Source: Roseburia sp. (GTDB lineage: Bacteria; Bacillota; Clostridia; Lachnospirales; Lachnospiraceae). From it: DNA of 64,000 nt. The stretch is from the NCBI GenBank assembly GCA_023664265.1, contig JAMPFV010000009.1, forward strand, positions 1 through 64,000. The letters run 5' to 3'. Position 1 is the stretch's first letter, and the number at the start of each line of letters is the position of its first letter. Positions 1 through 64,000 of the stretch are shown one piece after another. Below the pieces are notes generated by a model. It had not been told where the DNA came from. It did not search any database and saw only the letters and a program-made list of their open reading frames with translations. Position numbers and translations under genes: made by a program.

Positions 1-311
1 CGCATAAGGAATTTTGCCGCTTTGCGGCATGCGGGCCGCGCAGGGTCAATACCCCCGCAGCTCTGCTGCTCCTGCGCTCACAGCTTGCCATTCCTCCCCT
101 TCCCGCTCCCCGTTTTATCCTTGCAGGGATGATTGTCTGCGGCATATAAGGAGCCGCTTGTGACTATTGCCCAATTAAAAAAAGAAAAAATAGTACAATG
201 TGGCAAAATTGTATATTTAGCATTGCTTTAAGCTTAAAAATATGTTAAATTAATGACAGTAATTAAACTAAATATAAGGTAAAATAACTTTAATGATTAA
301 GGGGTGTTTCA
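1..311. other. Leader region before the GH26 gene, no gene seen
   Basis: No convincing coding region. The first 150 bases are GC-rich and contain a small hairpin (TGCCGC-TTTG-CGGCA type, about 14-29). From about 175 the sequence becomes strongly AT-rich, as expected for a promoter region of the gene starting at 312, but I cannot choose one -35/-10 pair: TTGCTT/TAAATT and ATGACA/TATAAG combinations both exist with imperfect scores or spacing. GGGGTG just before 312 may serve as a weak ribosome binding site. Confidence 0.5.
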
Positions 312-1796
312 GTGAAGAAAAGGAAAAAGGTACTCCTGCCTGCTTTGACACTGCTTTTGCTTGCGGGCTGCGGCGCGGATAACAGCGAGGCCGGCGCGGG
401 GGCTGATATCGCGGTAAAGACCGTGGAGTATGAGGCGGAGACGGCGCGGCTGCTCGGCGGCACAAGCGTTCAAAAGGAAAACGATACAGGGTATGTGGAC
501 GGCTTTCAGGCGGACGCGGACGGTATGGAGCTGGATATTCAGATTGACAGCGCGGGGTTTTATGACATTAATGTCATAAACAGGAGCGCAGACGGCGGCT
601 ACAAGGAGAATTATCTGTTGGTGGACGGCGACAGTATGGGGAACTTTTCCGCGGAGGGAAAGGAGTTTACGGATTCCAGGATACGGCGCGTGTATCTGGA
701 AGCGGGGCAGCATACAATCACGCTTATGAAATATTGGGGATGGATACAGGTGGATAAGATACAGGTATCGCAGTCGGAGCCTCTCGACGAGGAGCGGTTT
801 GAGATAGAGCCGGTGCTGGTGAATCCGAATGCGACAGACAACACAAGGCGGCTGATGACCTATCTGTGCGATGTGTACGGGAAGGACATTATTTCCGGAC
901 AATACTGCGACTTGGGGATGTATGGCAAGGAGAACGCCGTGATCTGGAAGGCGACCGGCGGGAAGTATCCGGCGATTCTGGGATTGGATTTCATCGAGTA
1001 CAGTCCCTCGAGAGTATCGCACGGCAGTCAGCCCAAGGCGGTGGACTACGCGATTGAATACTGGGAGGCGGGCGGTATCGTCACCTTCTGCTGGCACTGG
1101 AACGCACCGGAGAAGTATCTTACGGGAAATTGGTATTCCGGTTTCTATACGGACTCCACCAACATAGACCTTGCGAAGATTATGAGTGGCGAGGACGAGG
1201 AGGGCTATCGGCTCCTCATGGCGGACATCGACGCGATTGCACAGGAGATGCTCAAGCTTCAGGCGGCGGATGTGCCGATACTGTGGCGGCCGCTCCATGA
1301 GGCGAGCGGCGGATGGTTTTGGTGGGGGAACGCGGGGGCGGATGCATACAAGCAGCTCTACCGTTTGCTGTATGACAAGCTGACGAACGAATACGGCATC
1401 AACAATCTGATCTGGGTGTGGAACGGACAGTCCGCGGACTGGTATCCGGGCGACGAGTATGTGGACATTATCGGGGAGGACATTTATCCGGGGGAGAAGG
1501 TCTACACGCCGCAGACCGCGAAATACCTGGAGGTGCTTGACTATACGGATGCCAAAAAGATGATTGTCCTGTCGGAGAATGGCTGTCTGTTTGACCCCGA
1601 CCTGGCGATACGCGACGGCTCCATGTGGGGGTACTTCGGCACTTGGGGCGGGGAGTTTGTCACGGAGAATGTCAGTCTGAACATCCTGTCCGAGAAGTAT
1701 ACGGAGGAGGAGATGCTAAAGAAGGTCTACAACCACGAGCATGTGATCACGCGGGATGAGCTGCCCGATTTGAAAAATTATCCGCTGCGCGAATAG
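312..1796 (+). CDS. Secreted lipoprotein, CBM35/CBM6-like module plus glycoside hydrolase family 26 (mannanase-like)
   Basis: Probably an endo-beta-1,4-mannanase-type enzyme acting outside the cell. GTG start, 494 residues. A lysine-rich lipoprotein signal ends in LLLAGC with the lipidated cysteine at residue 20. Residues about 35-150 form a beta-sandwich carbohydrate-binding module of CBM35/CBM6 type, with the typical YEAE opening and a YLEAGQHTITL segment near its end. Residues about 160-475 are a GH26 TIM barrel: WRPLHEASG carries the acid/base Glu330 and VLSENG carries the nucleophile Glu422, both expected for the family. The next gene lies about 180 bases downstream behind its own promoter, so this gene is probably a separate unit, but the neighbouring sugar transporters suggest a shared glycan substrate. 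GH26 also includes beta-1,3-xylanases and lichenases, so the substrate is not certain. Confidence 0.88.
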   Translation: MKKRKKVLLPALTLLLLAGCGADNSEAGAGADIAVKTVEYEAETARLLGGTSVQKENDTGYVDGFQADADGMELDIQIDSAGFYDINVINRSADGGYKENYLLVDGDSMGNFSAEGKEFTDSRIRRVYLEAGQHTITLMKYWGWIQVDKIQVSQSEPLDEERFEIEPVLVNPNATDNTRRLMTYLCDVYGKDIISGQYCDLGMYGKENAVIWKATGGKYPAILGLDFIEYSPSRVSHGSQPKAVDYAIEYWEAGGIVTFCWHWNAPEKYLTGNWYSGFYTDSTNIDLAKIMSGEDEEGYRLLMADIDAIAQEMLKLQAADVPILWRPLHEASGGWFWWGNAGADAYKQLYRLLYDKLTNEYGINNLIWVWNGQSADWYPGDEYVDIIGEDIYPGEKVYTPQTAKYLEVLDYTDAKKMIVLSENGCLFDPDLAIRDGSMWGYFGTWGGEFVTENVSLNILSEKYTEEEMLKKVYNHEHVITRDELPDLKNYPLRE

Positions 1797-1880
1797 CGCA
1801 TAAACAGGGCGATACGGACGTGCGACAATAAAGTCCGTAGTATAAATAAAAAAATTATGGTATTCATTCAAGAATCTTTT

Positions 1881-1889
1881 TGCTATAAT
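1881..1889 (+). promoter_or_regulatory. Extended -10 promoter for the sugar-transport operon
   Basis: TGC-TATAAT is a perfect extended -10 element in an AT-rich gap. The -35 region is poor (TATTCA at best), which is tolerated by extended -10 promoters. The transcript would carry a leader of about 80 bases with a 6-3-6 inverted repeat (TGTGCA-TTT-TGCACA, 1922-1936) before the ATG at 1975. Confidence 0.6.
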
Positions 1890-1974
1890 AGTAAAAAAGT
1901 GACCCAAAGATGAGAAAAAATTGTGCATTTTGCACACGGGGACAATTGCGAAAAAGACAGGAGGGAGGCGGAGT

Positions 1975-2616
1975 ATGGGGAGAATATTTCAGATGGACAG
2001 CCCGATAATGACATTTCTGAATAAAGCGGGGGAGCTGATACTGCTGGATATCTGCTGGCTGATCGGATGCATCCCCATTGTCACGATCGGGACATCGACC
2101 ACGGCGCTCTACTATGCCGTGGTGAAAAGCGTAAGGAAAGACACCGGATATCCTGTGGGGGAATTTATTCGGGCCTACAGGAGGAATCTGAAGCGTGGAA
2201 TTGCGGCGACGCTTATCCTTATGGCTTTTCTTGCGGTTCTGTACATCAATCGTGAGGTTGCGGCGAATGCGGGCAAGGCCGTGGGAATCACGGGCATTCT
2301 GATTTATGATGGGATTTTTGCGGTGCTTGTGGGGATTTCGGTGTATCTGTTTCCCGTGCTGTCACGATTTTCTTTCCGATTGGCGGATGGATTTAAGCTT
2401 TCCTTTGTGATGGCGGTGCGGTATCTTCCGGCGACGGCCTGCGTGGCGGTGGGGACGGCGCTCCTTTTTGCGGTATGGGCGTACTGCCTCCCGATACCGC
2501 TGATATTGGTGCTTCCGGCGGCGTGGTACTATGCGGTGTCTTTCTACATGGAGAAGATACTGCTCCGGTACATGCCCAAGCCGGAGGAGGGAGAGATGAG
2601 CTGGTATTACCTGTAG
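1975..2616 (+). CDS. YesL-like DUF624 membrane protein
   Basis: An integral membrane protein of 213 residues with about five hydrophobic segments, of the DUF624/YesL family, usually found beside CUT1 sugar permeases and of unknown molecular function. The N-terminal MGRIFQMDSPIMTFLNKAGELILLD and the following WLIGCIPIVTIGTSTTALYYA are characteristic of the family. The ATG at 1975 is chosen because GGGAGGCGG precedes it; an in-frame start at 1921 lacks such a site and would add 18 unconserved residues. First gene of a long collinear operon that ends at 17573. The function in transport or its assembly is inference from context. Confidence 0.82.
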   Translation: MGRIFQMDSPIMTFLNKAGELILLDICWLIGCIPIVTIGTSTTALYYAVVKSVRKDTGYPVGEFIRAYRRNLKRGIAATLILMAFLAVLYINREVAANAGKAVGITGILIYDGIFAVLVGISVYLFPVLSRFSFRLADGFKLSFVMAVRYLPATACVAVGTALLFAVWAYCLPIPLILVLPAAWYYAVSFYMEKILLRYMPKPEEGEMSWYYL

Positions 2617-2731
2617 GATGCAGGAGCAGGATAGGAGATGCAATCGGAAATATCGGGAAAACGGTGATTTAATCAGCGCTTCCATAGAGAATAAGACGCG
2701 TCTGCAGAAGCGGGCAGATAGGAGTTAAGGA

Positions 2732-5728
2732 ATGATGAAGAGGAAAAAGACAGGAAAAAGAGCGATGGCCGTTGCACTGGCGGCAGCCCTGCTTGCGGGC
2801 GCCTGCCCGTTTTATCTTCCGAAATCGGAAGCCAAGACGGTCATGTCGGAGGAGGAATTTAAGGAGCTTTTGAGTACATATTCCATCGGCGGAGCGGTGC
2901 CCCTCTATAAGGAGTATGCCGCCGGTAAGGGCGACAACAGACCCTCAGGGGCTATTGAGGTTGAGGCTGACAGCTACAGCAGGTATGAGGAGAACGGCGT
3001 CAGCGTGACGCCGGAGTCCTATGAGAATTATGAGGGCATGGAGGGCACGAGCATCGTGACGGCGGAGAACGCGATTGTCGAGTACGACATCACGGTTCCC
3101 GAGAGCGGATGGTATGATCTGTCAATGGTATATTACCCGATTGAGGGCAAGAGCTCGGAGATTCAGCGGGGCTTCTTTGTTGACGGCGCGCTCCCGTACA
3201 GAGAGCTGGCGGACGTGGAGTTCTCGAGGATATGGAAGGTGGACGTGCAGAGTGATGTCGTTGACGGGAACGGCATCGCGGTCAAGGCATGGGAAAAGGA
3301 CAATCAGGGAAATGACATGAAGCCGTCCATGGTAGAGGCGCCCGAGTGGGTGACGACGCCGTTCTATGACAGCGACGGCTATGTGCTTGAGAATCTTGCG
3401 CTGTATCTGGAGCAGGGCGAGCATACGATTTCCATTATTTCCAGAAAGGAGCCGATGTTGCTGCGCAAGCTGGTATTGGGCAATGTCGGACAGGTATCCT
3501 CCTATCAGGAGGTGAAGGCGGCTTGGGACGCGCAGGGAGCGAAGGAGACAAGCGGCCATGTGATCCGCGTTGAGGCGGAGAACGCGGTCAAGACCTCCTC
3601 GCAGATGCTGTACCCCCAGCAGGACCAGTCCTCGCCGGCGATTTATCCGTCGAGTGCGAAGGAGCTGCTCAACAACAGCATCGGCGGCAATTCTTGGAAG
3701 CTTTCCGGACAGTGGATGGAATGGGCGTTTGACGTGCCGGAGAGCGGCTATTACAACATTTCCTTACACGCAAAGCAGAACTTTTCAAGAGGTATCTATG
3801 TGTCCCGCAAGATATTCATTGACGGCACGGTGCCCTTCGAGGAATTGAATGATTACGGATTTACCTATGAGCAGAGCTGGCGGCAGGATGTCCTCTCCGA
3901 CGAGGCGGGCAATCCCTACAGCATTTATCTGGAGCAGGGCAGCCACACGCTGCGGATGCAGGTGGTGCTCGGCGAGTTCTCCGAGATTGTCAGCGAGGTA
4001 CAGAGCTGTGTGGAGGAGCTGAACGCGATTTACCGCAAGGTTATCCGCATTACGGGCGTGAGTCCGGACAGCTACCGCGACTATGAGATCGAGGCGAGTC
4101 TTCCCGAGCTGCCCAATGAGATGGCGGCGGTTCGCGACAAGCTGAATCATGCGATTGAGAGCCTGCGCGCGGCGGCAGGGCGCAGCAGCGACAAGGAGAC
4201 GGTGCTGATCACCATGCGGGATCAGTTGGATGATCTGATCGCGGATCCGGAGTATTTTGTGAAGGTTATCTCCACCTTCCGCATCAACATCCGTGCGACG
4301 GGTACTTGGATCACGCAGGTTATCGAGCAGCCGCTGCAGCTCGACAGGATTTATGTGACCTCGCCGGACACGAAGGCGGATATCGCCAAGGTCTCCTTCT
4401 TTGCAAAGACGAAATATGAGTTCAGCAGATTGTTTTACTCCTTCGTGATCGACTACAATCAGGTCGGAAACGTTGCGGAGGAGGGGGATGAGAACCCGAC
4501 GATCACGCTCTGGATTGGAACCGGACGTGACCAGGCGAACGTTATCAAGTCCCTGATAGACGAGACCTTTACGAGCGAGACGGGCATCAATGTCAATGTA
4601 CAGCTCGTGGATATGAACACCCTGCTTCGCGCGGAGCTTGCCGGAGAGGGGCCGGATGTGGCGATTCAGGTTGCCAACACGAACGGTATCGCGGGCGCGG
4701 TGCTGAACACGGGAAATGACACGCCTGTCAACTATGGCCTGCGAAACGCGGTTTTGGATTTGACGCAGTTTGACGACTGGCAGGAGGTTACGTCGCGATT
4801 TTACGACAGCGCCCTGACGGCGTTCAGCTTTGACGGCGCGCTGTACGCGCTGCCGGAGACGGAGACCTTCCCCGTCATGTTCTACCGCAAGGATATTCTG
4901 GCGGAGGTCGGCTTGGAGCTGCCGCAGACATGGGACGAGGTAAAGGTTGCGATGACGGTGCTGGCAAAGAACCAGATGGAATTTGCCATGCTGCCGAGCG
5001 AGCAGATATTTGCGATGATGCTGTACCAGAACGGCGGAGAATATTACACGGAGGGCGGTATGGCGTCCGCGCTGGATTCCGATATCGCGGTCAGCACCTT
5101 CAGGGAATACTGCGAGTATTACACGGATTACGGTCTGGATAAGGTGACCAGCGCCGAGGAACGGTTCCGTACCGGAGAGGCGCCGATTATGATCGCCGAT
5201 TACACGGTATACAACAACCTGCAGGTTTCCGCGCCGGACATCAAAGGGGTGTGGGATTTCGCACCGGTTCCGGGCGTCAGGAAGGAGGACGGGACGATTG
5301 ACCGCTCCGTGGGCTGTACCGGACTTGCGAGCATCATTATGTCCGACACGGAGTATCCCGAGGAGTGCTGGGAGTTCCTGAAGTGGTGGACCTCGGCGGA
5401 GGTTCAGATCCTGTTCGACCGGGAGCTTGAGAGCCTGATGGGATCGGCGGCGCGCGTGGCGACGGCCAATAAGGAGGCGTTTGAGAGTCTGCCGTGGCCG
5501 GTGGAGACCTACGAGGTGCTCGCGGAACAGTTCCAATGGGTAAAGGGCATTCCGCAGGTGCCGGGCGGCTATTACTCATGGCGTAATGTCAACAATGCGT
5601 TCTACACGGTGACGACGGACACGGATACCGCGACGCCGAGAGAGGAACTGATGGATAAGGTAATCTATATCAATGATGAGATCAATTACAAGAGGAAAGA
5701 GTTCGGACTGCCTCTTGCAGAAGATTAG
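2732..5728 (+). CDS. Extracellular solute-binding protein (family 1) with N-terminal carbohydrate-binding-like modules
   Basis: A very large binding protein of 998 residues; family members are usually 400-550. After a signal peptide (about 1-34; the AGAC around residue 25 is a poor lipobox) come two beta-sandwich modules that resemble CBM35/CBM6, about 70-250 and 275-425, each opening with an EVEAD/RVEAEN segment and closing with YLEQGEHT or YLEQGSHT. A helical linker (about 430-525) and another beta-rich stretch follow. The solute-binding domain starts near residue 587 (TITLWIGTG) and runs to the end, with the typical EGPDVAI and ETFPVMFYRKD segments. The following permease gene starts 20 bases downstream, so this is the binding protein of that CUT1 transporter. 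The modules may tether glycans at the surface. Confidence 0.85.
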   Translation: MMKRKKTGKRAMAVALAAALLAGACPFYLPKSEAKTVMSEEEFKELLSTYSIGGAVPLYKEYAAGKGDNRPSGAIEVEADSYSRYEENGVSVTPESYENYEGMEGTSIVTAENAIVEYDITVPESGWYDLSMVYYPIEGKSSEIQRGFFVDGALPYRELADVEFSRIWKVDVQSDVVDGNGIAVKAWEKDNQGNDMKPSMVEAPEWVTTPFYDSDGYVLENLALYLEQGEHTISIISRKEPMLLRKLVLGNVGQVSSYQEVKAAWDAQGAKETSGHVIRVEAENAVKTSSQMLYPQQDQSSPAIYPSSAKELLNNSIGGNSWKLSGQWMEWAFDVPESGYYNISLHAKQNFSRGIYVSRKIFIDGTVPFEELNDYGFTYEQSWRQDVLSDEAGNPYSIYLEQGSHTLRMQVVLGEFSEIVSEVQSCVEELNAIYRKVIRITGVSPDSYRDYEIEASLPELPNEMAAVRDKLNHAIESLRAAAGRSSDKETVLITMRDQLDDLIADPEYFVKVISTFRINIRATGTWITQVIEQPLQLDRIYVTSPDTKADIAKVSFFAKTKYEFSRLFYSFVIDYNQVGNVAEEGDENPTITLWIGTGRDQANVIKSLIDETFTSETGINVNVQLVDMNTLLRAELAGEGPDVAIQVANTNGIAGAVLNTGNDTPVNYGLRNAVLDLTQFDDWQEVTSRFYDSALTAFSFDGALYALPETETFPVMFYRKDILAEVGLELPQTWDEVKVAMTVLAKNQMEFAMLPSEQIFAMMLYQNGGEYYTEGGMASALDSDIAVSTFREYCEYYTDYGLDKVTSAEERFRTGEAPIMIADYTVYNNLQVSAPDIKGVWDFAPVPGVRKEDGTIDRSVGCTGLASIIMSDTEYPEECWEFLKWWTSAEVQILFDRELESLMGSAARVATANKEAFESLPWPVETYEVLAEQFQWVKGIPQVPGGYYSWRNVNNAFYTVTTDTDTATPREELMDKVIYINDEINYKRKEFGLPLAED

Positions 5729-5748
5729 GATGGGAGGGGAATAGAGGA

Positions 5749-6681
5749 ATGGCAACGAGTGAAAATCTGTCAGAAATCGCAAAGCGGCAGAAGAAATTAA
5801 GCTACCGGATTAAAAAGAACCGCTCCTGTTATCTGATGCTGGCGCCGTACTTTATCTTGTTCTTTGTGTTTACGGTGCTTCCGGTCATTATTTCGGTGGG
5901 TTTGTCGTTTACCTATTTTAACATGCTGGAGATGCCGCGGTTTACGGGCTGGGCGAACTATATCCGGCTGTTTCTGGAGGACGATATCTTCCTGATCGCC
6001 CTGAAGAACACCTTGCTGTTTGCCGTTATCACGGGGCCGGTCAGCTACATGCTCTGCCTGCTGTTTGCGTGGATCATCAACGAGTTTTCGGGCAAATTCA
6101 GGGCGTTTCTCACATTGATATTCTACGCGCCGAGCATCTGCGGTAACGCGTACATGGTGTGGAGCCTGATTTTGTCGGGCGACCGCTACGGTTATCTGAA
6201 CGGTATCCTGTTGAAGCTCGGCATCATCAACGAGCAGATACTCTGGATGCAGACGGAGAAATATATTCTTCCGATGCTGATCGTGGTGCAGTTGTGGCTG
6301 TCCTTAGGTACAGGCTTCCTTTCCTTTATCGCCGGACTGCAGACGGTTGACAAGAGCCTCTATGAGGCGGCTGCGCTGGACGGCGTGAAGAACCGCTGGC
6401 AGGAGCTTTGGTATGTGACGCTCCCGTCGATGAAGCCGCAGTTGATGTTCGGCGCGGTTATGCAGATTACGCAGTCCTTCGCGGTGGCGGACATCTCAAT
6501 ACAGCTCGCCGGCAACCCGTCCATCAACTACGCGGGTGCGACGGTTGTAACGCATCTGCTGGATTACGGCTCGACCCGTTTTGATATGGGCTATGCCTCC
6601 GCGATCGCAACGGTATTGTTCCTGCTGATGGTGGGAACGAATAAGCTGGTACAGAAGGTACTGAGAAGGGTGGGTGAATAA
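5749..6681 (+). CDS. CUT1 ABC sugar transporter permease (LplB/UgpA type)
   Basis: Inner membrane permease of 310 residues with six predicted membrane segments; it would pair with the next gene to form the channel. The cytoplasmic EAA loop that contacts the ATPase is visible as YEAAALDGVKNRWQELWYVTLPSM around residues 205-228. A GGAGGGG site precedes the ATG. The stop codon overlaps the start of the next permease by one base (TAATG), so the two are translationally coupled. The cluster encodes no ATP-binding subunit, so a shared MsmX-type ATPase from elsewhere is probably used (inference from the known sharing of MsmX in Firmicutes). Confidence 0.92.
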   Translation: MATSENLSEIAKRQKKLSYRIKKNRSCYLMLAPYFILFFVFTVLPVIISVGLSFTYFNMLEMPRFTGWANYIRLFLEDDIFLIALKNTLLFAVITGPVSYMLCLLFAWIINEFSGKFRAFLTLIFYAPSICGNAYMVWSLILSGDRYGYLNGILLKLGIINEQILWMQTEKYILPMLIVVQLWLSLGTGFLSFIAGLQTVDKSLYEAAALDGVKNRWQELWYVTLPSMKPQLMFGAVMQITQSFAVADISIQLAGNPSINYAGATVVTHLLDYGSTRFDMGYASAIATVLFLLMVGTNKLVQKVLRRVGE

Positions 6682-7553
6682 TGAAGGCGATACGGATATT
6701 CAAACCAAAACAGAAAAAGCTGAACCGTTCCATGGCGGGAAATACGCTGTTGTTTATTCTGATGGCCATCTGCGGCGTGTTTATGGCGCTCCCGATTGTG
6801 ATGATCGTCAACAACGCGCTCAAGCCGCTGGACGAATTATTCCAGTTCCCGCCGAAGATTTTCGTGCGGAACCCGACCTTGGAGAATTTCTCGGATCTGT
6901 TCGTCGTGATGAACGACTCGTGGGTGCCGTTCTCGCGATATATTCTGAATACAGTGATCATTACGGGATTCGGTACGCTGGGGCACGTCCTTCTCGCTTC
7001 GCTGGCGGCGTATCCGCTCGCAAAGCATGATTTTCCGGGCAAGAAGCTTTTATTCAACATGGTCGTGCTGTCCATGATGTTCTCTTGGACGGTCACACAG
7101 ATACCGACCTATATGATTGTCTCGTGGTTACATATTAACAACAATTTCCTGGCCATGATTTTGCCGGCATGGCAGTTTGGCATGGGGCTTTACCTGATGA
7201 AGCAGTTTATGGAGCAGCTTCCGGACTCGCTGATGGAGTCGGCAAGGCTTGACGGTGCGACGGAGTTCCAGATTTTCTGGAAAATCGTTATGCCGAACGT
7301 AAAACCCGCGTGGCTGACGCTCGCCATCTTCCAGTTCCAGCAGATGTGGGCGAACACGGGGAGCATGTATCTGCGCGACGAGCAGCTCAAGCCGATGCAG
7401 TTCGCGCTGCAGCAGATTACCGGCGGCGGAACGGCGCGAGCGGGCGCGAGCGCGGCAGTGACCTTTATTATTGCGGCAATTCCGATTATCTTCTTCCTTA
7501 TATGCCAGAGCAATGTAATCGAGACCATGACAACCTCCGGTATGAAGGACTAA
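6681..7553 (+). CDS. CUT1 ABC sugar transporter permease (LplC/MalG type)
   Basis: Second permease of the first transporter, 290 residues, six predicted membrane segments. The EAA loop reads MESARLDGATEFQIFWKIVMPNVKPA at about 185-210. The family-typical NNALKPLDELFQFPP segment follows the first membrane helix. It overlaps the previous gene by one base. The next gene starts about 50 bases downstream with no terminator in between, so the operon continues. Confidence 0.92.
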   Translation: MKAIRIFKPKQKKLNRSMAGNTLLFILMAICGVFMALPIVMIVNNALKPLDELFQFPPKIFVRNPTLENFSDLFVVMNDSWVPFSRYILNTVIITGFGTLGHVLLASLAAYPLAKHDFPGKKLLFNMVVLSMMFSWTVTQIPTYMIVSWLHINNNFLAMILPAWQFGMGLYLMKQFMEQLPDSLMESARLDGATEFQIFWKIVMPNVKPAWLTLAIFQFQQMWANTGSMYLRDEQLKPMQFALQQITGGGTARAGASAAVTFIIAAIPIIFFLICQSNVIETMTTSGMKD

Positions 7554-7606
7554 AAAACGAAAAGTTTTTCCAGGGCGGCAAAATCTTGGTTGAGGGATAG
7601 AGGATT

Positions 7607-9118
7607 ATGAGGAAAGGGTGTGGAGCTATGAGGAAAAAGAGAACGGGGAAATGGGGGAAGCGGATTGCGGCGCTGCTTTGCCTGACGCTGGTGTTGGGCG
7701 TCAGCGTCGGGGAGACGGCACAGGCCTCCTCCCTTCCCTATGACGCCTATAATTATGACTATAGAGAAGATGTGGTGTTTACGCCGTCCGCTTATGTGCC
7801 GGATACGAGCATTTCAGGCGTGGGGCTGGGCGTCGGCGCGTTTTCGTCGCCGCAGGATATGTGTGTGGCGCCGGACGGCAAGGTCTATGTGGCGGACACG
7901 GGCAACAATCGGATCGTGATTCTGGACAGCGGTATGAAATCCGTGATAAAGGTGATCGATTCCTTTGAGCGCGACGGACAGACGGACACTTTCAATACGC
8001 CTTACGGCGTCGCGGTTTCGGGGAAGAACGAGCTGTATGTCGCGGACTCCGAGAACAAGCGGATTGTGGTGTTGGACGAGAACGGCGGATTTGTCAAGAT
8101 TGTTGACAATCCGACCTCGGAGATTTTGGAGGACGATTATGTGTTTACGCCGCTCAAGGTCAGCGTGGACTATGCCGACCGTATCTACTGCATCGGACGA
8201 AACATGTTCGAGGGCATTATGGTATTTGACGAGAACGGCGATTTTACAGGCTTCTTCGGGACAATCGAGGTACAGATCACCCTCTGGGAGAAGTTCTGGC
8301 GGAAGCTGGCGACCAAGGAGGAGCGCTCGAGACAGCAGCTCTTTATCCCGACGGAGTTTACGGGAATCGACGTGGACGGCGCGGGCTTTGTATACGCCTC
8401 CAATATTGACCCCGAGGGCAAGCAGGCGGTCAGACGCTTAAATCCCAAGGGGGAGGACGTTATCAAGAAGGGCGTCAGCGGGAATCTCGGCGGCGACGTG
8501 ACGACCTCCCTGTCGGGCATCTACAGCGGGCCTTCGACCATTGTGGACGTTGTCTACAGGGGAAGCGGTATCTATTCCATTCTTGACAGCAAGCGCGGAA
8601 GGGTATTCACCTACGACAGAGAGGGCAATCTGCTCTATATCTTCGGCGGGCTCGGCTCGCAGGCGGGAACCTTTACGACGCCGGTGGCGATCGAGTCGAG
8701 CGGGGAGCGCATGATGGTGCTGGACTCCTATCGCGGCGAGATCATCACCTTTATCGAGACCCGCTACGGCAGCCTGATCAACGAGGCGGTGGCGCTGCGC
8801 TACGACGGCGACGAGACGCTGGCGGTCGCGAAGTGGCAGGAGGTCCTGAAGCTGGACGAGAACAACGAGCTTGCCAATACAGGTATCGGAAAGGCGTATC
8901 TGACCGCGGGCGATAACAAGAGCGCGATGAAATATTTGAAGCTGGGCATGAACAGGGAGTATTATTCCATCGCCTTTAAGCGGTACCGCAACGAGATTTT
9001 GAAGGACAACATGAATTTCATTTTGACCGGAATAGTCGTTATCTGTATCGGGATTTACGTGTTTGGCAGAGTGCGCGACAAGCGGAAGGGAAAGACGGCG
9101 GAAGGAGGGATTTTGTAA
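7607..9118 (+). CDS. NHL-repeat beta-propeller protein with TPR-like segment and C-terminal membrane anchor
   Basis: An exported, membrane-anchored protein of 503 residues with a signal peptide (about 1-40). Residues about 55-390 contain NHL-type repeats, recognisable as VYVADTGNNRIVILD, LYVADSENKRIVVLDENG and VFTYDREGNLLYIFG, which form a beta-propeller. Residues about 395-455 resemble a TPR unit (KWQEVLKLDENNELANTGIGKAYLTAGD). A single membrane segment (about 470-487) precedes a basic tail. An ATG at 7628 is an equally plausible start. Its role is unknown; as it sits between the sugar permeases and the Yip1-like and DUF5696 genes it may belong to a surface glycan or uptake complex. Confidence 0.78.
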   Translation: MRKGCGAMRKKRTGKWGKRIAALLCLTLVLGVSVGETAQASSLPYDAYNYDYREDVVFTPSAYVPDTSISGVGLGVGAFSSPQDMCVAPDGKVYVADTGNNRIVILDSGMKSVIKVIDSFERDGQTDTFNTPYGVAVSGKNELYVADSENKRIVVLDENGGFVKIVDNPTSEILEDDYVFTPLKVSVDYADRIYCIGRNMFEGIMVFDENGDFTGFFGTIEVQITLWEKFWRKLATKEERSRQQLFIPTEFTGIDVDGAGFVYASNIDPEGKQAVRRLNPKGEDVIKKGVSGNLGGDVTTSLSGIYSGPSTIVDVVYRGSGIYSILDSKRGRVFTYDREGNLLYIFGGLGSQAGTFTTPVAIESSGERMMVLDSYRGEIITFIETRYGSLINEAVALRYDGDETLAVAKWQEVLKLDENNELANTGIGKAYLTAGDNKSAMKYLKLGMNREYYSIAFKRYRNEILKDNMNFILTGIVVICIGIYVFGRVRDKRKGKTAEGGIL

Positions 9119-9751
9119 ATGAAAAAATATTTTTCCAAGGATAAGTGGAAGTTTATGTTTTACACGATGACACATCCGGCGGACGGCTTTTACGAAATCC
9201 GGCATCGGGAGCAGGGAAGCGTTCCGCTTGCGGTTGCAATGGTAGTGCTGTTTTCCATCTGCTTTTCCATGAACAGAATGCTGGCGAGCTTTGTGGTCAA
9301 TGACGTGGATCCTCGGACGGTGGACAGTCTGAGAGAGCTGACGGCGGTATTGCTGCTGTATCTGCTGTTCTGCGTGGGGAACTGGTCGATCACCTGCCTG
9401 ATGGAGGGCGAGGGACGGCTCAAGGATATCGCGATTGCGGTGGGCTATTCTCTGGTGCCGATGATCGTGACGATGGTGCCCGCGACGATTTTAAGTCAGG
9501 GCATTGCCGATAACGAGGAGGCCTTCTATACGATGCTGATTGTCGTCGGCATCGGGTACTCCGTCATTATCGCGCTGATCGGCATTATGCAGGTGCACAA
9601 CTATACGCTGGGGAAGACCATCGTGGTGCTGTTTCTGACATTTATAGCAATGTTCATCATCATTTTCGTATGCCTCCTGCTGTTGAATCTGATAAGCCAG
9701 ATTTACAATTTCTTTTACAGCCTGTATACGGAAATCATATTCCGCAACTAG
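9119..9751 (+). CDS. Yip1-family integral membrane protein
   Basis: 210 residues with five hydrophobic segments and a short soluble N-terminus containing the conserved-looking HPADGFYEIRHREQGS. This topology and the opening motif match the Yip1/YIP-domain family found in many Firmicutes operons of this kind. The ATG directly follows the stop codon of the NHL gene, behind a GGAGGG site that lies inside that gene, so the two are translationally coupled. Biochemical function unknown. Confidence 0.75.
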   Translation: MKKYFSKDKWKFMFYTMTHPADGFYEIRHREQGSVPLAVAMVVLFSICFSMNRMLASFVVNDVDPRTVDSLRELTAVLLLYLLFCVGNWSITCLMEGEGRLKDIAIAVGYSLVPMIVTMVPATILSQGIADNEEAFYTMLIVVGIGYSVIIALIGIMQVHNYTLGKTIVVLFLTFIAMFIIIFVCLLLLNLISQIYNFFYSLYTEIIFRN

Positions 9752-9769
9752 AAGGGGGGAAAGCAGACG

Positions 9770-12352
9770 ATGAAACGAAAAACAAAGATAATCATTGCAG
9801 TGCTTTCCATTGCGCTGGTGGCCGGAGGAGCTTGGCTTGCAAATTATCTGATACGGTATCAGTTCTATGATGATTACAAGGACTATACCAAAGAGTATGC
9901 GTTTGAGTACGAGGAGAACGCGGCCGCGTTTACGCCGATTGCGGAGAGCAAAAGCGACGTGCCGGGCATGGCGCTTGTCTGTGAAAATGAGAACCTGAAG
10001 CTGTATACGAACACGGAGACTGCGGAGGTGGCGGTGTACGACAAGCGAAACGGCAAGACGGTTTACTCCAATCCGCAGGATGCGGACGAGGATGCCATCG
10101 CGAATCAGGTGCACAAGAATTACCTGAAATCGCAGTTGGTGGTGGATTATTTTAACACGGGCAGAACCTCCTCCACCTATGACTCCTATTCCGTGGGTGT
10201 GGCCAACGGTCAGGTGGAGGCGCAGGCGATGGAGAACGGGATCCGCTATATCTATGAGATCGGCGATACGAGCAGTCCGACCGGAATTGTGCCGGTGTAT
10301 ATCCGGCAGGAGCGGCTGCAGGAATTTATGTCCAGGATTGACGAGCGGGACGCGAGAAAGGCCATGAACAACTATGTGGAGAGTTCGATTGGGGACGGAT
10401 GGATGGAGCTGATGGAGTCCTCACAGAAGGGTGCGGGAACGCTGCGGAGACTGACAGGCTACTTTGAGGAGGCCGGCTACACACAGGAGGACTACGAGCA
10501 GGATATGATGGAGTCCGGTGTGGAGGGCGCGATGAATATTTCCTTTAAGCTCGCGCTGGAGTACCGTCTGGAGGACGAAAGCCTTGTCGTGACGCTTCCG
10601 ACGACCTCCATTGAGGAGCGCGGCGGCGGATACATCTACCGCGTACAGCTTCTGCGCTATATGGGCGCGGCGGGCACGGAGGAGGACGGCTACATGCTGG
10701 TCCCCAACGGCTCCGGTTCGCTGATTTACTTTAACAACGGGAAGACCTCCACGGAGGAGTACAGCCAGTTTATCTACGGCATTGACGCGCTTTCGATGGC
10801 CTACACGGTCATTGATATCGGCGAGGATATCCGGATGCCCCTCTACGGCATCAGCAGACCGGACAGCGGCGTCCTTGTGACGATCGAGGACGGGCAGTCG
10901 CTCGCGTCCATCACGGCGTCGGTTGCGGGCAGGGTCAACGAGTACAACTTTGTATATCCGACCTTCTCTCTGCGGGGAACGGACCGACTGTCCATGTTCG
11001 GCGCGACCGGAAACGAGGCGGAGCTGCCGATACTGGAGACGGACTATTATAAGACGGACTGCACGGTGCGCTACACGTTTCTGACGGAGGAGAACGCCTC
11101 CTACGCGGCGATGGCCAATTATCAGCGCAACCGCCTGATTGAGGAGGGGAAGCTGGCGCTAAACGGTGCGCAGGGCGATATCCCGTTCTACTATGACATT
11201 ATCGGCGGCGTGAAGCTGACCAATTATTTCCTTGGCGCGCAGTATCTGAGCGTGGAGCCGATGACCACCTTCGAGGAGGCCGGGAAAATCAGCGACGATT
11301 TGGCGGCGCAGGGCATCAGCAATCAGGTGATGAACCTCCAGGGGTGGAGCAACGGCGGCTATTACCATGACGTGCCGGATAAGATTAAGGTTATCGGAAA
11401 GCTTGGTGGCAAGAAGGGGCTGCAGGAGCTGAACGACACGCTGACGGTGAACGGCGGAAGGCTCTATGTGGATAACGCGATGCAGAAGGTGACCTATATC
11501 TCGAAGCGCTACAAGGACAACTATGAGAGTTCCCGCTATTATGGCGGCGGTTATATCGCAAGCTTCGGGCAGCTCAGCCCAATCAGCCTGCGCCAGACGG
11601 CTTCGCTGGGATATGAGGAGACGCTGTACGATTTGATGTCGCCCAAATTCCTTGTGCGCTATGTGGAGGAGTTTGTTGACGAGATGGAGAAGATTGACAA
11701 TGTCGGCATTTCCCTGCGGGATATGGGCGATAACCTGTATTCCGACAAGAAGCGGACGGAGGTCATCGACCGAAATCAGGCAATGTATATTCTGGAGGCT
11801 CAGCTCGAGAAGATTGACGGGCTTGGCAGATATATGATGGTGAGCGGCGGCAATGATTACACCTTCGCTTACGCGGACGACATTCTCAATGCGCCCATCA
11901 GCCACAATGACTACTTTATCTGCGACGAGGAGGTTCCGTTCTATGAGATACTGGTGCACGGCTGCATCAATTATACCGGAAAGCCGATTAATCTGAGCGA
12001 CGTGTACGACCGGACGGACATTGTCCTGCAATTGATTGAGAACGGCGCTTCTCCGCACTTTACCTTCACCTGGGAGGAGTCGAACCAGATGAAATATTCC
12101 GGACTGAACCGCTATTACGCGACGACCTACGCGAACTGGAAGGATGATGCGGTTGCGATTTACAACGAGGTGAACGAGGCGTTGAAGTATGTAAACGGCG
12201 CGACAATCACCGACCATCAAATTTGTGACGGCGGTGTCAGAAAAATCACCTACAGCAACGGCGTGACCTGTTATATCAACACTTCGGATACGGATGTGAC
12301 GGTGGACGGAAAGGTCATTGTGTCGAGAAGTTATGAAATGGAGGGGATTTAA
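9770..12352 (+). CDS. DUF5696-type membrane-anchored protein
   Basis: An 860-residue protein with one N-terminal membrane segment (about 7-26) and a large extracytoplasmic part. The order and sequence style (CENENLKLYTNTETAEVAVYDKRNG near the start, a glycosidase-like beta-alpha region after about residue 450, GGNDYTFAYADDILNAP near 690) match DUF5696 proteins, which usually occur beside YesL-like and CUT1 genes. The C-terminal half looks like a TIM-barrel glycoside hydrolase fold, but I do not recognise catalytic residues with confidence. A strong GAAGGGGGGAA site precedes the ATG, and the next permease gene starts one base after the stop codon. A role in glycan binding or cleavage is inference. 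Confidence 0.75.
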   Translation: MKRKTKIIIAVLSIALVAGGAWLANYLIRYQFYDDYKDYTKEYAFEYEENAAAFTPIAESKSDVPGMALVCENENLKLYTNTETAEVAVYDKRNGKTVYSNPQDADEDAIANQVHKNYLKSQLVVDYFNTGRTSSTYDSYSVGVANGQVEAQAMENGIRYIYEIGDTSSPTGIVPVYIRQERLQEFMSRIDERDARKAMNNYVESSIGDGWMELMESSQKGAGTLRRLTGYFEEAGYTQEDYEQDMMESGVEGAMNISFKLALEYRLEDESLVVTLPTTSIEERGGGYIYRVQLLRYMGAAGTEEDGYMLVPNGSGSLIYFNNGKTSTEEYSQFIYGIDALSMAYTVIDIGEDIRMPLYGISRPDSGVLVTIEDGQSLASITASVAGRVNEYNFVYPTFSLRGTDRLSMFGATGNEAELPILETDYYKTDCTVRYTFLTEENASYAAMANYQRNRLIEEGKLALNGAQGDIPFYYDIIGGVKLTNYFLGAQYLSVEPMTTFEEAGKISDDLAAQGISNQVMNLQGWSNGGYYHDVPDKIKVIGKLGGKKGLQELNDTLTVNGGRLYVDNAMQKVTYISKRYKDNYESSRYYGGGYIASFGQLSPISLRQTASLGYEETLYDLMSPKFLVRYVEEFVDEMEKIDNVGISLRDMGDNLYSDKKRTEVIDRNQAMYILEAQLEKIDGLGRYMMVSGGNDYTFAYADDILNAPISHNDYFICDEEVPFYEILVHGCINYTGKPINLSDVYDRTDIVLQLIENGASPHFTFTWEESNQMKYSGLNRYYATTYANWKDDAVAIYNEVNEALKYVNGATITDHQICDGGVRKITYSNGVTCYINTSDTDVTVDGKVIVSRSYEMEGI

Positions 12353-12353
12353 T

Positions 12354-13262
12354 ATGAAAAAGAAAAAAATGTCCCTCATGGCAAAGCGCAGCATTACGGG
12401 ATACCTGTTTATCCTGCCGTGGCTGGCCGGCTTTATCATATTTTATCTGAGAAGCCTGCTGATGACCGCGAACTTTTCCCTCTCGGAAATCACGGTGGCG
12501 GTCGGCGGCGGCTACAACACGAAGTTTGTCGGCTTGGAGAATTACCTCTTTGCGTTCCGCGCGCACGGGAGCTTCAAGCAGGTGCTGACGACCTCCGTCG
12601 GCAACATGCTGATCGACGTGCCGCTGATAACCTTTTTCAGCCTGCTGATGGCAATGCTGCTGAACAAGAAATTCAAAGGCAGGACGCTGGTAAGGGCAAT
12701 CTTCTTCCTGCCGGTGATCATGAACTCCGGAGCGATTACCGCGGCGATTGAGATGAGCCGTCAGATGCTCGCCGGAGGTCTGAGCGCCAGCAGCGCGGAG
12801 ATGGCGAGCGCGTCGAGCGGCGTCGGCATCTCGTACTATGTGCAGATGTTCGGAAATCTTGGTATTCCGAGAAACATTTTGGAGTACATCGTGGCGGCCG
12901 TGGAGCGCATCAATGACATTATCAGCGCGTCGGGCGTGCAGATTATCATCTTTATCGCAGCGCTGCAGTCCATCCCGGGCTCGATGTACGAGGTTGCAAA
13001 GATTGAGGGCGCGACTGCGTATGAGACCTTCTGGAAGGTGACCTTCCCGATGGTAATGCCGCACATTATCACCAATGTCGTGTATACGGTGGTGGATAAT
13101 TTTGCCGAATCGGAAATCGTGGAGATGGCGTATGACACAGCCTTCACGGAAATCAATTACGGGCTGAGCTCGGCGATGAGCCTGGTGAGCACTGCGATCG
13201 TATGCCTGATTTTGGTATTGGTATGCGGCTTTATCCAGAAGCGTACCTTCTATTATAACTAG
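12354..13262 (+). CDS. CUT1 ABC sugar transporter permease, second system (MalF/LplB type)
   Basis: 302 residues with six predicted membrane segments. The start at 12354 is chosen because GGAGGGGAT lies just upstream and the protein then opens with the usual MKKKK...RSITGYLFILPWLAGFIIFYL; the in-frame ATG at 12318 lies inside the DUF5696 gene. The EAA loop reads YEVAKIEGATAYETFWKVTFPMVMPH, about residues 210-235. The periplasmic loop between the early helices is longer than usual and rich in Ser, Ala and Gly (ASSAEMASASSG). It pairs with the next gene. Confidence 0.9.
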   Translation: MKKKKMSLMAKRSITGYLFILPWLAGFIIFYLRSLLMTANFSLSEITVAVGGGYNTKFVGLENYLFAFRAHGSFKQVLTTSVGNMLIDVPLITFFSLLMAMLLNKKFKGRTLVRAIFFLPVIMNSGAITAAIEMSRQMLAGGLSASSAEMASASSGVGISYYVQMFGNLGIPRNILEYIVAAVERINDIISASGVQIIIFIAALQSIPGSMYEVAKIEGATAYETFWKVTFPMVMPHIITNVVYTVVDNFAESEIVEMAYDTAFTEINYGLSSAMSLVSTAIVCLILVLVCGFIQKRTFYYN

Positions 13263-13277
13263 GAAAGGAGAACAGGC

Positions 13278-14231
13278 ATGAAAAAAGTATTATTAGCGGA
13301 GAATGACAGAAAAAAGGTCATGTCCACAGGCAAGAATTTCCTGTTTTCTCTTTTCAGGTTTATTGTTATCATCGGAATCTCGTATGTGATTTTGAGCCCC
13401 ATCATCGGCATTGTGTCCAGCTCTTTCTTCTCCAACGCGGACGTGTACAATCCGATGGTATACCTGCTTCCGCAGGCGCCGACAATGGAGCGCTACCGGC
13501 TGGCGATGGTGCGTCTGGATTATTGGCGGACGCTGGGAAGGACCTTGCTCTATTCCCTGTCGCTGATGGCGATACAGGTTGTGATCTGCTCCATGGTCGG
13601 GTACGGATTTGCAAGGTACAGCTTTCCACTCAAGAAGCTGCTGTTTGGCTGTGTGGTTGTGATGATTGTCATTCCGACGCACACTATCATGCTTCCGATT
13701 TATGTGACCTTTGCGAAGTTTGACCCGCTGGGGCTCTGCTCGCTGTTTACCGGATCCGCGAAGAACCTGCTGTCGTCGCCGGTGCCGATGTATATTATGA
13801 CGGCGCTTGGCTGCGGGCTCCGCTCCGGCTTGTATATCTATATTTTTAACCAGTTTTTCAGAGGGCTTCCCAAGGAGATTGAGGAGGCGGCCTTTGTGGA
13901 CGGCGCCGGTACATGGTACACGTACTTCCGTATCATGCTGGTGAACGCGATCCCTTCGGTTATCACTGTCGCCATATTTTCGATGGTCTGGCAGTATAAC
14001 GATACATTTTATTCCAAGCTGTTCCTAATCGATCAGAAAATTGTTATCAGCAAGAGGATTGCCTCCTTGCAGGCAACGATTTCCAACCTCGATAAGGTTC
14101 TCGACCCGACGATATCGCAGCTCTATGTGTATGCGGGCATCGTGCTGGTCATTCTGCCGATACTGATTGTCTATGTGGCATTGCAGAAGTATTTTATCGA
14201 GGGTGTTGAGCGAAGCGGTATTGTTGGATGA
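13278..14231 (+). CDS. CUT1 ABC sugar transporter permease, second system (MalG/LplC type)
   Basis: 317 residues with six predicted membrane segments. The EAA loop reads EEAAFVDGAGTWYTYFRIMLVNAIPS at about residues 202-228. GGAAAGGAG precedes the ATG by a good distance. This gene and the one before form the second permease pair of the operon, so the locus encodes two complete membrane channels but still no ATPase. It ends four bases into a possible ATG of the next frame, showing tight packing with the following lipoprotein gene. Confidence 0.9.
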   Translation: MKKVLLAENDRKKVMSTGKNFLFSLFRFIVIIGISYVILSPIIGIVSSSFFSNADVYNPMVYLLPQAPTMERYRLAMVRLDYWRTLGRTLLYSLSLMAIQVVICSMVGYGFARYSFPLKKLLFGCVVVMIVIPTHTIMLPIYVTFAKFDPLGLCSLFTGSAKNLLSSPVPMYIMTALGCGLRSGLYIYIFNQFFRGLPKEIEEAAFVDGAGTWYTYFRIMLVNAIPSVITVAIFSMVWQYNDTFYSKLFLIDQKIVISKRIASLQATISNLDKVLDPTISQLYVYAGIVLVILPILIVYVALQKYFIEGVERSGIVG

Positions 14232-14257
14232 CAAAAACAAAAAGGAGGATGAGAAAG

Positions 14258-16138
14258 TTGAAGGCAAAAAAATTGACGGCGCTTCTGCTGTCTGCGGCAA
14301 TGGGGGTTTCTCTCTGTGCATGTGGGGGAAGCGATACTCAGAACACAAGCGCTGATGTACCAGAGTCGCAGCAGACTTCGGAGGTAAGCACGGAGCAGGC
14401 GCAGACAGAGGCGAGTGAGGAGAAAGCGCCGGAGGCAGATGCAGCGCAGACGGGGGAGGTCAGTATTGACTTCGAGGACGGTCTGTTCGGCTTTGTCGGG
14501 AACGATAAGACGGTGAGCGGCGGTGCGGACGATTCCGTGTTCTCGGTGGAGGACTATAACGGCTCAAAGGCGCTGAAGGTGACGACACAGGGCAAGCTGC
14601 CATTTGTCGGGATTCAGGTGGACGCGCTTTTGGGGGAGAATGCTTCCAAGCTCAAGACAGTTGAGATGACGATCGGGACGGAGAACCCTGACGGGACATT
14701 CTACGCCTGCTCGGGTAATATTTACGGCCTTGTGGGTGCGGATAACACCAAGACAAACGAGGCGTGGTCCGTATATCTGGAGACCGGCAATCCCAAGATC
14801 GCAAGCTACACGGTTCCGGATGACCAGCCCTTTGGCGCGGGGAACCTGATTGTCGTCTCTCTGGAGACCGACAACGGCAAGGATAAGGGTGCGGCACAGG
14901 CCAACCTGTACATCGACAATATTATCTTTAAGGATGCGGGCGGCAGCGTGCTTCCGGTGGACACCTCCGCGGAGTTTACGGCGGTGAGCACGGATGTGGA
15001 CAGGTCCAACCTGTTTGCGGTGACAAAGGCCGTGAACTTTGAGGGCTTTACCTGCAGCGGAGACGGCTGGGCGCAGAACGGCTTTGACATGCCGCAGGAG
15101 ATTCTGGACGCGCTGGTACCGGGATCCGTGGTGGAGATTTCCTTCACCAGTGAGAACGGCGATCTGTGGATTGTCATGCCGGATGCGGCGGCAGGCTGGA
15201 TGCGCGTCGGCAACGGCGACAGTGATGTGTCCGCATATCTGAACAATGCCGGAAATATCGCGCAGATTACCTACGAGCAGCTTGCGGCCATCTGTGGGGA
15301 CGATGTGTCCACATGGGGCGCGAGGATGCAGTGTGAGGCGAGCGGCGCATGGGAGGTAAGCTCCGTGAAGGTCGGCATGAAGAGCAATCCGATTGCGGCG
15401 GCAGGCGCTGTGAACTTCGAGGGCTTTGCGTGCAGTGGAGACGGCTGGGCGCAGAATGGCTTTGACATGCCGCAGGAGATCCTGGACGCGCTGGTACCGG
15501 ATTCTGTAGTGGAGATTTCCTATAAGAGCGAGAACGGTGATCTGTGGCTCGTCATGCCGGACGCGGCGGCAGGCTGGATGCGTGTCGGCAACGGCGACAG
15601 TGATGTATACGCGGTCTGCGACGGAAGCAAGTGCTATGTGACCTATGAGCAGCTTGCGGCCATCTGTGGGGAGGATGTGTCCACATGGGGCGCGAGAATG
15701 CAGTGTGAGGCGAGTGGCGCATGGGAGGTTTACGGCGTGAAGGTCGGAAAGGCACAGGAGCTGAAGGCGCTGAATAAGTACACTCCGTTTGAGGGCTTTG
15801 CGTGCAGCGGGGACGGCTGGGCGCAGAACGGCTTTGACATGCCGCAGGAGATCTTGGACGCATTGGTTCCGGGCGCGGTCGTGCAGATTACCTACAAGAG
15901 TGAGAACGGCGATCTGTGGCTTGTCATGCCGGATGCGGCGGCAGGCTGGATGCGCGTCGGCAACGGTGACGGGGATGTGTATGCGTCCTGCACCGGAAGC
16001 GTCTGCCAGATTACTTATGAGCAGCTTGCGGCCATCTGCGGGGATGACGTGTCCGGATGGGGCGCGAGAATGCAGTGCGAGGCGAGCGGCGCATGGGAGG
16101 TTTACAGTGTTGTCGTAGGAGTTCCGGAGGCGGAATAG
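14258..16138 (+). CDS. Secreted lipoprotein with beta-sandwich domain and three near-identical 125-residue modules
   Basis: I do not recognise a named family. The TTG at 14258 is the best start: AAAGGAGG ends nine bases before it and the product opens with a clean lipoprotein signal (KAKKLTALLLSAAMG to LCACGG). The in-frame ATGs at 14228 and 14249 are less well placed. A Ser/Gln/Glu-rich linker follows, then a beta-rich domain (about 70-245) resembling carbohydrate-binding folds. Three tandem modules fill the rest, each with CSGDGWAQNGFDMPQEILDA, ENGDLW, MPDAAAGWMRVGNGD and WGARMQCEASGAWEV. It lies directly upstream of the second solute-binding protein, so glycan capture at the cell surface is a reasonable guess. 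The conserved Trp and Asp residues in each module would fit sugar binding. Confidence 0.72.
   Translation: MKAKKLTALLLSAAMGVSLCACGGSDTQNTSADVPESQQTSEVSTEQAQTEASEEKAPEADAAQTGEVSIDFEDGLFGFVGNDKTVSGGADDSVFSVEDYNGSKALKVTTQGKLPFVGIQVDALLGENASKLKTVEMTIGTENPDGTFYACSGNIYGLVGADNTKTNEAWSVYLETGNPKIASYTVPDDQPFGAGNLIVVSLETDNGKDKGAAQANLYIDNIIFKDAGGSVLPVDTSAEFTAVSTDVDRSNLFAVTKAVNFEGFTCSGDGWAQNGFDMPQEILDALVPGSVVEISFTSENGDLWIVMPDAAAGWMRVGNGDSDVSAYLNNAGNIAQITYEQLAAICGDDVSTWGARMQCEASGAWEVSSVKVGMKSNPIAAAGAVNFEGFACSGDGWAQNGFDMPQEILDALVPDSVVEISYKSENGDLWLVMPDAAAGWMRVGNGDSDVYAVCDGSKCYVTYEQLAAICGEDVSTWGARMQCEASGAWEVYGVKVGKAQELKALNKYTPFEGFACSGDGWAQNGFDMPQEILDALVPGAVVQITYKSENGDLWLVMPDAAAGWMRVGNGDGDVYASCTGSVCQITYEQLAAICGDDVSGWGARMQCEASGAWEVYSVVVGVPEAE
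15035..16117 (+). repeat. Three tandem in-frame repeats of about 375 bases
   Basis: Equivalent points (the Phe codon of the FEGF motif) fall at 15038, 15416 and 15788, so the periods are 378 and 372 bases. Long stretches are identical or nearly so at the DNA level, including silent positions, which points to recent duplication or gene conversion. The loop after VGNGD differs most between copies (SAYLNNAGNIAQ, YAVCDGSKCYV, YASCTGSVCQI); two of the three copies carry a Cys pair there, possibly a disulfide. Confidence 0.9.
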
Positions 16139-16160
16139 AGAGATAGGAGGAATGAGAGCA

Positions 16161-17573
16161 ATGAAAGGTTTAAAGAAGCTTTTGGCACTGGGATTGAGTG
16201 CAACTATGGTATTGGGGCTGGCCGCATGCGGCGGCAGCTCCGACGCACCCGCAAATAACGCATCGGACAGCTCGGCGAGTGCAAATAACACGGCTGCTGC
16301 GGATAACAGCAGCAGTAGCAGCACCGAGATAGAGCGTCCGACGGAGAAGCGCATTATCACAATCGGCACTTGGTATGACCACTATTACACGTCGGACCAC
16401 ACCAGCATCGAGGACAATCCGGATGTGACGGATGTGGAGATAGCGCAGATGCAGCTTGACAATATGCGCGCCATCGAGGAGAAGTACAATGTTGAGCTGC
16501 GCTTTGTCAACCTGACTTGGGACGGTACCATTGAGTCCATCAATACCTCCATCATGGCGGGGCAGCCGGACTGCGATATCTATGAGACGGACGTGCAGTT
16601 TGGCGTTCCGGCGGCCTTTAACGGCTATGCGGCGGCGCTGGAGGATTTCCTTCCGGCGGACGCGGATGTCCTGACGGACAAGCAGATTCTGAAGCCGCTG
16701 GACATCGGCACGGATAAGACCTATCTGTTCAAGGTGGTGTCCCTGGGCGACCAGCTCGGCGGATATCCTCTTGGCTTCAACATGGACATGATCAATGAGG
16801 CCGGCCTTGAGAATCCGCAGGATCTCTGGGACAGAGGCGAGTGGACATGGGATAAGTTCGAGGAGTACTGCATTGCCCTGACAAAGGATACGGACGGAGA
16901 CGGCGTGACGGATGTATACGGCTATGGCGGATGGTGGACGAACATGCTGGCAAACCTGCTGATGTCCAACGGCGCGACCATCGCGGCAGGCGCGACGGAG
17001 ACCCTGAGCAGTCCGGAGACCGGCGAGGTGCTGAACTATATCAACACGCTCTACAATGTTGACAAGTGCGCAAGACCTTGGGATCCGGATGATTGGGACA
17101 GCAACAATTCCTGCTATAAGACAGGCGAGATTTGCTTCTTCATCGCTCCCGCATGGACCATCACGCCGGATGAGCTGAACTTTGAGTTCGGCGTAGTGCC
17201 CTGGCCGGTAGGCCCCAACGGCAACAAGGACACCAACAATGGTATGGCGCTGGCCGGCAACGCGTACATGATCGCAAACGGCGTTGAGGATCCCGCGTTC
17301 GTATATCAGGTATTCGAGGATTGGAATAACTGGTACGACGGCGACACGGAGCTTCGCGACGACGTGGAGTGGTTCGAGAATCAGATGGTGACGGAGCGCA
17401 ATTACGAGTATCTGTTGGAGCTGGGGCAGAGAGAGCAGTTTGACCTGTGGCAGACGATTAGCGTTGAGAACTTTAACGTGATTGGTATGCTGGCGGGCGA
17501 GGTGACTCCCGCGCAGCTTCAGGAGCAGGCGAAGCAGGAATTCCAGACGGGATTGGATGCGTTCTTTAAGTAA
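16161..17573 (+). CDS. Extracellular solute-binding lipoprotein, family 1 (second CUT1 system)
   Basis: 470 residues. The ATG at 16161 is chosen because AGGAGG ends ten bases before it; the ATG at 16152 is too close. The signal reads MKGLKKLLALGLSATMVLGLAAC, with the lipidated Cys near residue 23, followed by a Ser/Asn/Ala-rich linker. The mature part has family-1 features (GQPDCDIYETDVQFG, WDRGEWTWDKFEEYC, DTDGDGVTDVYGYGG, the last resembling a calcium-binding loop). It is the last gene of the operon and is followed by a terminator. It is the likely binding protein for the permeases at 12354-14231. Aromatic-rich segments fit an oligosaccharide ligand, but the sugar is unknown. Confidence 0.9.
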   Translation: MKGLKKLLALGLSATMVLGLAACGGSSDAPANNASDSSASANNTAAADNSSSSSTEIERPTEKRIITIGTWYDHYYTSDHTSIEDNPDVTDVEIAQMQLDNMRAIEEKYNVELRFVNLTWDGTIESINTSIMAGQPDCDIYETDVQFGVPAAFNGYAAALEDFLPADADVLTDKQILKPLDIGTDKTYLFKVVSLGDQLGGYPLGFNMDMINEAGLENPQDLWDRGEWTWDKFEEYCIALTKDTDGDGVTDVYGYGGWWTNMLANLLMSNGATIAAGATETLSSPETGEVLNYINTLYNVDKCARPWDPDDWDSNNSCYKTGEICFFIAPAWTITPDELNFEFGVVPWPVGPNGNKDTNNGMALAGNAYMIANGVEDPAFVYQVFEDWNNWYDGDTELRDDVEWFENQMVTERNYEYLLELGQREQFDLWQTISVENFNVIGMLAGEVTPAQLQEQAKQEFQTGLDAFFK

Positions 17574-17593
17574 ACAGTGTCGTGCATTTTGCC

Positions 17594-17630
17594 AAAAGGA
17601 ACTCTTCGGGGAAACCCGAGGAGTTCTTTT
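17594..17630 (+). terminator. Rho-independent terminator of the sugar-transport operon
   Basis: AAAAGGAACTCTTCGGG pairs with CCCGAGGAGTTCTTTT around a GAAA loop, with one bulge and one G-T pair, ending in four T residues. It sits about 20 bases after the stop of the solute-binding protein. Confidence 0.88.
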
Positions 17631-17650
17631 GCGTTATGGGAATACGGCAA

Positions 17651-17678
17651 TTGATTTTTAGCGCAGAAAATGTATAAT
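17651..17678 (+). promoter_or_regulatory. Promoter of the hybrid histidine kinase gene
   Basis: TTGATT, a 16-base spacer and TATAAT, located right after the terminator and about 40 bases before the ATG at 17719. Confidence 0.75.
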
Positions 17679-17718
17679 AGAGATAGATTCAAACGGGAGA
17701 AAAGAGCGAGGGATTTCC

Positions 17719-19803
17719 ATGGACGAGATAAGATACAATGCGGAACGCGGCGGGACAGCAAATGCGTGCACAATAGAGATGATTCGGCAATTGGCGGAGG
17801 GGATGCCCGGGGGCTTTTTCATTTACCACGCGGACGGGGATGAGGAGCTGATTTATATCAACAGCGCAATCCTGCGCATTTTCGGCTGTGACACGCAGCA
17901 GCAGTTCCGTGAGCTGACAGGCTTCACTTTTCGGGGAATGGTTTATGCGGAGGATGTGGAGGCTGTCGAGGAAAGCATCTGGGAACAGATTGCGAAGGAC
18001 AGCTACGATTTGGATTATGTGGAGTACCGGATCGTGCAGCGGGACGGTTCCGTGCGCTGGGTCGAGGATTACGGCCACTTCATGCATACGGAGGAGTACG
18101 GCGATGTATTTTACGTGTTTATTGACGATGCGACGGAGCGCATGAGAAAGCGCATCGCGGAGCTGGAGGAGGTCAATGAGGAGCTGCGCAGGGCCTATGC
18201 GCGCGAGATGCAGTATAAGAAGGCGATTCTGCACGACACGCTCTACTTTCTGGAGGTCAACCTGACAAAGGATACCTTCACCTGTGCGTCCGCGCAGACG
18301 CCGGACGAGCAGATGAACGATTTGCTCCGGCTGATGGGAATACCGGCTTACGGAAGCTATTCGGAGTATGTCGCTCGCTGTGAGGAAAATATGGTTTCCG
18401 GAGACGCGGGGGCGTTCGGGCGGTTCTGCGATGCGAAGCGGCTGATACAGTGCTACCGGAAGGGGGAGCTGGAGCAGTCCTGTGACGGCTGGATGATTGA
18501 CGCGATGGGCTGTAAGCGGCTGTGTCATTACGTATTTCTGCTTGGCAGCGCGGGCGATACGAAGGATGTGGTGGCGCTGGCAATCGTAAAGGATATTACG
18601 GAGCAGTCGGAGCGTCAGACGCTGCTGCAGTCCGCGCTGCGTCAGGCGCAGACGGCGGGAATTGCCAGAAACACGTTTCTTTTTCACATGTCGCATGACA
18701 TCCGGACGCCGTTGAATGCCATTATCGGCTATGCGGAGCTTGCCAAGGGGCACGCGGACGATCCGGACAGGCTGTCGGAGTATATGGATAAGATACATCT
18801 CTCAGGGGAGCAGCTTCTGGCAATCGTCAACGAGTCTCTGGAGATTACGCGGATGGAGTCCGGAAGGGCTAAGCTGGTCGAGAGTCCCTGCCGCTTGGAG
18901 GAGCTGCTTGAGGATGTCGAGAAGGAGCTGCGGCCGCAGATGAAGGCCAAGGCGATTCGGTTTGCAATTGACAAGTCGGCGATTCGGCATTTTGCGGTGG
19001 TTGCGGACTATATCCGCATCAAGGAGATCTTGAATCAGCTCTTGGACAATGCCGTGAAATACACTCCTCCGAACGGGGAGATTCGCCTTTCAATCGTGGA
19101 GACGGATGTGAAGCGCAGGGACTACGGGAAATATGAGTTTATCGTGGAGGACAACGGCAACGGCATCTCGGAGGACTTTATGGCGGATCTGTTCAATCCC
19201 TTCAAGCGGGAGCGGAACACGACAAAGAGCGGCGTGTTCGGGACAGGCTTGGGACTTGCGGTGGTGAAAAATCTGGTCGATATGATGGAGGGAGATATCG
19301 CCGTGGAGAGCAGGGTCGGTCAGGGCAGTAAGTTCACGGTGAGCCTGCTGCTAAAGCTTCAGGAGGAGGCCCGGCAGGAGGAGACGGAGGACACAGAGGC
19401 GCTTCCGGACGAGAAGGCCCTGCGGGGAAGACGGATACTGCTTGTGGAGGACAACGAAATCAACTGCGAGATCGCGGAGGAGCTGTTATGCGCGCGCGGC
19501 TATGTCGTGGAGACGGCAAACGACGGCAGCGTGGCGCTGGACATCATGCGGAATGCACTGCCGGGCTATTATTCGCTGATTTTGATGGACATTCAGATGC
19601 CGATTATGGACGGCTATGCGGCGGCGAAGGCCATTCGGTCCCTGGACAATGCGGCTTTGGCGGAGATTCCCATTATTGCGCTGTCCGCGAACACCTTTGC
19701 GGAGGATTATCAGAAATCTATTGAGGCGGGGATGAACGCGCATTTTCCTAAGCCGATCAATATGGATGAACTGCAGGATACGATACGGAGCGTTTTAAAA
19801 TAG
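17719..19803 (+). CDS. Soluble PAS hybrid sensor histidine kinase/response regulator
   Basis: 694 residues without membrane segments, so a cytoplasmic sensor. A PAS domain spans about 20-140 (GFFIYHADGDEELIYINSAILRIFG, then the PAC-like YRIVQRDGSVRWVEDYG), followed by a coiled coil and a second PAS-like region. The HisKA domain has the phosphoacceptor His326 in FHMSHDIRTPLNAI. The ATPase domain has the N box (NQLLDNAVKYT), DNGNGIS and GTGLGLAVVKNLV. A C-terminal receiver (about 575-690) has the acceptor Asp624 in LMDIQMPIMDG. No DNA-binding output is attached, so phosphotransfer to a separate partner or signalling within the protein is expected. No response-regulator gene is adjacent. The signal is unknown; it is transcribed alone or with feoB, which starts 16 bases later. 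Confidence 0.93.
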   Translation: MDEIRYNAERGGTANACTIEMIRQLAEGMPGGFFIYHADGDEELIYINSAILRIFGCDTQQQFRELTGFTFRGMVYAEDVEAVEESIWEQIAKDSYDLDYVEYRIVQRDGSVRWVEDYGHFMHTEEYGDVFYVFIDDATERMRKRIAELEEVNEELRRAYAREMQYKKAILHDTLYFLEVNLTKDTFTCASAQTPDEQMNDLLRLMGIPAYGSYSEYVARCEENMVSGDAGAFGRFCDAKRLIQCYRKGELEQSCDGWMIDAMGCKRLCHYVFLLGSAGDTKDVVALAIVKDITEQSERQTLLQSALRQAQTAGIARNTFLFHMSHDIRTPLNAIIGYAELAKGHADDPDRLSEYMDKIHLSGEQLLAIVNESLEITRMESGRAKLVESPCRLEELLEDVEKELRPQMKAKAIRFAIDKSAIRHFAVVADYIRIKEILNQLLDNAVKYTPPNGEIRLSIVETDVKRRDYGKYEFIVEDNGNGISEDFMADLFNPFKRERNTTKSGVFGTGLGLAVVKNLVDMMEGDIAVESRVGQGSKFTVSLLLKLQEEARQEETEDTEALPDEKALRGRRILLVEDNEINCEIAEELLCARGYVVETANDGSVALDIMRNALPGYYSLILMDIQMPIMDGYAAAKAIRSLDNAALAEIPIIALSANTFAEDYQKSIEAGMNAHFPKPINMDELQDTIRSVLK

Positions 19804-19819
19804 CAAGAGAAGAGCGGAA

Positions 19820-22213
19820 ATGAGGACAAGAATGACACTGAGGGAATTGACAATCGGAAAGACCGCGGATATTCGTTTTGTCGGAGGGGAGGGCGGACTG
19901 CGGCAGCATTTTCTGGATATGGGGCTGATACCGGGTGCGGAGGTCACCATGGTGAAGTTTGCGCCGATGGGCGACCCGCTGGAGGTGCGGATACAGGGGT
20001 ATGAGCTGACCCTGCGGGTTGCGGACGCGGACAAGATAGAGATTGAGCATGTGCGGGACCGGGAGGAGCCGGAAGCGCGCAAGCCGGCGTCTCGAAAGCA
20101 TAAGACGGTGCCGCACCCCGGGCTGGGCGAGGGCGGAAAATACCATGAGAAGGCGAACGAGAATCCGCTGCCCAAGGGACAGACGCTGACGTTTGCCTTG
20201 GCAGGCAATCAGAACTGCGGAAAGACGACGCTCTTTAACCGCCTTACGGGCGCGAACCAACATGTGGGAAATTTTCCCGGGGTCACGGTTGACCGCAAGG
20301 ACGGAGTGATTAAGGGGCATGAGGATACGCTGATCACGGATTTGCCGGGGATTTATTCCATGTCACCGTACAGCAGCGAGGAGCTTGTGACGCGGGAATT
20401 TCTGCTCAGGGATAAGCCCTTGGGGATCATCAATATCGTGGATGCGTCCAATATCGAGCGCAATCTGTACCTGACCATGCAGCTTCTGGAGCTGGATATG
20501 CCGATGGTGGTCGCGCTGAATATGATGGACGAGGTGCGGGAAAACGGCGGCGCAATCCGCATCAACGAGATGGAGGAGCTGCTGGGCGTGCCGGTGATCC
20601 CGATAGCGGCAGCCAAAAATGAAGGCATCCGGGAAGTGGTGGACCATGCAGTCCATGTAGCGCGGTACCAAGAGCGGCCGTTGCGGAAGGACTTGTGCAG
20701 CGCGGAGGACGACGAGGGCGGCGCGGTGCACCGCTGCATTCACGGTATTATGCATTTGATAGAGGATCATGCAAAGGAGGCGGGGATTCCGGTGCGGTTT
20801 GCCGCCGGTAAGATTGTGGAGGGCGACGAACTGATTTTGGAGAGCCTGAAGCTGGAGCAGAATGAGAAGGAGATGCTGGAGCATATTATCCTGCAGATGG
20901 AGGAGGAGCGCGGGCTGGACCGCGCGGCGGCGATGGCCGACATGCGCTTTCGCTTTATCCGGCGGATGTGCGATGCGACCGTGGTAAAGCCCAAGGAGAG
21001 CAGGGAGCACGCCAGAAGCCGCAGGATTGACCGGATATTGACGGGAAAGTACACGGCGATACCGATGTTTGTCCTGATCATGGCGCTGGTGTTCTGGCTC
21101 ACATTCAATGTGATCGGGTCGGGGCTTGCGGATCTGCTGGACATGGGGATTACGCGCCTGACGGATTTGACGGACGCCGCGCTGACGGCGGCGAAGGTGA
21201 ATCCAGTGTTGCACTCGCTTGTGATCGAGGGAATTTTTAACGGCGTCGGCAGTGTCCTGAGCTTCCTGCCGATTATCGTGACGCTGTTCTTCTTTCTCTC
21301 CATGCTGGAGGACAGCGGCTATATGGCGCGGGTGGCGTTCGTGATGGACAAGCTCCTGAGGAAAATCGGCCTGTCGGGGAGAAGCATTGTGCCGATGCTG
21401 ATCGGCTTTGGCTGTACGGTACCGGGGGTGATGGCGAGCAGGACGCTTTCCTCCGAGCGGGACAGGAAAATGACAATCCTGCTGACGCCCTTTATGAGCT
21501 GCTCGGCAAAGCTGCCGATTTACGCGTTCTTTACGGCGGCGTTTTTCCCCAAGTACAGGGCGCTGGTGATGGTGGGACTGTACTTTGTCGGGATTTTGGT
21601 CGGGATTCTGGTGGCGCTTGCCATGAAGGGCACGATGTTTCGGGGGGAGGCGGTTCCGTTCGTCATGGAGCTCCCCAATTACCGGATGCCTGGCGCGAAG
21701 AATGTCGGTCAGCTTTTGTGGGATAAGGCGAAGGACTTTTTGCAGCGGGCGTTTACGGTGATTTTTATCGCGACGATTCTGATTTGGTTTTTGCAGACCT
21801 TTGATGTCCGGATGAATGTGGTGACGGATTCGCGCGACAGTATGCTCGCGTCGCTGGCGGGCGTGATCGCGCCGATTTTCAAGCCGCTCGGCTTTGGCGA
21901 CTGGCGGATTTCGACTGCGCTGCTGACGGGCTTTATGGCGAAGGAGAGCGTTGTGGCGACGCTGTCGGTGCTGATGGGCTCGACGGAGACTTTATTGAGC
22001 GCGCTCACAACTGCGGACGCGGCGGCTCTGCTGATATTCTGTCTGCTGTATACGCCCTGTGTCGCGGCGGTCGCTGCCATAAAGCGTGAGCTGGGGGGCC
22101 GCAGGGCGGTAGGCGTGGTTCTCGGGCAGTGTGCGATCGCGTGGCTTGCGGCGTGGATAATGCGATACGCAATACGATACGCATTGCGTATCGTATTGCA
22201 GTACATGGTGTGA
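19820..22213 (+). CDS. feoB: FeoA-FeoB fusion, ferrous iron transporter
   Basis: GTP-dependent Fe(II) importer of the inner membrane, 797 residues. Residues about 5-78 are an SH3-like FeoA domain (MTLRELTIGKTADIRFV ... GLRQHFLDMGLIPGAEV) fused in front of FeoB by a charged linker. The G domain has GNQNCGKTTLFN near residue 130, the DLPG switch (TDLPGIYSMSPYSSEE) and NMMDE. The membrane part has the gate motif MLIGFGCTVPGVMASRTL and a second half with GFMAKESVVATL. Separate FeoA and FeoB are the commonest arrangement; fusions are known. The last residues (MRYAIRYALRIVLQYMV) are encoded by a palindromic DNA stretch described separately. The next gene starts shortly downstream. Confidence 0.95.
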   Translation: MRTRMTLRELTIGKTADIRFVGGEGGLRQHFLDMGLIPGAEVTMVKFAPMGDPLEVRIQGYELTLRVADADKIEIEHVRDREEPEARKPASRKHKTVPHPGLGEGGKYHEKANENPLPKGQTLTFALAGNQNCGKTTLFNRLTGANQHVGNFPGVTVDRKDGVIKGHEDTLITDLPGIYSMSPYSSEELVTREFLLRDKPLGIINIVDASNIERNLYLTMQLLELDMPMVVALNMMDEVRENGGAIRINEMEELLGVPVIPIAAAKNEGIREVVDHAVHVARYQERPLRKDLCSAEDDEGGAVHRCIHGIMHLIEDHAKEAGIPVRFAAGKIVEGDELILESLKLEQNEKEMLEHIILQMEEERGLDRAAAMADMRFRFIRRMCDATVVKPKESREHARSRRIDRILTGKYTAIPMFVLIMALVFWLTFNVIGSGLADLLDMGITRLTDLTDAALTAAKVNPVLHSLVIEGIFNGVGSVLSFLPIIVTLFFFLSMLEDSGYMARVAFVMDKLLRKIGLSGRSIVPMLIGFGCTVPGVMASRTLSSERDRKMTILLTPFMSCSAKLPIYAFFTAAFFPKYRALVMVGLYFVGILVGILVALAMKGTMFRGEAVPFVMELPNYRMPGAKNVGQLLWDKAKDFLQRAFTVIFIATILIWFLQTFDVRMNVVTDSRDSMLASLAGVIAPIFKPLGFGDWRISTALLTGFMAKESVVATLSVLMGSTETLLSALTTADAAALLIFCLLYTPCVAAVAAIKRELGGRRAVGVVLGQCAIAWLAAWIMRYAIRYALRIVLQYMV
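22169..22199 (+). repeat. Perfect 14-3-14 inverted repeat inside the 3' end of feoB
   Basis: GCAATACGATACGC, spacer ATT, then GCGTATCGTATTGC. An alternative hairpin (GATACGCAAT at 22164-22173 with ATTGCGTATC at 22183-22192) uses overlapping bases, so the two structures exclude each other. No T-tract follows, so it is not a standard terminator. Confidence 0.85.
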
Positions 22214-22236
22214 TATTGTAGGGAGATATGGATATT

Positions 22237-22971
22237 ATGAGAAAAATCATAAAAAATACGGCGCTTGTCCTGCTGTTTTTGTCTTTGAGCGTTTCCACCG
22301 CCCTTCTGACATATCTGCACTTTTTCGCCTCCGGCGACAGGAATCTTTCCGGGGAGTGGACGGCCAATCCGGATATGACGGAGCAGGCCGCGGTCGCGGC
22401 CTTTGGCTGGCTTCAGGATATAGAAGCGGTCTCGGTCTCCATGGAGGAGCTGGAGACCTGTATGCAAGGATTGACTATTGAAGTCAGTCTGACCTTGGAG
22501 CAGACCGGACGCGCTGAGGGAAGCTTTCGCAGCAGTGTTCTGCCCGAGAGCTATGAGGCTTGCAATCAGGCGGCATATGAAGCCTTTGCCATGGTCTTCC
22601 GGGAGCTTGTGGCGGAGCGGCTTCGCATGGCGGGCTATACGGGAAGTGCGGATGAGGAGGCCATTGAGGCTCTTGTGACGGAGAGCTTCGGAATGTCCAC
22701 GGTCGCCTATCTGATGGCCTGCGGGCCGGCTCTGCTGCCTTCGTTGGAGGAGCTGCAGGATCGATATGACGGCAGCGGCACCTATGAGGCCGCGGAGGGG
22801 CTTCTGATCAGACAATATGACAACGGCGGTTCTGCTGTCACAAGGACGGAAGGCTATATTCGGGAGGGCGCGAGCCTGATTCTGTTTCGGGAGGACGACG
22901 CTGCCCCCGACGGGCTTTTTCAGGATGCGTATCCCATGATATATACCTTGAGGGAAGCTCGGGACGAGTGA
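22237..22971 (+). CDS. Membrane-anchored protein of unknown function
   Basis: No family recognised. 244 residues if the ATG at 22237 is used; GGGAG ends eleven bases before it, while the in-frame ATG at 22228 is too close to that site. One N-terminal hydrophobic segment (about 8-28, ALVLLFLSLSVSTALLTYLHFF) could be an anchor or signal peptide. The rest is acidic and mostly helical (AAVAAFGWLQDIEAVSVSMEELETCM), with a beta-rich end. It lies between feoB and the carboxypeptidase with short gaps, so it may be co-transcribed with either. It resembles small exported proteins of Lachnospiraceae without assigned role. Confidence 0.6.
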   Translation: MRKIIKNTALVLLFLSLSVSTALLTYLHFFASGDRNLSGEWTANPDMTEQAAVAAFGWLQDIEAVSVSMEELETCMQGLTIEVSLTLEQTGRAEGSFRSSVLPESYEACNQAAYEAFAMVFRELVAERLRMAGYTGSADEEAIEALVTESFGMSTVAYLMACGPALLPSLEELQDRYDGSGTYEAAEGLLIRQYDNGGSAVTRTEGYIREGASLILFREDDAAPDGLFQDAYPMIYTLREARDE

Positions 22972-22997
22972 GCGCAAAAAGCGGGAAAGGAGCCTGA

Positions 22998-24440
22998 ATG
23001 AAAAAATTACTGCGGAAAATAAGTATCCTTATGTTGCTTGTAATCCCGGCGTGCGTCCTTTTGCCTCTCAGGGCGGATGCGAGCTTTGAAATCCTCGGGA
23101 CATGCCGCGTGCAGGCGGACGACGGCGCTTCATATATTGTGAAGACCATGGATTACGCTTACGCGCACAACACATATTACTCTCTGCGGGATATTGCCGT
23201 GGCGCTGAGGGATACGGATAAGGCGTTTTCTTTAGAGGTCGCGAAAACCTCCGTTGTTCTGAATATGGGAGGGGACTACACGCCTGCAGGCGGGGAAAAC
23301 ACGCCTTGGGAGGACAGCGGGAACCCGGATGTTTCCCTGCGGAGAAATGAATTCAAGGCAGACGGCCGAAAAGTAAACTACTATACGCTGATTGTGGAGC
23401 TGCCCTCCGGGGGGTACGATTGCTTTATGATGGCCGCTGATTTGGGCATGATTCTGGATGTGGATATCACGCTTTACGGTGCGGGCGATTTGCAGATTCG
23501 GACGCAGACGCCCTTTGGCATTTTTCCCGTCGAAATGGAGCAGGAGGGCTATTTTGGCGGCGTCAACAGTGTGTTGGCGGGGGACGCTGCCACGGGGGAA
23601 ATTTATTATGAGTATCAGTCCGATACACCTTATCCCATAGCCAGCATTTCCAAGCTTATGACCTGCCTCCTGGTCATGGACGCTGTCTCAGCGGGACAGC
23701 TGACGCTTGAGGCGCAGGTCACCGTCTCGAATGCGGTTCAGGCGCTGGCGGCCTCGGATGACGGCGTGCTTCCCTTGGAGGCGGGGCAGCAGCTTACCGT
23801 ACAGGAGCTTCTGTTGGGCGCCCTTCTGCCCTCAAGCAACGAATGTGCGCTCTGTCTGGCGGAGGCGGTCGCGGGGTCGGAGGAGGCGTTTGTCCAAAGA
23901 ATGAATGAGAAAGCGGCGGAGCTGGGGCTTTCGCAGGCGGTCTTTTACAATTGCCATGGTCTGCCCTCCTACACGGAGGCGCCCGTCCCCTCAAAGCGTC
24001 AGAACCACATGAGCGCGGAGGATATGTTCCGTCTGGTATCATATCTTTTGAAGGTCTACCCTCAGATTACGGATATCACCTCGCTGGAGTCCGCCACCAT
24101 ACCGTCGCTTGACCTTGAGGTGCGCAACACCAATCCGCTTCTGCGCAATATGAGCGAGGTCACCGGCCTGAAAACCGGAACCACCAACAAGGCCGGGGCC
24201 TGTCTGGTCACGTCCCTGACCGCGAACGACGGAAACAGGGAGCACGATTTGGTGGTTATTGTCCTTGGCGCGGAGGATTCCATAGAGCGGGCGCGTGTCT
24301 CGGAGCTGTTGGCTGAATACGCCTTACAAACCTTTTACGCGGGAGAAGCGGAGGCCGGGGCCTCGGGCGGATCCGCAGGGAGGCTGCCCACGCACGCCGA
24401 GGCGGCGGTGGATTGGATATTGCGGACGGCGGGGGTGTAG
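22998..24440 (+). CDS. Serine-type D-Ala-D-Ala carboxypeptidase (peptidase S11, DacF/PBP5-like)
   Basis: Peptidoglycan-trimming enzyme working outside the membrane, 480 residues. After a signal peptide (about 1-28, cut near ADA/SF) there is an unusual N-terminal region (about 30-185) that resembles a copper-amine-oxidase-type or stalk domain (YSLRDIAVALRDTDKAFSLEVAKTSVVLNM). The S11 domain follows with all three active-site motifs: SISK with the nucleophile Ser216 and Lys219, SSN at 279-281, and KTG at 392-394. The AGKAY-type C-terminal beta domain typical of PBP5 is short or absent. GGAAAGGAG precedes the ATG. Compared with about 400-430 residues for DacF, the extra length comes from the N-terminal domain. 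Confidence 0.88.
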   Translation: MKKLLRKISILMLLVIPACVLLPLRADASFEILGTCRVQADDGASYIVKTMDYAYAHNTYYSLRDIAVALRDTDKAFSLEVAKTSVVLNMGGDYTPAGGENTPWEDSGNPDVSLRRNEFKADGRKVNYYTLIVELPSGGYDCFMMAADLGMILDVDITLYGAGDLQIRTQTPFGIFPVEMEQEGYFGGVNSVLAGDAATGEIYYEYQSDTPYPIASISKLMTCLLVMDAVSAGQLTLEAQVTVSNAVQALAASDDGVLPLEAGQQLTVQELLLGALLPSSNECALCLAEAVAGSEEAFVQRMNEKAAELGLSQAVFYNCHGLPSYTEAPVPSKRQNHMSAEDMFRLVSYLLKVYPQITDITSLESATIPSLDLEVRNTNPLLRNMSEVTGLKTGTTNKAGACLVTSLTANDGNREHDLVVIVLGAEDSIERARVSELLAEYALQTFYAGEAEAGASGGSAGRLPTHAEAAVDWILRTAGV

Positions 24441-24500
24441 GAAGCTGAAATGTCGCAGTATTTGAGAGGAATACTATAAATGGACTTTAGATTTTGAATG

Positions 24501-24509
24501 TGATATAAT
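24501..24509 (+). promoter_or_regulatory. Extended -10 promoter before the 54-codon gene and subtilase
   Basis: TGA-TATAAT is an extended -10 element; the -35 region at the right distance (TGGACT) is weak. The sequence is AT-rich compared with its surroundings, and the next strong ribosome binding site is at 24540. Confidence 0.6.
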
Positions 24510-24553
24510 AAGATTATCTGATAACCGTTGTTTCATTTCAGGAGGTGAATAAC

Positions 24554-24718
24554 ATGCCCGGTGATAAGGAAATGATTAATAATTTAATTGACAGCTATAC
24601 AAGCTTACAGCGCATAAAAAAGGCAAGCGATACAGAAAAAGAGTTGGATTATCAAATAAAGATATTAAAGGCAAAGCTTGAATCCTTTGGGATTGTAACC
24701 ACGGATTTGGATTTATGA
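24554..24718 (+). CDS. Small helical protein, 54 residues, unknown
   Basis: A short gene with a near-perfect CAGGAGGTGAATAAC leader in front of its ATG and its own promoter. It encodes 54 residues: a short opening (MPGDKEMINNLIDSYTSLQR), a charged helical centre (KKASDTEKELDYQIKILKAK) and a polar tail ending DLDL. The centre looks like a helical hairpin or coiled coil. The base composition (AT-rich, AAA/ATA codons) differs from the GC-rich genes around it. It precedes a subtilase gene by 124 bases, so a partner, chaperone or inhibitor role is possible, but I see no direct evidence for any function. Confidence 0.62.
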   Translation: MPGDKEMINNLIDSYTSLQRIKKASDTEKELDYQIKILKAKLESFGIVTTDLDL

Positions 24719-24842
24719 CGGTGGCGGAATCGCCAAAGTTAAATCCTTACACCTTTTGACTTGGCAGCAAAGGGAAGGTTCTCAGGAACTCCCTGCTGAA
24801 CCCATCATATTATATATAGGAGTATACCGCAGGAGCTTTCGG

Positions 24843-26354
24843 ATGGATTTTCTGAACAACGATTACGCGAAAGAGGTGTCCTGCATCCCGCAGGTGACGC
24901 AGCGGGAGCCTTATCTCAGCGGCAGCGGGGTGATAATCGCGGTGCTGGACAGCGGAATAGATTATTTTCTGCCGGAATTTACGGACAGGAACGGAAGAAC
25001 AAGGCTGCTTGGAATATGGGATCAGACCGCAAGACCTGACGAGCAAAACGGTCTGCTGCCGCCTCCCGGGTATCGGGAGGGCGTATTGTACACACGGGAA
25101 ATGATTGACGAGGCACTTTCGCTGGGCCGTGAGAACGGACAGCGGAGAGTGCCTGTTTTGGACTTATCGGGGCATGGTACGGCGGTGGCCGGCGTTGCCG
25201 CGGGCAGAGACATCGGCATCGCGCCGAATGCGGAGCTGTTGATTATCAAGCTGGGGAATCCGCTTCCCGAATCCTTCCCGCGGACGACACAGCTTATGCG
25301 CGGGATTGATTATGCGGTAAAGCAGGGAATTGAATTAAACAGGCCGGTAGTCATTAACATCAGCTTCGGCAATACTTACGGGGATCATCTCGGCAATTCC
25401 CTGCTGGAGCGGTTCATCGACAATGCCTCGGAAATCGGACGAACGTCGATTATCATCGGGAGCGGGAACGAGGGAGCCTCCGGGGGGCATACCGCGGGAA
25501 TCGCGACGGCGGAGACCGGCATAGAGCTTGCGGTGGCGGACTATGAGACGGGACTGAGCGTTCAGCTCTGGAAGCATTATCAGGATATCTATAATATGAC
25601 AGTCGTGTCACCCGGAGGAGAGCGTGCGCTGCTGCAGCTGGCCAATCGCAGTCAGGCAGAGACGGAGCGGCGCACCTTGGAGCAGACGCAGCTCCTGTGT
25701 TATCTGGGAAAGCCGCTGCCCTACAGCGTCAGTCAGGAAATTTTCGTGGATATGCTTCCTGCGGGGAGCAGTCAGAGGAATTACATCAACAGCGGAGTGT
25801 GGCGCTTTGTGCTGGAGCCGGTGAGCGTCGTCACGGGAGAGTATCGGTTCTATCTGCCAAGCTATGCGGTTCGCAACGGCGGGACCGGATTCTTTCTGCC
25901 GACGCCTGAGATGACGATAACGATACCGTCCACTTCGCACAGAGCAATCACGGTCGGCGCGTATGACGTCAATCTCAGGAGCTATGCGGACTTTTCGGGA
26001 AGAGGCTATGTGTATCGCTATGTCGAGGGGCGTCCCGACACGACGGGAGGGCTTTTCGGCATCGCGGAGGCAAAGCCTGACCTCGTGGCGCCCGGAGTGG
26101 ATATCGCGGCGCCGATGGTCGGCGGGGGCTACGAGCGTGTCTCGGGGACATCTTTTGCGACGCCCTTTGCCGCAGGCTCGGCGGCGCTTATGATGGAGTG
26201 GGGAATCGTCAAGGGAAACGACCCGTTCCTGTTTGGACAGAAGCTCAAGGCCTACCTGATACGGGGCGCAAGACCGCTGTCGGGGAACGCGGAGCGGCCT
26301 GACAGCACGATCGGATGGGGCGCTCTGTGTGTGGCGGGGAGCCTGCCGATTTGA
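24843..26354 (+). CDS. Subtilisin-like serine protease (S8), Csp-like, cytoplasmic or spore-type
   Basis: 503 residues from the ATG at 24843, which has CAGGAG seven bases upstream; a TTG at 24756 would add an unconserved tail. No signal peptide. The catalytic triad is complete: Asp36 in AVLDSGIDY, His111 in SGHGTAVAG and Ser437 in GTSFATPFAAG. Between His and Ser there is a long beta-rich insertion (about 190-390), as in clostridial CspA/B/C germination proteases and related S8 enzymes, which also lack a conventional signal peptide. Unlike CspC the triad is intact, so it should be active. A role in spore germination is possible but not shown; such S8 proteins are also found as stand-alone enzymes in Lachnospiraceae. 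Confidence 0.88.
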   Translation: MDFLNNDYAKEVSCIPQVTQREPYLSGSGVIIAVLDSGIDYFLPEFTDRNGRTRLLGIWDQTARPDEQNGLLPPPGYREGVLYTREMIDEALSLGRENGQRRVPVLDLSGHGTAVAGVAAGRDIGIAPNAELLIIKLGNPLPESFPRTTQLMRGIDYAVKQGIELNRPVVINISFGNTYGDHLGNSLLERFIDNASEIGRTSIIIGSGNEGASGGHTAGIATAETGIELAVADYETGLSVQLWKHYQDIYNMTVVSPGGERALLQLANRSQAETERRTLEQTQLLCYLGKPLPYSVSQEIFVDMLPAGSSQRNYINSGVWRFVLEPVSVVTGEYRFYLPSYAVRNGGTGFFLPTPEMTITIPSTSHRAITVGAYDVNLRSYADFSGRGYVYRYVEGRPDTTGGLFGIAEAKPDLVAPGVDIAAPMVGGGYERVSGTSFATPFAAGSAALMMEWGIVKGNDPFLFGQKLKAYLIRGARPLSGNAERPDSTIGWGALCVAGSLPI

Positions 26355-26360
26355 AATAAT

Positions 26361-26390
26361 TTGCGCAACCCAGCCGGTATGTGCTATAAT
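26361..26390 (+). promoter_or_regulatory. Promoter before the TIM-barrel isomerase-like gene
   Basis: TTGCGC, an 18-base spacer and TATAAT with an extended TGC just before the -10. The TTG start codon of the next gene is about 60 bases downstream. Confidence 0.7.
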
Positions 26391-26449
26391 AGCATCTGAT
26401 GAAAAGACGTATGAAAACCATTTCATAAGGAAAATCGGGGGATAAGAAA

Positions 26450-27733
26450 TTGAATTTACTATGTGCACTATCGGGGATTACGGGAACCGTCAATCCGAAA
26501 AGAGGCGTCCGGATGATTGCAGAGGCGGGGTATGAACAGGCGCTGTTTGATCTGACGCTGTGCTGTACGCCCTGGGAGTTGGAGTATATCGGAAAGAAAA
26601 GGCCTGAAACCGAAAGTAACCGGCCGAAAATATTTGAGAATCCGGAGAAAATGAGCGAGGCGATGCAGGCGCTGCAGAAGCAGTGCGAGGCTCAGGGCCT
26701 GCAGTGTCCGGCCGCCTATGCGCCCTATCTTGACAGGAACACAAAGCGCACGGATCTGAACGATCTGGTGCTTCGCCTTGCGAAGGAGAGTGTAAAGACC
26801 TGCGGGAAGGCCGGCTGTAAGTATTTGGTGGTACGCCCTCTGTTTGCGGGCATTCCGTCCGAACAGCTGTGGGAGCGCAACCGGGCGTTTTACCTTGAGC
26901 TGGCAGAGACGGCAAGGGAGCAGGATGTGTGCATTTTGCTGGAGAATCAGTGCAGGGATGTCAACGGGCACCTCGTCCGCGGTATCTGCGCTCTGCCGGA
27001 GGAGGCCGCGGAATGGGTGGACCGCTTGAATGAGGCTGCGGGAGAGGGGCGCTTTGGCTTCTGTATGGATGTCGGCGTCTGTACCCTGTGCGGACAGAAC
27101 ATGTATGACTTTATCACGGCGCTTGGCGGGCGGATTAAGGCCGTACTCCTGCGGGATTGCAACGGCAGCCGGGAAAGCGTGCAGATGCCCTTTACCTGTG
27201 CGGAGGGTGGCGTGTCGCAGACCGACTGGCTGAATCTGATTCGGGGGCTGCGGGCCGTCAGCTTTGACGGGATGCTGATCATGTGCATGAGAGACAGCGT
27301 CAGTGCGTTTTCGGGTCTGTTGCGCTCGGAAATCGTGAACCTGTCAAAGAAGGTGGCGGATTATTTCCGATGGCAGATAGAGATGGAGACCGTTTTGAAG
27401 AGATATTCGTCGCGGGTGCTTTTCGGCGCCGGGAACATGTGCAGGAACTACATGAAGTGCTACGGCGAGGCGTATCCGCCGCTGTTTACCTGCGACAACG
27501 ATAAATCGGTGTGGGATACGGAGTTCTGCGGGCTTGCGGTGAAGAACCCTGAAAGCCTGAGGGAGCTGCCGGAGGACTGCGCGGTTTTTATCTGCAATGT
27601 CTATTACAAGGAGATTCGGGCGCAGCTGCAGGAGATGGGAATCGGGAATCCGATAGAGTATTTTAATGATGAGTTTATGCCGTCCTTTTATTTTGACAGG
27701 CTGGAGATGAAGACGCTGCCGTCAGAGATGTGA
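26450..27733 (+). CDS. Sugar phosphate isomerase/epimerase-like TIM barrel fused to a C-terminal nucleotide-fold domain
   Basis: 427 residues; TTG start behind ATCGGGGGA. Residues about 1-290 resemble the xylose-isomerase-like TIM barrel (AP endonuclease 2 superfamily), with YLVVRPLFAG, ILLENQCRDVNGHLVRG and FCMDVGVCTLCGQNMYDFI matching the metal-binding barrel strands. Residues about 300-427 form an extra domain with RVLFGAGNMCRNYMK and FTCDNDKSVWDTEFCGL, typical of Rossmann-like sugar-nucleotide domains found at the ends of some cell-surface polysaccharide enzymes. The combination is unusual. The next gene encodes a second barrel of the same superfamily 64 bases downstream. Substrate unknown. 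Confidence 0.75.
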   Translation: MNLLCALSGITGTVNPKRGVRMIAEAGYEQALFDLTLCCTPWELEYIGKKRPETESNRPKIFENPEKMSEAMQALQKQCEAQGLQCPAAYAPYLDRNTKRTDLNDLVLRLAKESVKTCGKAGCKYLVVRPLFAGIPSEQLWERNRAFYLELAETAREQDVCILLENQCRDVNGHLVRGICALPEEAAEWVDRLNEAAGEGRFGFCMDVGVCTLCGQNMYDFITALGGRIKAVLLRDCNGSRESVQMPFTCAEGGVSQTDWLNLIRGLRAVSFDGMLIMCMRDSVSAFSGLLRSEIVNLSKKVADYFRWQIEMETVLKRYSSRVLFGAGNMCRNYMKCYGEAYPPLFTCDNDKSVWDTEFCGLAVKNPESLRELPEDCAVFICNVYYKEIRAQLQEMGIGNPIEYFNDEFMPSFYFDRLEMKTLPSEM

Positions 27734-27750
27734 TGATGTCAAAGACCTGA

Positions 27751-27767
27751 TGATGTCTCTGACATCA
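27751..27767 (+). repeat. 7-3-7 inverted repeat between two TIM-barrel genes
   Basis: TGATGTC, spacer TCT, GACATCA. Another TGATGTCA copy lies at 27734-27741, giving an alternative pairing with 27760-27767. It could be an operator or a small RNA structure in the 64-base gap. Confidence 0.6.
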
Positions 27768-27797
27768 AAGGCGACGGGATTGGAGGGCGGAAGGAAT

Positions 27798-28766
27798 ATG
27801 GAGACAAAGAGGATGAAAATAGGAGTACAGACGAAAAATGTCGTGACGGATGAGCGGCCGCGGGAGGGCTTTGCGATGCTTCGGCGCGCGGGCTTTTCCT
27901 GCGCGGACTTCAGCCTGAACGGCTATCTTTTGAACACGGCGCTTTATCAGTCGGAGGTAAATACCTTTTTTGATTACTCCGTCGGGGAGCTGGAGCGTTT
28001 TTTTGCGCCGCATAAGCGGGCGGCTGCGGAGGAGCGGATTACAATCAACCAGATGCACATGCCGTATCCGAACTATGTGCCCAAGGGCAGCGATGAGCTC
28101 AATGCGTATCTGCGAAATGTCGTTGCGCCGAAGAGTATGCATATCTGCGCGTTCTTCGAGTGCCCGTACATTGTCGTTCACGGCTTTAAGCTGGCGTATT
28201 TTCTGGGCTCAGAGGAGGCGGAGTGGCAGCGCACGGAGGAGTTTCTGGATTTTCTTGCGCCGATGGCGAAGGAGATGGGAATCACCATATGCATTGAAAA
28301 TCTGTATAACGGCATTGGCGGGCACCTCGTGGAGGGGCCGTGCTGTGATGTGCGAAAGGCCGTGGAGCGCATCGACCGGATGAACGATAAATATCATGCC
28401 GAGGTGTTGGGCTTTTGCTTTGACACGGGACATGCCAATCTGGTCGGGCTTGACTTTGAGCGCTTCATCACGGCGCTGGACGATCGGCTCAAGGTTCTGC
28501 ATATCCATGACAACGACGGCGTTGCGGATTTGCACCAGATACCCTTCACGTTTACAAAGACCCGCGAGAACAAGCCCTCCACCGATTGGGACGGCTTTAT
28601 CAGAGGACTCAGAGGCATCGGCTGGAGCAGGGAGCTGAGCTTTGAGACGGCGCCGGTACTGACCACATTTCCCGAGGCGATGAAAGAGGATGTGCTGGCC
28701 CTTATCGCGAGAATCGGGAGCTGTTTTGCGGACGAGCTGAGTGAGCGTTATGAAGGTAAGGATTGA
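27798..28766 (+). CDS. Sugar phosphate isomerase/epimerase (xylose isomerase-like TIM barrel)
   Basis: 322 residues from the ATG at 27798, preceded by GGAGGGCGGAAGG; a start at 27750 would lie in the inverted-repeat region. The barrel shows the metal and substrate residues of the superfamily: QMHMPYPNY near residue 85, IVVHGFK, ICIENLYNGIGGHLVEG, FCFDTGHANLVG and VLHIHDNDGVADLHQIPF. These are all in the expected order for enzymes such as inosose or hydroxypyruvate isomerases and sugar epimerases. The gene partner upstream is a divergent relative. The end overlaps the start of the LytTR gene by 17 bases. Substrate not determined. Confidence 0.85.
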   Translation: METKRMKIGVQTKNVVTDERPREGFAMLRRAGFSCADFSLNGYLLNTALYQSEVNTFFDYSVGELERFFAPHKRAAAEERITINQMHMPYPNYVPKGSDELNAYLRNVVAPKSMHICAFFECPYIVVHGFKLAYFLGSEEAEWQRTEEFLDFLAPMAKEMGITICIENLYNGIGGHLVEGPCCDVRKAVERIDRMNDKYHAEVLGFCFDTGHANLVGLDFERFITALDDRLKVLHIHDNDGVADLHQIPFTFTKTRENKPSTDWDGFIRGLRGIGWSRELSFETAPVLTTFPEAMKEDVLALIARIGSCFADELSERYEGKD

Positions 28767-29211
28767 GATTCGGGAGGAGCCGGAGGAGGCGGAGGTTGTG
28801 ATCCGGTGCCGCCGGCTCAACGACACCATCGTCGGTCTGCAAAATTACATATCAAGGCGGGGCAGCGAAAAGAGGTGTCTTTCCCTGATGGGCGGTGAGA
28901 CGGAGTATTTTGTGCCGATAGAGCAGATTTACTTTTTTGAGACGGAGGGAAGGGAGCTTCGGGCGCATACCGCGGATAAGATTTTTACCTGCGGATACAG
29001 ACTCTATGAGCTTGAGGAGCTTCTTCCGGCGGCGTTTATGCGAATCTCCAAGTCCGCCATAGTGAATCTGGATGTCGTCTATTCCATTACCAGAAATCTG
29101 ACGGCCTCGAGCGTCATTGAATTTATCGGGAGCAGCAAGAAGACGATGGTATCCCGAGGGTATTATAAGCTGCTGGTGGAGCGGTTGAAGGAAAGGCGGA
29201 CAGGCCTGTAG
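28750..29211 (+). CDS. LytTR-family DNA-binding transcriptional regulator
   Basis: 153 residues from the ATG at 28750 (a GTG at 28741 is also possible). The C-terminal two thirds form a LytTR DNA-binding domain: IEQIYFFETEGRELRAHTADKIFTCGYRLYELEELLP, then FMRISKSAIVNLDVVYSI, ending in MVSRGYYKLLVERLKER. No receiver domain is present; about 45 residues precede the LytTR part. Such stand-alone LytTR proteins commonly sit in front of membrane proteins that control them. The next gene, LiaF-like, is the probable partner, and the gene overlaps the upstream isomerase gene, so all three may be in one transcript. Confidence 0.9.
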   Translation: MKVRIEIREEPEEAEVVIRCRRLNDTIVGLQNYISRRGSEKRCLSLMGGETEYFVPIEQIYFFETEGRELRAHTADKIFTCGYRLYELEELLPAAFMRISKSAIVNLDVVYSITRNLTASSVIEFIGSSKKTMVSRGYYKLLVERLKERRTGL

Positions 29212-29290
29212 GCCGGGCAGTGTGCGGAAGCGATTTCATGTGAAAGCGTGCCGGCGGATATTCAGGCCGCGGCAAACGGGGGGATTGATT

Positions 29291-29995
29291 ATGAAGGTTA
29301 CGAGCGGAAACGGACGTAGGGATATTTTGTGGGGGGTATTGTTCCTGGCGGGAGCGCTGGCGCTGATTTTGAGCAAGCTGGGATATTTGGGCGAGGTGCG
29401 GTTCTGGCCGGTGCTGTTCAGCATTGTGCTGGCGGTATTTTTTCTCGACGGGATAGTGAAGCGGCGAATCGGGCAAATGCTGTTTTCCGTGGCGTTTTTT
29501 ATCATTGTGAATGACAAGGCGCTGCATTTGGAGGCGATTACGCCGTGGACCGTTTTGGGGGCGGCCCTTTTGGGGACTGTCGGTCTGCATCTGCTGTTCC
29601 CGCGGTTTGGGAAAAAGCACGGCGGGCATGGCGGACTGAACATACAGAGCGAGGAGCGCGACGGGGATGTGCTTTGCTGCGAAAACAGCTTTGGCAGCAC
29701 CGTGAAGTATATTACATGGGAGATCAGTAAGGTCAATTTGGATAACAGCTTCGGCGGCATGGAAATCTACTTCTCCAATGCGGTGTTGAAGAACGGGTCT
29801 GCGGAGGTGGTTGTGAACTCCTCCTTTGGGGGCGTTGAGCTGTATATTCCCTCCTCATGGCGTGTGGAGACGCAGATTGACGGCGCCTTCAGCGACAAGA
29901 CCGAGGTGACGGGTCAGAGCAATCCCGACGGGATGAATACCCTGTTCATCAAGGGAAATATATCGTTTGGAAATCTGAGCATCCATTATATTTAA
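29291..29995 (+). CDS. LiaF-like membrane protein (cell wall stress sensor type)
   Basis: 234 residues from the ATG at 29291, seven bases behind a run of six G. An N-terminal region of about four hydrophobic segments (LWGVLFLAGALALILSKLG, FWPVLFSIVLAVFFLDGIV, MLFSVAFFIIV, AALLGTVGLHLLF) is followed by a soluble beta-helix-like domain with repeated SFGG elements (ENSFGSTVKYI, NSFGGMEIYF, SSFGGVELYIP, NISFGNLSIHYI) as in LiaF/DUF2154 proteins. LiaF normally inhibits a LiaRS two-component system; here no kinase is present and the neighbour is a LytTR protein, a known variant in Clostridia. Followed by a strong terminator. Confidence 0.85.
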   Translation: MKVTSGNGRRDILWGVLFLAGALALILSKLGYLGEVRFWPVLFSIVLAVFFLDGIVKRRIGQMLFSVAFFIIVNDKALHLEAITPWTVLGAALLGTVGLHLLFPRFGKKHGGHGGLNIQSEERDGDVLCCENSFGSTVKYITWEISKVNLDNSFGGMEIYFSNAVLKNGSAEVVVNSSFGGVELYIPSSWRVETQIDGAFSDKTEVTGQSNPDGMNTLFIKGNISFGNLSIHYI

Positions 29996-29999
29996 GGAA

Positions 30000-30047
30000 G
30001 CACGGAATAAAAACGCAAGCTGCCAAGCTTGCGTTTTTATTCCGTGC
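30000..30047 (+). terminator. Strong terminator, 22-bp perfect stem
   Basis: A 22-base arm (30000-30021) pairs perfectly with 30026-30047 around the loop GCCA. The 3' arm contains a run of five T. AT-rich symmetry would allow function in both directions, but genes on both sides are on the plus strand. Confidence 0.9.
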
Positions 30048-30134
30048 GTGGCATAATAAAGGGAGCAGTTGCGATAGAGAGTAATCTGTGAGGAAGCTGT
30101 AAGGGAGTGGATAATACTGGTTAAGAGAAGATAT

Positions 30135-31220
30135 GTGAGGACGCGTTCCTTGCAGAAGGATATGGTAATAGATCAGGCGATTGTGGACCGCGCGGGCAGA
30201 ATTCTGATTGCGCGGAATACGGCGATGGATGAGTATCTGATAAGCTCGCTTGTCAAGATGGGTATTCCCGGCGTTTATATCCGGGAGGGCGAGGAGGATG
30301 AGGAGCCCGCGGAGAGCGGCAAGCCCGTGGTGGCGCCTGCGATTGAGCGTGCAATTGAGAAGAGCACCATCCCGGACCGGACCAAGGTGCAGCTGACGGA
30401 GAGTGTGAAGGCGCGCGTGGTGGAGGGAATACAGTATCTCTACAATGATACGGATTCCCCGAATTTCACGGACACCACACGCAGCATTACCGACGATTTG
30501 ATGAAAGCCATCTCGGACAATGACGCGATTGCGGTGGATATCAGCGCGCTCAAAATCAGCGACGAATATACCTTCAAGCACAGCGTTGACGTTGCCACGA
30601 TGTCGATGATTGTTGCCAAGAAGCACGGGCTGAGCGAGCAGGAGGTCTATGAGATCGGGATCTCGGGGCTTCTGCATGATGTGGGGAAGTCCAAGATTCC
30701 CAATGAGATTTTGAACAAGGCGGGCAAGCTGACCGACGAGGAGTTCGCCATGATGAAGCAGCACTCGCTGTTCGGGTACAGCATTCTCAAGGACAAGGAG
30801 GATCTGTCGAACCCGATAAAGCTGGGCGTGCTTCAGCACCATGAGAAGATCAACGGCAGGGGATACCCGATGAGCGTGGCGGGGGACAAGATCAATCTGT
30901 TTGCGCGGATTATCTCCGTGTCGGATATTTATGACGCGCTGGTGACGGAGCGTCCGTATAAGAAGCCGTTCTCGCCGCGGGACGCGGTGGAGATGATCAT
31001 GTCCATGACGGAGGAGCTGGACATCAGTGTGATGCGGAGCTTTCTGGAGAGCGTGATTCTGTATCCCGTGGGGACGGATGTGGAGTTGAGCACGGGCGAG
31101 CGGGCGCGGGTCATCGAGAACAATCCCCAATATGTGCTCCGCCCTAAGGTGATGGGCCTGAAGACGGGAAAGACCTATGATCTGGCGGATATCGGCAATG
31201 CGAGCATTGTTATTCTGTAG
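30135..31220 (+). CDS. HD-GYP domain protein, probable cyclic-di-GMP phosphodiesterase
   Basis: 361 residues from the GTG at 30135. The HD-GYP domain (about 150-330) shows HSVDVATMS, the metal-binding LLHDVGKSKIP with His181/Asp182, LQHHEKINGRGYP starting near residue 235 and FARIISVSDIYDALVTERPYKKP. This is the complete GYP set, so hydrolysis of c-di-GMP is likely. The open frame continues upstream as VKRRYVRTRSLQKDM, the usual opening of this family, reaching a CTG at 30117 with AAGGGAG just before it; the true start may therefore be that rare codon. The N-terminal region (about 1-110) has the DUF3391-like style. The TM1266 gene follows 21 bases later. Confidence 0.9.
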   Translation: MRTRSLQKDMVIDQAIVDRAGRILIARNTAMDEYLISSLVKMGIPGVYIREGEEDEEPAESGKPVVAPAIERAIEKSTIPDRTKVQLTESVKARVVEGIQYLYNDTDSPNFTDTTRSITDDLMKAISDNDAIAVDISALKISDEYTFKHSVDVATMSMIVAKKHGLSEQEVYEIGISGLLHDVGKSKIPNEILNKAGKLTDEEFAMMKQHSLFGYSILKDKEDLSNPIKLGVLQHHEKINGRGYPMSVAGDKINLFARIISVSDIYDALVTERPYKKPFSPRDAVEMIMSMTEELDISVMRSFLESVILYPVGTDVELSTGERARVIENNPQYVLRPKVMGLKTGKTYDLADIGNASIVIL

Positions 31221-31241
31221 GCTTGCGCGAAGGAGTTTGGC

Positions 31242-31487
31242 ATGGACAGAATCGCGTTAATCGGCATCATTGTGGAGAATACGGACTCCGTTGAAGCGCT
31301 CAACGAGTGTCTGCACGAATACGGGAGCCATATTATCGGGCGGATGGGAGTGCCTTATCGGGAGAAGAACGTCAACATTATCAGTGTGGCGATTGACGCG
31401 CCGCAGGATGAGATTAACGCGCTTTCCGGCAGGATAGGCAGACTTCCGGGCATTACGGTGAAGACCGTTTATGCCAAGACAAGGTAG
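31242..31487 (+). CDS. TM1266-family iron-only hydrogenase system regulator
   Basis: 81 residues with an ACT/NikR-like ferredoxin fold. The sequence (RIALIGIIVENTDSVEALN, GSHIIGRMGVPYREKNVNIISVAIDAP, GRLPGITVKTVYAK) matches the small family associated with [FeFe] hydrogenase maturation genes. No hydrogenase or Hyd maturation gene is within this window. It follows the HD-GYP gene closely and is probably co-transcribed. Confidence 0.85.
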   Translation: MDRIALIGIIVENTDSVEALNECLHEYGSHIIGRMGVPYREKNVNIISVAIDAPQDEINALSGRIGRLPGITVKTVYAKTR

Positions 31488-31521
31488 AATACCTTCGTAG
31501 AAGGCCTTTTTGAAAAAAGTG

Positions 31522-31550
31522 TTGACAGCCGGTGTTGTCGGTGGTATATT
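31522..31550 (+). promoter_or_regulatory. metQ promoter
   Basis: TTGACA, a 17-base spacer and TATATT, near-consensus, about 60 bases upstream of the metQ start. Confidence 0.85.
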
Positions 31551-31578
31551 CCTATTATGCCTACCAAAAAGATAGGAA
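31549..31578 (+). promoter_or_regulatory. Inverted repeat at the metQ promoter, candidate Rrf2-type operator
   Basis: TTCCTAT and ATAGGAA are inverted 7-base arms separated by 16 bases and overlap the -10 element. The core CCTAT...ATAGG is shared with sites before rrf2, the LysR gene and the encapsulin operon, though in two of those the arms are only 7 bases apart. Control by the Rrf2 protein is inference. Confidence 0.45.
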
Positions 31579-31609
31579 ATAGCAAAAAACAGAAAAACGG
31601 GAGGAGCTT

Positions 31610-32434
31610 ATGAAAAAATTATTTATGAAGAGAGCGGTGGCGCTGATATCGGCGTCTGTATTGACGGCAGGTCTGCTTACAGGCTGCGGCTCGTCGGACA
31701 AGGGCGGAACGATTAAGGTGGCGGCGTCCGCGACGCCGCACGCGGAGATTTTGGAGCAGGCGGCGCCTATTCTGGCAGAGCAGGGATGGACGCTTGAGGT
31801 GACGGTTTTTGACGATTACATACTGCCGAATAACGTGGTGGAGAGCGAGGAGCTGGACGCGAATTATTTCCAGCATATTCCGTATCTCGACAGCTTCAAT
31901 GAGGAGCATGGGACACATCTGGTAAATGCGGGCGGTATCCACTATGAGCCGTTTGGCATCTATCCGGGGCAGAAGTCCGATTTGAGCGCGCTTGCGGACG
32001 GGGACGTCATAGCGGTGCCGAACGATACGACCAACGAGGCGCGGGCGTTGCTGCTGCTTGAGGCGAACGGCGTTCTGAAATTGAAGGCGGACGCGGGATT
32101 GTCCGCGACGGTCAATGACATCGAGGAGAAGCTGATTAACGTGGAAATCCTGGAGCTGGAGGCGGCACAGGTTGCGCGTGTGAAGGATGAGGTTGCCTTT
32201 GTCGTGTTAAACGGCAATTATGCACTGCAGGCGGGCTTCTCAGTGGCGAAGGACTCCGTGGCCTACGAGACGAGCGATTCGGAGGCGGCGAAGACCTATG
32301 TAAATGTGATTGCAGTCAAGGAAGGGCGCGAGAATGACGAGGGGATTAAGGCGCTGGTGGAGGTGCTGAAGTCGGATGAGATTAAGAAGTACATCAACGA
32401 CACCTATGACGGCGCGGTTATCCCTTTTGAATAA
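31610..32434 (+). CDS. metQ: MetQ/NlpA-type methionine-binding lipoprotein
   Basis: Substrate-binding lipoprotein of a methionine ABC importer, 274 residues. The lipoprotein signal ends in LTAGLLTGC, with the Cys near residue 26. The NlpA family segments are clear: KVAASATPHAEILEQAAPILAEQG, NVVESEELDANYFQHIPYLDSFN, GIHYEPFGIYPG and DVIAVPNDTTNEARALLLLEANG. The permease and ATPase (MetI, MetN) are not adjacent and must lie elsewhere, so this is an orphan binding protein. A good GGGAGGAG site precedes the ATG. A terminator follows. D-methionine and related amino acids are also possible ligands. Confidence 0.93.
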   Translation: MKKLFMKRAVALISASVLTAGLLTGCGSSDKGGTIKVAASATPHAEILEQAAPILAEQGWTLEVTVFDDYILPNNVVESEELDANYFQHIPYLDSFNEEHGTHLVNAGGIHYEPFGIYPGQKSDLSALADGDVIAVPNDTTNEARALLLLEANGVLKLKADAGLSATVNDIEEKLINVEILELEAAQVARVKDEVAFVVLNGNYALQAGFSVAKDSVAYETSDSEAAKTYVNVIAVKEGRENDEGIKALVEVLKSDEIKKYINDTYDGAVIPFE

Positions 32435-32462
32435 GGAGAACGATAGGATTGGTGAAGTATCT

Positions 32463-32492
32463 GAAAACGCAGGCCGGAGGGCTTGCGTTTTC
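32463..32492 (+). terminator. Terminator after metQ
   Basis: GAAAACGCAGGCC pairs with GGCTTGCGTTTTC around GGAG, with one G-T pair, and the 3' arm contains a T-run. Confidence 0.85.
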
Positions 32493-32564
32493 TCTGTCAA
32501 ACCGATATGATAATAGGGTGAAAAGAGTTTCTGATTGAGCCGCTGAAGGCGGTAAGGGGGCTGT

Positions 32565-33425
32565 ATGGAAGGGGCAGAGATAAAGAGCGCTGTGGAGATC
32601 GAGCAGGATCTCCGGAAGCGGTACCGCAAAAATATATGGTGCAAATTTACCAAGGCAATCCGCGAGTACGATTTGGTGCAGGAGGGGGACCGGATAGCGG
32701 TCTGCATCTCCGGCGGCAAGGATTCGATGCTGATGGCGAAGCTTTTTCAGGAGCTCAAGCGCCACAATAAGTTCGCGTTCGAGGTGGCCTTTCTGGTGAT
32801 GGACCCGGGCTACAGCCCCGCGAACCGCCGGCAGATAGAGGAGAATGCGGCGCGGCTTGCGGTTCCCGTCACGATATTTGAGTCGGATATTTTTGAGTCG
32901 GTGGTTCATATAGAAAGCTCGCCCTGCTATCTGTGCGCGCGGATGCGGCGCGGCCATCTGTACAGCAAGGCGCGGGAGCTTGGCTGCAATAAGATCGCCT
33001 TGGGGCATCATTATGACGACGTGATTGAGACAATCCTGATGGGAATGCTGTACGGCGGGCAGGTGCAGACCATGATGCCCAAGCTCCACAGCACGAACTT
33101 TGAGGGGATGGAGCTGATACGTCCGATGTACCTGATCCGGGAGGAGCACATCAAGGCTTGGCGCGACTGCAACGGGCTTGTCTTTCTGCAATGCGCCTGC
33201 AAGTTTACGGAGGACTGCGCGGCGCCGGATAAGGAGACCGCCTCCAAGCGTCAGGAGGTCAAGGAGCTGATTCGGACGCTGCGAAGGACGAATCCGTTTG
33301 TGGAGGGCAATATTTTTAAGAGTGTGGAGAATGTGAACCTGAGTACGGTAATCGCGTACAAGCAGGATGGAATCAAGCATCATTTTCTCGACGGCTATGA
33401 CGCTGTCCGAGGAGAGAGAGGTTGA
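32565..33425 (+). CDS. TtcA-like PP-loop ATPase, tRNA thiolation type
   Basis: 286 residues of the TtcA/TilS superfamily, which adenylates a tRNA base before sulfur is added. The PP-loop SGGKDSM begins at residue 49. CYLCARMRRGHLY provides the CxxC that in TtcA-type proteins holds an Fe-S cluster, and a third Cys cluster (QCACKFTEDC) follows further on. ALGHHYDDVIETILM is the second conserved block. Its closest match in style is the TtcA-like family of Clostridia; the exact tRNA position is not certain. Translation begins after GGTAAGGGGG. It lies upstream of a long hairpin that overlaps its stop codon. Confidence 0.85.
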   Translation: MEGAEIKSAVEIEQDLRKRYRKNIWCKFTKAIREYDLVQEGDRIAVCISGGKDSMLMAKLFQELKRHNKFAFEVAFLVMDPGYSPANRRQIEENAARLAVPVTIFESDIFESVVHIESSPCYLCARMRRGHLYSKARELGCNKIALGHHYDDVIETILMGMLYGGQVQTMMPKLHSTNFEGMELIRPMYLIREEHIKAWRDCNGLVFLQCACKFTEDCAAPDKETASKRQEVKELIRTLRRTNPFVEGNIFKSVENVNLSTVIAYKQDGIKHHFLDGYDAVRGERG

Positions 33426-33478
33426 AAAATGATTATAAGACAGCAAAAAACGCTGTCTGACAATCATTATATTTCAAC
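33421..33478 (+). repeat. Long imperfect hairpin overlapping the stop of the TtcA-like gene
   Basis: About 24 bases of arm on each side (GTTGAAA...GACAGC with GCTGTC...TTTCAAC) around an A-rich loop, with a few bulges. The TGA stop lies within the left arm. No long T-tract, so it may be a weak terminator or an mRNA-end stabiliser, or a small mobile inverted repeat. Confidence 0.7.
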
Positions 33479-33529
33479 CTACTATTTGTGCCGCTGAAAG
33501 CGGCATAGGGGAATAGGAGGGAGCGCGCG

Positions 33530-34447
33530 ATGGCGGCATATTTGTTTGTGCATTTTATCGGGGAGCAGAAGGACGGGGAGCAGATTTATTTCTCCGTGAG
33601 CAGGGACGGCCTGCACTGGACGGATTTAAATGAAGGGAAGCCGGTGCTGAGATCGACAATCGGCGCAAAGGGAGTGCGCGACCCGTTTGTCGTGCGGCAT
33701 CCCGACACGGGGCAATACTATCTGATCGCCACGGATCTGCGCATCGAGGCGGGGCTTGGCTGGGAGGCGGCGCAGTACCGCGCAAGCCGCGATTTGATTG
33801 TGTGGGAATCGGCGGATTTGGTGAATTGGAGCGCGCCGCGCGCCTGCACGGTCGGGATCGAGGGTGCGGGCTGTGTGTGGGCGCCGGAGGCGGTTTATGA
33901 CCGACAGAGGGGCAGCTTTTTTGTGTTCTGGGCGTCAATGACCTGCAAGGCGGGCGAGACGGAGAGCAAACAGCGCATCTATGCCGCATGGACGGAGGAT
34001 TTCAGGGCGTTTACGGAGCCTTTTCTCTATATAGAGAAGCCGCAGCATGTGATTGATACCACCATTGCGGCGGTCGGTGACAGATTTTACAGGATTTCAA
34101 AGGACGAGACCGGCAAGTGTCTGATTCTGGAGGAGAGTGATACGCTTACCGGAGCGTTTCGGGAGATCCATTCGGACACGTTATCGAAGCTTTTCGGGGT
34201 CGAGGGGCCGGAGTGCTACCCGCTTCCCGGCGGGAAGGACTGGTGCCTGATAGCCGACCGCTTTGCCGAGGGGAAGGGCTATCTGCCGATGCGCGTCACC
34301 GATTGGGAGAAGGGGCAGATAACGGTATTGGAGGACGCGGAGTACGATTTCGGCAGAACCAAAAAGCGTCACGGCGGCGTGCTGCCGATTACGGACGAGG
34401 CATACGAGACGCTGGTGAAGCGTCTGCTTCCCGCGCAGGACAAATAA
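33530..34447 (+). CDS. Glycoside hydrolase family 43-like five-bladed beta-propeller protein
   Basis: 305 residues with no signal peptide, so cytoplasmic. GH43-like features are RDPFVVRHPDTGQYYLIATD near residues 47-65, with the likely catalytic Asp in RDP, GAGCVWAPEAVYDRQRGSFFVFWAS, HVIDTTIAAVGDRFYRISKDE, and GVEGPECYPLPGGKDWCLIAD with the likely acid Glu. Related enzymes act on arabinan, xylan or similar glycosides. The sequence is short and lacks the extra C-terminal domain of many GH43 enzymes, so it might act on short oligosaccharides imported by transporters like those upstream. A GGAGGGAG site precedes the ATG. Its 3' end overlaps pdxY in antisense by about 59 bases. Confidence 0.75.
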   Translation: MAAYLFVHFIGEQKDGEQIYFSVSRDGLHWTDLNEGKPVLRSTIGAKGVRDPFVVRHPDTGQYYLIATDLRIEAGLGWEAAQYRASRDLIVWESADLVNWSAPRACTVGIEGAGCVWAPEAVYDRQRGSFFVFWASMTCKAGETESKQRIYAAWTEDFRAFTEPFLYIEKPQHVIDTTIAAVGDRFYRISKDETGKCLILEESDTLTGAFREIHSDTLSKLFGVEGPECYPLPGGKDWCLIADRFAEGKGYLPMRVTDWEKGQITVLEDAEYDFGRTKKRHGGVLPITDEAYETLVKRLLPAQDK

Positions 34448-35288
34448 GCCGATAAAGGTGCTTCTCAAAGGGCACGCCGTGGTCGCGGGGGACATTGTCC
34501 GCGGAGGCCTCCGCAATCGCAGGCTGCAGAAACGCGACGGCCTGCCGGAGCGCGTCAGGGACGGGAAGTCCTTTTACGAGACTTCCGATAATGACGGAGG
34601 CGAACAGGTCTCCCGTTCCGGAAAAGCTCGTGCCGGTATAGGGCGTCTCCACATAACAGCAGTCGTCCGCGGAGACGGCAAGATTGCCGATTGCAGCTCC
34701 GGCGTCCGCGTGGCGGAGGATTCCGGTGACGATGATTGTCTGGCTTGTTTCCGCCCGCTCCAAAAGCCGGTGTCCGATGTCGCGGATACGGTCAGTGTAG
34801 TCTCCGTCCCCCGAAAATGCGGCGACGGCGTCATAGTCCGTGTCGGAGAGCAGGCAAAGCTCGGTCAGATTCGGCGTTATGACGTCAGCCCTGCGGGTCA
34901 GAGTCTTTATGCCGTCGAGGAGCCCGCGCGTAAGAAAGGGGAAGCGCTGTCCGTTATCGCCCATAATCGGGTCGGCGAGATAGAGGGCGCCGTCCGTGTG
35001 GAAACGGGAGAGGAAATAGAGCACATTGCGCACCTGTGCGGGGTTTTCCAGATAGCCGGAATATATGCCGTCAAAGCGGACATCCATCCGGCTCCACTCG
35101 TCCGTGATTCGATTCATTTTGTCTGTACAGTCGTCACAATAATAGCTCGGAAAGCCCGTCTGCGCGGACAGAACAGCGGTCGGCAGCGGACAGGCCTGCA
35201 GGCCGAGCGCGGACACCACCGGGATGGCGGCGGTCAGAGAGCATTTCCCGAAGCCCGACAAATCGTTGATCAAAGCAATTCTTTTCAT
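34389..35288 (-). CDS. pdxY: Pyridoxal/pyridoxamine kinase (PdxY-like, ribokinase superfamily)
   Basis: ATP-dependent phosphorylation of B6 vitamers in the cytoplasm, 299 residues. The start at 35288 fits GGAG six bases before it; the longer frame from 35354 is not supported. LINDLSGFGKCSLTAAIPVVSALG and TAVLSAQTGFPSYYCDD at the start, DPIMGDNGQRFPFLTR (nucleotide/substrate region), ADVITPNLTELCLL and the C-terminal GTGDLFASVIIG, with the catalytic Asp of the GTGD motif, are family hallmarks. It is the only minus-strand gene between 0 and 43 kb, converging on the GH43-like gene. PdxK versus PdxY cannot be told from sequence alone. Confidence 0.88.
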   Translation of the reverse strand: MKRIALINDLSGFGKCSLTAAIPVVSALGLQACPLPTAVLSAQTGFPSYYCDDCTDKMNRITDEWSRMDVRFDGIYSGYLENPAQVRNVLYFLSRFHTDGALYLADPIMGDNGQRFPFLTRGLLDGIKTLTRRADVITPNLTELCLLSDTDYDAVAAFSGDGDYTDRIRDIGHRLLERAETSQTIIVTGILRHADAGAAIGNLAVSADDCCYVETPYTGTSFSGTGDLFASVIIGSLVKGLPVPDALRQAVAFLQPAIAEASADNVPRDHGVPFEKHLYRLICPAREADASPASRMPRP

Positions 35289-35455
35289 ATTGAACTCCAT
35301 GTCCATAGTATAAGTTATACAAGAAAGTTTATCCGATATGCCGCCCGATTGCAAGAGCGCGGCGCAAAGATTTTATTGTCGCCGGTGAAAATATGTGATA
35401 AATTGTAGAAAGAGCTATTTTGCAAAACAGAAGGATACACACGGAGGAACATGCG

Positions 35456-36559
35456 TTGAAGAAAAAAGTAAAACGCGGCATCGTGACAGCGGTGCTGCCG
35501 GTTGTGGCATTGGTCACGTATCTGCTGTGGCCCGGGAGCAGCGTCGAGACGCCCCGGAGCGCGCGGACGCTTGATTTGAGCGAGACACAAAATGCGGAGC
35601 TTTACCTTGCCGAGGAGGAGCTTTCGGATCAGATGACGGAGGTGGTGCAGCCCTATCTGGAGGCGCACAGGACGCAGGGGTACATGGCCGGCTACGATGG
35701 CCGGCAGCTTTACTGGGAGCAATATACGGCTGAGGAGCCGAAGGCGCATATCGCGATCGCGCACGGATATACGGATGCCTCCTACAAATTCAGGGAGATT
35801 ATCTACTATTTTCTCAAGAGCGGATATTCCGTGAGCATTCTGGATCATCGCGGACACGGCTACTCCTATCGCTCGGATGCGGATTTGTCCAAGGTGACGG
35901 TCGCCTCCTTTGACGAGTATGTGGAGGATTACACGGTCTTTGTTGATACGATTGTCAGACCGTCCCTTGCGGAGGATGAGAAGCTGTTTATCTATGCGCA
36001 TTCCATGGGCGGCGCGATTGCCGCGCTCCTGCTGGAGCGGGATTCTCTGATGTTTGACGCGGCGGTGCTGAGCTCTCCGATGATGGAGATTCAGTTTGAC
36101 GGGATTCCGGAGAACCTCGCGAAGCTGATTGTGGGAACGGCGAATCTGGTCGGGCTGGGCGAATCGTACATTCTCGGGAACGGCGCCTATGAGGATATCT
36201 ATAACTATGCCGACAGCTCCTACAACAGTGAGGCGCGGTACGCGTATCTGCATGACATACAGCGGACGGATGAATATTTTCAGACGAACGGCGGTTCCTT
36301 CCGGTGGCTGAAGGCGGCGATAGCGGCAACGGACGAAATCGAACAAAACGCGGCCTCCTTTACGACAAATGCCCTCCTGTTTCAGGCAGCCTGTGATACG
36401 ACGGTCGGGGCGGACGGACAGAATGCGTTTGTGAATAAGGCGCAGAACGTACAGATGATTATCGTGCCGGATACCAAGCACAATATCCTGTTTGCGGGCA
36501 ACGACGTGCTGGTGCCCTACATGAACGCGATTCTGGCGTTTTACGAGGAGAACCTGTGA
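35456..36559 (+). CDS. Alpha/beta hydrolase, membrane-anchored lysophospholipase-like
   Basis: 367 residues; the TTG start at 35456 has GGAGG eight bases upstream. One N-terminal membrane segment (about 9-27) followed by a serine hydrolase of the monoacylglycerol lipase/lysophospholipase type. Key residues: the oxyanion HGYTD, LDHRGHGYSYR, the nucleophile elbow YAHSMGGAIAAL, and the likely catalytic His in VPDTKHNILF near the end; the Asp is likely in AACDTTVGADGQN. The anchoring suggests action on membrane or cell-wall lipids. Substrate unknown. Purine promoter sequence follows the stop. Confidence 0.85.
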   Translation: MKKKVKRGIVTAVLPVVALVTYLLWPGSSVETPRSARTLDLSETQNAELYLAEEELSDQMTEVVQPYLEAHRTQGYMAGYDGRQLYWEQYTAEEPKAHIAIAHGYTDASYKFREIIYYFLKSGYSVSILDHRGHGYSYRSDADLSKVTVASFDEYVEDYTVFVDTIVRPSLAEDEKLFIYAHSMGGAIAALLLERDSLMFDAAVLSSPMMEIQFDGIPENLAKLIVGTANLVGLGESYILGNGAYEDIYNYADSSYNSEARYAYLHDIQRTDEYFQTNGGSFRWLKAAIAATDEIEQNAASFTTNALLFQAACDTTVGADGQNAFVNKAQNVQMIIVPDTKHNILFAGNDVLVPYMNAILAFYEENL

Positions 36560-36569
36560 CGATTGCGGA

Positions 36570-36598
36570 TTGAACGACAGAAGGCTTTATGGTAAAAT
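36570..36598 (+). promoter_or_regulatory. Promoter of the PurF-like gene
   Basis: TTGAAC, a 17-base spacer and TAAAAT. The 53 bases to the ATG contain no room for a purine riboswitch. Confidence 0.7.
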
Positions 36599-36651
36599 AA
36601 AAACGGACTTATTTTTCGGCAACCTTAGACAGACAAGAAGCGAGGAATGGA

Positions 36652-38058
36652 ATGGGTGGATTTTTTGGCGTAGCATCAAAACAGAACTGCATATTTGATT
36701 TATTTTTCGGTGTGGATTATCATTCGCATCTGGGAACCAGACGCGGCGGTCTGGCGGTGTATGGAGAGGAGGGCTTTAACCGCTCCATTCACAATATCGA
36801 GAACGCGCCCTTCCGCACCAAGTTCGACAAGGATATTCAGGAGATGTCGGGCCGGCTCGGAATCGGCTGTATCTCAGACTTTGAGCCGCAGCCGTTGATG
36901 GTGCGCTCGCACCACGGCGCGTATGCGATCACCACAGTGAGCAAGATTAACAACACGGAGGAGCTCACCCGTATGCTGTTTGACAGCGGACATTCGCATT
37001 TTCTGGAGATGAGCGGCGGAGACATCAACGCGACGGAGCTGATTGCGGCGCTGATCAACCAGAAGGAAAATCTGATAGACGGCATCCGATATGCGCTGGA
37101 GTCGGTGGAGGGTTCGGTCTCCCTCCTGCTGATGAATCAGCGGGGAATCTATGCGGCGAGGGACAAATACGGGCGCACGCCCGTGGTGGTCGGCAGGAAG
37201 GAGGATGCGTTCTGCGTCTCCTTTGAGGACTTTGCATACAAAAATCTCGGCTATACGACTCATAAGGAGCTGGGGGCCGGAGAGATTGCGCTGATCACGG
37301 ACGAGAGCTGCCGGACGCTGGCCGACGCCAATAAGGACATGAAGATATGCACCTTTTTGTGGGTGTATTACGGCTATCCCTCCAGTTCGTATGAGGGAGT
37401 AAGCGTGGAAAAGATGCGTTACGAGTGCGGAAAGCGCATGGCTGCGCGCGATACCGTGCAGCCGGACATCGTCGCGGGCGTTCCGGATTCGGGGATTGCA
37501 CATGCCATCGGATACGCGAACGAGTCGGGGATACCGTTTTCCAGACCGTTTATCAAGTACACGCCGACATGGCCCCGCTCCTTTATGCCTACCATGCAGA
37601 GCCGGCGGGATTTGATTGCGAAGATGAAGCTGCTCGCGGTGGAGGAGCTTATTCGGGATAAGAGCCTGCTGCTGATCGACGATTCGATTGTGCGCGGGAC
37701 ACAGCTTCGCGAGACCACGGAATTTCTGTATCAGAGCGGCGCCAGGGAGGTGCACATCCGTCCCGCGTGTCCGCCGCTTTTGTACGGCTGTAAATATCTG
37801 AATTTTTCACGCTCCACCTCGGATATGGATTTGATTACGCGCCGCGTCATTGCCCGGCTGGAGGACGGGGAGGTCACGGAGGAAACGCTGCAGGAATATG
37901 CCGACCCGGAGTCGCCGAAGTACGAGCGCATGGTGGAGGAGATTCGCAGGGAGCTGAATTTCACGACGCTGCGCTTTAACCGGCTGGATGACATGCTGGA
38001 TGCCGTGGGAATCGACAAATGCAAGCTCTGTACATATTGCTGGGACGGAAGGGAATAA
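36652..38058 (+). CDS. PurF-like phosphoribosyltransferase lacking the glutaminase nucleophile cysteine
   Basis: Amidophosphoribosyltransferase family, 468 residues. In classical PurF the N-terminal nucleophile is the Cys of MCGIFG; here the same place reads MGGFFG, so the Cys is replaced by Gly. The rest is conserved: RRGGLAVY, the glutaminase fold, and the PRTase motif LLLIDDSIVRGTQLRE (PRPP binding). The C-terminal CKLCTYCW resembles the Fe-S cysteines of the B. subtilis enzyme. Homologues beginning MGGFFG exist in other gut anaerobes, so it is not a chance mutation. Without the Cys, glutamine hydrolysis is unlikely, and ammonia-dependent synthesis or another reaction would be needed. A separate functional PurF may be encoded elsewhere. 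Confidence 0.85.
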   Translation: MGGFFGVASKQNCIFDLFFGVDYHSHLGTRRGGLAVYGEEGFNRSIHNIENAPFRTKFDKDIQEMSGRLGIGCISDFEPQPLMVRSHHGAYAITTVSKINNTEELTRMLFDSGHSHFLEMSGGDINATELIAALINQKENLIDGIRYALESVEGSVSLLLMNQRGIYAARDKYGRTPVVVGRKEDAFCVSFEDFAYKNLGYTTHKELGAGEIALITDESCRTLADANKDMKICTFLWVYYGYPSSSYEGVSVEKMRYECGKRMAARDTVQPDIVAGVPDSGIAHAIGYANESGIPFSRPFIKYTPTWPRSFMPTMQSRRDLIAKMKLLAVEELIRDKSLLLIDDSIVRGTQLRETTEFLYQSGAREVHIRPACPPLLYGCKYLNFSRSTSDMDLITRRVIARLEDGEVTEETLQEYADPESPKYERMVEEIRRELNFTTLRFNRLDDMLDAVGIDKCKLCTYCWDGRE

Positions 38059-38118
38059 ACGGTATCATGGGAGGCGCACCGGCATATGATATAGGGATGT
38101 GAAGAATTTGGTGAGTCA

Positions 38119-39384
38119 ATGAAAAACATTTATATCGGAGACATGGGCGTATCTGTCCGCTATCTGCAGCTGGCGCTTACGCGGGCCGGCTATCCGGTGG
38201 CAATCGACGGACGGTTCGGACAGGATACCTGCAGGGCGCTGCGCGGGTTTGCGGGCGACGGCGCGGGCTGTTATGCGGACGCGGCCCTGTGGGAAAGGCT
38301 GATCCCCTACCTGAAGGGCTATACCGTCCATGTCGTTACCCCGGGAGATACGCTTGCGGGAATCGCGGATACCTATCATACGACGGTATCTGCCGTTCTC
38401 ACCGCGAACCCGGAGGCGGATGCCCTGAATCTGCAGATAGGAACGAGACTGTACGTTCCTTTTTCTTTTCCTCTCGTCTCGGAGGAGGTGCCGTATACCT
38501 CCGTCCTGAACGCGTTTATTCTGGAGGGGCTTGCGGTGCGCTATCCGTTTCTGGTGACCGGCTGCATCGGGCGCAGCGTTATGGAAAAGGAAATCTGCTA
38601 TATCCGGATAGGCAATGGCGGCAGGCAGGTGTGCTACAGCGCGGCCTTTCATGCCAACGAGTGGATAACAACGCCTGTTCTGTTGAAATTCGCGGAGGAA
38701 TACGCCGGCGCCTGCGCGTCGGGGGAGCCGCTTTACGGCGAGGACGCAGGGCGGCTTTTTGAGGAGTACTCGCTGTTTCTGGTTCCGTTGGTGAATCCGG
38801 ATGGCGTGGATTTGGTCAACGAGGCGTTGGGAAACGAGACCTACAGAAGGCGGACGGCGCAGATCGCCGCGGCGTATCCGGCCATCCCGTATCCGGACGG
38901 ATGGAAGGCGAACATAGACGGAATCGATTTGAATCTCCAGTTCCCCGCGGGCTGGGAGCGCGCGCGGGAGATCAAGTTCGCGCAGGGCTATGTGTCGCCG
39001 GCGCCGCGCGATTATGTGGGGGAGGCGCCGCTTGTGGCACCGGAAAGCGCCCATATGTATCAATTTACACTGGAGCATGATTTTCAGCTGATACTTGCCT
39101 ATCATACGCAGGGGGAGGTCATTTACTGGAAATATCTCGACTATGAGCCTGAAAATTCGCGCAGGATAGCGGAATATTTCGGGAGCGTGAGCGGCTATAC
39201 GGTTGAGCAGACGCCCGTCGCGTCAGGCTACGCCGGTTATAAGGACTGGTTTATTCAGGAGTACAACCGCCCGGGCTACACGATTGAGGCGGGGCGCGGG
39301 CAGAATCCGCTGGATATGAGTCAGTTTCCCCGGATTTATGAGGACAACAGATATATACTGGTCGGCGGAATGTCGCAGATTTAA
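38119..39384 (+). CDS. M14 zinc carboxypeptidase with peptidoglycan-binding and LysM domains
   Basis: 421 residues, a cell-wall peptidase similar to gamma-D-glutamyl-L-diamino acid endopeptidase I. It starts with a PG_binding_1-like repeat (about 3-60, GDMGVSVRYLQLALTRAGYPVAIDGRFG), then a LysM domain (about 70-115, HVVTPGDTLAGIADTYHTTVSAVLTANP), then the M14 domain. Zinc ligands are His and Glu in FHANEWITT and His in LAYHTQGEV; the catalytic Glu is in YTIEAGRG. No signal peptide is visible, as in some sporulation-type relatives acting in the mother cell or forespore. Sporulation role is inference. Confidence 0.9.
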   Translation: MKNIYIGDMGVSVRYLQLALTRAGYPVAIDGRFGQDTCRALRGFAGDGAGCYADAALWERLIPYLKGYTVHVVTPGDTLAGIADTYHTTVSAVLTANPEADALNLQIGTRLYVPFSFPLVSEEVPYTSVLNAFILEGLAVRYPFLVTGCIGRSVMEKEICYIRIGNGGRQVCYSAAFHANEWITTPVLLKFAEEYAGACASGEPLYGEDAGRLFEEYSLFLVPLVNPDGVDLVNEALGNETYRRRTAQIAAAYPAIPYPDGWKANIDGIDLNLQFPAGWERAREIKFAQGYVSPAPRDYVGEAPLVAPESAHMYQFTLEHDFQLILAYHTQGEVIYWKYLDYEPENSRRIAEYFGSVSGYTVEQTPVASGYAGYKDWFIQEYNRPGYTIEAGRGQNPLDMSQFPRIYEDNRYILVGGMSQI

Positions 39385-39387
39385 CGT

Positions 39388-39416
39388 TTGACTTTCATGC
39401 ACGTTCGGCATATGAT
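39388..39416 (+). promoter_or_regulatory. argC promoter
   Basis: TTGACT, a 17-base spacer and TATGAT, about 35 bases before the argC start and immediately after the stop of the M14 gene. Confidence 0.75.
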
Positions 39417-39451
39417 GATATCAGGATAAAAGCAAGGTACGGAGGAGAGAG

Positions 39452-40396
39452 ATGAGGAAGGTATTTATAGACGGAAGCGAAGGGACGACGGGACTTAGGA
39501 TTTTCGAGCGCTTTGAGGGGCGCGACGATATAGAACTGCTCAAAATCCCCTCAGAGTACAGAAAGGACCCGGCGGAGATAAAGAAATACATCAACGCGTC
39601 GGATATCACGTTCTTATGTCTGCCGGATGCGGCGGCCGTGGAGGCAGTCGCCATGGTTGAGAATGAGGACGTGATTCTGATTGACACCTCGACGGCACAT
39701 CGGACACAGGAGGGCTGGGCTTACGGCTATCCGGAGCTTTCCAAGGCGCACCGGGAGGCGATACGGCACAGCAGACGGATTGCGGTTCCGGGGTGCTACG
39801 CGACGGGCTTTATCACGAGCGTCTATCCGTTGGTGGCGGGCGGCATTCTGCCGAGGGACTATCCGGTGTCGGCGTTTGCGATGTCGGGCTACAGCGGCGC
39901 GGGGAAAAAGACGATTGCCGTCTACGAGGCTGACGGGCGGGACAGAGAGCTTGACGCGCCCCGGGAATACGCGCTGGCGCAGAATCACAAGCATCTGAAG
40001 GAGATGCAGAGGATTACGGGGCTGGGCAGGGCGCCGCTGTTCTCCCCCATTATATGCGATTATTACAGCGGGATGATTGTGACGACGCCGTTCTATGCGG
40101 ACATGCTTACCGGGAGCCCCACGCCTGAGAAGCTCCATGCCTATTTGCGGGAGTATTATGCGGGAGAGCGGTTTATCCGCGTGATGCCGTTTGGCAAGGA
40201 AGCGGATTACAACGGCTTTCTCGCGGGAAATGCCTGCTCCGGCTGGGACGGGATAGAGCTTTATGTCACGGGAAATGACGACAGGCTTCTGGTGAGCACG
40301 CGCTTTGACAATCTCGGAAAGGGCGCGTCCGGCGCCGCGGTGCAATGCCTGAATATTCTGTTGGGCTGTGAGGAGGACAAGGGGCTGGTATTATGA
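39452..40396 (+). CDS. argC: N-acetyl-gamma-glutamyl-phosphate reductase, short (type 2) form
   Basis: NADPH-dependent reduction of N-acetylglutamyl phosphate to the semialdehyde in arginine synthesis. 314 residues, matching the short class of ArgC. Rossmann start VFIDGSEGTTGLRIFERF, the catalytic Cys in VPGCYATGF, and SGYSGAGKK are conserved. No other arg gene is in the window. GGAGGAGAG precedes the ATG. The stop overlaps the next start (ATGA), so the rRNA methyltransferase gene is translationally coupled. Confidence 0.92.
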   Translation: MRKVFIDGSEGTTGLRIFERFEGRDDIELLKIPSEYRKDPAEIKKYINASDITFLCLPDAAAVEAVAMVENEDVILIDTSTAHRTQEGWAYGYPELSKAHREAIRHSRRIAVPGCYATGFITSVYPLVAGGILPRDYPVSAFAMSGYSGAGKKTIAVYEADGRDRELDAPREYALAQNHKHLKEMQRITGLGRAPLFSPIICDYYSGMIVTTPFYADMLTGSPTPEKLHAYLREYYAGERFIRVMPFGKEADYNGFLAGNACSGWDGIELYVTGNDDRLLVSTRFDNLGKGASGAAVQCLNILLGCEEDKGLVL

Positions 40397-41799
40397 CGCT
40401 GCCAAAAGAATTTGAGCTGAGGATGCAGGATATGCTTGGGGAAGCGTATCCTGCGTTCCTGTGCAGCTGCGAGGACAGAAACGTGTCCGCGCTGCGGGTG
40501 AACGCGCTCAAGGGGACAAGGGAGGAGTTTCTGTCAAAGACGCCGTTTGCGGGACTGCGCGAGGTCTTGTGGGAGTCGAACGGCTTTTACTGTGACAGCG
40601 GGCAGCAGGCGGGGAAGCATCCGCTGCACGAGGCAGGGGTGTACTACATACAGGAGCCGAGCGCGATGGCGCCGGCGGCCTGTCTGGACGCGCGCCCCGG
40701 GGAGCGGGTGCTGGATCTCTGCGCCGCACCGGGGGGAAAAACGACGCAGATTGCCTCTTCCATGAAAAACGAGGGCCTTCTTGTCTGCAATGAGATTCAC
40801 CCGGCGCGGGTGAAGATTCTGTCGGAAAATGTCGAGCGCATGGGAATAAGAAACGCGCTCGTCACAAATGAGACGCCCGGACATCTGGCGGAGCTGTTTG
40901 GGGAATGCTTTGACCGTGTTCTGGTGGACGCGCCCTGCTCCGGGGAGGGGATGTTCCGCAAGAATCCGGCGGCGATAGAGGAATGGAGCCCTGAGAATGT
41001 GCGGCTCTGTGCCGCGCGGCAGGATGAAATTCTCGACTGTGCGGATGCGATGCTGCGCGCGGGCGGACGACTGGTGTATTCCACCTGTACATTTGCGCCC
41101 GCTGAGAATGAGGGAAGCGTTGCGCGGTTTCTGGAGCGCCATCCCGCATATGAGCTTGTGGAGGTGCCGCTGCTCGGCGGAATGACGGCGGGCGTGCCGC
41201 AGTGGGCGCATTACGGCGCGGATGCTGATATCGCGGCGCTGCGGCGCACGGTGCGGCTTTTCCCGCATCTGGCGGAGGGAGAGGGGCACTATCTCGCGGT
41301 GCTGCAAAAGGCGGGGAGCGTGCCGGAGGGCTACCGAAGGCCGTTTCCCGGCGGCACACAGAAGGGACTGCGCGGAAGCGACGTGAAGGAATTTGTGCAG
41401 TTTCAGGAGGAAGCGCTCCGCGTCGATTTGTCGGGAGGCAGAGCGGACAGCCTTTTGCGATACGGCGACAGGCTCTATCTGATGCCGGAGGATATGCCGG
41501 CGCTGAACGGGATAAAGGCGCTGCGTCCGGGGCTGCAGCTCGGAACGCTGAAGAGGAACCGCTTTGAGCCGTCTCACGCGCTTGCGCTTGCGCTGCGGGC
41601 GCACGAGGTCCGGCATACCATGGAGCTCTATGACGGCTCGGACGCCCGGGCGCGCGCGTATCTGAGCGGGCAGACGCTGACGGCGGAGGGCGAAAAGGGC
41701 TGGCATCTGCTCACCTACAAAGGCTACAGCATCGGCTGGGGAAAGCTTTCAGGGCAGATCATGAAGAATCATTATCCCAAGGGGCTCCGGAAGGGATAA
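40393..41799 (+). CDS. RsmF/RsmB-type RNA cytosine-C5 methyltransferase
   Basis: 468 residues, class I SAM-dependent NOL1/NOP2/Sun family. The SAM-binding motif is LDLCAAPGGKTTQIAS; the two catalytic-type Cys are in DAPCSGEGMFRK and YSTCTFAPAENEG. The C-terminal third (from about 300) is a PUA-like RNA-binding region ending with YKGYSIGWGKLSGQIMKNHYP, typical of RsmF-like enzymes of Firmicutes that modify 16S rRNA. No separate ribosome binding site is needed because of the 4-base overlap with argC. Confidence 0.92.
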   Translation: MTLPKEFELRMQDMLGEAYPAFLCSCEDRNVSALRVNALKGTREEFLSKTPFAGLREVLWESNGFYCDSGQQAGKHPLHEAGVYYIQEPSAMAPAACLDARPGERVLDLCAAPGGKTTQIASSMKNEGLLVCNEIHPARVKILSENVERMGIRNALVTNETPGHLAELFGECFDRVLVDAPCSGEGMFRKNPAAIEEWSPENVRLCAARQDEILDCADAMLRAGGRLVYSTCTFAPAENEGSVARFLERHPAYELVEVPLLGGMTAGVPQWAHYGADADIAALRRTVRLFPHLAEGEGHYLAVLQKAGSVPEGYRRPFPGGTQKGLRGSDVKEFVQFQEEALRVDLSGGRADSLLRYGDRLYLMPEDMPALNGIKALRPGLQLGTLKRNRFEPSHALALALRAHEVRHTMELYDGSDARARAYLSGQTLTAEGEKGWHLLTYKGYSIGWGKLSGQIMKNHYPKGLRKG

Positions 41800-41820
41800 A
41801 TGCGGAAAAGAGGTTTAGAG

Positions 41821-43182
41821 ATGAAAAAGTACGAGATTGATATGTGCAGCGGTTCGGTATTCCGGAAGATGCTTGTGTTTGCGATACCGCTGATGTTTTC
41901 AGGGGTTCTGCAATTGCTGTTTAACGCGGCGGATATCGTGGTCGTGGGGCGTTTTGCGGGTGACAACGCGCTGGCGGCGGTCGGCTCCAACGGCGCGCTG
42001 ATCAATCTGCTCACCAATCTTTTTATCGGAATGTCCATCGGTACAAACGTGCTGGTCGCCCAGTATTACGGGGCGAAAAAGGACAATGATTTGAGGGAGA
42101 CGGTACATACATCCATGCTTTTAAGCGTTTACAGCGGCGTTATTCTGACGGTTATCGGCATTACGGGCGCGCGGGCGCTGCTGGAGCTGATGCAGGCGCC
42201 GGAGGAGGTATTGGACCTTGCGGTGCTGTATCTGCGCATCTATTTCCTCGGCATGACCTCGACGATGGTCTATAACTTCGGCAGCGCTATTCTGCGTGCG
42301 GTCGGAGATACCAAGCGCCCGCTCTACTACCTGATTGAAGCGGGAATCATCAATGTACTGCTGAACCTGTTCTTTGTCATCGTCTGCAAGTGGGGCGTTG
42401 CGGGCGTTGCGGCGGCCACGGCGATTTCCCAGACGGTATCGGCGGCACTGGTGGTGCGGTGTCTGATGCGGGAGCAGAGCGGTATCCGTCTGGAGCCGAG
42501 GGCGCTTGCAATCACATGGGAAAAATTTGCGAAGATACTCCGTGTGGGGCTTCCGGCGGGCTTTCAGGGAGTGGTTTTCTCCCTCTCCAACGTGGTTATC
42601 CAGTCGGCAGTCAATTCGTTCGGCCCGATTGCCGTTGCGGGGAACTCGGCGGGCGCGAATATCGAGGGCTTTGTCTATATGGCGATGAATGCCTTCTATC
42701 AGGCGACAATCTCCTTTACCAGCCAGAACTACGGGGCAAAGGAGTACAAGAGGATTTATCGGATTCTGCTTGCGGGCGAGATTTATGTGATCGCCACGGG
42801 ACTGCTTCTCGGCAATCTCGCGGTGGTCTTTGGCAATACGCTGTTGGGGATATATTCCCCCAGCGCGGAGGTGGTTGCGGCCGGAATGACACGGTTGAAG
42901 ATTATCTGCACGCTGTACGCGCTCTGCGGAGTGATGGATGTGCTGGTAGGCGCGCTGCGCGGTATCGGCTATGCGGTGATACCGATGGTGGTGTCGCTGA
43001 TCGGCGCCTGCGGGCTGCGGCTGCTGTGGATTGCGACGGTCTTCAAAATACCGGAGTATCACACGCTTACGACCGTGTATGTCTCCTACCCGATTACTTG
43101 GACGATTACGCTGTTGGTGCATCTGCTGACCTTTGTGATCGTCGCAAGGAAAGCGCTGAAGATAAAACCGGCAGGTCAGTGA
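41821..43182 (+). CDS. MATE-family efflux transporter
   Basis: 453 residues and about twelve membrane segments, a cation-coupled exporter of drugs or metabolites. The ATG at 41821 gives MKKYEIDMCSGSVFRKMLVFAIPLMFSGVLQ, the usual family opening; the ATG at 41800 would add seven residues. NAADIVVVGRFAGDNALAAVGSN is the conserved first-helix pair, and the second half repeats it. The stop codon lies in the loop of a hairpin terminator. Ligand unknown. Confidence 0.93.
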   Translation: MKKYEIDMCSGSVFRKMLVFAIPLMFSGVLQLLFNAADIVVVGRFAGDNALAAVGSNGALINLLTNLFIGMSIGTNVLVAQYYGAKKDNDLRETVHTSMLLSVYSGVILTVIGITGARALLELMQAPEEVLDLAVLYLRIYFLGMTSTMVYNFGSAILRAVGDTKRPLYYLIEAGIINVLLNLFFVIVCKWGVAGVAAATAISQTVSAALVVRCLMREQSGIRLEPRALAITWEKFAKILRVGLPAGFQGVVFSLSNVVIQSAVNSFGPIAVAGNSAGANIEGFVYMAMNAFYQATISFTSQNYGAKEYKRIYRILLAGEIYVIATGLLLGNLAVVFGNTLLGIYSPSAEVVAAGMTRLKIICTLYALCGVMDVLVGALRGIGYAVIPMVVSLIGACGLRLLWIATVFKIPEYHTLTTVYVSYPITWTITLLVHLLTFVIVARKALKIKPAGQ

Positions 43183-43199
43183 GTATCGCTGACCTGCCG
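43169..43199. terminator. Bidirectional terminator between convergent MATE and ABC genes
   Basis: CGGCAGGTCAG pairs with CTGACCTGCCG (11 bp) around a 9-base loop that contains the MATE stop codon. AT-rich sequence lies on both sides. Confidence 0.75.
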
Positions 43200-43219
43200 T
43201 ATATTCATTCCACAGGAAA

Positions 43220-45016
43220 TTATGCTTCTTTCTTCTTGAGAAAATCATACTGCGACATAAACAGATTGTAGTATTCGCCCTTTCTCTCGAGCAGCTCCTC
43301 GTGGGTTCCGCTCTCCAGAATGTTTCCCTTGTCCACATATATAATACAGCTTGCGTTCTTGATGGTGGAAAGCCGGTGCGCGATAATGAAGGAGGTGCGT
43401 CCCTCCAACAGGCGGTTCAGCCCTTTTTGCAGCAGGATTTCCGTCTCCGTGTCGATGCTGGAAGTCGCCTCGTCGAGTATCAGGATGGCGGGGTTTTCCA
43501 GCAAGGCCCGCGCGAAGCTGATAAGCTGGCGCTGTCCGGCGGACAGGCGGCTTCCGCGCTCGTTTACCTGCGTCTGATAGCCGTTCTCCATCTCCATAAT
43601 AAAGTCGTGCGCGCACACTGTCTTGGCGGCCGCGATAACCTCCTCCTCCGTGGCTTCCAGATTTCCATAACGGATGTTATCCATAATCGTGCCGGAGAAG
43701 ATGAAGCTGTCCTGCATCATAATCCCCATCTGCTTTCGCAGGGATTTCAGCGTCACGCCTGAAATGTCGGTGCCGTCAATCAGGATTTGTCCGGAGTCCA
43801 CATTGTAGAAGCGGCAGATGAGGTTCACAATCGTTGACTTTCCGGCGCCGGTGGGCCCGACAATCGCATAGGTATCCCCGGGCTTGGCGGTGAAGCTGAC
43901 CTTGTTCAAGATTTGTACGCCGTCCTCGTAGCTGAAGCACACGTCCTTAAATTCGACCTTCCCTGAGATCGGCGGCATCGCCACCGCGTCGGGGTTGTCC
44001 CTGACATTGACGGGCTCGTCGATCGTCTCAAAGATGCGCTCCAAGTACGCTATCGCCGTCAGCAGCGAATTGTAGAAGGAGGCCAGCGTGTTAATCGGCT
44101 CCCAGAAGCGCGAGATGTACGAGGTAAAGGCAATCAGGATACCGATGGTAACGCCGTAGAGCTCGCCCGAAATCCACCCGATGCCGATGACATAGATAAA
44201 CGCGGTGGTCACCGTGGAAATCGAGTCGATGCAGGGCCACATGATAAAGTTGTACTTCACGGCGCGCATCCATGCCGTTCTGTAGCTGTCGCTCAGACGG
44301 TTGAAGATGGAGGTGTTCTCCCGCTCGCGCACGAAGGACTGCGTAACGCGGATACCGTTGATGCTCTCCGCGATATACGCGGTCAGGTTGGACTGCTTGT
44401 TGCTCTGAATCTGCCATGCGCGCCGCTGCCGCCTTTTGACAAAGATGATGACGGCAACCAGGACGGGAAGGCCGCACAGGCAGATGAGGGTGAGGCGGAC
44501 ATGGAGCATCAGCATAAACGCCACAATAAATATCAGGTTGCACATATCGGTAATCGTGTTGATGATACCGTTGGAGAGCAAATCGCTCAGGCTGTTCACA
44601 TAGTTGACGACACGCACCTGTATCTTGCCGTGCGGGCGCTCGTCATAGTACGAGAACGGAAGCTCCTGCAGATGGCAGAAGATGTCCGAGCGGAGCTGAT
44701 GCACGGTGGCCTGCCCGATGCGGCTGGTAATGCGGATCTTGAGCCGGATGCAGACACAGGCGTACAGAACGATGGCCAGCGACAGCAAAGTAATAATAAC
44801 AATTGCTTTTATATTTCCCGCGGGGATATAAGTGTCCATGATCGCACTGATAAATATCGGAAAGAGCATGGTCAGCGCGGAGGAGGACAGCATCAGAAAC
44901 AGCGCGAGCGCAAGCTGTCCGCGGTAGGGCTTTACATATTGGAAGAGCCGTTTGAGCTGATTGAGGTCAAATTTGTCCTCTAAAATCTCATCAATATCGT
45001 ATTTATTTCGTGCCAT
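43220..45016 (-). CDS. ABC exporter half-transporter (MsbA/LmrA type), canonical ATPase site
   Basis: 598 residues from the ATG at 45016 (GGAGG eight bases upstream). Six membrane segments (about 25-310), then an ATPase domain with Walker A GPTGAGKSTIVN, the signature LSAGQRQLISFARALL and Walker B LILDEATSSID with catalytic Glu. The upstream gene on the same strand encodes the partner and overlaps this one by 14 bases. It is the second gene of a two-gene minus-strand operon. Heterodimeric exporters of this type export drugs or lipids. Substrate not indicated by neighbours. Confidence 0.93.
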   Translation of the reverse strand: MARNKYDIDEILEDKFDLNQLKRLFQYVKPYRGQLALALFLMLSSSALTMLFPIFISAIMDTYIPAGNIKAIVIITLLSLAIVLYACVCIRLKIRITSRIGQATVHQLRSDIFCHLQELPFSYYDERPHGKIQVRVVNYVNSLSDLLSNGIINTITDMCNLIFIVAFMLMLHVRLTLICLCGLPVLVAVIIFVKRRQRRAWQIQSNKQSNLTAYIAESINGIRVTQSFVRERENTSIFNRLSDSYRTAWMRAVKYNFIMWPCIDSISTVTTAFIYVIGIGWISGELYGVTIGILIAFTSYISRFWEPINTLASFYNSLLTAIAYLERIFETIDEPVNVRDNPDAVAMPPISGKVEFKDVCFSYEDGVQILNKVSFTAKPGDTYAIVGPTGAGKSTIVNLICRFYNVDSGQILIDGTDISGVTLKSLRKQMGIMMQDSFIFSGTIMDNIRYGNLEATEEEVIAAAKTVCAHDFIMEMENGYQTQVNERGSRLSAGQRQLISFARALLENPAILILDEATSSIDTETEILLQKGLNRLLEGRTSFIIAHRLSTIKNASCIIYVDKGNILESGTHEELLERKGEYYNLFMSQYDFLKKKEA

Positions 45017-46787
45017 GCTTCTCACCTCCTCTGTCCGCGGCATCATTCAGCGCATCCACATATTTCTCAAATTCTCCGTACTGGTGGCGGAAGACGGTTG
45101 CATAGTAGCCGTTGGCGGCCAACAGCGTATCGTGCGTTCCCTGCTCGACGATGCGCCCGTCATTCAGCACCAGAATCAAATCGGAATCCTTGATGGAAGA
45201 AATGCGGTAGGCCACCACGAAAATCGTGCACTTGTGGTCGATTGCGTTGAGCTGCTTCTGGATATAGCTCTCCGTCTCCATGTCCACGGCGGAGGTCGTG
45301 TCGTCCAGAATCAGAATCGACGGCTCCTTCAACAGCGCGCGCGCAAGGGAGATGCGCTGCTTCTGCCCGCCGGACAATCCGACGCCGCGCTCACCGACAA
45401 TGGTATCGTAGCCGTCCGGCATTTCCCGGATAAAGCTGTCCGCATCTGCCATGACGGCGGCCTTTTCGACCTCCTCAAAGGGACAGTCCGGCTTGCTGTA
45501 GGCGATGTTTCCCTCGACAGTGTCGGAGAACAGGAAGACATCCTGCATCGCCATGCCGATATTCCGCCGCAGCATGTACAAGTCCAAATCCTTGACATTG
45601 CGGCCATCCACAAGCACCTCGCCGTCCGTCACGTCATAAAAGCGGCACAGCAGATTCATGATCGTTGACTTGCCGGAACCTGTGGAGCCGAGGATTCCGA
45701 CGGTCTGGCCGCTCTTTACGGTGAAGCTCACATTATGTATGATGTCCTCGTCGTCCGCGCTGTAAGAGACATTGCGGAAGGTGACGTCGCCCTTGAGACG
45801 CTCGCAGGGAATCGCCTTGTCGGGACGCTTTACCCGCGGCTCCTCGCTGTAGGTCGCGTAAATCTTCTCGACGGAGGTGGTAAAGCGCTGGATGTCATTG
45901 ATACGCCAGCCGATCTGCCGCAGGGGGTTGGTGAGCATCCAGAGATACCCGTTGATGGTCACGTAGTTGCCGAGCGTCATGGAGCCTTGAATGACCATGA
46001 TACTGCCGACAAGCATCAGGACAATCGTGAGCATGTTTGAGAGAAACTCAAACAGGGGGACATATTTTGTCCAGATTTCTGCGGCTGCAAGCTCGGCATC
46101 CCGATAGGCGTCGTTTTCTCTATTAAATTTGCTGATTTCATAGTCCTCCTTGGAGAAGGCCTTGACCACGCGGTTGCCGCTGATGTTTTCCTGTACAAAG
46201 GTATTCAGGGAGGAGAACTGCTCGCGAATCCTCTGAAATCGGGGGCGGCCGTTTTTGCGCTGGCTCAGCGTGACAAGCAGGGCGAACGGAAGCACCGCGC
46301 ACATGCACAGCGCAAGCGTCCATTTTACCGTAAAAATCATAATCAGCGCAAAGAAAAACAGAAATACATTTTCATAGACCTGATAAATAACAAATGCTAT
46401 GAAATGACGGATGGCATCCATATCGCCGGTCTGGCGGCTGAGCAAATCGCCCGTGCGCTTTTTGTTGTAGAAGTCAAAATCCTCCTGAAGGAGCTTGCGA
46501 TACACCGTGTCCCGCATGGTATAGAGAACATTCTGCGAGCAGGTCTCAAAGATGACCTGTGACCAATACCGCAGCAGTCCCCTGAGGACAGTGATTAAGA
46601 TGAGCAGCGCAATCAGCTTCGGCAGCAGCTCGTATCGGCCCGCGGTGATAACGTCATCGACGATGGAGCCGGATACGATGGGCTTGACGATGGCCAGCAC
46701 GGAGATTACCGTGACCATGACCAGACCCAGCGCCATGCTTCGGTTATGCTTTCTCAGAAAGGAATAAAACCATTTCATTGCAGTCAT
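45003..46787 (-). CDS. ABC exporter half-transporter with degenerate Walker B
   Basis: 594 residues, six membrane segments, then an ATPase domain. Walker A GSTGSGKSTIMN and signature LSGGQKQRISLARALL are intact. Walker B reads LILDDTTSAVD, with Asp in place of the catalytic Glu, the mark of the non-canonical site in heterodimeric exporters such as TM287/288. The pair therefore probably works as an asymmetric heterodimer. GGGAGG lies seven bases before the ATG at 46787. First gene of the two-gene operon with its own promoter at 46829-46857. Confidence 0.93.
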   Translation of the reverse strand: MTAMKWFYSFLRKHNRSMALGLVMVTVISVLAIVKPIVSGSIVDDVITAGRYELLPKLIALLILITVLRGLLRYWSQVIFETCSQNVLYTMRDTVYRKLLQEDFDFYNKKRTGDLLSRQTGDMDAIRHFIAFVIYQVYENVFLFFFALIMIFTVKWTLALCMCAVLPFALLVTLSQRKNGRPRFQRIREQFSSLNTFVQENISGNRVVKAFSKEDYEISKFNRENDAYRDAELAAAEIWTKYVPLFEFLSNMLTIVLMLVGSIMVIQGSMTLGNYVTINGYLWMLTNPLRQIGWRINDIQRFTTSVEKIYATYSEEPRVKRPDKAIPCERLKGDVTFRNVSYSADDEDIIHNVSFTVKSGQTVGILGSTGSGKSTIMNLLCRFYDVTDGEVLVDGRNVKDLDLYMLRRNIGMAMQDVFLFSDTVEGNIAYSKPDCPFEEVEKAAVMADADSFIREMPDGYDTIVGERGVGLSGGQKQRISLARALLKEPSILILDDTTSAVDMETESYIQKQLNAIDHKCTIFVVAYRISSIKDSDLILVLNDGRIVEQGTHDTLLAANGYYATVFRHQYGEFEKYVDALNDAADRGGEKHGTK

Positions 46788-46828
46788 AAACAGACCTCCC
46801 CCTTTTCTTTTTGTACGCCAGTCTCCTA

Positions 46829-46857
46829 AATATAGACCAAAACGGAGGAATAGTAAA
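46829..46857 (-). promoter_or_regulatory. Promoter of the ABC exporter operon
   Basis: On the minus strand: TTTACT, a 17-base spacer and TATATT, about 40 bases before the ATG at 46787. Confidence 0.65.
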
Positions 46858-46913
46858 GGGGGGAAAATGAAATTTTATAAAGATTTTTTTGCGGGTCTGA
46901 AAAGGTATGTTTT

Positions 46914-46942
46914 TTGCTTATAGTGTGATACACTATTATATT
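46914..46942 (+). promoter_or_regulatory. Helicase promoter with a palindrome filling the spacer
   Basis: TTGCTT, 17 bases and TATATT. The 17-base spacer (46920-46936) is itself a perfect 7-3-7 palindrome, ATAGTGT-GAT-ACACTAT, a likely repressor operator. The regulator is not identified. Confidence 0.65.
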
Positions 46943-46980
46943 GGGAAGCGATAAAGACAAGGGGCGGCGGATACTGCGGA

Positions 46981-49563
46981 ATGGATGAAAAGATGGAAAT
47001 ACGGGTGTCGGTGAGACAGCTTGTGGAGTTTATACTGCGCGAGGGAAACATAGACAATCGAAGATCGGGGGGCGCGGAGAACGCCATGCAGGAGGGCGGG
47101 CGCATCCACAGGATGATACAGCGCCGCATGGGCAGCGAGTACCATTCGGAGGTTGGGCTGAAATATGTATGGGAGACGTCCGACTACAATATTATAATAG
47201 AAGGAAGAGCGGACGGCATCATTGACTATGACTGGGAGCTGCACCACGGCGGCCCGCATTCGGAGGCAGGCGCGACAGCGGCGCATGGGAATGTGGCGGC
47301 AGAGGACGCACAGGCGGCCTTGGGGACGCTGACTTCGGATGCGCAGACAGCGGCAGAGGACGCACAGGCGGCCTTGGGGACGGCGGCCTTAGCTGCGCAG
47401 ACGGCAATTGATGAGATTAAGGGCACCTACAAGGAGCTTTGGCGCATTCAGGAACCCGTGGGCGTCCATCTGGCACAGGCCAAGTGCTATGCGTATATTT
47501 ATGCCGCGCAGTGCGCACTTGCGCGGATTGGCGTCCGCATGACCTACTGTCATATGGAGACGGAGGAAATCAAATATTTCCATGAGGACTATACGCTTGA
47601 GGAGCTGTCCGTCTGGTTTGAGGAGCTGATGCGGGAATATAAGAAGTGGGCGGATTTTCAGTCGCAGTGGCATGAGACGCGCACCGCCTCCATCAGACAG
47701 CTCGCGTTTCCGTATCCGTATCGGGAGGGACAGAAAGAGCTGGTTTCCCATGTCTATCACACCATCTACCACCGCAGGAGGCTGTTCCTCGAGGCGCCGA
47801 CGGGCGTCGGCAAGACGATATCCACGGTGTTTCCCGCAGTCAAGGCGATGGGAGAGGGACTGGCGGAGAAGCTGTTTTATCTGACGGCCAAGACGATTAC
47901 GCGGACGGTGGCGCAGGAGTGTTTCAGCCTGCTTCGGCAGAGCGGGCTTCATATAAAAACAGTTGTTATTACAGCGAAGGACAAAATCTGCTTCCTCAGA
48001 GAGCAGGAGCAGGAGGCGGAGTGCAATCCCGACGCGTGCCCGTATGCCAAGGGACATTTTGACCGAATCAATGACGCGATGTACGATTTGCTCATTCACG
48101 AGGAGGATTTCACGCGCGGGAAGCTGTCGGAATACGCTCGCAGGCATCAGGTCTGTCCCTTTGAGATGAGCTTGGATATGAGCCTGTTTTCCGACACCGT
48201 TATCGGGGATTACAATTATCTGTTCGACCCGCGCGTCTATCTCAAGCGGTTCTTCTCAGAGGGCATGACGCGCAAGGATTATATTTTCCTGATTGACGAG
48301 GCGCACAACCTGTTGGAGCGTGGGCGTGAGATGTACAGCGCGCCCCTGCTCAAAAGCGCGTTTTTAAAGACGAAGAAGCTGTTGAAGGCGTATCAAACGA
48401 AGGTGACGGGGCTTCTGGACAAATGCAATCGGGAGCTTCTGGGGATGAAGCGGCTGTGCGACGGATATCAGCAGGAGCATGGAATCGACGGCTTTGTCTT
48501 GGCGCTGAACAGGATGTATGGGGCGTTGGATGATTTTCTGGACGACCATGACAGCTTTCCCGACAGGAATGAGGTGCTGGAATTTTATTTTGCGGTGGCG
48601 CATTTTTTAAATATGTACGAGCTTTTGGACGACGGCTATGTCGTCTACAGTCAGTTGACGGACGACGGGGACTTTCTGCTCAAGCTCTTCTGCGTCAATC
48701 CGGCGCGCAATCTGCGCCAATGCATGGCGCGCGGGCGCAGCACCATCCTGTTTTCCGCGACGCTGTTGCCGATACAGTATTATAAGAAGCTTCTCGGCGG
48801 CGAGGCGCAGGATTATGAGGTCTATGCGAAATCCGCCTTTGACGAGGAGAGGAAGGCGCTTTTTATCGCGAAGGACGTCACCAGCAAATACACGAGACGC
48901 GGCGAGGAGGAATTTCGGCGCATTGCGCGCTATATTGACGGTCTGGTGCGGGAGCGTTACGGGAATTACATGGTGTTTCTGCCCTCCCATCAGTTTCTGG
49001 AGCAGGTGTACGACTGCTTTATGCGGGAGTGCTTTGATGCGGATATGATGGAGTGCATTGTTCAGGAGGAGCGGATGAGCGAGGCGCAAAGGGAGGCGTT
49101 TTTGCTGCGGTTTCAGGGAAATGAGTCCTGTGATGTGGCGGGCAAAATCAATTTTGAGCTTGAGCAGGAGGAGGAGCGGATCCTGATTGGCTTCTGCGTG
49201 ATGGGCGGTATTTTCTCGGAGGGGATTGACTTGAAGCGCGACAGCCTGATTGGCGTTCTGATCGTGGGGACGGGAATCCCGCAGGTCTGCTGTGAGCGCG
49301 AGCTTTTGAAGGGCTATTTCGACGCGCGGGGGGAGAGCGGCTTTGACTATGCGTACCGCTTCCCGGGGATGAACAAGGTGTTGCAGTCGGCGGGGCGCGT
49401 GATTCGGACCGCCGAGGATGTGGGCGTGGTCGCGCTGCTGGACGAGCGGTTTCTGGAGTACTCGTATCGGCGGATGTTTCCGCGCGAGTGGAGCCGATAC
49501 GAGATTGTCAGCGTGGAGGAAATCGCGAAAAGGGCGGAGAAATTCTGGAACGATTGGCTGTGA
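46981..49563 (+). CDS. XPD/DinG-type Fe-S DNA helicase with N-terminal PD-(D/E)XK nuclease-like domain
   Basis: 860 residues. The N-terminal part (about 1-210) resembles a Cas4/PD-(D/E)XK nuclease: GRADGIIDYD supplies an acidic residue and IDEIKGTYK supplies the E-x-K, but they are separated by a low-complexity insertion with a duplicated 18-residue unit. The helicase has Walker A APTGVGKTISTVF, the DEAH box (FLIDEAHNLLERG), and four cysteines of an Fe-S cluster (CFLREQEQEAEC, CNPDAC, VCPFEM). The C-terminal domain has QSAGRVIRTAEDVGVVALLDERF. It fits the DinG/XPD superfamily, 5'-3' DNA unwinding in repair. The nuclease-helicase fusion is known in Clostridia. Confidence 0.88.
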   Translation: MDEKMEIRVSVRQLVEFILREGNIDNRRSGGAENAMQEGGRIHRMIQRRMGSEYHSEVGLKYVWETSDYNIIIEGRADGIIDYDWELHHGGPHSEAGATAAHGNVAAEDAQAALGTLTSDAQTAAEDAQAALGTAALAAQTAIDEIKGTYKELWRIQEPVGVHLAQAKCYAYIYAAQCALARIGVRMTYCHMETEEIKYFHEDYTLEELSVWFEELMREYKKWADFQSQWHETRTASIRQLAFPYPYREGQKELVSHVYHTIYHRRRLFLEAPTGVGKTISTVFPAVKAMGEGLAEKLFYLTAKTITRTVAQECFSLLRQSGLHIKTVVITAKDKICFLREQEQEAECNPDACPYAKGHFDRINDAMYDLLIHEEDFTRGKLSEYARRHQVCPFEMSLDMSLFSDTVIGDYNYLFDPRVYLKRFFSEGMTRKDYIFLIDEAHNLLERGREMYSAPLLKSAFLKTKKLLKAYQTKVTGLLDKCNRELLGMKRLCDGYQQEHGIDGFVLALNRMYGALDDFLDDHDSFPDRNEVLEFYFAVAHFLNMYELLDDGYVVYSQLTDDGDFLLKLFCVNPARNLRQCMARGRSTILFSATLLPIQYYKKLLGGEAQDYEVYAKSAFDEERKALFIAKDVTSKYTRRGEEEFRRIARYIDGLVRERYGNYMVFLPSHQFLEQVYDCFMRECFDADMMECIVQEERMSEAQREAFLLRFQGNESCDVAGKINFELEQEEERILIGFCVMGGIFSEGIDLKRDSLIGVLIVGTGIPQVCCERELLKGYFDARGESGFDYAYRFPGMNKVLQSAGRVIRTAEDVGVVALLDERFLEYSYRRMFPREWSRYEIVSVEEIAKRAEKFWNDWL
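47296..47403 (+). repeat. Two tandem 54-base in-frame repeats
   Basis: A 33-base block is identical at 47296-47328 and 47350-47382, within a 54-base (18-residue) period. The units read AEDAQAALGTLTSDAQTA and AEDAQAALGTAALAAQTA, Ala-rich and probably helical. They sit between the acidic and E-x-K motifs of the nuclease-like domain of the helicase gene, as an insertion in a loop. Confidence 0.9.
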
Positions 49564-49568
49564 TGCGG

Positions 49569-49597
49569 TTGAAAGTCTGAGCGGTCTGTGCTATACT
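49569..49597 (+). promoter_or_regulatory. Promoter of the LysR gene
   Basis: TTGAAA, a 17-base spacer and TATACT. A second -10-like TATAAT occurs at 49602-49607. Confidence 0.7.
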
Positions 49598-49608
49598 GGC
49601 CTATAATA

Positions 49609-49625
49609 CCTATTAAAACAATAGG
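49609..49625 (+). promoter_or_regulatory. Candidate Rrf2-type operator before the LysR gene
   Basis: CCTATTA-AAA-CAATAGG, a 17-base palindrome with one mismatch, just downstream of the -10 elements. It is nearly identical to the core of the palindrome at 51330-51350. Confidence 0.6.
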
Positions 49626-49660
49626 ATACAGAGGCAATAAAAAGGAAGGCAGGAAAGAGT

Positions 49661-50560
49661 ATGACATTGGCACAGATGGTATATGCAGTTAAGATTGCGG
49701 ATACGAAATCAATGAACAAGGCCGCCACGGAGCTGTTTGTATCGCAGCCTGCGCTGTCCGGTGCGGTCCGGGATCTGGAGGAGGAGCTGCATATAGAATT
49801 GTTTATACGCACGAACCGCGGGATTGTGGTCACGACGGAGGGGGAAGAGTTTTTAAGCTATGCCAGGCAGATGGTGGAGCTGAACAAGATGATCGGCGAG
49901 CGGTATGTGGAGCATAAGCAGTCCAAGAAGAAATTCAGCGTATCCATGCAGCACTACTCGTTTGCGGTTGAAGCGTTTATCGAATTGGGGCGTCAGCTTT
50001 CCATGGACGAATTTGAATTGGCGGTGCATGAGACAAAGACCCACGAGGTGATTGATAACGTGAGGGACTACAGAAGTGAAATCGGCGTGCTGTATCAGAA
50101 TGCGTTCAATGAAAAGGCGATGAAAAAGATTTTTGCGGAGAACGGATTGGAATTTTTCCCGCTCTTTGTGTGCAGAATATCCGTGTATCTGAGCAAAAGT
50201 CATCCCTTGGCGGGAAAGGAGAGAATAGGCTTTGACGAGCTGAAGGACTACCCCTGCCTGTCGTTTGAACAGGGGGAGAAGAATTCCTTTTATTTTGCGG
50301 AGGAGGTATTGAGCACCTTGGACTATAAGCGGATTATCAAGGCGGATGACAGAGCCACCATGCTGAATCTGATGGTTGGCCTGCAGGGATACACCCTATG
50401 CTCGGGGATTATATGCGAAGCGCTAAACGGCGGCAATTTCGTCTCCGTGCCCTTGGACACGGAGGATACGATGACAATCGGGTATGTGAAGCGTAAGAAT
50501 ATGCCGCTTAGCATTCTCGGGCAGAGATACATTGACATTCTCAAAAAATACGGCAGCTGA
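49661..50560 (+). CDS. LysR-family transcriptional regulator
   Basis: 299 residues. The N-terminal winged helix-turn-helix is MTLAQMVYAVKIADTKSMNKAATELFVSQPALSGAVRDLEEEL, followed by an effector domain with SKSHPLAGKERIGFDELKDYPCLSFEQG. GGAAGGCAGGAAAG precedes the ATG. It lies immediately in front of the Rrf2/encapsulin locus and has a matching palindrome in its promoter, so it may regulate sulfur genes, perhaps in the way of CysB/CysL-type LysR proteins. Its effector is unknown. It converges with rrf2. Confidence 0.92.
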   Translation: MTLAQMVYAVKIADTKSMNKAATELFVSQPALSGAVRDLEEELHIELFIRTNRGIVVTTEGEEFLSYARQMVELNKMIGERYVEHKQSKKKFSVSMQHYSFAVEAFIELGRQLSMDEFELAVHETKTHEVIDNVRDYRSEIGVLYQNAFNEKAMKKIFAENGLEFFPLFVCRISVYLSKSHPLAGKERIGFDELKDYPCLSFEQGEKNSFYFAEEVLSTLDYKRIIKADDRATMLNLMVGLQGYTLCSGIICEALNGGNFVSVPLDTEDTMTIGYVKRKNMPLSILGQRYIDILKKYGS

Positions 50561-50605
50561 AACACAGCCGTGGCGGAAGCGGAGCAGGCAGCCCTTCTTG
50601 GCGGA

Positions 50606-51037
50606 TCATATATAGTATTCGCAGGAATCCGGCTGCCTGTCTATCACATCCTGCAGGGTAATGCCGTTCAGATAATCAAGAATTACATGGTAAAGTCCCT
50701 CATACACGGGAAGCGTGAGACAGCCGTTGCAGTTTTCGCAGAGATTCGGGGAATTATCCATGCAGCTTACAGGCACAAGGCTTCCCTCGGCGCTCTCAAG
50801 GATTTCCCTCACGGTGATTTCGGAGGGCGATTTTGCAAGCCGGTAGCCTCCCATATGCCCCTTGTTGGCATTCAGCAGACTGCTCCTGTTTAGGAAGGGG
50901 ATAATTTGCTCCAAATATTTTTTGGAAATATTCTGTCGGGCAGAAATGTCCTTTAAGGCGATAAAGCCTTCATCATAATGCTGGGCGAGGTCAATCATCA
51001 TACGGAATGAGTACCGCCCTCTGGTCGAGATTTTCAA
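50606..51037 (-). CDS. Rrf2-family transcriptional regulator with cysteine cluster
   Basis: 143 residues; TTG start behind AAGGAGG. The N-terminal winged helix (MKISTRGRYSFRMMIDLAQHYDEGFIALKDISARQNISKKYLEQI) is typical of IscR/CymR. Residues about 93-110 contain four cysteines (SCMDNSPNLCENCNGCLTLP), so Fe-S cluster binding as in IscR or NsrR is possible, whereas CymR lacks such a cluster. It is divergently oriented to the encapsulin/sulfur operon, with about 340 bases in between that hold two promoters and repeated half-sites. It most likely senses sulfur or Fe-S status and controls that operon, itself, and perhaps LysR and metQ. Confidence 0.9.
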   Translation of the reverse strand: MKISTRGRYSFRMMIDLAQHYDEGFIALKDISARQNISKKYLEQIIPFLNRSSLLNANKGHMGGYRLAKSPSEITVREILESAEGSLVPVSCMDNSPNLCENCNGCLTLPVYEGLYHVILDYLNGITLQDVIDRQPDSCEYYI

Positions 51038-51086
51038 AACGGATTTCCTCCTTACTTACGAACAATAAAATATATCTTTAAAGCCT

Positions 51087-51115
51087 ATTATACCACGGAA
51101 TACATAGGCAATCAA
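51087..51115 (-). promoter_or_regulatory. rrf2 promoter with flanking half-sites
   Basis: On the minus strand: TTGATT, a 17-base spacer and TATAAT. Inverted GCCTAT (51083-51088) and ATAGGC (51104-51109) overlap the -10 and the spacer, 15 bases apart, so autoregulation is likely. Confidence 0.7.
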
Positions 51116-51245
51116 GGAGAACCTCTGCAAAGATGCGGCTGTAAACCCGCAGGGATACGGCTTTGGTGCCGATAGCGTAATGAGAACAGAAGCGGCGCGG
51201 GAACAACTGCGGGCCGTAATAACGAAAAGTTATAGCCGGCTCTAA
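51108..51245 (+). pseudogene. Possible remnant of a gene 3' end, 45 codons
   Basis: Between the rrf2 and encapsulin promoters there is an open frame with no start codon or ribosome binding site, preceded directly by TAG and ending in TAA. Its 45 codons have protein-like character (ENLCKDAAVNPQGYGFGADS, then VMRTEAAREQLRAVITKSY). The minus strand is also open here over 68 codons. It may be the end of a gene that was replaced when the sulfur operon arrived, or a chance open stretch. No family recognised. Confidence 0.3.
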
Positions 51246-51277
51246 GAAATTGCGCTTCCCGGAATGAGGAAAATGCA

Positions 51278-51307
51278 TTGACAAATCGGATGGACAATGC
51301 GTATAAT
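51278..51307 (+). promoter_or_regulatory. Promoter of the encapsulin/sulfur operon
   Basis: TTGACA, an 18-base spacer and TATAAT, both perfect hexamers. The leader to the ATG at 51377 is about 60 bases and contains the palindrome at 51330. Confidence 0.88.
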
Positions 51308-51329
51308 GACACTATCACAAAACATATAA

Positions 51330-51350
51330 AGCCTATTAAAATAATAGGCT
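51330..51350 (+). promoter_or_regulatory. Candidate Rrf2 operator of the sulfur operon
   Basis: AGCCTATTA-AAA-TAATAGGCT, a perfect 9-3-9 palindrome centred about 33 bases after the -10. It shares its core with the LysR site. Position downstream of the start would block elongation or initiation. Assignment to the adjacent Rrf2 protein is inference. Confidence 0.65.
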
Positions 51351-51376
51351 GATAAAAAGAAGCGAGGTGAAAGCGG

Positions 51377-52840
51377 ATGACGGCAACCGTATTGATAGCG
51401 GCTACACTGCGGTCCTTCACGAACCAGAATGCGAGGCTTGAATTGGAGGGGGAGACGGTGGAGGATATTTTGAAGGCAATGTTTGAGGAATATCCGGAAG
51501 CCCGAACGGCATTATTCGATGAGAACGGAAGGCTGAGATCCTTTGTCAGCATTTATGTAAATGGGAAAAACATCCATGCCTTGGACGGAGTACAGACAAG
51601 AATCGGCGCAGGGGACGAGCTCCTGTTCCTTCCGGTGATTGCCGGAGGCGCGCAGCAAGAGAGCGTCATTTCGGAGGAACGCAGGAAGGCGGTAAAGCTG
51701 GACGACAGGGAAATTGACAGGTATGGAAACCACCTGCTCCTGCGCGAGGTCGGCGTAAAGGGGCAGAAGAGGATCAAGGCCGCAAAGGTTCTGATTATCG
51801 GCGCGGGGGGACTCGGCTCGCCGGCTGCGCTTTATCTGGGCGCGGCGGGTGTAGGAACCATAGGGATCGTGGATTGCGATGAGGTTTCCATTCCGAATCT
51901 GCAAAGTCAGATTATCCACGGAACCCGTGATGTGAATCGGCCGAAAGTGGCCTCCGTGAAGGATGCCATCCGCCGAATCAATCCGCTTGTCCGGGTGGAG
52001 ACCTACAATATAAAGCCGGATGCGGGCAATGTGGGAGAAATCATTGAGGAGTATGACATTGTTGTGGATGCGGCGGACAATTATCCGACGCGGTATCTGG
52101 TGAATGACATCTGTGCGCTGTCGGGAAAACCGGTGGTATTTGCAGCAATGTATCAGTATGAGGGATATGTCACGGTGTACGACGCCGCAAAGGGACCCTG
52201 TCTTCGCTGTCAGTTCCCCGCTCCGCCGCCTGCAGGACTGGTTCCGACATGCGCCGAGGGCGGCGTGATCAGTACATTGCCGGGAATCGTGGGAAGCATT
52301 CAGGCCAATGAGGCTTTAAAGCTGATTATCGGCGGAGGGTCTTCCCTAATCGGAGAGATGCTTATCTATGATGCGTGGAACAATGAGACGAGGAAAATCC
52401 GTGTCGAGAAGGATGGCAAATGCCCTGTCTGTGGGAAAAATCCAAGCATTTCCAAGGCGGAGGACTTTGACTATGAGGATTTCTGCGGATTAAAGCAGGA
52501 GGAAGAGGAGCTGCCGATAGAAGGGATAGAGCCGGAGGAGCTTGCGGCGAGGATTGACCGCGGGGAGGCGCTTACGATTGTTGATGTCAGGGAGCCTCAC
52601 GAACGGGCCGTGACGCGCTTCTCGAACGCCATCGTGATTCCGATCGGACAGCTCGCAAGACGCCAGAAGGAATTGAATCCCGACATTGACACGATTTTTA
52701 TATGCAGGGAAGGGAAAAGAAGCATTCTCGCAATCAATACGCTGCGCGAGGCGGGGTATAAAGGCCCAATGTATAACTTAAAGGGCGGAGTGGAGAAAGC
52801 GCGCCATATCATTTTCCCGAATGAGGGCGCATGGCTGTAA
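51377..52840 (+). CDS. MoaD-like, ThiF/MoeB and rhodanese tri-domain fusion
   Basis: 487 residues. The N-terminal ubiquitin-like domain (about 1-92) ends in FLPVIAGGA, with Gly90-Gly91 where a free MoaD or ThiS would end. The middle (about 105-350) is an E1-like adenylyltransferase: GAGGLGSPAALYLGAAGVGTIGIVDCDEVSIPNLQSQ, VVDAADNYPTRYLVND, and zinc Cys pairs CLRC and CPVC. The C-terminal rhodanese (about 385-487) has the active-site Cys443 in CREGKRS. It can adenylate a carrier C-terminus and supply sulfur as persulfide, like MoeZ-type proteins, here with a carrier domain attached. It is the first gene of the operon with the encapsulin 84 bases downstream. Confidence 0.9.
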   Translation: MTATVLIAATLRSFTNQNARLELEGETVEDILKAMFEEYPEARTALFDENGRLRSFVSIYVNGKNIHALDGVQTRIGAGDELLFLPVIAGGAQQESVISEERRKAVKLDDREIDRYGNHLLLREVGVKGQKRIKAAKVLIIGAGGLGSPAALYLGAAGVGTIGIVDCDEVSIPNLQSQIIHGTRDVNRPKVASVKDAIRRINPLVRVETYNIKPDAGNVGEIIEEYDIVVDAADNYPTRYLVNDICALSGKPVVFAAMYQYEGYVTVYDAAKGPCLRCQFPAPPPAGLVPTCAEGGVISTLPGIVGSIQANEALKLIIGGGSSLIGEMLIYDAWNNETRKIRVEKDGKCPVCGKNPSISKAEDFDYEDFCGLKQEEEELPIEGIEPEELAARIDRGEALTIVDVREPHERAVTRFSNAIVIPIGQLARRQKELNPDIDTIFICREGKRSILAINTLREAGYKGPMYNLKGGVEKARHIIFPNEGAWL

Positions 52841-52924
52841 CGCCTGTATTTTCCGGAGGAGCCTTTGGGAAGGCCGCGGGCGTGTACATAAATAAAAACA
52901 GAGAATGAGGAGGTTGTTGTTATC

Positions 52925-53869
52925 ATGGCAAACGAAGCACGGACAATAAACGCTTTAGGGGCGCAGGAGGCCTATAATCTGGCGAATGTCACAAAGACAA
53001 AGCCGCAGTATGGGGCAATTACCCCTAGGTGGCTGACGAAGCTGTTGGAGTTTAAGGGACTGGAGACGGGGATTTACCGCGTAAACAGGGTGGTTGAGGG
53101 GGAAACGCCCTTGGACGTCCTGTGCAGTCAGACAAAGAAATCAGATATTGTTCCGCAGGGGTATGTGGAATATGAGACCGAGCCGAGGGAATACAGGCTC
53201 AACTCCGTATCAACGATCATCAATGTCAATACCGCCATTGAAGATTTGTACGGCGCGCCCTACGACCAACTGCAGGAGCAGCTTGCGCTTGCGATCGAAA
53301 GCCTCCGCGAGCGGCAGGAGAGCCAGTTGATCAATAATGACGATTACGGCCTTCTGAAGAATGTGGCGGAGAGTCAGCGGATTCAGACCCGCAATGGAGC
53401 GCCCACGCCGGATGATTTGGACGAATTGATCACCAAGGTGTGGAAGGAGCCGTCCTTCTTCCTCGCGCATCCGAGGGCGATAGCCGCCTTTGAGAGAGAA
53501 TGCACAAGGCGCGGCGTGCCGCCGGTAACCGTAAATATCGCGGGGGGCGTCTTCATTTCATGGAGAGGGATCCCGTTGATACCGACGGACAAGCTGCTTG
53601 TGGACGGGCTGAAAAACCCAAAGAGCCAAAGCGGAAAGACAAACATCCTGTTAGTTCGTACAGGGGAGGCAAAGCGGGGCGTGATCGGTCTGTATCAGGC
53701 AGGACTTAAAAATGAACATTCCAGAGGCCTGTCGGTACGGTTCCGCGGGATTGACGACAAGGGCGTTGCTTCTTATCTCTTATCCTTGTATTGCTCTGCT
53801 GCCATTTTATCGGATGATGCGATTGCGGCGCTTGAGGATGTAGAGGTAGGTGAATACTATGAGTATTGA
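52925..53869 (+). CDS. Family 2A encapsulin shell protein (SrpI-like)
   Basis: 314 residues with the HK97 capsid fold. It closely matches the SrpI type throughout: LANVTKTKPQYGAITPRWL, GIYRVNRVVEGETPLDVL, YETEPREYRLNSVSTIINV, SLRERQESQLINNDDYGLL, RNGAPTPDDLDELITKVWKEPSFFLAHPRAIAAFERE, FISWRGIPLIPTDKLLV, RGVIGLYQAGL, SVRFRGIDDKGVASYLLSLY. The extended N-terminal arm is present and no cyclic-nucleotide-binding insertion of family 2B is seen. Subunits self-assemble into a cage that encloses a cargo enzyme. The cargo gene follows with an 11-base overlap. AGGAGG lies about ten bases before the ATG. No phage portal, terminase or tail genes are near. Confidence 0.95.
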   Translation: MANEARTINALGAQEAYNLANVTKTKPQYGAITPRWLTKLLEFKGLETGIYRVNRVVEGETPLDVLCSQTKKSDIVPQGYVEYETEPREYRLNSVSTIINVNTAIEDLYGAPYDQLQEQLALAIESLRERQESQLINNDDYGLLKNVAESQRIQTRNGAPTPDDLDELITKVWKEPSFFLAHPRAIAAFERECTRRGVPPVTVNIAGGVFISWRGIPLIPTDKLLVDGLKNPKSQSGKTNILLVRTGEAKRGVIGLYQAGLKNEHSRGLSVRFRGIDDKGVASYLLSLYCSAAILSDDAIAALEDVEVGEYYEY

Positions 53870-55286
53870 TGTGAACAGGCAGATTTATCCGGATGAAGCG
53901 GAGCTTGAGGCATTGGCGAATCGGCTTTGGGAGCAGCAGAGATACGCTTTGGCAGAGCCGGCGCGGCAGACCGCCTTTTCTCCGGTAGTGGTCCCGCAGG
54001 AGAATGCCGACGGCCGCGCGATTGATTTGGGACGGCAAAGGGCAGAGGGAACGCCGAACGGGAGCAGCCCATATATCGGTACGAAAACCCTTGCGCAAAT
54101 CCGAAGCGATTTTCCAATCCTCTCGGAGCAGGTCAACGGGCATCCGCTGATTTGGATGGACAATGGGGCGACAACACAGCGGCCGCGCGCCGTAATTGAC
54201 CGCCTGTCCTACTTTTATGAGCATGAAAATTCAAACGTACACAGAGGCGCCCATGCGTTGGCGGCCTTGGCGACGGACGCCTATGAGGGGGCAAGGCGGA
54301 CGGTGGCGGATTTCCTTGGCGTTTCGGACGAGAAGCAGATCGTGTTTGTCAGAGGGACGACAGAGGGCATCAATCTGGTCGCAAACGCTTATGTAAAGCC
54401 GATGCTGAAGCCGGGCGACGAAATCATCCTGACGCTGCTTGAGCACCACGCCAACATTGTCCCGTGGCAGATGGTGGCGCAGGAAACAGGAGCGGTGATC
54501 AAGGTCGCTCCGGTGGACGAGACAGGACAGCTTATCCTGTCAGAGTATGAGAGGCTGTTCACAGGCAGGACGAAATTTGTTTCCGCGACGCAGGTATCCA
54601 ATGTATTGGGGACGATCACGCCGATAGAGGAACTGGTTGCGATCGCGCACCGGCACGGGGTGAGAATCCTGGTTGACGGAGCGCAATCGGTGGCGCACAT
54701 TCCGGTAAACCTGACGGCGCTCGATGCGGACTGGTTTGTATTTTCGGGGCATAAAATATATGCGCCCACGGGAATCGGCGCGGTTTACGGAAAAAAAGAA
54801 GCGCTTGAGGCGGCAAAGCCGTACCATGGTGGCGGCAATATGATCAAGGACGTCACGTTTGAGCGCACGGTTTACAATCCCGCACCCAATAAATTTGAGG
54901 CCGGAACCGGCAGTATCGCGGACGCGGTGGGGCTCGGCGCCGCATTGGAGTATCTTACCCGAATCGGGATGCACGATATCAGCCGCTATGAGCATGAGCT
55001 GGTGCAGTATGGAATGAAGGAGCTTGCAAAGGTCAAGGGGCTTCGTCTGATCGGGACAGCGGCAAATAAATCAAGCGCATTGTCCTTTGTATTGGACGGC
55101 GTACCCAATGAGGCGGTGGGCGAGCGGCTGAACGCCAACGGGATTGCGGTCAGAGTCGGACATCACTGCGCGCAGCCGATTTTGAGGCATTACGGCTTGG
55201 AGGGAGTCGTCCGGCCGACGCTGGCGCTTTACAATTCCTTTGAGGAGATTGATGCGCTGGTGAGAACGGTAAGGACGTTGGCATAA
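53859..55286 (+). CDS. Cysteine desulfurase (SufS-like) with N-terminal encapsulation extension
   Basis: 475 residues; the ATG at 53859 has AGGTAGG eight bases upstream and overlaps the encapsulin stop. It removes sulfur from cysteine by PLP chemistry, leaving alanine and an enzyme persulfide. The PLP lysine is Lys299 in FSGHKIYAPTG and the catalytic Cys437 lies in GHHCAQPILRHYG, a SufS-type (group II) arrangement. Residues 1 to about 78 are an extension absent from ordinary SufS: DEAELEALANRLWEQQRYAL, then a linker rich in Pro, Gly, Ser and Arg. Family 2A cargo enzymes are loaded into the shell by such an N-terminal region. Here it is short compared with cyanobacterial examples. Confidence 0.95.
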   Translation: MSIDVNRQIYPDEAELEALANRLWEQQRYALAEPARQTAFSPVVVPQENADGRAIDLGRQRAEGTPNGSSPYIGTKTLAQIRSDFPILSEQVNGHPLIWMDNGATTQRPRAVIDRLSYFYEHENSNVHRGAHALAALATDAYEGARRTVADFLGVSDEKQIVFVRGTTEGINLVANAYVKPMLKPGDEIILTLLEHHANIVPWQMVAQETGAVIKVAPVDETGQLILSEYERLFTGRTKFVSATQVSNVLGTITPIEELVAIAHRHGVRILVDGAQSVAHIPVNLTALDADWFVFSGHKIYAPTGIGAVYGKKEALEAAKPYHGGGNMIKDVTFERTVYNPAPNKFEAGTGSIADAVGLGAALEYLTRIGMHDISRYEHELVQYGMKELAKVKGLRLIGTAANKSSALSFVLDGVPNEAVGERLNANGIAVRVGHHCAQPILRHYGLEGVVRPTLALYNSFEEIDALVRTVRTLA

Positions 55287-55316
55287 GGCTTTTGTGTCGG
55301 GAATGGAGGGATGGAA

Positions 55317-55562
55317 ATGGCAGAAATCAGCTACGACGCGGAGGTTGATATAACAGATAAGGTATGTCCGCTTACGTTTGTAAAGGCAAAGGTGGCATTG
55401 GATGAACTGGACGAAGGGGAAGTGCTGGCAATCCGCCTCAACGACGGCGAGCCGGTACAGAATGTTCCGAGAAGCTTTCAACAGGAGGGGCAGGAGGTAT
55501 TGGATCTTGTCAGCAATGAGGACGGGACATATACCCTGTATGTGAGAAAGGCGGGAGAATAA
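55317..55562 (+). CDS. TusA-like sulfur relay protein
   Basis: 81 residues. The ATG at 55317 is preferred to 55311 because GGAGGG lies six bases before it. TusA fold with the sulfur-carrying Cys17 in VCPLTFVKAKVALDEL; the family motif is CPxP, and here the last Pro is Thr. It would accept persulfide sulfur from a desulfurase and pass it on. The stop overlaps the next start (TAATG), so translation is coupled. Position between the desulfurase and the ThiS-like carrier fits a relay. Confidence 0.9.
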   Translation: MAEISYDAEVDITDKVCPLTFVKAKVALDELDEGEVLAIRLNDGEPVQNVPRSFQQEGQEVLDLVSNEDGTYTLYVRKAGE

Positions 55563-55783
55563 TGGTTATTACAGTGAGTGGTGAGAAAAAGGAAGTAAAG
55601 GACGGCATAACGCTGCCCGAGCTGATAGAGGCGGAGCAGGTAGAGACGCCGGAGTACGTGACGGTCTCCATCAATGAGGAGTTCGTTGAAAGGAGCGCGA
55701 TCGAGAGTACGATCCTCAGGGAGGGGGACACGGTAGAGTTTTTATATTTCATGGGAGGTGGCGCTGGTGGCTTTCACGGATGA
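55562..55783 (+). CDS. ThiS-like sulfur carrier with C-terminal residues beyond the GG motif
   Basis: 73 residues, ubiquitin-like. The body (TVSGEKKEVKDGITLPELIE, YVTVSINEEFVER, LREGDTVEFLYFMGGG) is a ThiS/MoaD-type carrier; free carriers end at the diglycine, but here AGGFHG follows MGGG. Such carriers need a protease to expose GG before adenylation, as for QbsE/QbsD and HcyS/HcyD, and a JAMM protease is encoded two genes later. The GGG-coding bases also provide the GGGAGG ribosome binding site of the next gene, so the tail may partly be a by-product of that overlap. Function could be a thiocarboxylate for cysteine, homocysteine or thiazole synthesis. Confidence 0.85.
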   Translation: MVITVSGEKKEVKDGITLPELIEAEQVETPEYVTVSINEEFVERSAIESTILREGDTVEFLYFMGGGAGGFHG

Positions 55784-56576
55784 ACAGTTGGAGCGCTATT
55801 CGCGCCATATAATATTGAAGGAGATCGGGGCAAAGGGGCAGAAAAAGCTGCTTCAGGCCAAGGTATTGATCGTAGGCGCCGGCGGTCTTGGCGCGCCCGC
55901 GGCTATGTATCTTGCCGCGGCGGGCGTGGGGACAATCGGCATCGCGGATGCGGACGAGGTGGATCTTTCCAACCTTCAGCGCCAGATCATCCATGCTACG
56001 GAGGACGTCGGAAAGCCCAAGGTGGAATCCGCGAGGGAGACGATGGAGCGGATGAATCCCGACGTTACGGTACATACTTATCACACCTTTGTGACATCGG
56101 ACAACATCAGGGAGCTTATCCGCGATTATGATTTTGTCATTGACGGGACAGACAATTTTCCCGCAAAGTTTCTGATAAATGACGCCTGCGTCATGGAAAA
56201 AAAGCCGTTCTGCCATGCGGGCATCATCCGTTTCAAGGGACAGCTTATGACCTATGTCCCGGGGGAGGGGCCATGTTACCGCTGTGTATTTAAGAATCCG
56301 CCGCCCAAGGATGCGGTGCCTACCTGTAAGCAGGCGGGCGTGGTCGGCGCCATGGGCGGCGTGATCGGAAGCCTTCAGGCGATGGAGGCAATCAAGTATA
56401 TTATCGGAAAGGGAAATCTGCTGACAGGCGCTTTGCTGACCTTTGACGCGCTGAATATGGATTTCCACAAAGTCAGGCTTCCTAAGGACACGCATACCTG
56501 CCCTGTCTGTGGAGATCATCCGACGATTACGGAGCTGATCGATTATGAACAGGCAGCGTGTGAGTTGAAGCGCTAG
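55767..56576 (+). CDS. ThiF/MoeB/HesA-family adenylyltransferase
   Basis: 269 residues. The GTG at 55767 is preferred: GGAGG lies eight bases upstream, inside the end of the ThiS-like gene. RYSRHIILKEIGAKGQKKL opens the E1-like fold; GAGGLGAPAAMYLAAAGVGTIGIADADEVDLSNLQRQ is the ATP site, VIDGTDNFPAKFLIND is conserved, and the zinc Cys are in CYRC and CPVC. It lacks the rhodanese and carrier domains of the enzyme at 51377, so the operon has two E1-like enzymes. It probably activates the adjacent carrier by adenylating its C-terminal Gly. Confidence 0.92.
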   Translation: MAFTDEQLERYSRHIILKEIGAKGQKKLLQAKVLIVGAGGLGAPAAMYLAAAGVGTIGIADADEVDLSNLQRQIIHATEDVGKPKVESARETMERMNPDVTVHTYHTFVTSDNIRELIRDYDFVIDGTDNFPAKFLINDACVMEKKPFCHAGIIRFKGQLMTYVPGEGPCYRCVFKNPPPKDAVPTCKQAGVVGAMGGVIGSLQAMEAIKYIIGKGNLLTGALLTFDALNMDFHKVRLPKDTHTCPVCGDHPTITELIDYEQAACELKR

Positions 56577-56599
56577 GAAATGGCAAGGGTGGTGTTTAT

Positions 56600-57013
56600 A
56601 TGCTGATTCTTCATCAGAGCGATTATCAAAATATGTTGGCGCACGCGAGGGCGGGGTTTCCGAATGAGGCCTGCGGGCTGATTGCAGGGACAATCCGTGA
56701 CGGGATCGCGGAGGTGCAAAGGGCCTATCTTATGACGAATGCGGATGGCAGCAGGGAGCATTTCAGCATTGATCCCAAGGAGCATATGGCGGCGATAAAG
56801 GATATGCGTGCAAACGGCTATATTCCGCTTGGGAACTGGCATTCTCATCCGGAGACGCCGTCAAGGCCCTCCGAGGAGGACAAAAGGATGGCATATGATT
56901 CGAATGCCCTGTACCTGATTTTGTCCCTGCAGGATAAGGACGCGCCGGTGCTGAACGCATTCCGAATCATCGACCGCAAAGAGGTCATAAAAGAGGAGAT
57001 TGATTTGAAATGA
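56600..57013 (+). CDS. JAMM/MPN metalloprotease (Mec/HcyD/QbsD-like)
   Basis: 137 residues of the M67 family. The zinc and catalytic set is complete: Glu23 in NEACGL, His81 and His83 in NWHSHPETPSRPSEED, Ser91 and Asp94. These proteases cleave after the diglycine of ubiquitin-like sulfur carriers, either to remove a C-terminal tail (QbsD, HcyD) or to release cysteine from a carrier adduct (Mec). The carrier at 55562 with its tail is the obvious partner. AAGGGTGG precedes the ATG. The peptide-transporter genes follow after 38 bases. Confidence 0.93.
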   Translation: MLILHQSDYQNMLAHARAGFPNEACGLIAGTIRDGIAEVQRAYLMTNADGSREHFSIDPKEHMAAIKDMRANGYIPLGNWHSHPETPSRPSEEDKRMAYDSNALYLILSLQDKDAPVLNAFRIIDRKEVIKEEIDLK

Positions 57014-57051
57014 ATTTATTTTTCTGACGGAACACAACAGGAGGGATTATT

Positions 57052-58806
57052 ATGAAAAAGGGAACCGGAATTTTGGCATTGCTGCTTGCGGGAATCGTAT
57101 CGGCGGGCGCGCTGTCAGGCTGCGCGGGAGCAGCGGACACGGGTGCCGATAACGCCGTCAGCGCGCCGTCATCGGAGCAGACAGCCGCCGGCACGGCGCA
57201 GACGGCGGAGACGGCCGGCACGCAGATTTTGAATGTCAGCACGACTGCTTTCGGCAACAATTATGATGTGCAGGACATGGGGTGGCGCTGGATGATGGCG
57301 GACTGCTATGAGGGCTTGTACCGAAATGTGGCGGACGATACCGGCGAGCATTTCATCCTTGCGGGTGCAGAGAGCGTAGAGGTATCGGAGGATGGAAAAA
57401 AATACACATTTCATTTAAGGGAAAATGCAAAATGGTCCGATGGCGAGCCTGTGACGGCGCGGGATTATGAATATGGCTGGAAGCGCCTTCTGAATCCGGA
57501 GTACAATTATTCTTACGCCACCTTTATCTATAATGTCGCGGGCGCGGAGGAATACAATAAAGGGACTGCATCGGCGGATGAGGTGCAGGCTGTCGCGGTG
57601 GATGATTACACCTTTGAGGTGACGCTGAAGGAGGCGGATCCCACCTTTGAGGTAAAGCTGGTGGCAACGCCGTTATACCCGACGCGTCAGGATATTGCGG
57701 AGGCGGCAGGCGATTTATGGGGAAAGGATTGGACCCTGTGCGTTTATAACGGTCCGTTCTGCATGAGCGGGCTCGTGGAGGACAATAAAATGGTATGGAC
57801 CAAAAACCCGTATTATTGGGATGCGGAAAATACGCATTTGGATACCATAAACTGGTATATTGTGGCGGAGGAGGCCACCCGTTCCACGATGTTTGACAAC
57901 GGGGAGCTGGATCTGATACAGCCCTCGGGCGATTATGCGGTGAAATACAGAGAAGAAGCGGAGGCCGGAGAGGTCTGGAAGGTGGTTTATGATTATCCGG
58001 GAACCTTGGGACTTCGATTCAATTTCTTAAACGGCGGTCCGGAGCAGTTGGTCAGCAGCGCGAAGATCAGAAAGGCGATTTCTTATGCGATAGACAGAGA
58101 GGAATTTGTGGAGGCCGTGTACGGCAGATACGAGCCTGCATATTCGTATGTATCTCCGGCAATCTCCTTCAACGGAAGCCCTTACCGCAGCCAGACCGAT
58201 GAAATCATCCGGCAGGAATATGAGACATATGCGAACGATTCGGACAAGCTGCAGGCGCTGTTCAGGGAGGGGCTTGATGAGCTCGGCATTGATAAGCCGC
58301 TGTCGGATATTAAGCTGGTCTACCTTACATACGGGTCATCCGTAGAGGCGCAGGCCGAGCGGGAGTATTTGCAGCAGACTCTGCAGAACAAGCTGGGCGT
58401 TCAGATCGAAATCAACGTTGTGGGGGATTCTTCCCTGTTTGCCGCCGAGAGAGACGCGGGCAATTATGACTTTATTTACAGCGGGTGGTATGCGGACTAT
58501 AATGATCCGTTGGATTTCCTGTACACCTATTACACGGACGCCTACGGAACGAGCTTTGGAAGCTACAGCAATCCGGAATATGACAGGCTGATTGATTCGC
58601 TGACCGGCGAGACGGACATGGCGAAGCGGCTGCAGATATATGAGGACCTTGAGAAGCTTCTTCTGTTGGAGGATTACGCGTTTGCGCCGATTTACTACAG
58701 CACGAAGGAGGTCATTTTGCAGAATTGGGTAAAGGATTACAGAACCTCCTCCTTTGGAGCGAGCTCTGAATTTTATATCACTTATATTGAGGGGAAGAAC
58801 CAATAA
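57052..58806 (+). CDS. Oligopeptide-type ABC substrate-binding lipoprotein (family 5)
   Basis: 584 residues with a lipoprotein signal ending SAGALSGC (Cys near 24) and an Ala/Thr/Gly-rich linker. Family-5 features are YTFHLRENAKWSDGEPVTARDYEYGWKRLLNPE, NGPFCMSGLVEDNKMVWTKNPYYWD, IRKAISYAIDREEFV and a C-terminal GWYADYNDPLDFLYTYYTD. It is the OppA/DppA part of a five-gene importer following the sulfur operon without a terminator. Peptides or glutathione-like sulfur compounds are possible ligands, inferred only from context. GGAGGGAT precedes the ATG. Confidence 0.93.
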   Translation: MKKGTGILALLLAGIVSAGALSGCAGAADTGADNAVSAPSSEQTAAGTAQTAETAGTQILNVSTTAFGNNYDVQDMGWRWMMADCYEGLYRNVADDTGEHFILAGAESVEVSEDGKKYTFHLRENAKWSDGEPVTARDYEYGWKRLLNPEYNYSYATFIYNVAGAEEYNKGTASADEVQAVAVDDYTFEVTLKEADPTFEVKLVATPLYPTRQDIAEAAGDLWGKDWTLCVYNGPFCMSGLVEDNKMVWTKNPYYWDAENTHLDTINWYIVAEEATRSTMFDNGELDLIQPSGDYAVKYREEAEAGEVWKVVYDYPGTLGLRFNFLNGGPEQLVSSAKIRKAISYAIDREEFVEAVYGRYEPAYSYVSPAISFNGSPYRSQTDEIIRQEYETYANDSDKLQALFREGLDELGIDKPLSDIKLVYLTYGSSVEAQAEREYLQQTLQNKLGVQIEINVVGDSSLFAAERDAGNYDFIYSGWYADYNDPLDFLYTYYTDAYGTSFGSYSNPEYDRLIDSLTGETDMAKRLQIYEDLEKLLLLEDYAFAPIYYSTKEVILQNWVKDYRTSSFGASSEFYITYIEGKNQ

Positions 58807-58837
58807 CTGACAAAGGAAAAGATGGAAAGGCAAGGTT

Positions 58838-59800
58838 ATGGTAAAGTACATATTCAGACGCTTTTGCGAATTGGCAGTGACGATATTCCTGATTGCGTCG
58901 GCGACCTTTTTCCTGCTTGAGGCGGTACCGGGAGATCCGCTTACGGGACGGGCGGATGTGATGCCCGTCCAGAGCAGGGAAATCCTGTACAGGAAATATG
59001 GGTTAGACAGGCCTGTTTGGGAACGGTATGTCCTCACGATGAAGAAAATGTGCAAGGGAGATTTCGGAGAGTCCTTTGTGTATGCAGGGCAGACCGTAAC
59101 CGGTTTAATCCATGACCGTCTTCCCGTATCCGCGCGGCTGGGGATACAGCAGATGCTTCTGGGCGTCGGAATCGGGCTGCTGCTTGGCATTGTGGCGGCA
59201 ATGAAGCGCGGAACGTGGATAGATTACACGGTAGTCGGGCTATCGGTTCTGATGATCTCAGTGCCGCATTTAATATTCGGACTGCTTTTGCAAAAGGTAT
59301 TTGCGGGGAATCTCCGCTGGTTTCCGACCATCGGATGGCCGTCGGGCAGAGAGCTGTGGCTTGGCGGATGGAAATATACGGTACTGCCGACGCTCACGGG
59401 ATGCTTTTCGTATATCGCATCCTATTCCAGACTGCTGAAGACCTCGATTCTGGACGTCGTGAATCAGGATTATGTGATGACGGCGGAGGCCAAGGGGCTG
59501 AGCAGGGGGGCGATCATCAGGAGACACATCCTGAGAAATTCATTTATTCCCGTTATGACGCAACTGCCGATGTCGGTAGCCATGTGCATTACAGGCTCCT
59601 TCTTTATAGAAAGCATCTATTCCATTCCGGGAATCGGGCAGTATTATGTGATGGCCGTAAACAATCAGGATCTCTCGATTGTGATGGGAGAAACGGTGCT
59701 GTTGGCTCTCCTGTATATTGCGGTGCTTTTCCTGACGGATGTTTTGTATGTGGCAGTGGATCCGCGCATTGCGTTGGCGGGAAGCGGACGTGAAAGATAA
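58838..59800 (+). CDS. Peptide ABC transporter permease (OppB/DppB type)
   Basis: 320 residues, six membrane segments, with a long extracellular loop after the first (VPGDPLTGRADVMPVQSREILYRKYGLDRPVWERY) typical of OppB. The cytoplasmic EAA loop is VNQDYVMTAEAKGLSRGAIIRRHILRNSFIPV, and ITGSFFIESIYSIPGIGQYY is conserved near the end. It would form the channel with the next gene. Confidence 0.94.
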   Translation: MVKYIFRRFCELAVTIFLIASATFFLLEAVPGDPLTGRADVMPVQSREILYRKYGLDRPVWERYVLTMKKMCKGDFGESFVYAGQTVTGLIHDRLPVSARLGIQQMLLGVGIGLLLGIVAAMKRGTWIDYTVVGLSVLMISVPHLIFGLLLQKVFAGNLRWFPTIGWPSGRELWLGGWKYTVLPTLTGCFSYIASYSRLLKTSILDVVNQDYVMTAEAKGLSRGAIIRRHILRNSFIPVMTQLPMSVAMCITGSFFIESIYSIPGIGQYYVMAVNNQDLSIVMGETVLLALLYIAVLFLTDVLYVAVDPRIALAGSGRER

Positions 59801-59818
59801 GAAAGGGCGGGGATATTT

Positions 59819-60730
59819 ATGGTATCACAAGATCAGTTTCGGGTGGTTGGCGCTTCGCGGGAGGAGGCGGATATGCTTGTGCGTCCGGCTGTTTCCTATT
59901 GGCAGGACGCCTGGAGGCGACTGCGGAAAAATCCTGTGGCAATGGCCTCTCTGGCGGTGCTGGCGCTGTTTGCGGTTATGGTAGTGATCGGGCCGAACCT
60001 GCGGGGATACGATTATATTACAATGAATGTGCCGGAGAAGAATCAGGGGATGAGCGTCCGATATTGGTTTGGGACAGACAGCCTTGGCAGGGATTTGTTT
60101 TCCAGAATCTGGGTGGGCGCAAGGGCCTCTGTCTTGATCGCGGTGACCGCAACCGCAATCAAGCTGACAATGGGAATTATCTACGGCGCCTGCATGGCTC
60201 ATTTTGGCGGTGTGGTGGACGATGTGCTGATGCGCGTTATCGAGGTCATCAACTCTCTTCCGCATCTTTTGCTCACCATCCTGATTATGATGGTGCTGGG
60301 AAATAATCTGTTTGCGCTGCTTGTGGCGCTTTCCATTACGGCATGGTGTTCCACCGCAAGGCAGGTCAGGGGGCTTATCAAGCAGCTCAAGGAGACGGAG
60401 TATGTCTACGCGGCAGAGGTTTTGGGGGCAAGTCCCGTCCGGATCATCGTGAAGCACTATATCCCAAATATGGTGGGAATCTTGATTTTGGAGGCGTCCA
60501 CGGCAATCCCGTCGTTTATCTTTACGGAGGCGGGGCTGAGCTTTTTGGGAATCGGGCTGGTGTCGCCGGAGATCAGCCTCGGTGTTTTGATATCCTTAGG
60601 GCAGCAGACGCTGGATTTTTATCCGACGCAGCTTCTGTTTCCCTGTCTTGTCCTCTGTATCCTTGTTATGGCGTTCAATCTGTTGGGGGACGGGCTCAGG
60701 GATGCGTTGGATCCGAAATTACGGCAGTAG
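59819..60730 (+). CDS. Peptide ABC transporter permease (OppC/DppC type)
   Basis: 303 residues, six membrane segments after a cytoplasmic N-terminus of about 40 residues. FGTDSLGRDLFSRIWVGARASV is the conserved OppC segment; the EAA loop is TEYVYAAEVLGASPVRIIVKHYIPN. It starts 18 bases after oppB-like and is followed by the ATPase genes. Confidence 0.94.
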   Translation: MVSQDQFRVVGASREEADMLVRPAVSYWQDAWRRLRKNPVAMASLAVLALFAVMVVIGPNLRGYDYITMNVPEKNQGMSVRYWFGTDSLGRDLFSRIWVGARASVLIAVTATAIKLTMGIIYGACMAHFGGVVDDVLMRVIEVINSLPHLLLTILIMMVLGNNLFALLVALSITAWCSTARQVRGLIKQLKETEYVYAAEVLGASPVRIIVKHYIPNMVGILILEASTAIPSFIFTEAGLSFLGIGLVSPEISLGVLISLGQQTLDFYPTQLLFPCLVLCILVMAFNLLGDGLRDALDPKLRQ

Positions 60731-60751
60731 ACAAGAAAGGAGCAAGGGCAT

Positions 60752-61777
60752 ATGAGTGGAGAAGCGCCGATTCTGGAGGTAAAAAACCTCAGGGTTTCCT
60801 ATCATACATATGCAGGGGAGATACAGGCGGTCAGAGGCGTGTCCTTTGCGCTGGATAAGGGAAATATATTGGCGGTGGTAGGAGAATCCGGCTGTGGGAA
60901 ATCCGTTACGGCAAAGACGATCATGGGGCTGATCAGGAAGCCGTTTGGCGAGATTAAAGAGGGCAGTGAAATCCTATATCAGGGAGAAAATATTCTGGAT
61001 TACAATAAAAAGCAGTGGGCAAGGTACAAAGGCGGGGAGTGCGCAATCGTGTTTCAGGATGCGCTCGCAGCCCTGAATCCCACTATGAGAGTGGGAAAAC
61101 AGGTGGCGGAGAACATCATACTGCACCGGCATGTCGGAAAAAGGGAGGCGTGGGAGGCGTCTGTGGAAATGCTGCGCCTTGTCGGCATACCGGATCCGGA
61201 GAGGCAGGCAAGGCAGTATCCGCACGAGCTGTCAGGCGGGATGCGCCAGCGCGTAATGATCGCGATTGCCTTCGCCTGCGCCCCTAAGCTGTTGATATGC
61301 GATGAACCGACAACCGCATTGGATGTCACGATTCAGGGTCAGATTTTGGATCTGATAAAGACACTCCGCAAAGAGAAAAATACTTCCGTCATAATGATTA
61401 CACACGATCTGGGCGTTGTGGCAAGCATCGCACAGGAAATCGCGGTGATGTACTCCGGAATCATTGTGGAGCAGGGAAGCTGTGAGGATATTTTTTATAC
61501 GCCGAGGCATCCCTATACCGCGGCGCTGATCCGGGCGGTGCCCGGGTTGGAGGCGGGGGCCGGACAGCGTCTCGAAACCATTCCGGGAACGCCTCCAGAT
61601 CTGCTCAAGCCGCCCTTGGGCTGCCCCTTTGCGCCGCGGTGTGAATACTGCATGGAAATATGCAGGGAGGCGCAGCCGGCGTATACGGATTTTGGCGGCG
61701 GACATTCTGCGGCGTGCTGGCTGCACCACGAATATGCGCCAGCGGTTGATTTGCGGACATGGAGGGGGGCGGTATGA
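60752..61777 (+). CDS. Peptide ABC transporter ATPase (OppD/DppD type)
   Basis: 341 residues. Walker A GESGCGKSVTAKTIMG, signature LSGGMRQRVMIAIAFA, Walker B LLICDEPTTALDVT, and the C-terminal oligopeptide extension with PGTPPDLLKPPLGCPFAPRCEYC, whose Cys may hold a metal cluster as in other Opp ATPases. GAAAGGAG precedes the ATG. The stop overlaps the next start. Confidence 0.95.
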   Translation: MSGEAPILEVKNLRVSYHTYAGEIQAVRGVSFALDKGNILAVVGESGCGKSVTAKTIMGLIRKPFGEIKEGSEILYQGENILDYNKKQWARYKGGECAIVFQDALAALNPTMRVGKQVAENIILHRHVGKREAWEASVEMLRLVGIPDPERQARQYPHELSGGMRQRVMIAIAFACAPKLLICDEPTTALDVTIQGQILDLIKTLRKEKNTSVIMITHDLGVVASIAQEIAVMYSGIIVEQGSCEDIFYTPRHPYTAALIRAVPGLEAGAGQRLETIPGTPPDLLKPPLGCPFAPRCEYCMEICREAQPAYTDFGGGHSAACWLHHEYAPAVDLRTWRGAV

Positions 61778-62775
61778 TGGCTCAGGAAAAGGAAGCGCTT
61801 TTTTCAGTGAGGCATTTAAAGAAATATTTCCCGGTCAGGAAAAACGAAATTTTAAAAGCGGTGGATGATGTATCCTTCGAGATATATAAAGGCGAGACGC
61901 TTGGAATGGTGGGGGAATCCGGCTGCGGAAAGACCACCTGCGGCCGAACCTGTATCGGGCTTTACCCGAGGGATGGCGGCGAGATTCTCTACAAGGGAAA
62001 GGACATTGCCGCATTTTCCGCCAAGGAGAAAAAGGCCTTTAAAAGGGAGGTACAGATGGTCTTTCAGGATCCCTACAGCTCCCTTGACCCGCGCATGACC
62101 GTGGCGGACATTATCGGGGAGGGAATAGATATCCACCATCCGGCAAAGGGGAAGCAGGAGCGTCAGCAGCAGATTTATCGGTATCTCAAGCTGGTAGGGC
62201 TCAACAGCGAACACGCAAGCCGTTTTGTGCATGAGTTTTCCGGAGGGCAGCGGCAGAGAATCGGAATAGCGAGGGCGCTTGCGGTGCAGCCGGAGTTTTT
62301 GGTGTTGGATGAGCCGATTTCCGCTTTGGACGTGTCCATTCAGGCTCAGATCGTCAATCTGTTGGTCTCGCTGCAGCAGGAGATGGGGCTGACATACCTT
62401 TTTGTGGCCCATGACCTTTCCATGGTCAAATACATATCGGACCGCGTAGCGGTTTTTTATCTGGGAACCATGGTAGAGCTCGCGGAGGCGGACGAGCTGT
62501 ATGCAAACCCCAGACATCCCTATACACAGGCGCTGCTCTCGGCAATTCCGATTCCCGACCCGGTTGTGGAGCGGGAAAGGGACGCGAAAAAAATCCGTCT
62601 GGAGGGAGAAGTGCCAAGCCCGATCAATCCGAAGCCGGGGTGCCGATTCCAGAGCAGATGCCGGTTTGCGACGCCGCGGTGCAGAGAGCAGATGCCGGCG
62701 CTTGCGGATTTGGGGAAGGAGCACTATGTCGCGTGCAATCTGTACAACGGAGGGGAAGTCGGGGATGTGGAATAA
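61774..62775 (+). CDS. Peptide ABC transporter ATPase (OppF/DppF type)
   Basis: 333 residues from the ATG at 61774 (ATG at 61777 and 61759 are also in frame); GGAGGGGGG lies a few bases upstream. Walker A GESGCGKTTCGRTCIG, signature FSGGQRQRIGIARALA, Walker B LVLDEPISALDVS, and the C-terminal Cys-containing extension CRFQSRCRFATPRC. It forms the heterodimeric ATPase with the previous gene and overlaps it by four bases. Confidence 0.95.
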   Translation: MMAQEKEALFSVRHLKKYFPVRKNEILKAVDDVSFEIYKGETLGMVGESGCGKTTCGRTCIGLYPRDGGEILYKGKDIAAFSAKEKKAFKREVQMVFQDPYSSLDPRMTVADIIGEGIDIHHPAKGKQERQQQIYRYLKLVGLNSEHASRFVHEFSGGQRQRIGIARALAVQPEFLVLDEPISALDVSIQAQIVNLLVSLQQEMGLTYLFVAHDLSMVKYISDRVAVFYLGTMVELAEADELYANPRHPYTQALLSAIPIPDPVVERERDAKKIRLEGEVPSPINPKPGCRFQSRCRFATPRCREQMPALADLGKEHYVACNLYNGGEVGDVE

Positions 62776-63127
62776 GATAAGGCTTGCATTGCGGGATATC
62801 GGGTTGGTTTTACGTTTTGGGGCGGCTGTCATTTCGGGGATTTCTCTTCTGCTGTTTCTGATCGGCAGGATTGGAGGAAAGGCGGGCGCTGTGTCCGGAC
62901 TTATGGCTGTGAGAAACGGGAATCTGCTGTTTGCGGCCATAGCGCTGTTTTTGACGGCGGGAATGCTGATGACAAAGGGAAAGCGGCAGACGGTGTCTCC
63001 GGCATGGAGCGGACGCTTCAAAATTATCAGAATGGAAATCGCGGCGGCCTGTATCGCAGGTATGCTGCTTGCGGTCGGGATAGCGGCGGATTTTGTCTGC
63101 TTTGCGCTTCTTGGCGGTTCTCTATAA
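62765..63127 (+). CDS. Small integral membrane protein, unknown
   Basis: 120 residues and three hydrophobic segments (about 15-38, 55-72, 95-118); no family recognised. The ATG at 62765 overlaps the end of the OppF-type gene, with GGAGGGG about nine bases before it. A much longer frame starting at 62501 lies inside the ATPase gene and is not coding. Possibly the last gene of the transporter operon; a terminator follows. Confidence 0.62.
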   Translation: MWNKIRLALRDIGLVLRFGAAVISGISLLLFLIGRIGGKAGAVSGLMAVRNGNLLFAAIALFLTAGMLMTKGKRQTVSPAWSGRFKIIRMEIAAACIAGMLLAVGIAADFVCFALLGGSL

Positions 63128-63158
63128 GGCGCGCCTCCATCCAAGTTGGAAGCGCGCC
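63128..63158. terminator. Bidirectional terminator between convergent genes
   Basis: GGCGCGC and GCGCGCC form a GC-rich stem, extended inward by TCCA/TGGA past one C-A mismatch, with a 7-base loop. It lies between the plus-strand membrane-protein gene and the minus-strand phosphorylase gene. The T-tract is short. Confidence 0.65.
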
Positions 63159-63167
63159 GTCTTAAAG

Positions 63168-64000
63168 CTATCCCATAACAACCTCTACCGTGACCTCCTG
63201 CTTTCCGTCCTCGAAGGGGATAACGCAGCCGTCCGTCACAACGCCGTCTACCGTCATGGACGCAACGCCCTTTTGAACCTTGGAAGGATTCTTGACAGAG
63301 ATGTGGTACACCACATCGCGGAAGCGTCTGGTAATCTCAAAATCGCCGAAGTCCGCGGGAATGCAAGGATCTACGCGGAGCCCCTTGTGCGTCGGGTATA
63401 TGCCCAGAATATACTGGGAGATATTGATAAACGTCCAGGCCGCGGTGCCCGTAAGCCAACTGTTCTTTGCCTCGCCGTGGTACTTCGCGTCGCGCCCCGC
63501 AACCATCTGCGAATACACATACGGCTCTGTCCTGTGGATCTCGCTGATGTCCTCCACGTAGGCAGGGCATGTCTTTTGGTAAATCTCAAAGGCTCTGTCT
63601 CCGCGCCCGATAACAGTCTCCGCGATGGATACCCACGGGTTGTTGTGGCAGAAAATACCCGCGTTCTCCTTATATCCGGGCGGATAGGATGAAATCTCGC
63701 CAAGCTCGACATGGTATTTCGTGTAGGCGGGCTGCAGAATCATAACGCCGTACTTGGTGTCCAGCCGCTCCTTCACGGAATCGAGCGCTTTCCGCGCAAG
63801 TCCTTCCTCCACGCCGATACCCGCAAGAACGCAGAAGCCCTGCGGCTCGATATAAATCTGTCCCTCGTCACATTCCTTGGAGCCGACCTTGTGGCTGTAC
63901 GCGTCATAGGCGCGGACGAACCACTCGCCGTCCCAGCCGTCCTGTAATACCGCGTCATACATGGCGGCAACTTCATCCCTTGCGCGCCTGGCCTCCGCGT
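63168..64000 (-). CDS. Glycoside hydrolase family 94 phosphorylase, 3' part (cellobiose/chitobiose phosphorylase-like)
   Basis: The frame is open to the right edge of the window, so only the C-terminal 277 or so residues are present. They match GH94 phosphorylases: [50 protein letters not shown] (here [18 protein letters not shown]), and the C-terminal beta domain with [21 protein letters not shown] and [13 protein letters not shown]. These enzymes split a beta-linked disaccharide with phosphate inside the cell. The general-acid Asp should lie in the missing part. Cellobiose is the commonest substrate, but mannosyl or chitobiose types are possible. Its 5' part is outside the window, so it is not a pseudogene on this evidence. 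Confidence 0.92.

Follow-up and report, generated by a model that had tools for sequence, protein, structure and literature searches.

The Roseburia operon described here places the gene for an encapsulin shell, and that for its predicted cargo, a cysteine desulfurase, among two modules of sulfur-carrier genes. One module is built on a fusion of a ubiquitin-like domain (Ubl), an E1 and a rhodanese which, in the genomes sampled, occurs at full length only together with this encapsulin; the other is a ThiS-TusA-E1-JAMM set. We propose, at about even confidence, that the operon banks cysteine-derived sulfur in the shell and reloads it onto the carriers as thiocarboxylate, for the synthesis of cysteine or homocysteine.

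Gene content and control region

The operon lies on the forward strand of the window, the whole 64 kb stretch of DNA analysed. Its first gene (51377..52840, +) encodes the 487-aa fusion of a MoaD/SAMP1-like Ubl, an E1 and a rhodanese, recognized by domain profiles, alignment and a structure match. There follow the genes for the shell protein (52925..53869, +; 314 aa), a SufS-type cysteine desulfurase (53859..55286, +), a TusA-family sulfurtransferase with Cys19 (55311..55562, +), a ThiS-family sulfur carrier with the capped tail FMGGG-AGGFHG (55562..55783, +), an E1-like adenylyltransferase whose profiles include no rhodanese domain (55758..56576, +) and a JAMM metalloprotease of the type that adjoins free ThiS in relatives (56600..57013, +). 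All are open frames at the claimed place and strand. In a scan of 10 window proteins, TusA, ThiS, ThiF and Prok-JAB each exceed their own Pfam cut-off, and the JAMM has its active-site residues E23, H81, H83, S91 and D94. The gene set named in an earlier note on this DNA (encapsulin, desulfurase, TusA, ThiS, two E1s and a JAMM) is thus confirmed by profiles and intact active sites. Its tight overlaps are also real: 11 bp between shell and desulfurase genes (if the latter starts at ATG 53859), 1 bp between TusA and ThiS and 26 bp between ThiS and E1; the remaining neighbours in the operon are 84, 24 and 23 bp apart. Rfam at gathering scores and a tRNA search gave no match across the window.

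The divergent regulator that had been named is an Rrf2-family protein (50606..51037, -; 143 aa; PF02082, 118 bits). Its cysteines 92, 100, 103 and 106 could hold an Fe-S cluster. CymR and IscR were rejected as identities, both models scoring below cut-off. The predicted Rrf2 promoter is TTGATT-17-TATAAT (51115-51087), and its -10 box is overlapped by a 12-mer, TAAAGCCTATTA (51079..51090, +), a candidate operator half-site. The predicted operon promoter, TTGACA-18-TATAAT (51278..51307, +), is a perfect sigma-70 consensus with 12/12 matches. Just downstream of it, in the leader of the first gene, a second copy of the 12-mer lies in a perfect 9-bp palindrome, AGCCTATTA-N3-TAATAGGCT (51327..51350, +), a candidate Rrf2 operator. 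The exact 11-mer core of TAAAGCCTATTA occurs only these two times in the window, and Rrf2 would switch both promoters. Position 51330, formerly given as the start of the locus, falls in this palindrome within the leader and is not a gene start, the first gene beginning at 51377.

On its profile matches the shell protein is a family 2A encapsulin. It scores 490.5 bits against NF041162 encap_f2a (cut-off 380), also matches PF19307, and has the Major membrane protein I and SrpI shells as its top PDB matches. It contains a single Pfam domain, with no inserted cyclic-nucleotide-binding domain, the mark of family 2B, and scores 384 against the 2B model, below the cut-off of 400. F273 and Y284, the aligned counterparts of SrpI F262 and Y273, are both kept; the role of the SrpI pair is described in the available text of PMC8049743.

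The desulfurase scores 521 bits against TIGR01979 (cut-off 475). With NF041166, the cargo desulfurase model, it reaches 763 bits, and its shortfall from the cut-off of 800 probably reflects a short N-terminal part. At about 80 residues (82 upstream of the conserved domain), the extension is shorter than any other among the 79 aligned. The frame was listed from GTG 53850, and ATG 53859 is the likelier start. Active-site Cys440, the sole cysteine of the protein, and Lys302 are present, and cargo motif 1 is kept in part (LAN present, PDL absent). A strict cargo-motif pattern matched 29 of the 79 desulfurases, ORF starts in the relatives being uncurated, and was excluded as support. Cargo-like and adjoining the shell gene, the desulfurase is a predicted cargo; shell assembly and loading are likewise predicted.

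Carrier modules in relatives

We compared the locus with the best 80 of 540 loci, which are interrelated, some nearly identical, and weighted to rumen Lachnospiraceae. Loci were recounted by tblastn, with a homologue at E 1e-4 accepted wherever it lay in the locus; this replaced an ORF-based count that had missed hidden ORFs (fusion 72/73, JAMM 65/70). Within these best 80 of 540, the fusion gene is immediately upstream of the shell gene in all 73 testable loci, the desulfurase gene is downstream of it in 78 of 78, and a JAMM gene precedes the fusion in 68 of 70 (67 type 2, one type 1). Pseudobutyrivibrio xylanivorans and P. ruminis (L025, L033, L022) have the block JAMM-fusion-shell-desulfurase-acetyltransferase. 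Of 150 sampled genomes of the family, 4 have the full-length fusion, and these are exactly the ones with encapsulin; at E 1e-60 the remaining 146 gave no match (p ~5e-8, kinship ignored). One family genome has two copies of both. Among 391 genomes sampled from the class, a search at E 1e-80 found the fusion in just 2, each of which also has this encapsulin. The neighbour counts together with the co-occurrence in family genomes rule out chance adjacency, and so the comparison of encapsulin neighbourhoods, a check proposed in the earlier note, came out in favour of carrier genes conserved beside the shell.

The carriers are not universal among family 2 encapsulins. Five Clostridia 2A/2B loci from other families have shell and desulfurase genes and no carrier genes, with one exception, L103, where an E1-like match of 31% identity lies about 6 kb away (L106 ends at a contig edge). 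Family 2 encapsulins in general therefore do not need carriers to function. The package also occurs in rumen bacteria whose records carry four phylum labels. Fibrobacter is represented by one MAG label and Ruminobacter by two MAGs; for Treponema zioleckii there is a named strain. The encapsulin tree is shallow, with 47 of 83 inner branches open, and we therefore limit our claim to rarity and high identity across phyla, with no placed transfer event.

The fusion combines the Pfam domains ThiS, ThiF and Rhodanese and has the E1 GxGxxG motif. An internal AGG (residues 89-91) lies between Ubl and E1. Both this AGG and rhodanese Cys443 are invariant in the 77 fusions aligned, from the window and relatives among the best 80 of 540 (L059, L061, L090 and L093, hidden or cut off, were left out). 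In the predicted structure the AGG and linker (87-94) have pLDDT below 50 and are probably flexible. Because the fused Ubl passes the SAMP1 cut-off (61.2 vs 60 bits) and the JAMM resembles the desampylase model, at a score below cut-off, one might see in the Ubl a SAMP-style modifier of shell, desulfurase or sulfhydrylase that the E1 attaches and the JAMM removes; the compartment would then be regulated, with no sulfur carriage. SAMP1 and HvJAMM1 regulate an enzyme likewise (PMC4443979, available text). The invariant Cys443 and the biosynthetic character of the recurrent neighbours make us consider such a modifier improbable, although the rhodanese argument is not decisive, since urmylation also uses a rhodanese (PMC5349211, available text).

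Free ThiS carriers have a tail of GGG plus 1-6 further residues in all 57 read (window and 56 relatives; 24 of the 80 loci were without a ThiS match and left uncounted). Thiamine-type ThiS is generally described as ending in a free GG. With its capped tail, ThiS resembles a pro-carrier requiring a JAMM cut, as does the fusion with its internal AGG. In the 47 long-flank loci among the best 80 of 540, free ThiS is accompanied by JAMM type 1 in 35 of 35; the remaining 12, ThiS-free and with the module apart from the shell, all lack type 1 and all retain type 2. The window operon has a single JAMM, of type 1; the second JAMM of relatives is absent, and none above cut-off was found elsewhere in the genome, which is about 94% complete. 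The ThiS module is present elsewhere in 12 of 13 encapsulin genomes that do not have it nearby. Genome comparison indicates that the carriers fall into two modules rather than a single relay: the fusion, with its own JAMM in relatives, belongs to the encapsulin, and ThiS-E1-JAMM-TusA is separate. Of the single relay formerly claimed, the association of shell, desulfurase and carriers stands; the unity does not, as the ThiS set also exists without encapsulin.

Alternatively, carriers and encapsulin could be two distinct responses to a lack of sulfur, placed in one operon only for co-regulation, with no sulfur passing from shell to carrier and the carrier sulfide coming from sulfite reduction, as in the Hcy type. 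Shell-distant ThiS sets adjoin a sulfite-reductase-like gene in 11 of 12 (the twelfth, L148, ends at a contig edge) and a sulfhydrylase in 2 of 12, within 3-4 kb of flank, and the set, identified by its E1 at at least 74% identity, is present in 11 of the 146 encapsulin-free family genomes. This alternative leaves unexplained, however, why the full-length fusion is found only with encapsulin in the genomes sampled and as its direct neighbour, and why it ends in a rhodanese domain, a persulfide acceptor. We regard separate responses as a possible reading, on the unlikely side.

The other recurrent neighbours bear on the end product. Serine acetyltransferase (at least 55% identity) is present in 44 of the 47 long-flank loci and an OAS/OAH sulfhydrylase in 38, of which 35 are at at least 48% identity and 3 distant, at 29-31%; an ORF-based count with a looser flank demand gave acetyltransferase 43, sulfhydrylase 39, ThiS 40 and TusA 38, each of 53. 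These neighbours point to cysteine or homocysteine synthesis rather than to a cofactor, which upholds one part of the product guess made earlier and speaks against the other. Molybdopterin or thiamine synthesis, which database labels of the MoaD/MoeB or ThiS/ThiF kind would suggest, seems to us very improbable. Public records do name the fusion MoeB or adenylyltransferase/sulfurtransferase, and the ThiS passes TIGR01683, but no other thiamine or molybdopterin gene occurs among the 10 window proteins scanned or the named recurrent neighbours of relatives, the tails are capped, as those of a ready ThiS would not be, and the recurrent neighbours make and use O-acetylserine.

A possible route for sulfur

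In the sulfur-banking reading, the N-terminal extension would hold the desulfurase inside the shell, where cysteine would be converted to alanine and the sulfur retained in the lumen. On demand, sulfur would leave in a small form, persulfide or sulfide, as the shell pores would not let proteins through, and be taken up by Cys443 of the fusion's rhodanese domain, or by TusA for the second module. A JAMM cut after GG, at the ThiS cap or in the linker behind the AGG of the fused Ubl, would expose a C-terminal glycine, which the E1 domain would adenylate and the persulfide would turn into a thiocarboxylate. A PLP sulfhydrylase would join this to O-acetylserine or O-acetylhomoserine; most relatives have its gene close to the shell gene, the Roseburia genome elsewhere. 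JAMM would then free cysteine or homocysteine and regenerate the carrier. There are precedents for sulfur flow along Tum1-Uba4-Urm1 (PMC5349211), for JAMM cleavage of a linear Ubl fusion (PMC4443979) and for thiocarboxylate routes to cysteine and methionine (PMC6225789), each in the available text of the source. We infer the whole route, including shell assembly, enclosure, storage and transfer to the carrier, from sequence.

More tentatively, the locus may be a storage compartment with its own Ubl unloader, in which a fusion cut by a dedicated JAMM takes sulfur from the shell through thiocarboxylate to cysteine synthesis, atop an older ThiS-TusA route. Several points count against the sulfur-banking reading. 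A desulfurase that destroys cysteine beside cysteine-making genes would be futile unless the two are separated in time, and the operon has no sulfhydrylase, no serine acetyltransferase and no second JAMM, all of which occur in relatives. The short desulfurase extension, the family 2 loci without carriers and the ThiS modules that lie away from the shell also weigh against it. The relay had been called complete; a complete relay within the operon is ruled out, as a scan of its proteins found neither enzyme, it has one JAMM only, and its carrier tail is capped, with no ready GG. Outside the operon, the host genome encodes distant sulfhydrylase and serine acetyltransferase homologues (36-43% identity) and a good CysK (74%).

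The proposal bears on how sulfur gets back out of a desulfurase-filled encapsulin, a question to which the literature searched gave no answer. The carrier-E1-rhodanese fusion is a likely receiver genetically tied to the shell, and the question becomes testable in cultured rumen strains. If true, the proposal would explain what genes currently annotated as MoeB do, and we know of no earlier link between encapsulins and ubiquitin-like proteins.

Relation to known systems

The Wolinella Hcy-type protein-thiocarboxylate methionine pathway, reportedly described by Krishnamoorthy and Begley in 2011, is said to comprise a capped ThiS-like carrier, E1, JAMM, OAH sulfhydrylase and sulfite reductase, and to be without encapsulin, desulfurase or Ubl-E1-rhodanese fusion. 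The Roseburia operon likewise keeps a ThiS-like carrier, E1 and JAMM together, the tail capped behind GG; unlike that pathway it has no sulfhydrylase, with homologues elsewhere in the genome. It differs from thiamine ThiS/ThiF systems in its capped tail and in having no thiamine genes among the proteins scanned. The Wolinella pathway is cited in PMC5764234 and PMC6225789 (available text).

The ThiS-TusA-E1-JAMM part is an already known neighbourhood type. Type 4e of Iyer, Burroughs and Aravind 2006 comprises ThiS/MoaD, JAB, a rhodanese-free E1 and SirA/TusA together with genes for sulfur assimilation, and low-GC Gram-positives are among the groups that have it; in the available text (PMC1779556), encapsulin and desulfurase have no occurrence, and its Ubl-ThiF fusion is without rhodanese. 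We found no description of the present gene set, and no paper joining an encapsulin to a sulfur carrier, in the literature searched; an unremarked entry in the supplementary tables of PMC8049743 or PMC8346489 is possible. The encapsulin tie of the ThiS part, and the fusion itself, appear in nothing we searched.

With the SrpI/2A systems, including that of Synechococcus elongatus (PMC8049743, PMC8346489, available text), the locus shares the shell family and the adjacent cargo type, and serine acetyltransferase and rhodanese are recurrent neighbours there as in our relatives. TusA has no occurrence in the available main text of PMC8346489, nor ThiF in that of PMC8049743. Here, in contrast, the rhodanese forms the last part of the Ubl-E1-rhodanese fusion and JAMM genes lie close by, genes of a kind that the available text of the two papers does not mention. 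The fusion's top Foldseek match is of Uba4/MOCS3 type (6yub, 6yuc), at TM 0.44-0.50 and rmsd 23 with a different domain arrangement, and P0079 is a natural single-chain JAMM-Ubl-E1-rhodanese protein. Fusion and Uba4-Urm1/MOCS3 share the E1 plus rhodanese architecture, but whereas Urm1 is a separate protein, the fusion carries its Ubl ahead of the E1.

The encapsulin operon and its predicted cargo

Seven consecutive genes on the forward strand (51377-57013) encode a ubiquitin-like (Ubl)-E1-rhodanese fusion (487 aa), a family 2A encapsulin (314 aa), a SufS-type cysteine desulfurase, TusA, ThiS, a second E1 and a JAMM protease. The earlier note had proposed an operon of exactly these parts, with tight overlaps and a divergent Rrf2 regulator. 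All are present, the Rrf2 gene is divergently oriented, and the genes are closely packed: neighbours overlap by 11, 1 and 26 bp at three junctions and stand 84, 24 and 23 bp apart at the other three. The predicted operon promoter agrees with the sigma-70 consensus at 12/12 positions. The same 12-mer stands twice, once overlapping the -10 box predicted for Rrf2 and once shortly downstream of the operon promoter, the second copy lying within a perfect 9-bp palindrome; it is a candidate Rrf2 operator. A LysR regulator gene on the forward strand (49661-50560) finishes a short distance ahead of Rrf2, which is encoded in the opposite direction; a few of the encapsulin loci hold LysR relatives at 37-49% identity. 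Following the JAMM gene by 38 bp, and with the same orientation, come the five genes of an oligopeptide-type ABC transporter (57052-62775), which may be co-transcribed with it; a search for the transporter's binding protein gave no relative in any of 80 loci with shell homologues. Elsewhere, within a sugar ABC cluster, 14228-16138 encodes a secreted-looking protein whose translation reads as three near-identical repeats of about 105 residues.

By profile search, the encapsulin scores 490.5 bits against a curated 2A cut-off of 380, and its closest solved relatives are the Major membrane protein I and SrpI shells. SrpI F262 and Y273, placed near cargo density in the structure paper (PMC8049743), align with F273 and Y284 of the window shell. 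Across 79 aligned desulfurases, the PLP lysine is always present and the catalytic cysteine is read in 76 (the remainder being two gaps and one other residue); the window enzyme is one of two with a single cysteine. Its extension, at 82 residues, is the shortest of the 79 (median 166, longest 306), keeping the LAN of the first motif while the motif tail is without a match. Because the first 100 residues sufficed for loading in the eLife study, less efficiently than the full domain (PMC8049743), loading of the window desulfurase is plausible by analogy despite its short extension.

Conservation and spread of the locus

We scanned the shell protein against the genome_contigs collection (one genome per species, 84,980 species), obtaining at least 595 pattern matches, at least 540 of them relatives. 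The best 80 of these were retained and are mainly from rumen Lachnospiraceae; Treponema zioleckii, a record labelled Fibrobacter and two Ruminobacter are exceptions. All the shells are 85-91% identical to the window's. Neighbours were counted by tblastn where the contig reaches far enough. The earlier note had suggested comparing neighbourhoods of 2A homologues in Clostridia, and the grouping is kept: the fusion lies immediately upstream of the shell in 73/73 testable loci and the desulfurase downstream in 78/78. A JAMM gene precedes the fusion in 68/70, the exceptions being L075 and L081.

Of the 47 loci whose contigs extend 4 kb or more upstream and 6 kb or more downstream, 44 have a serine acetyltransferase and 38 an OAS/OAH sulfhydrylase (three just 29-31% identical to the query). 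ThiS, type 1 JAMM (JAMM1, the type found beside free ThiS) and TusA are each present in 35, and 35 hold the window's entire gene set. Considering these families alone, 21/47 share the order sulfhydrylase, JAMM2 (the type upstream of the fusion), fusion, shell, desulfurase, serine acetyltransferase, ThiS, E1, JAMM1, TusA, and 38/47 the core from JAMM2 to acetyltransferase without the sulfhydrylase. Neighbours were named from NCBIfam by scanning one example of each. EpsC, CysK and CysD matched above model cut-offs; sulfhydrylase, cysE and sulfite-reductase-C scored below them, so these names are family-level calls. At four loci (L022, L025, L052, L076), AprA-like, ferredoxin, CysD and CysN genes for sulfate activation and reduction immediately precede the JAMM-fusion-shell block. 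A rhodanese-TusA-DsrE2-like fusion (L051:15413-16483; domains read from sequence, the DsrE2 model match being under cut-off) recurs near the encapsulin in 10/47 loci.

Within the window's family, encapsulin occurs in 4/150 genomes, and the full-length fusion (E 1e-60 or better) in the same four, one having two of each. The chance of this perfect coincidence is about 5e-8 assuming independent genomes, which these are not. For the 16 other genomes listed in the fusion search, the match covers the E1 part (about 90-380 of the query), save in G489 (47-367) and G469 (104-463, E1 and rhodanese region, no Ubl), both matches crossing a stop codon. Genome G521 has two shell-fusion-desulfurase loci (L147, L108), with the whole set in just one. 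Across the class, a PF19307 shell occurs in 7/391 genomes, and the full-length fusion (E 1e-80, at most four candidates per genome scored) in two, both of the window's shell clade. The other five shell loci belong to other families, two being longer and 2B-like by open-frame length; they hold shell and desulfurase, with no carrier genes except an E1-like match (31%) about 6 kb off in L103. In the family of T. zioleckii, 3/145 genomes, that species included, carry a shell (85-89% identity to the window's), each with fusion and desulfurase beside it. Given this shared presence, the encapsulin-fusion-desulfurase package appears to move as a unit. Records carrying Spirochaetota, Pseudomonadota and Fibrobacterota labels (L044, L058, L074, L034, L203, L205) hold shells 85-89% identical to the window's, and these sequences make exchange between phyla likely; the encapsulin tree is too shallow to place transfers.

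Two probable pro-carriers and the JAMM proteases

ThiS/MoaD carriers need a free terminal glycine for adenylation, yet the free ThiS tails here are capped and so must be trimmed. Free ThiS ends in FMGGG plus 1-5 extra residues at 56/56 loci with a ThiS match; the window's ends FMGGG-AGGFHG. All 77 aligned fusions (77/77) carry P-x-[IV]-A-G-G at the Ubl/E1 border. The linker behind it varies in sequence and length, spanning 21-32 residues to Arg115; at 87-94, pLDDT in the AlphaFold model falls below 50.

Active-site residues are kept in both JAMM types (41 of type 1 and 66 placed upstream of the fusion, one with a gap at Glu). In the 47 long-flank loci, JAMM1 is present wherever free ThiS is (35/35) and absent where it is not (12/12), while JAMM2 is still there (12/12). 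The database protein P0079 joins JAMM, Ubl, E1 and rhodanese in a single chain with motifs intact, although it may be two genes joined by sequencing error. JAMM1 tracking free ThiS, JAMM2 staying with the fusion and the P0079 chain suggest one protease per carrier. In L035, which is not among the 47, the ThiS-E1 pair and the fusion flank a single type 1 JAMM. Just one JAMM in the window's genome passes the cut-off, so both carriers would depend on it unless a second is encoded in sequence that the assembly lacks.

Proposed sulfur flow and relation to known systems

Genes, motifs, linkage, capped tails and co-occurrence are directly established here. Cysteine desulfurase encapsulins reportedly contain elemental sulfur. 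The best explanation is that the desulfurase would be enclosed and bank sulfur in the shell, from which it would leave as a small molecule to be taken up by rhodanese and TusA. JAMM would trim the carriers, a thiocarboxylate would form, and its sulfur would pass to an acceptor, probably for cysteine or homocysteine. Cysteine desulfurase encapsulins are described as serving sulfur storage (PMC12407261), and 2A-desulfurase systems as having rhodanese and serine acetyltransferase genes enriched nearby (PMC8346489). The window operon has neither sulfhydrylase nor serine acetyltransferase. Elsewhere the genome encodes a distantly related serine acetyltransferase (43%, core region only) and sulfhydrylase-like genes (36-39%), one adjoining CysK (74%) and a desulfurase-like gene.

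Every individual part of the locus is already known. As the earlier note supposed of the whole set, no description of the shell-carrier combination, the encapsulin-linked fusion or the paired JAMM enzymes appears in the titles, abstracts and passages searched. The ThiS part also occurs alone. Of 13 encapsulin genomes lacking ThiS near the shell, all except L036 have the ThiS-module E1 elsewhere (77-85% identity), adjoining ThiS, JAMM1 and TusA in 12/12, with a sulfite-reductase-like gene in 11; the twelfth stops at a contig end. In the window's family this E1 (at least 74% identity) occurs in 4/4 encapsulin genomes and 11/146 others. From this distribution we infer that the module is older than the encapsulin part and separable from it. 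It resembles the type 4e neighbourhood (ThiS/MoaD-JAB-E1-SirA/TusA) of Iyer et al. 2006 (PMC1779556); given this likeness and the distribution, encapsulin and fusion look like an addition to a ThiS pathway.
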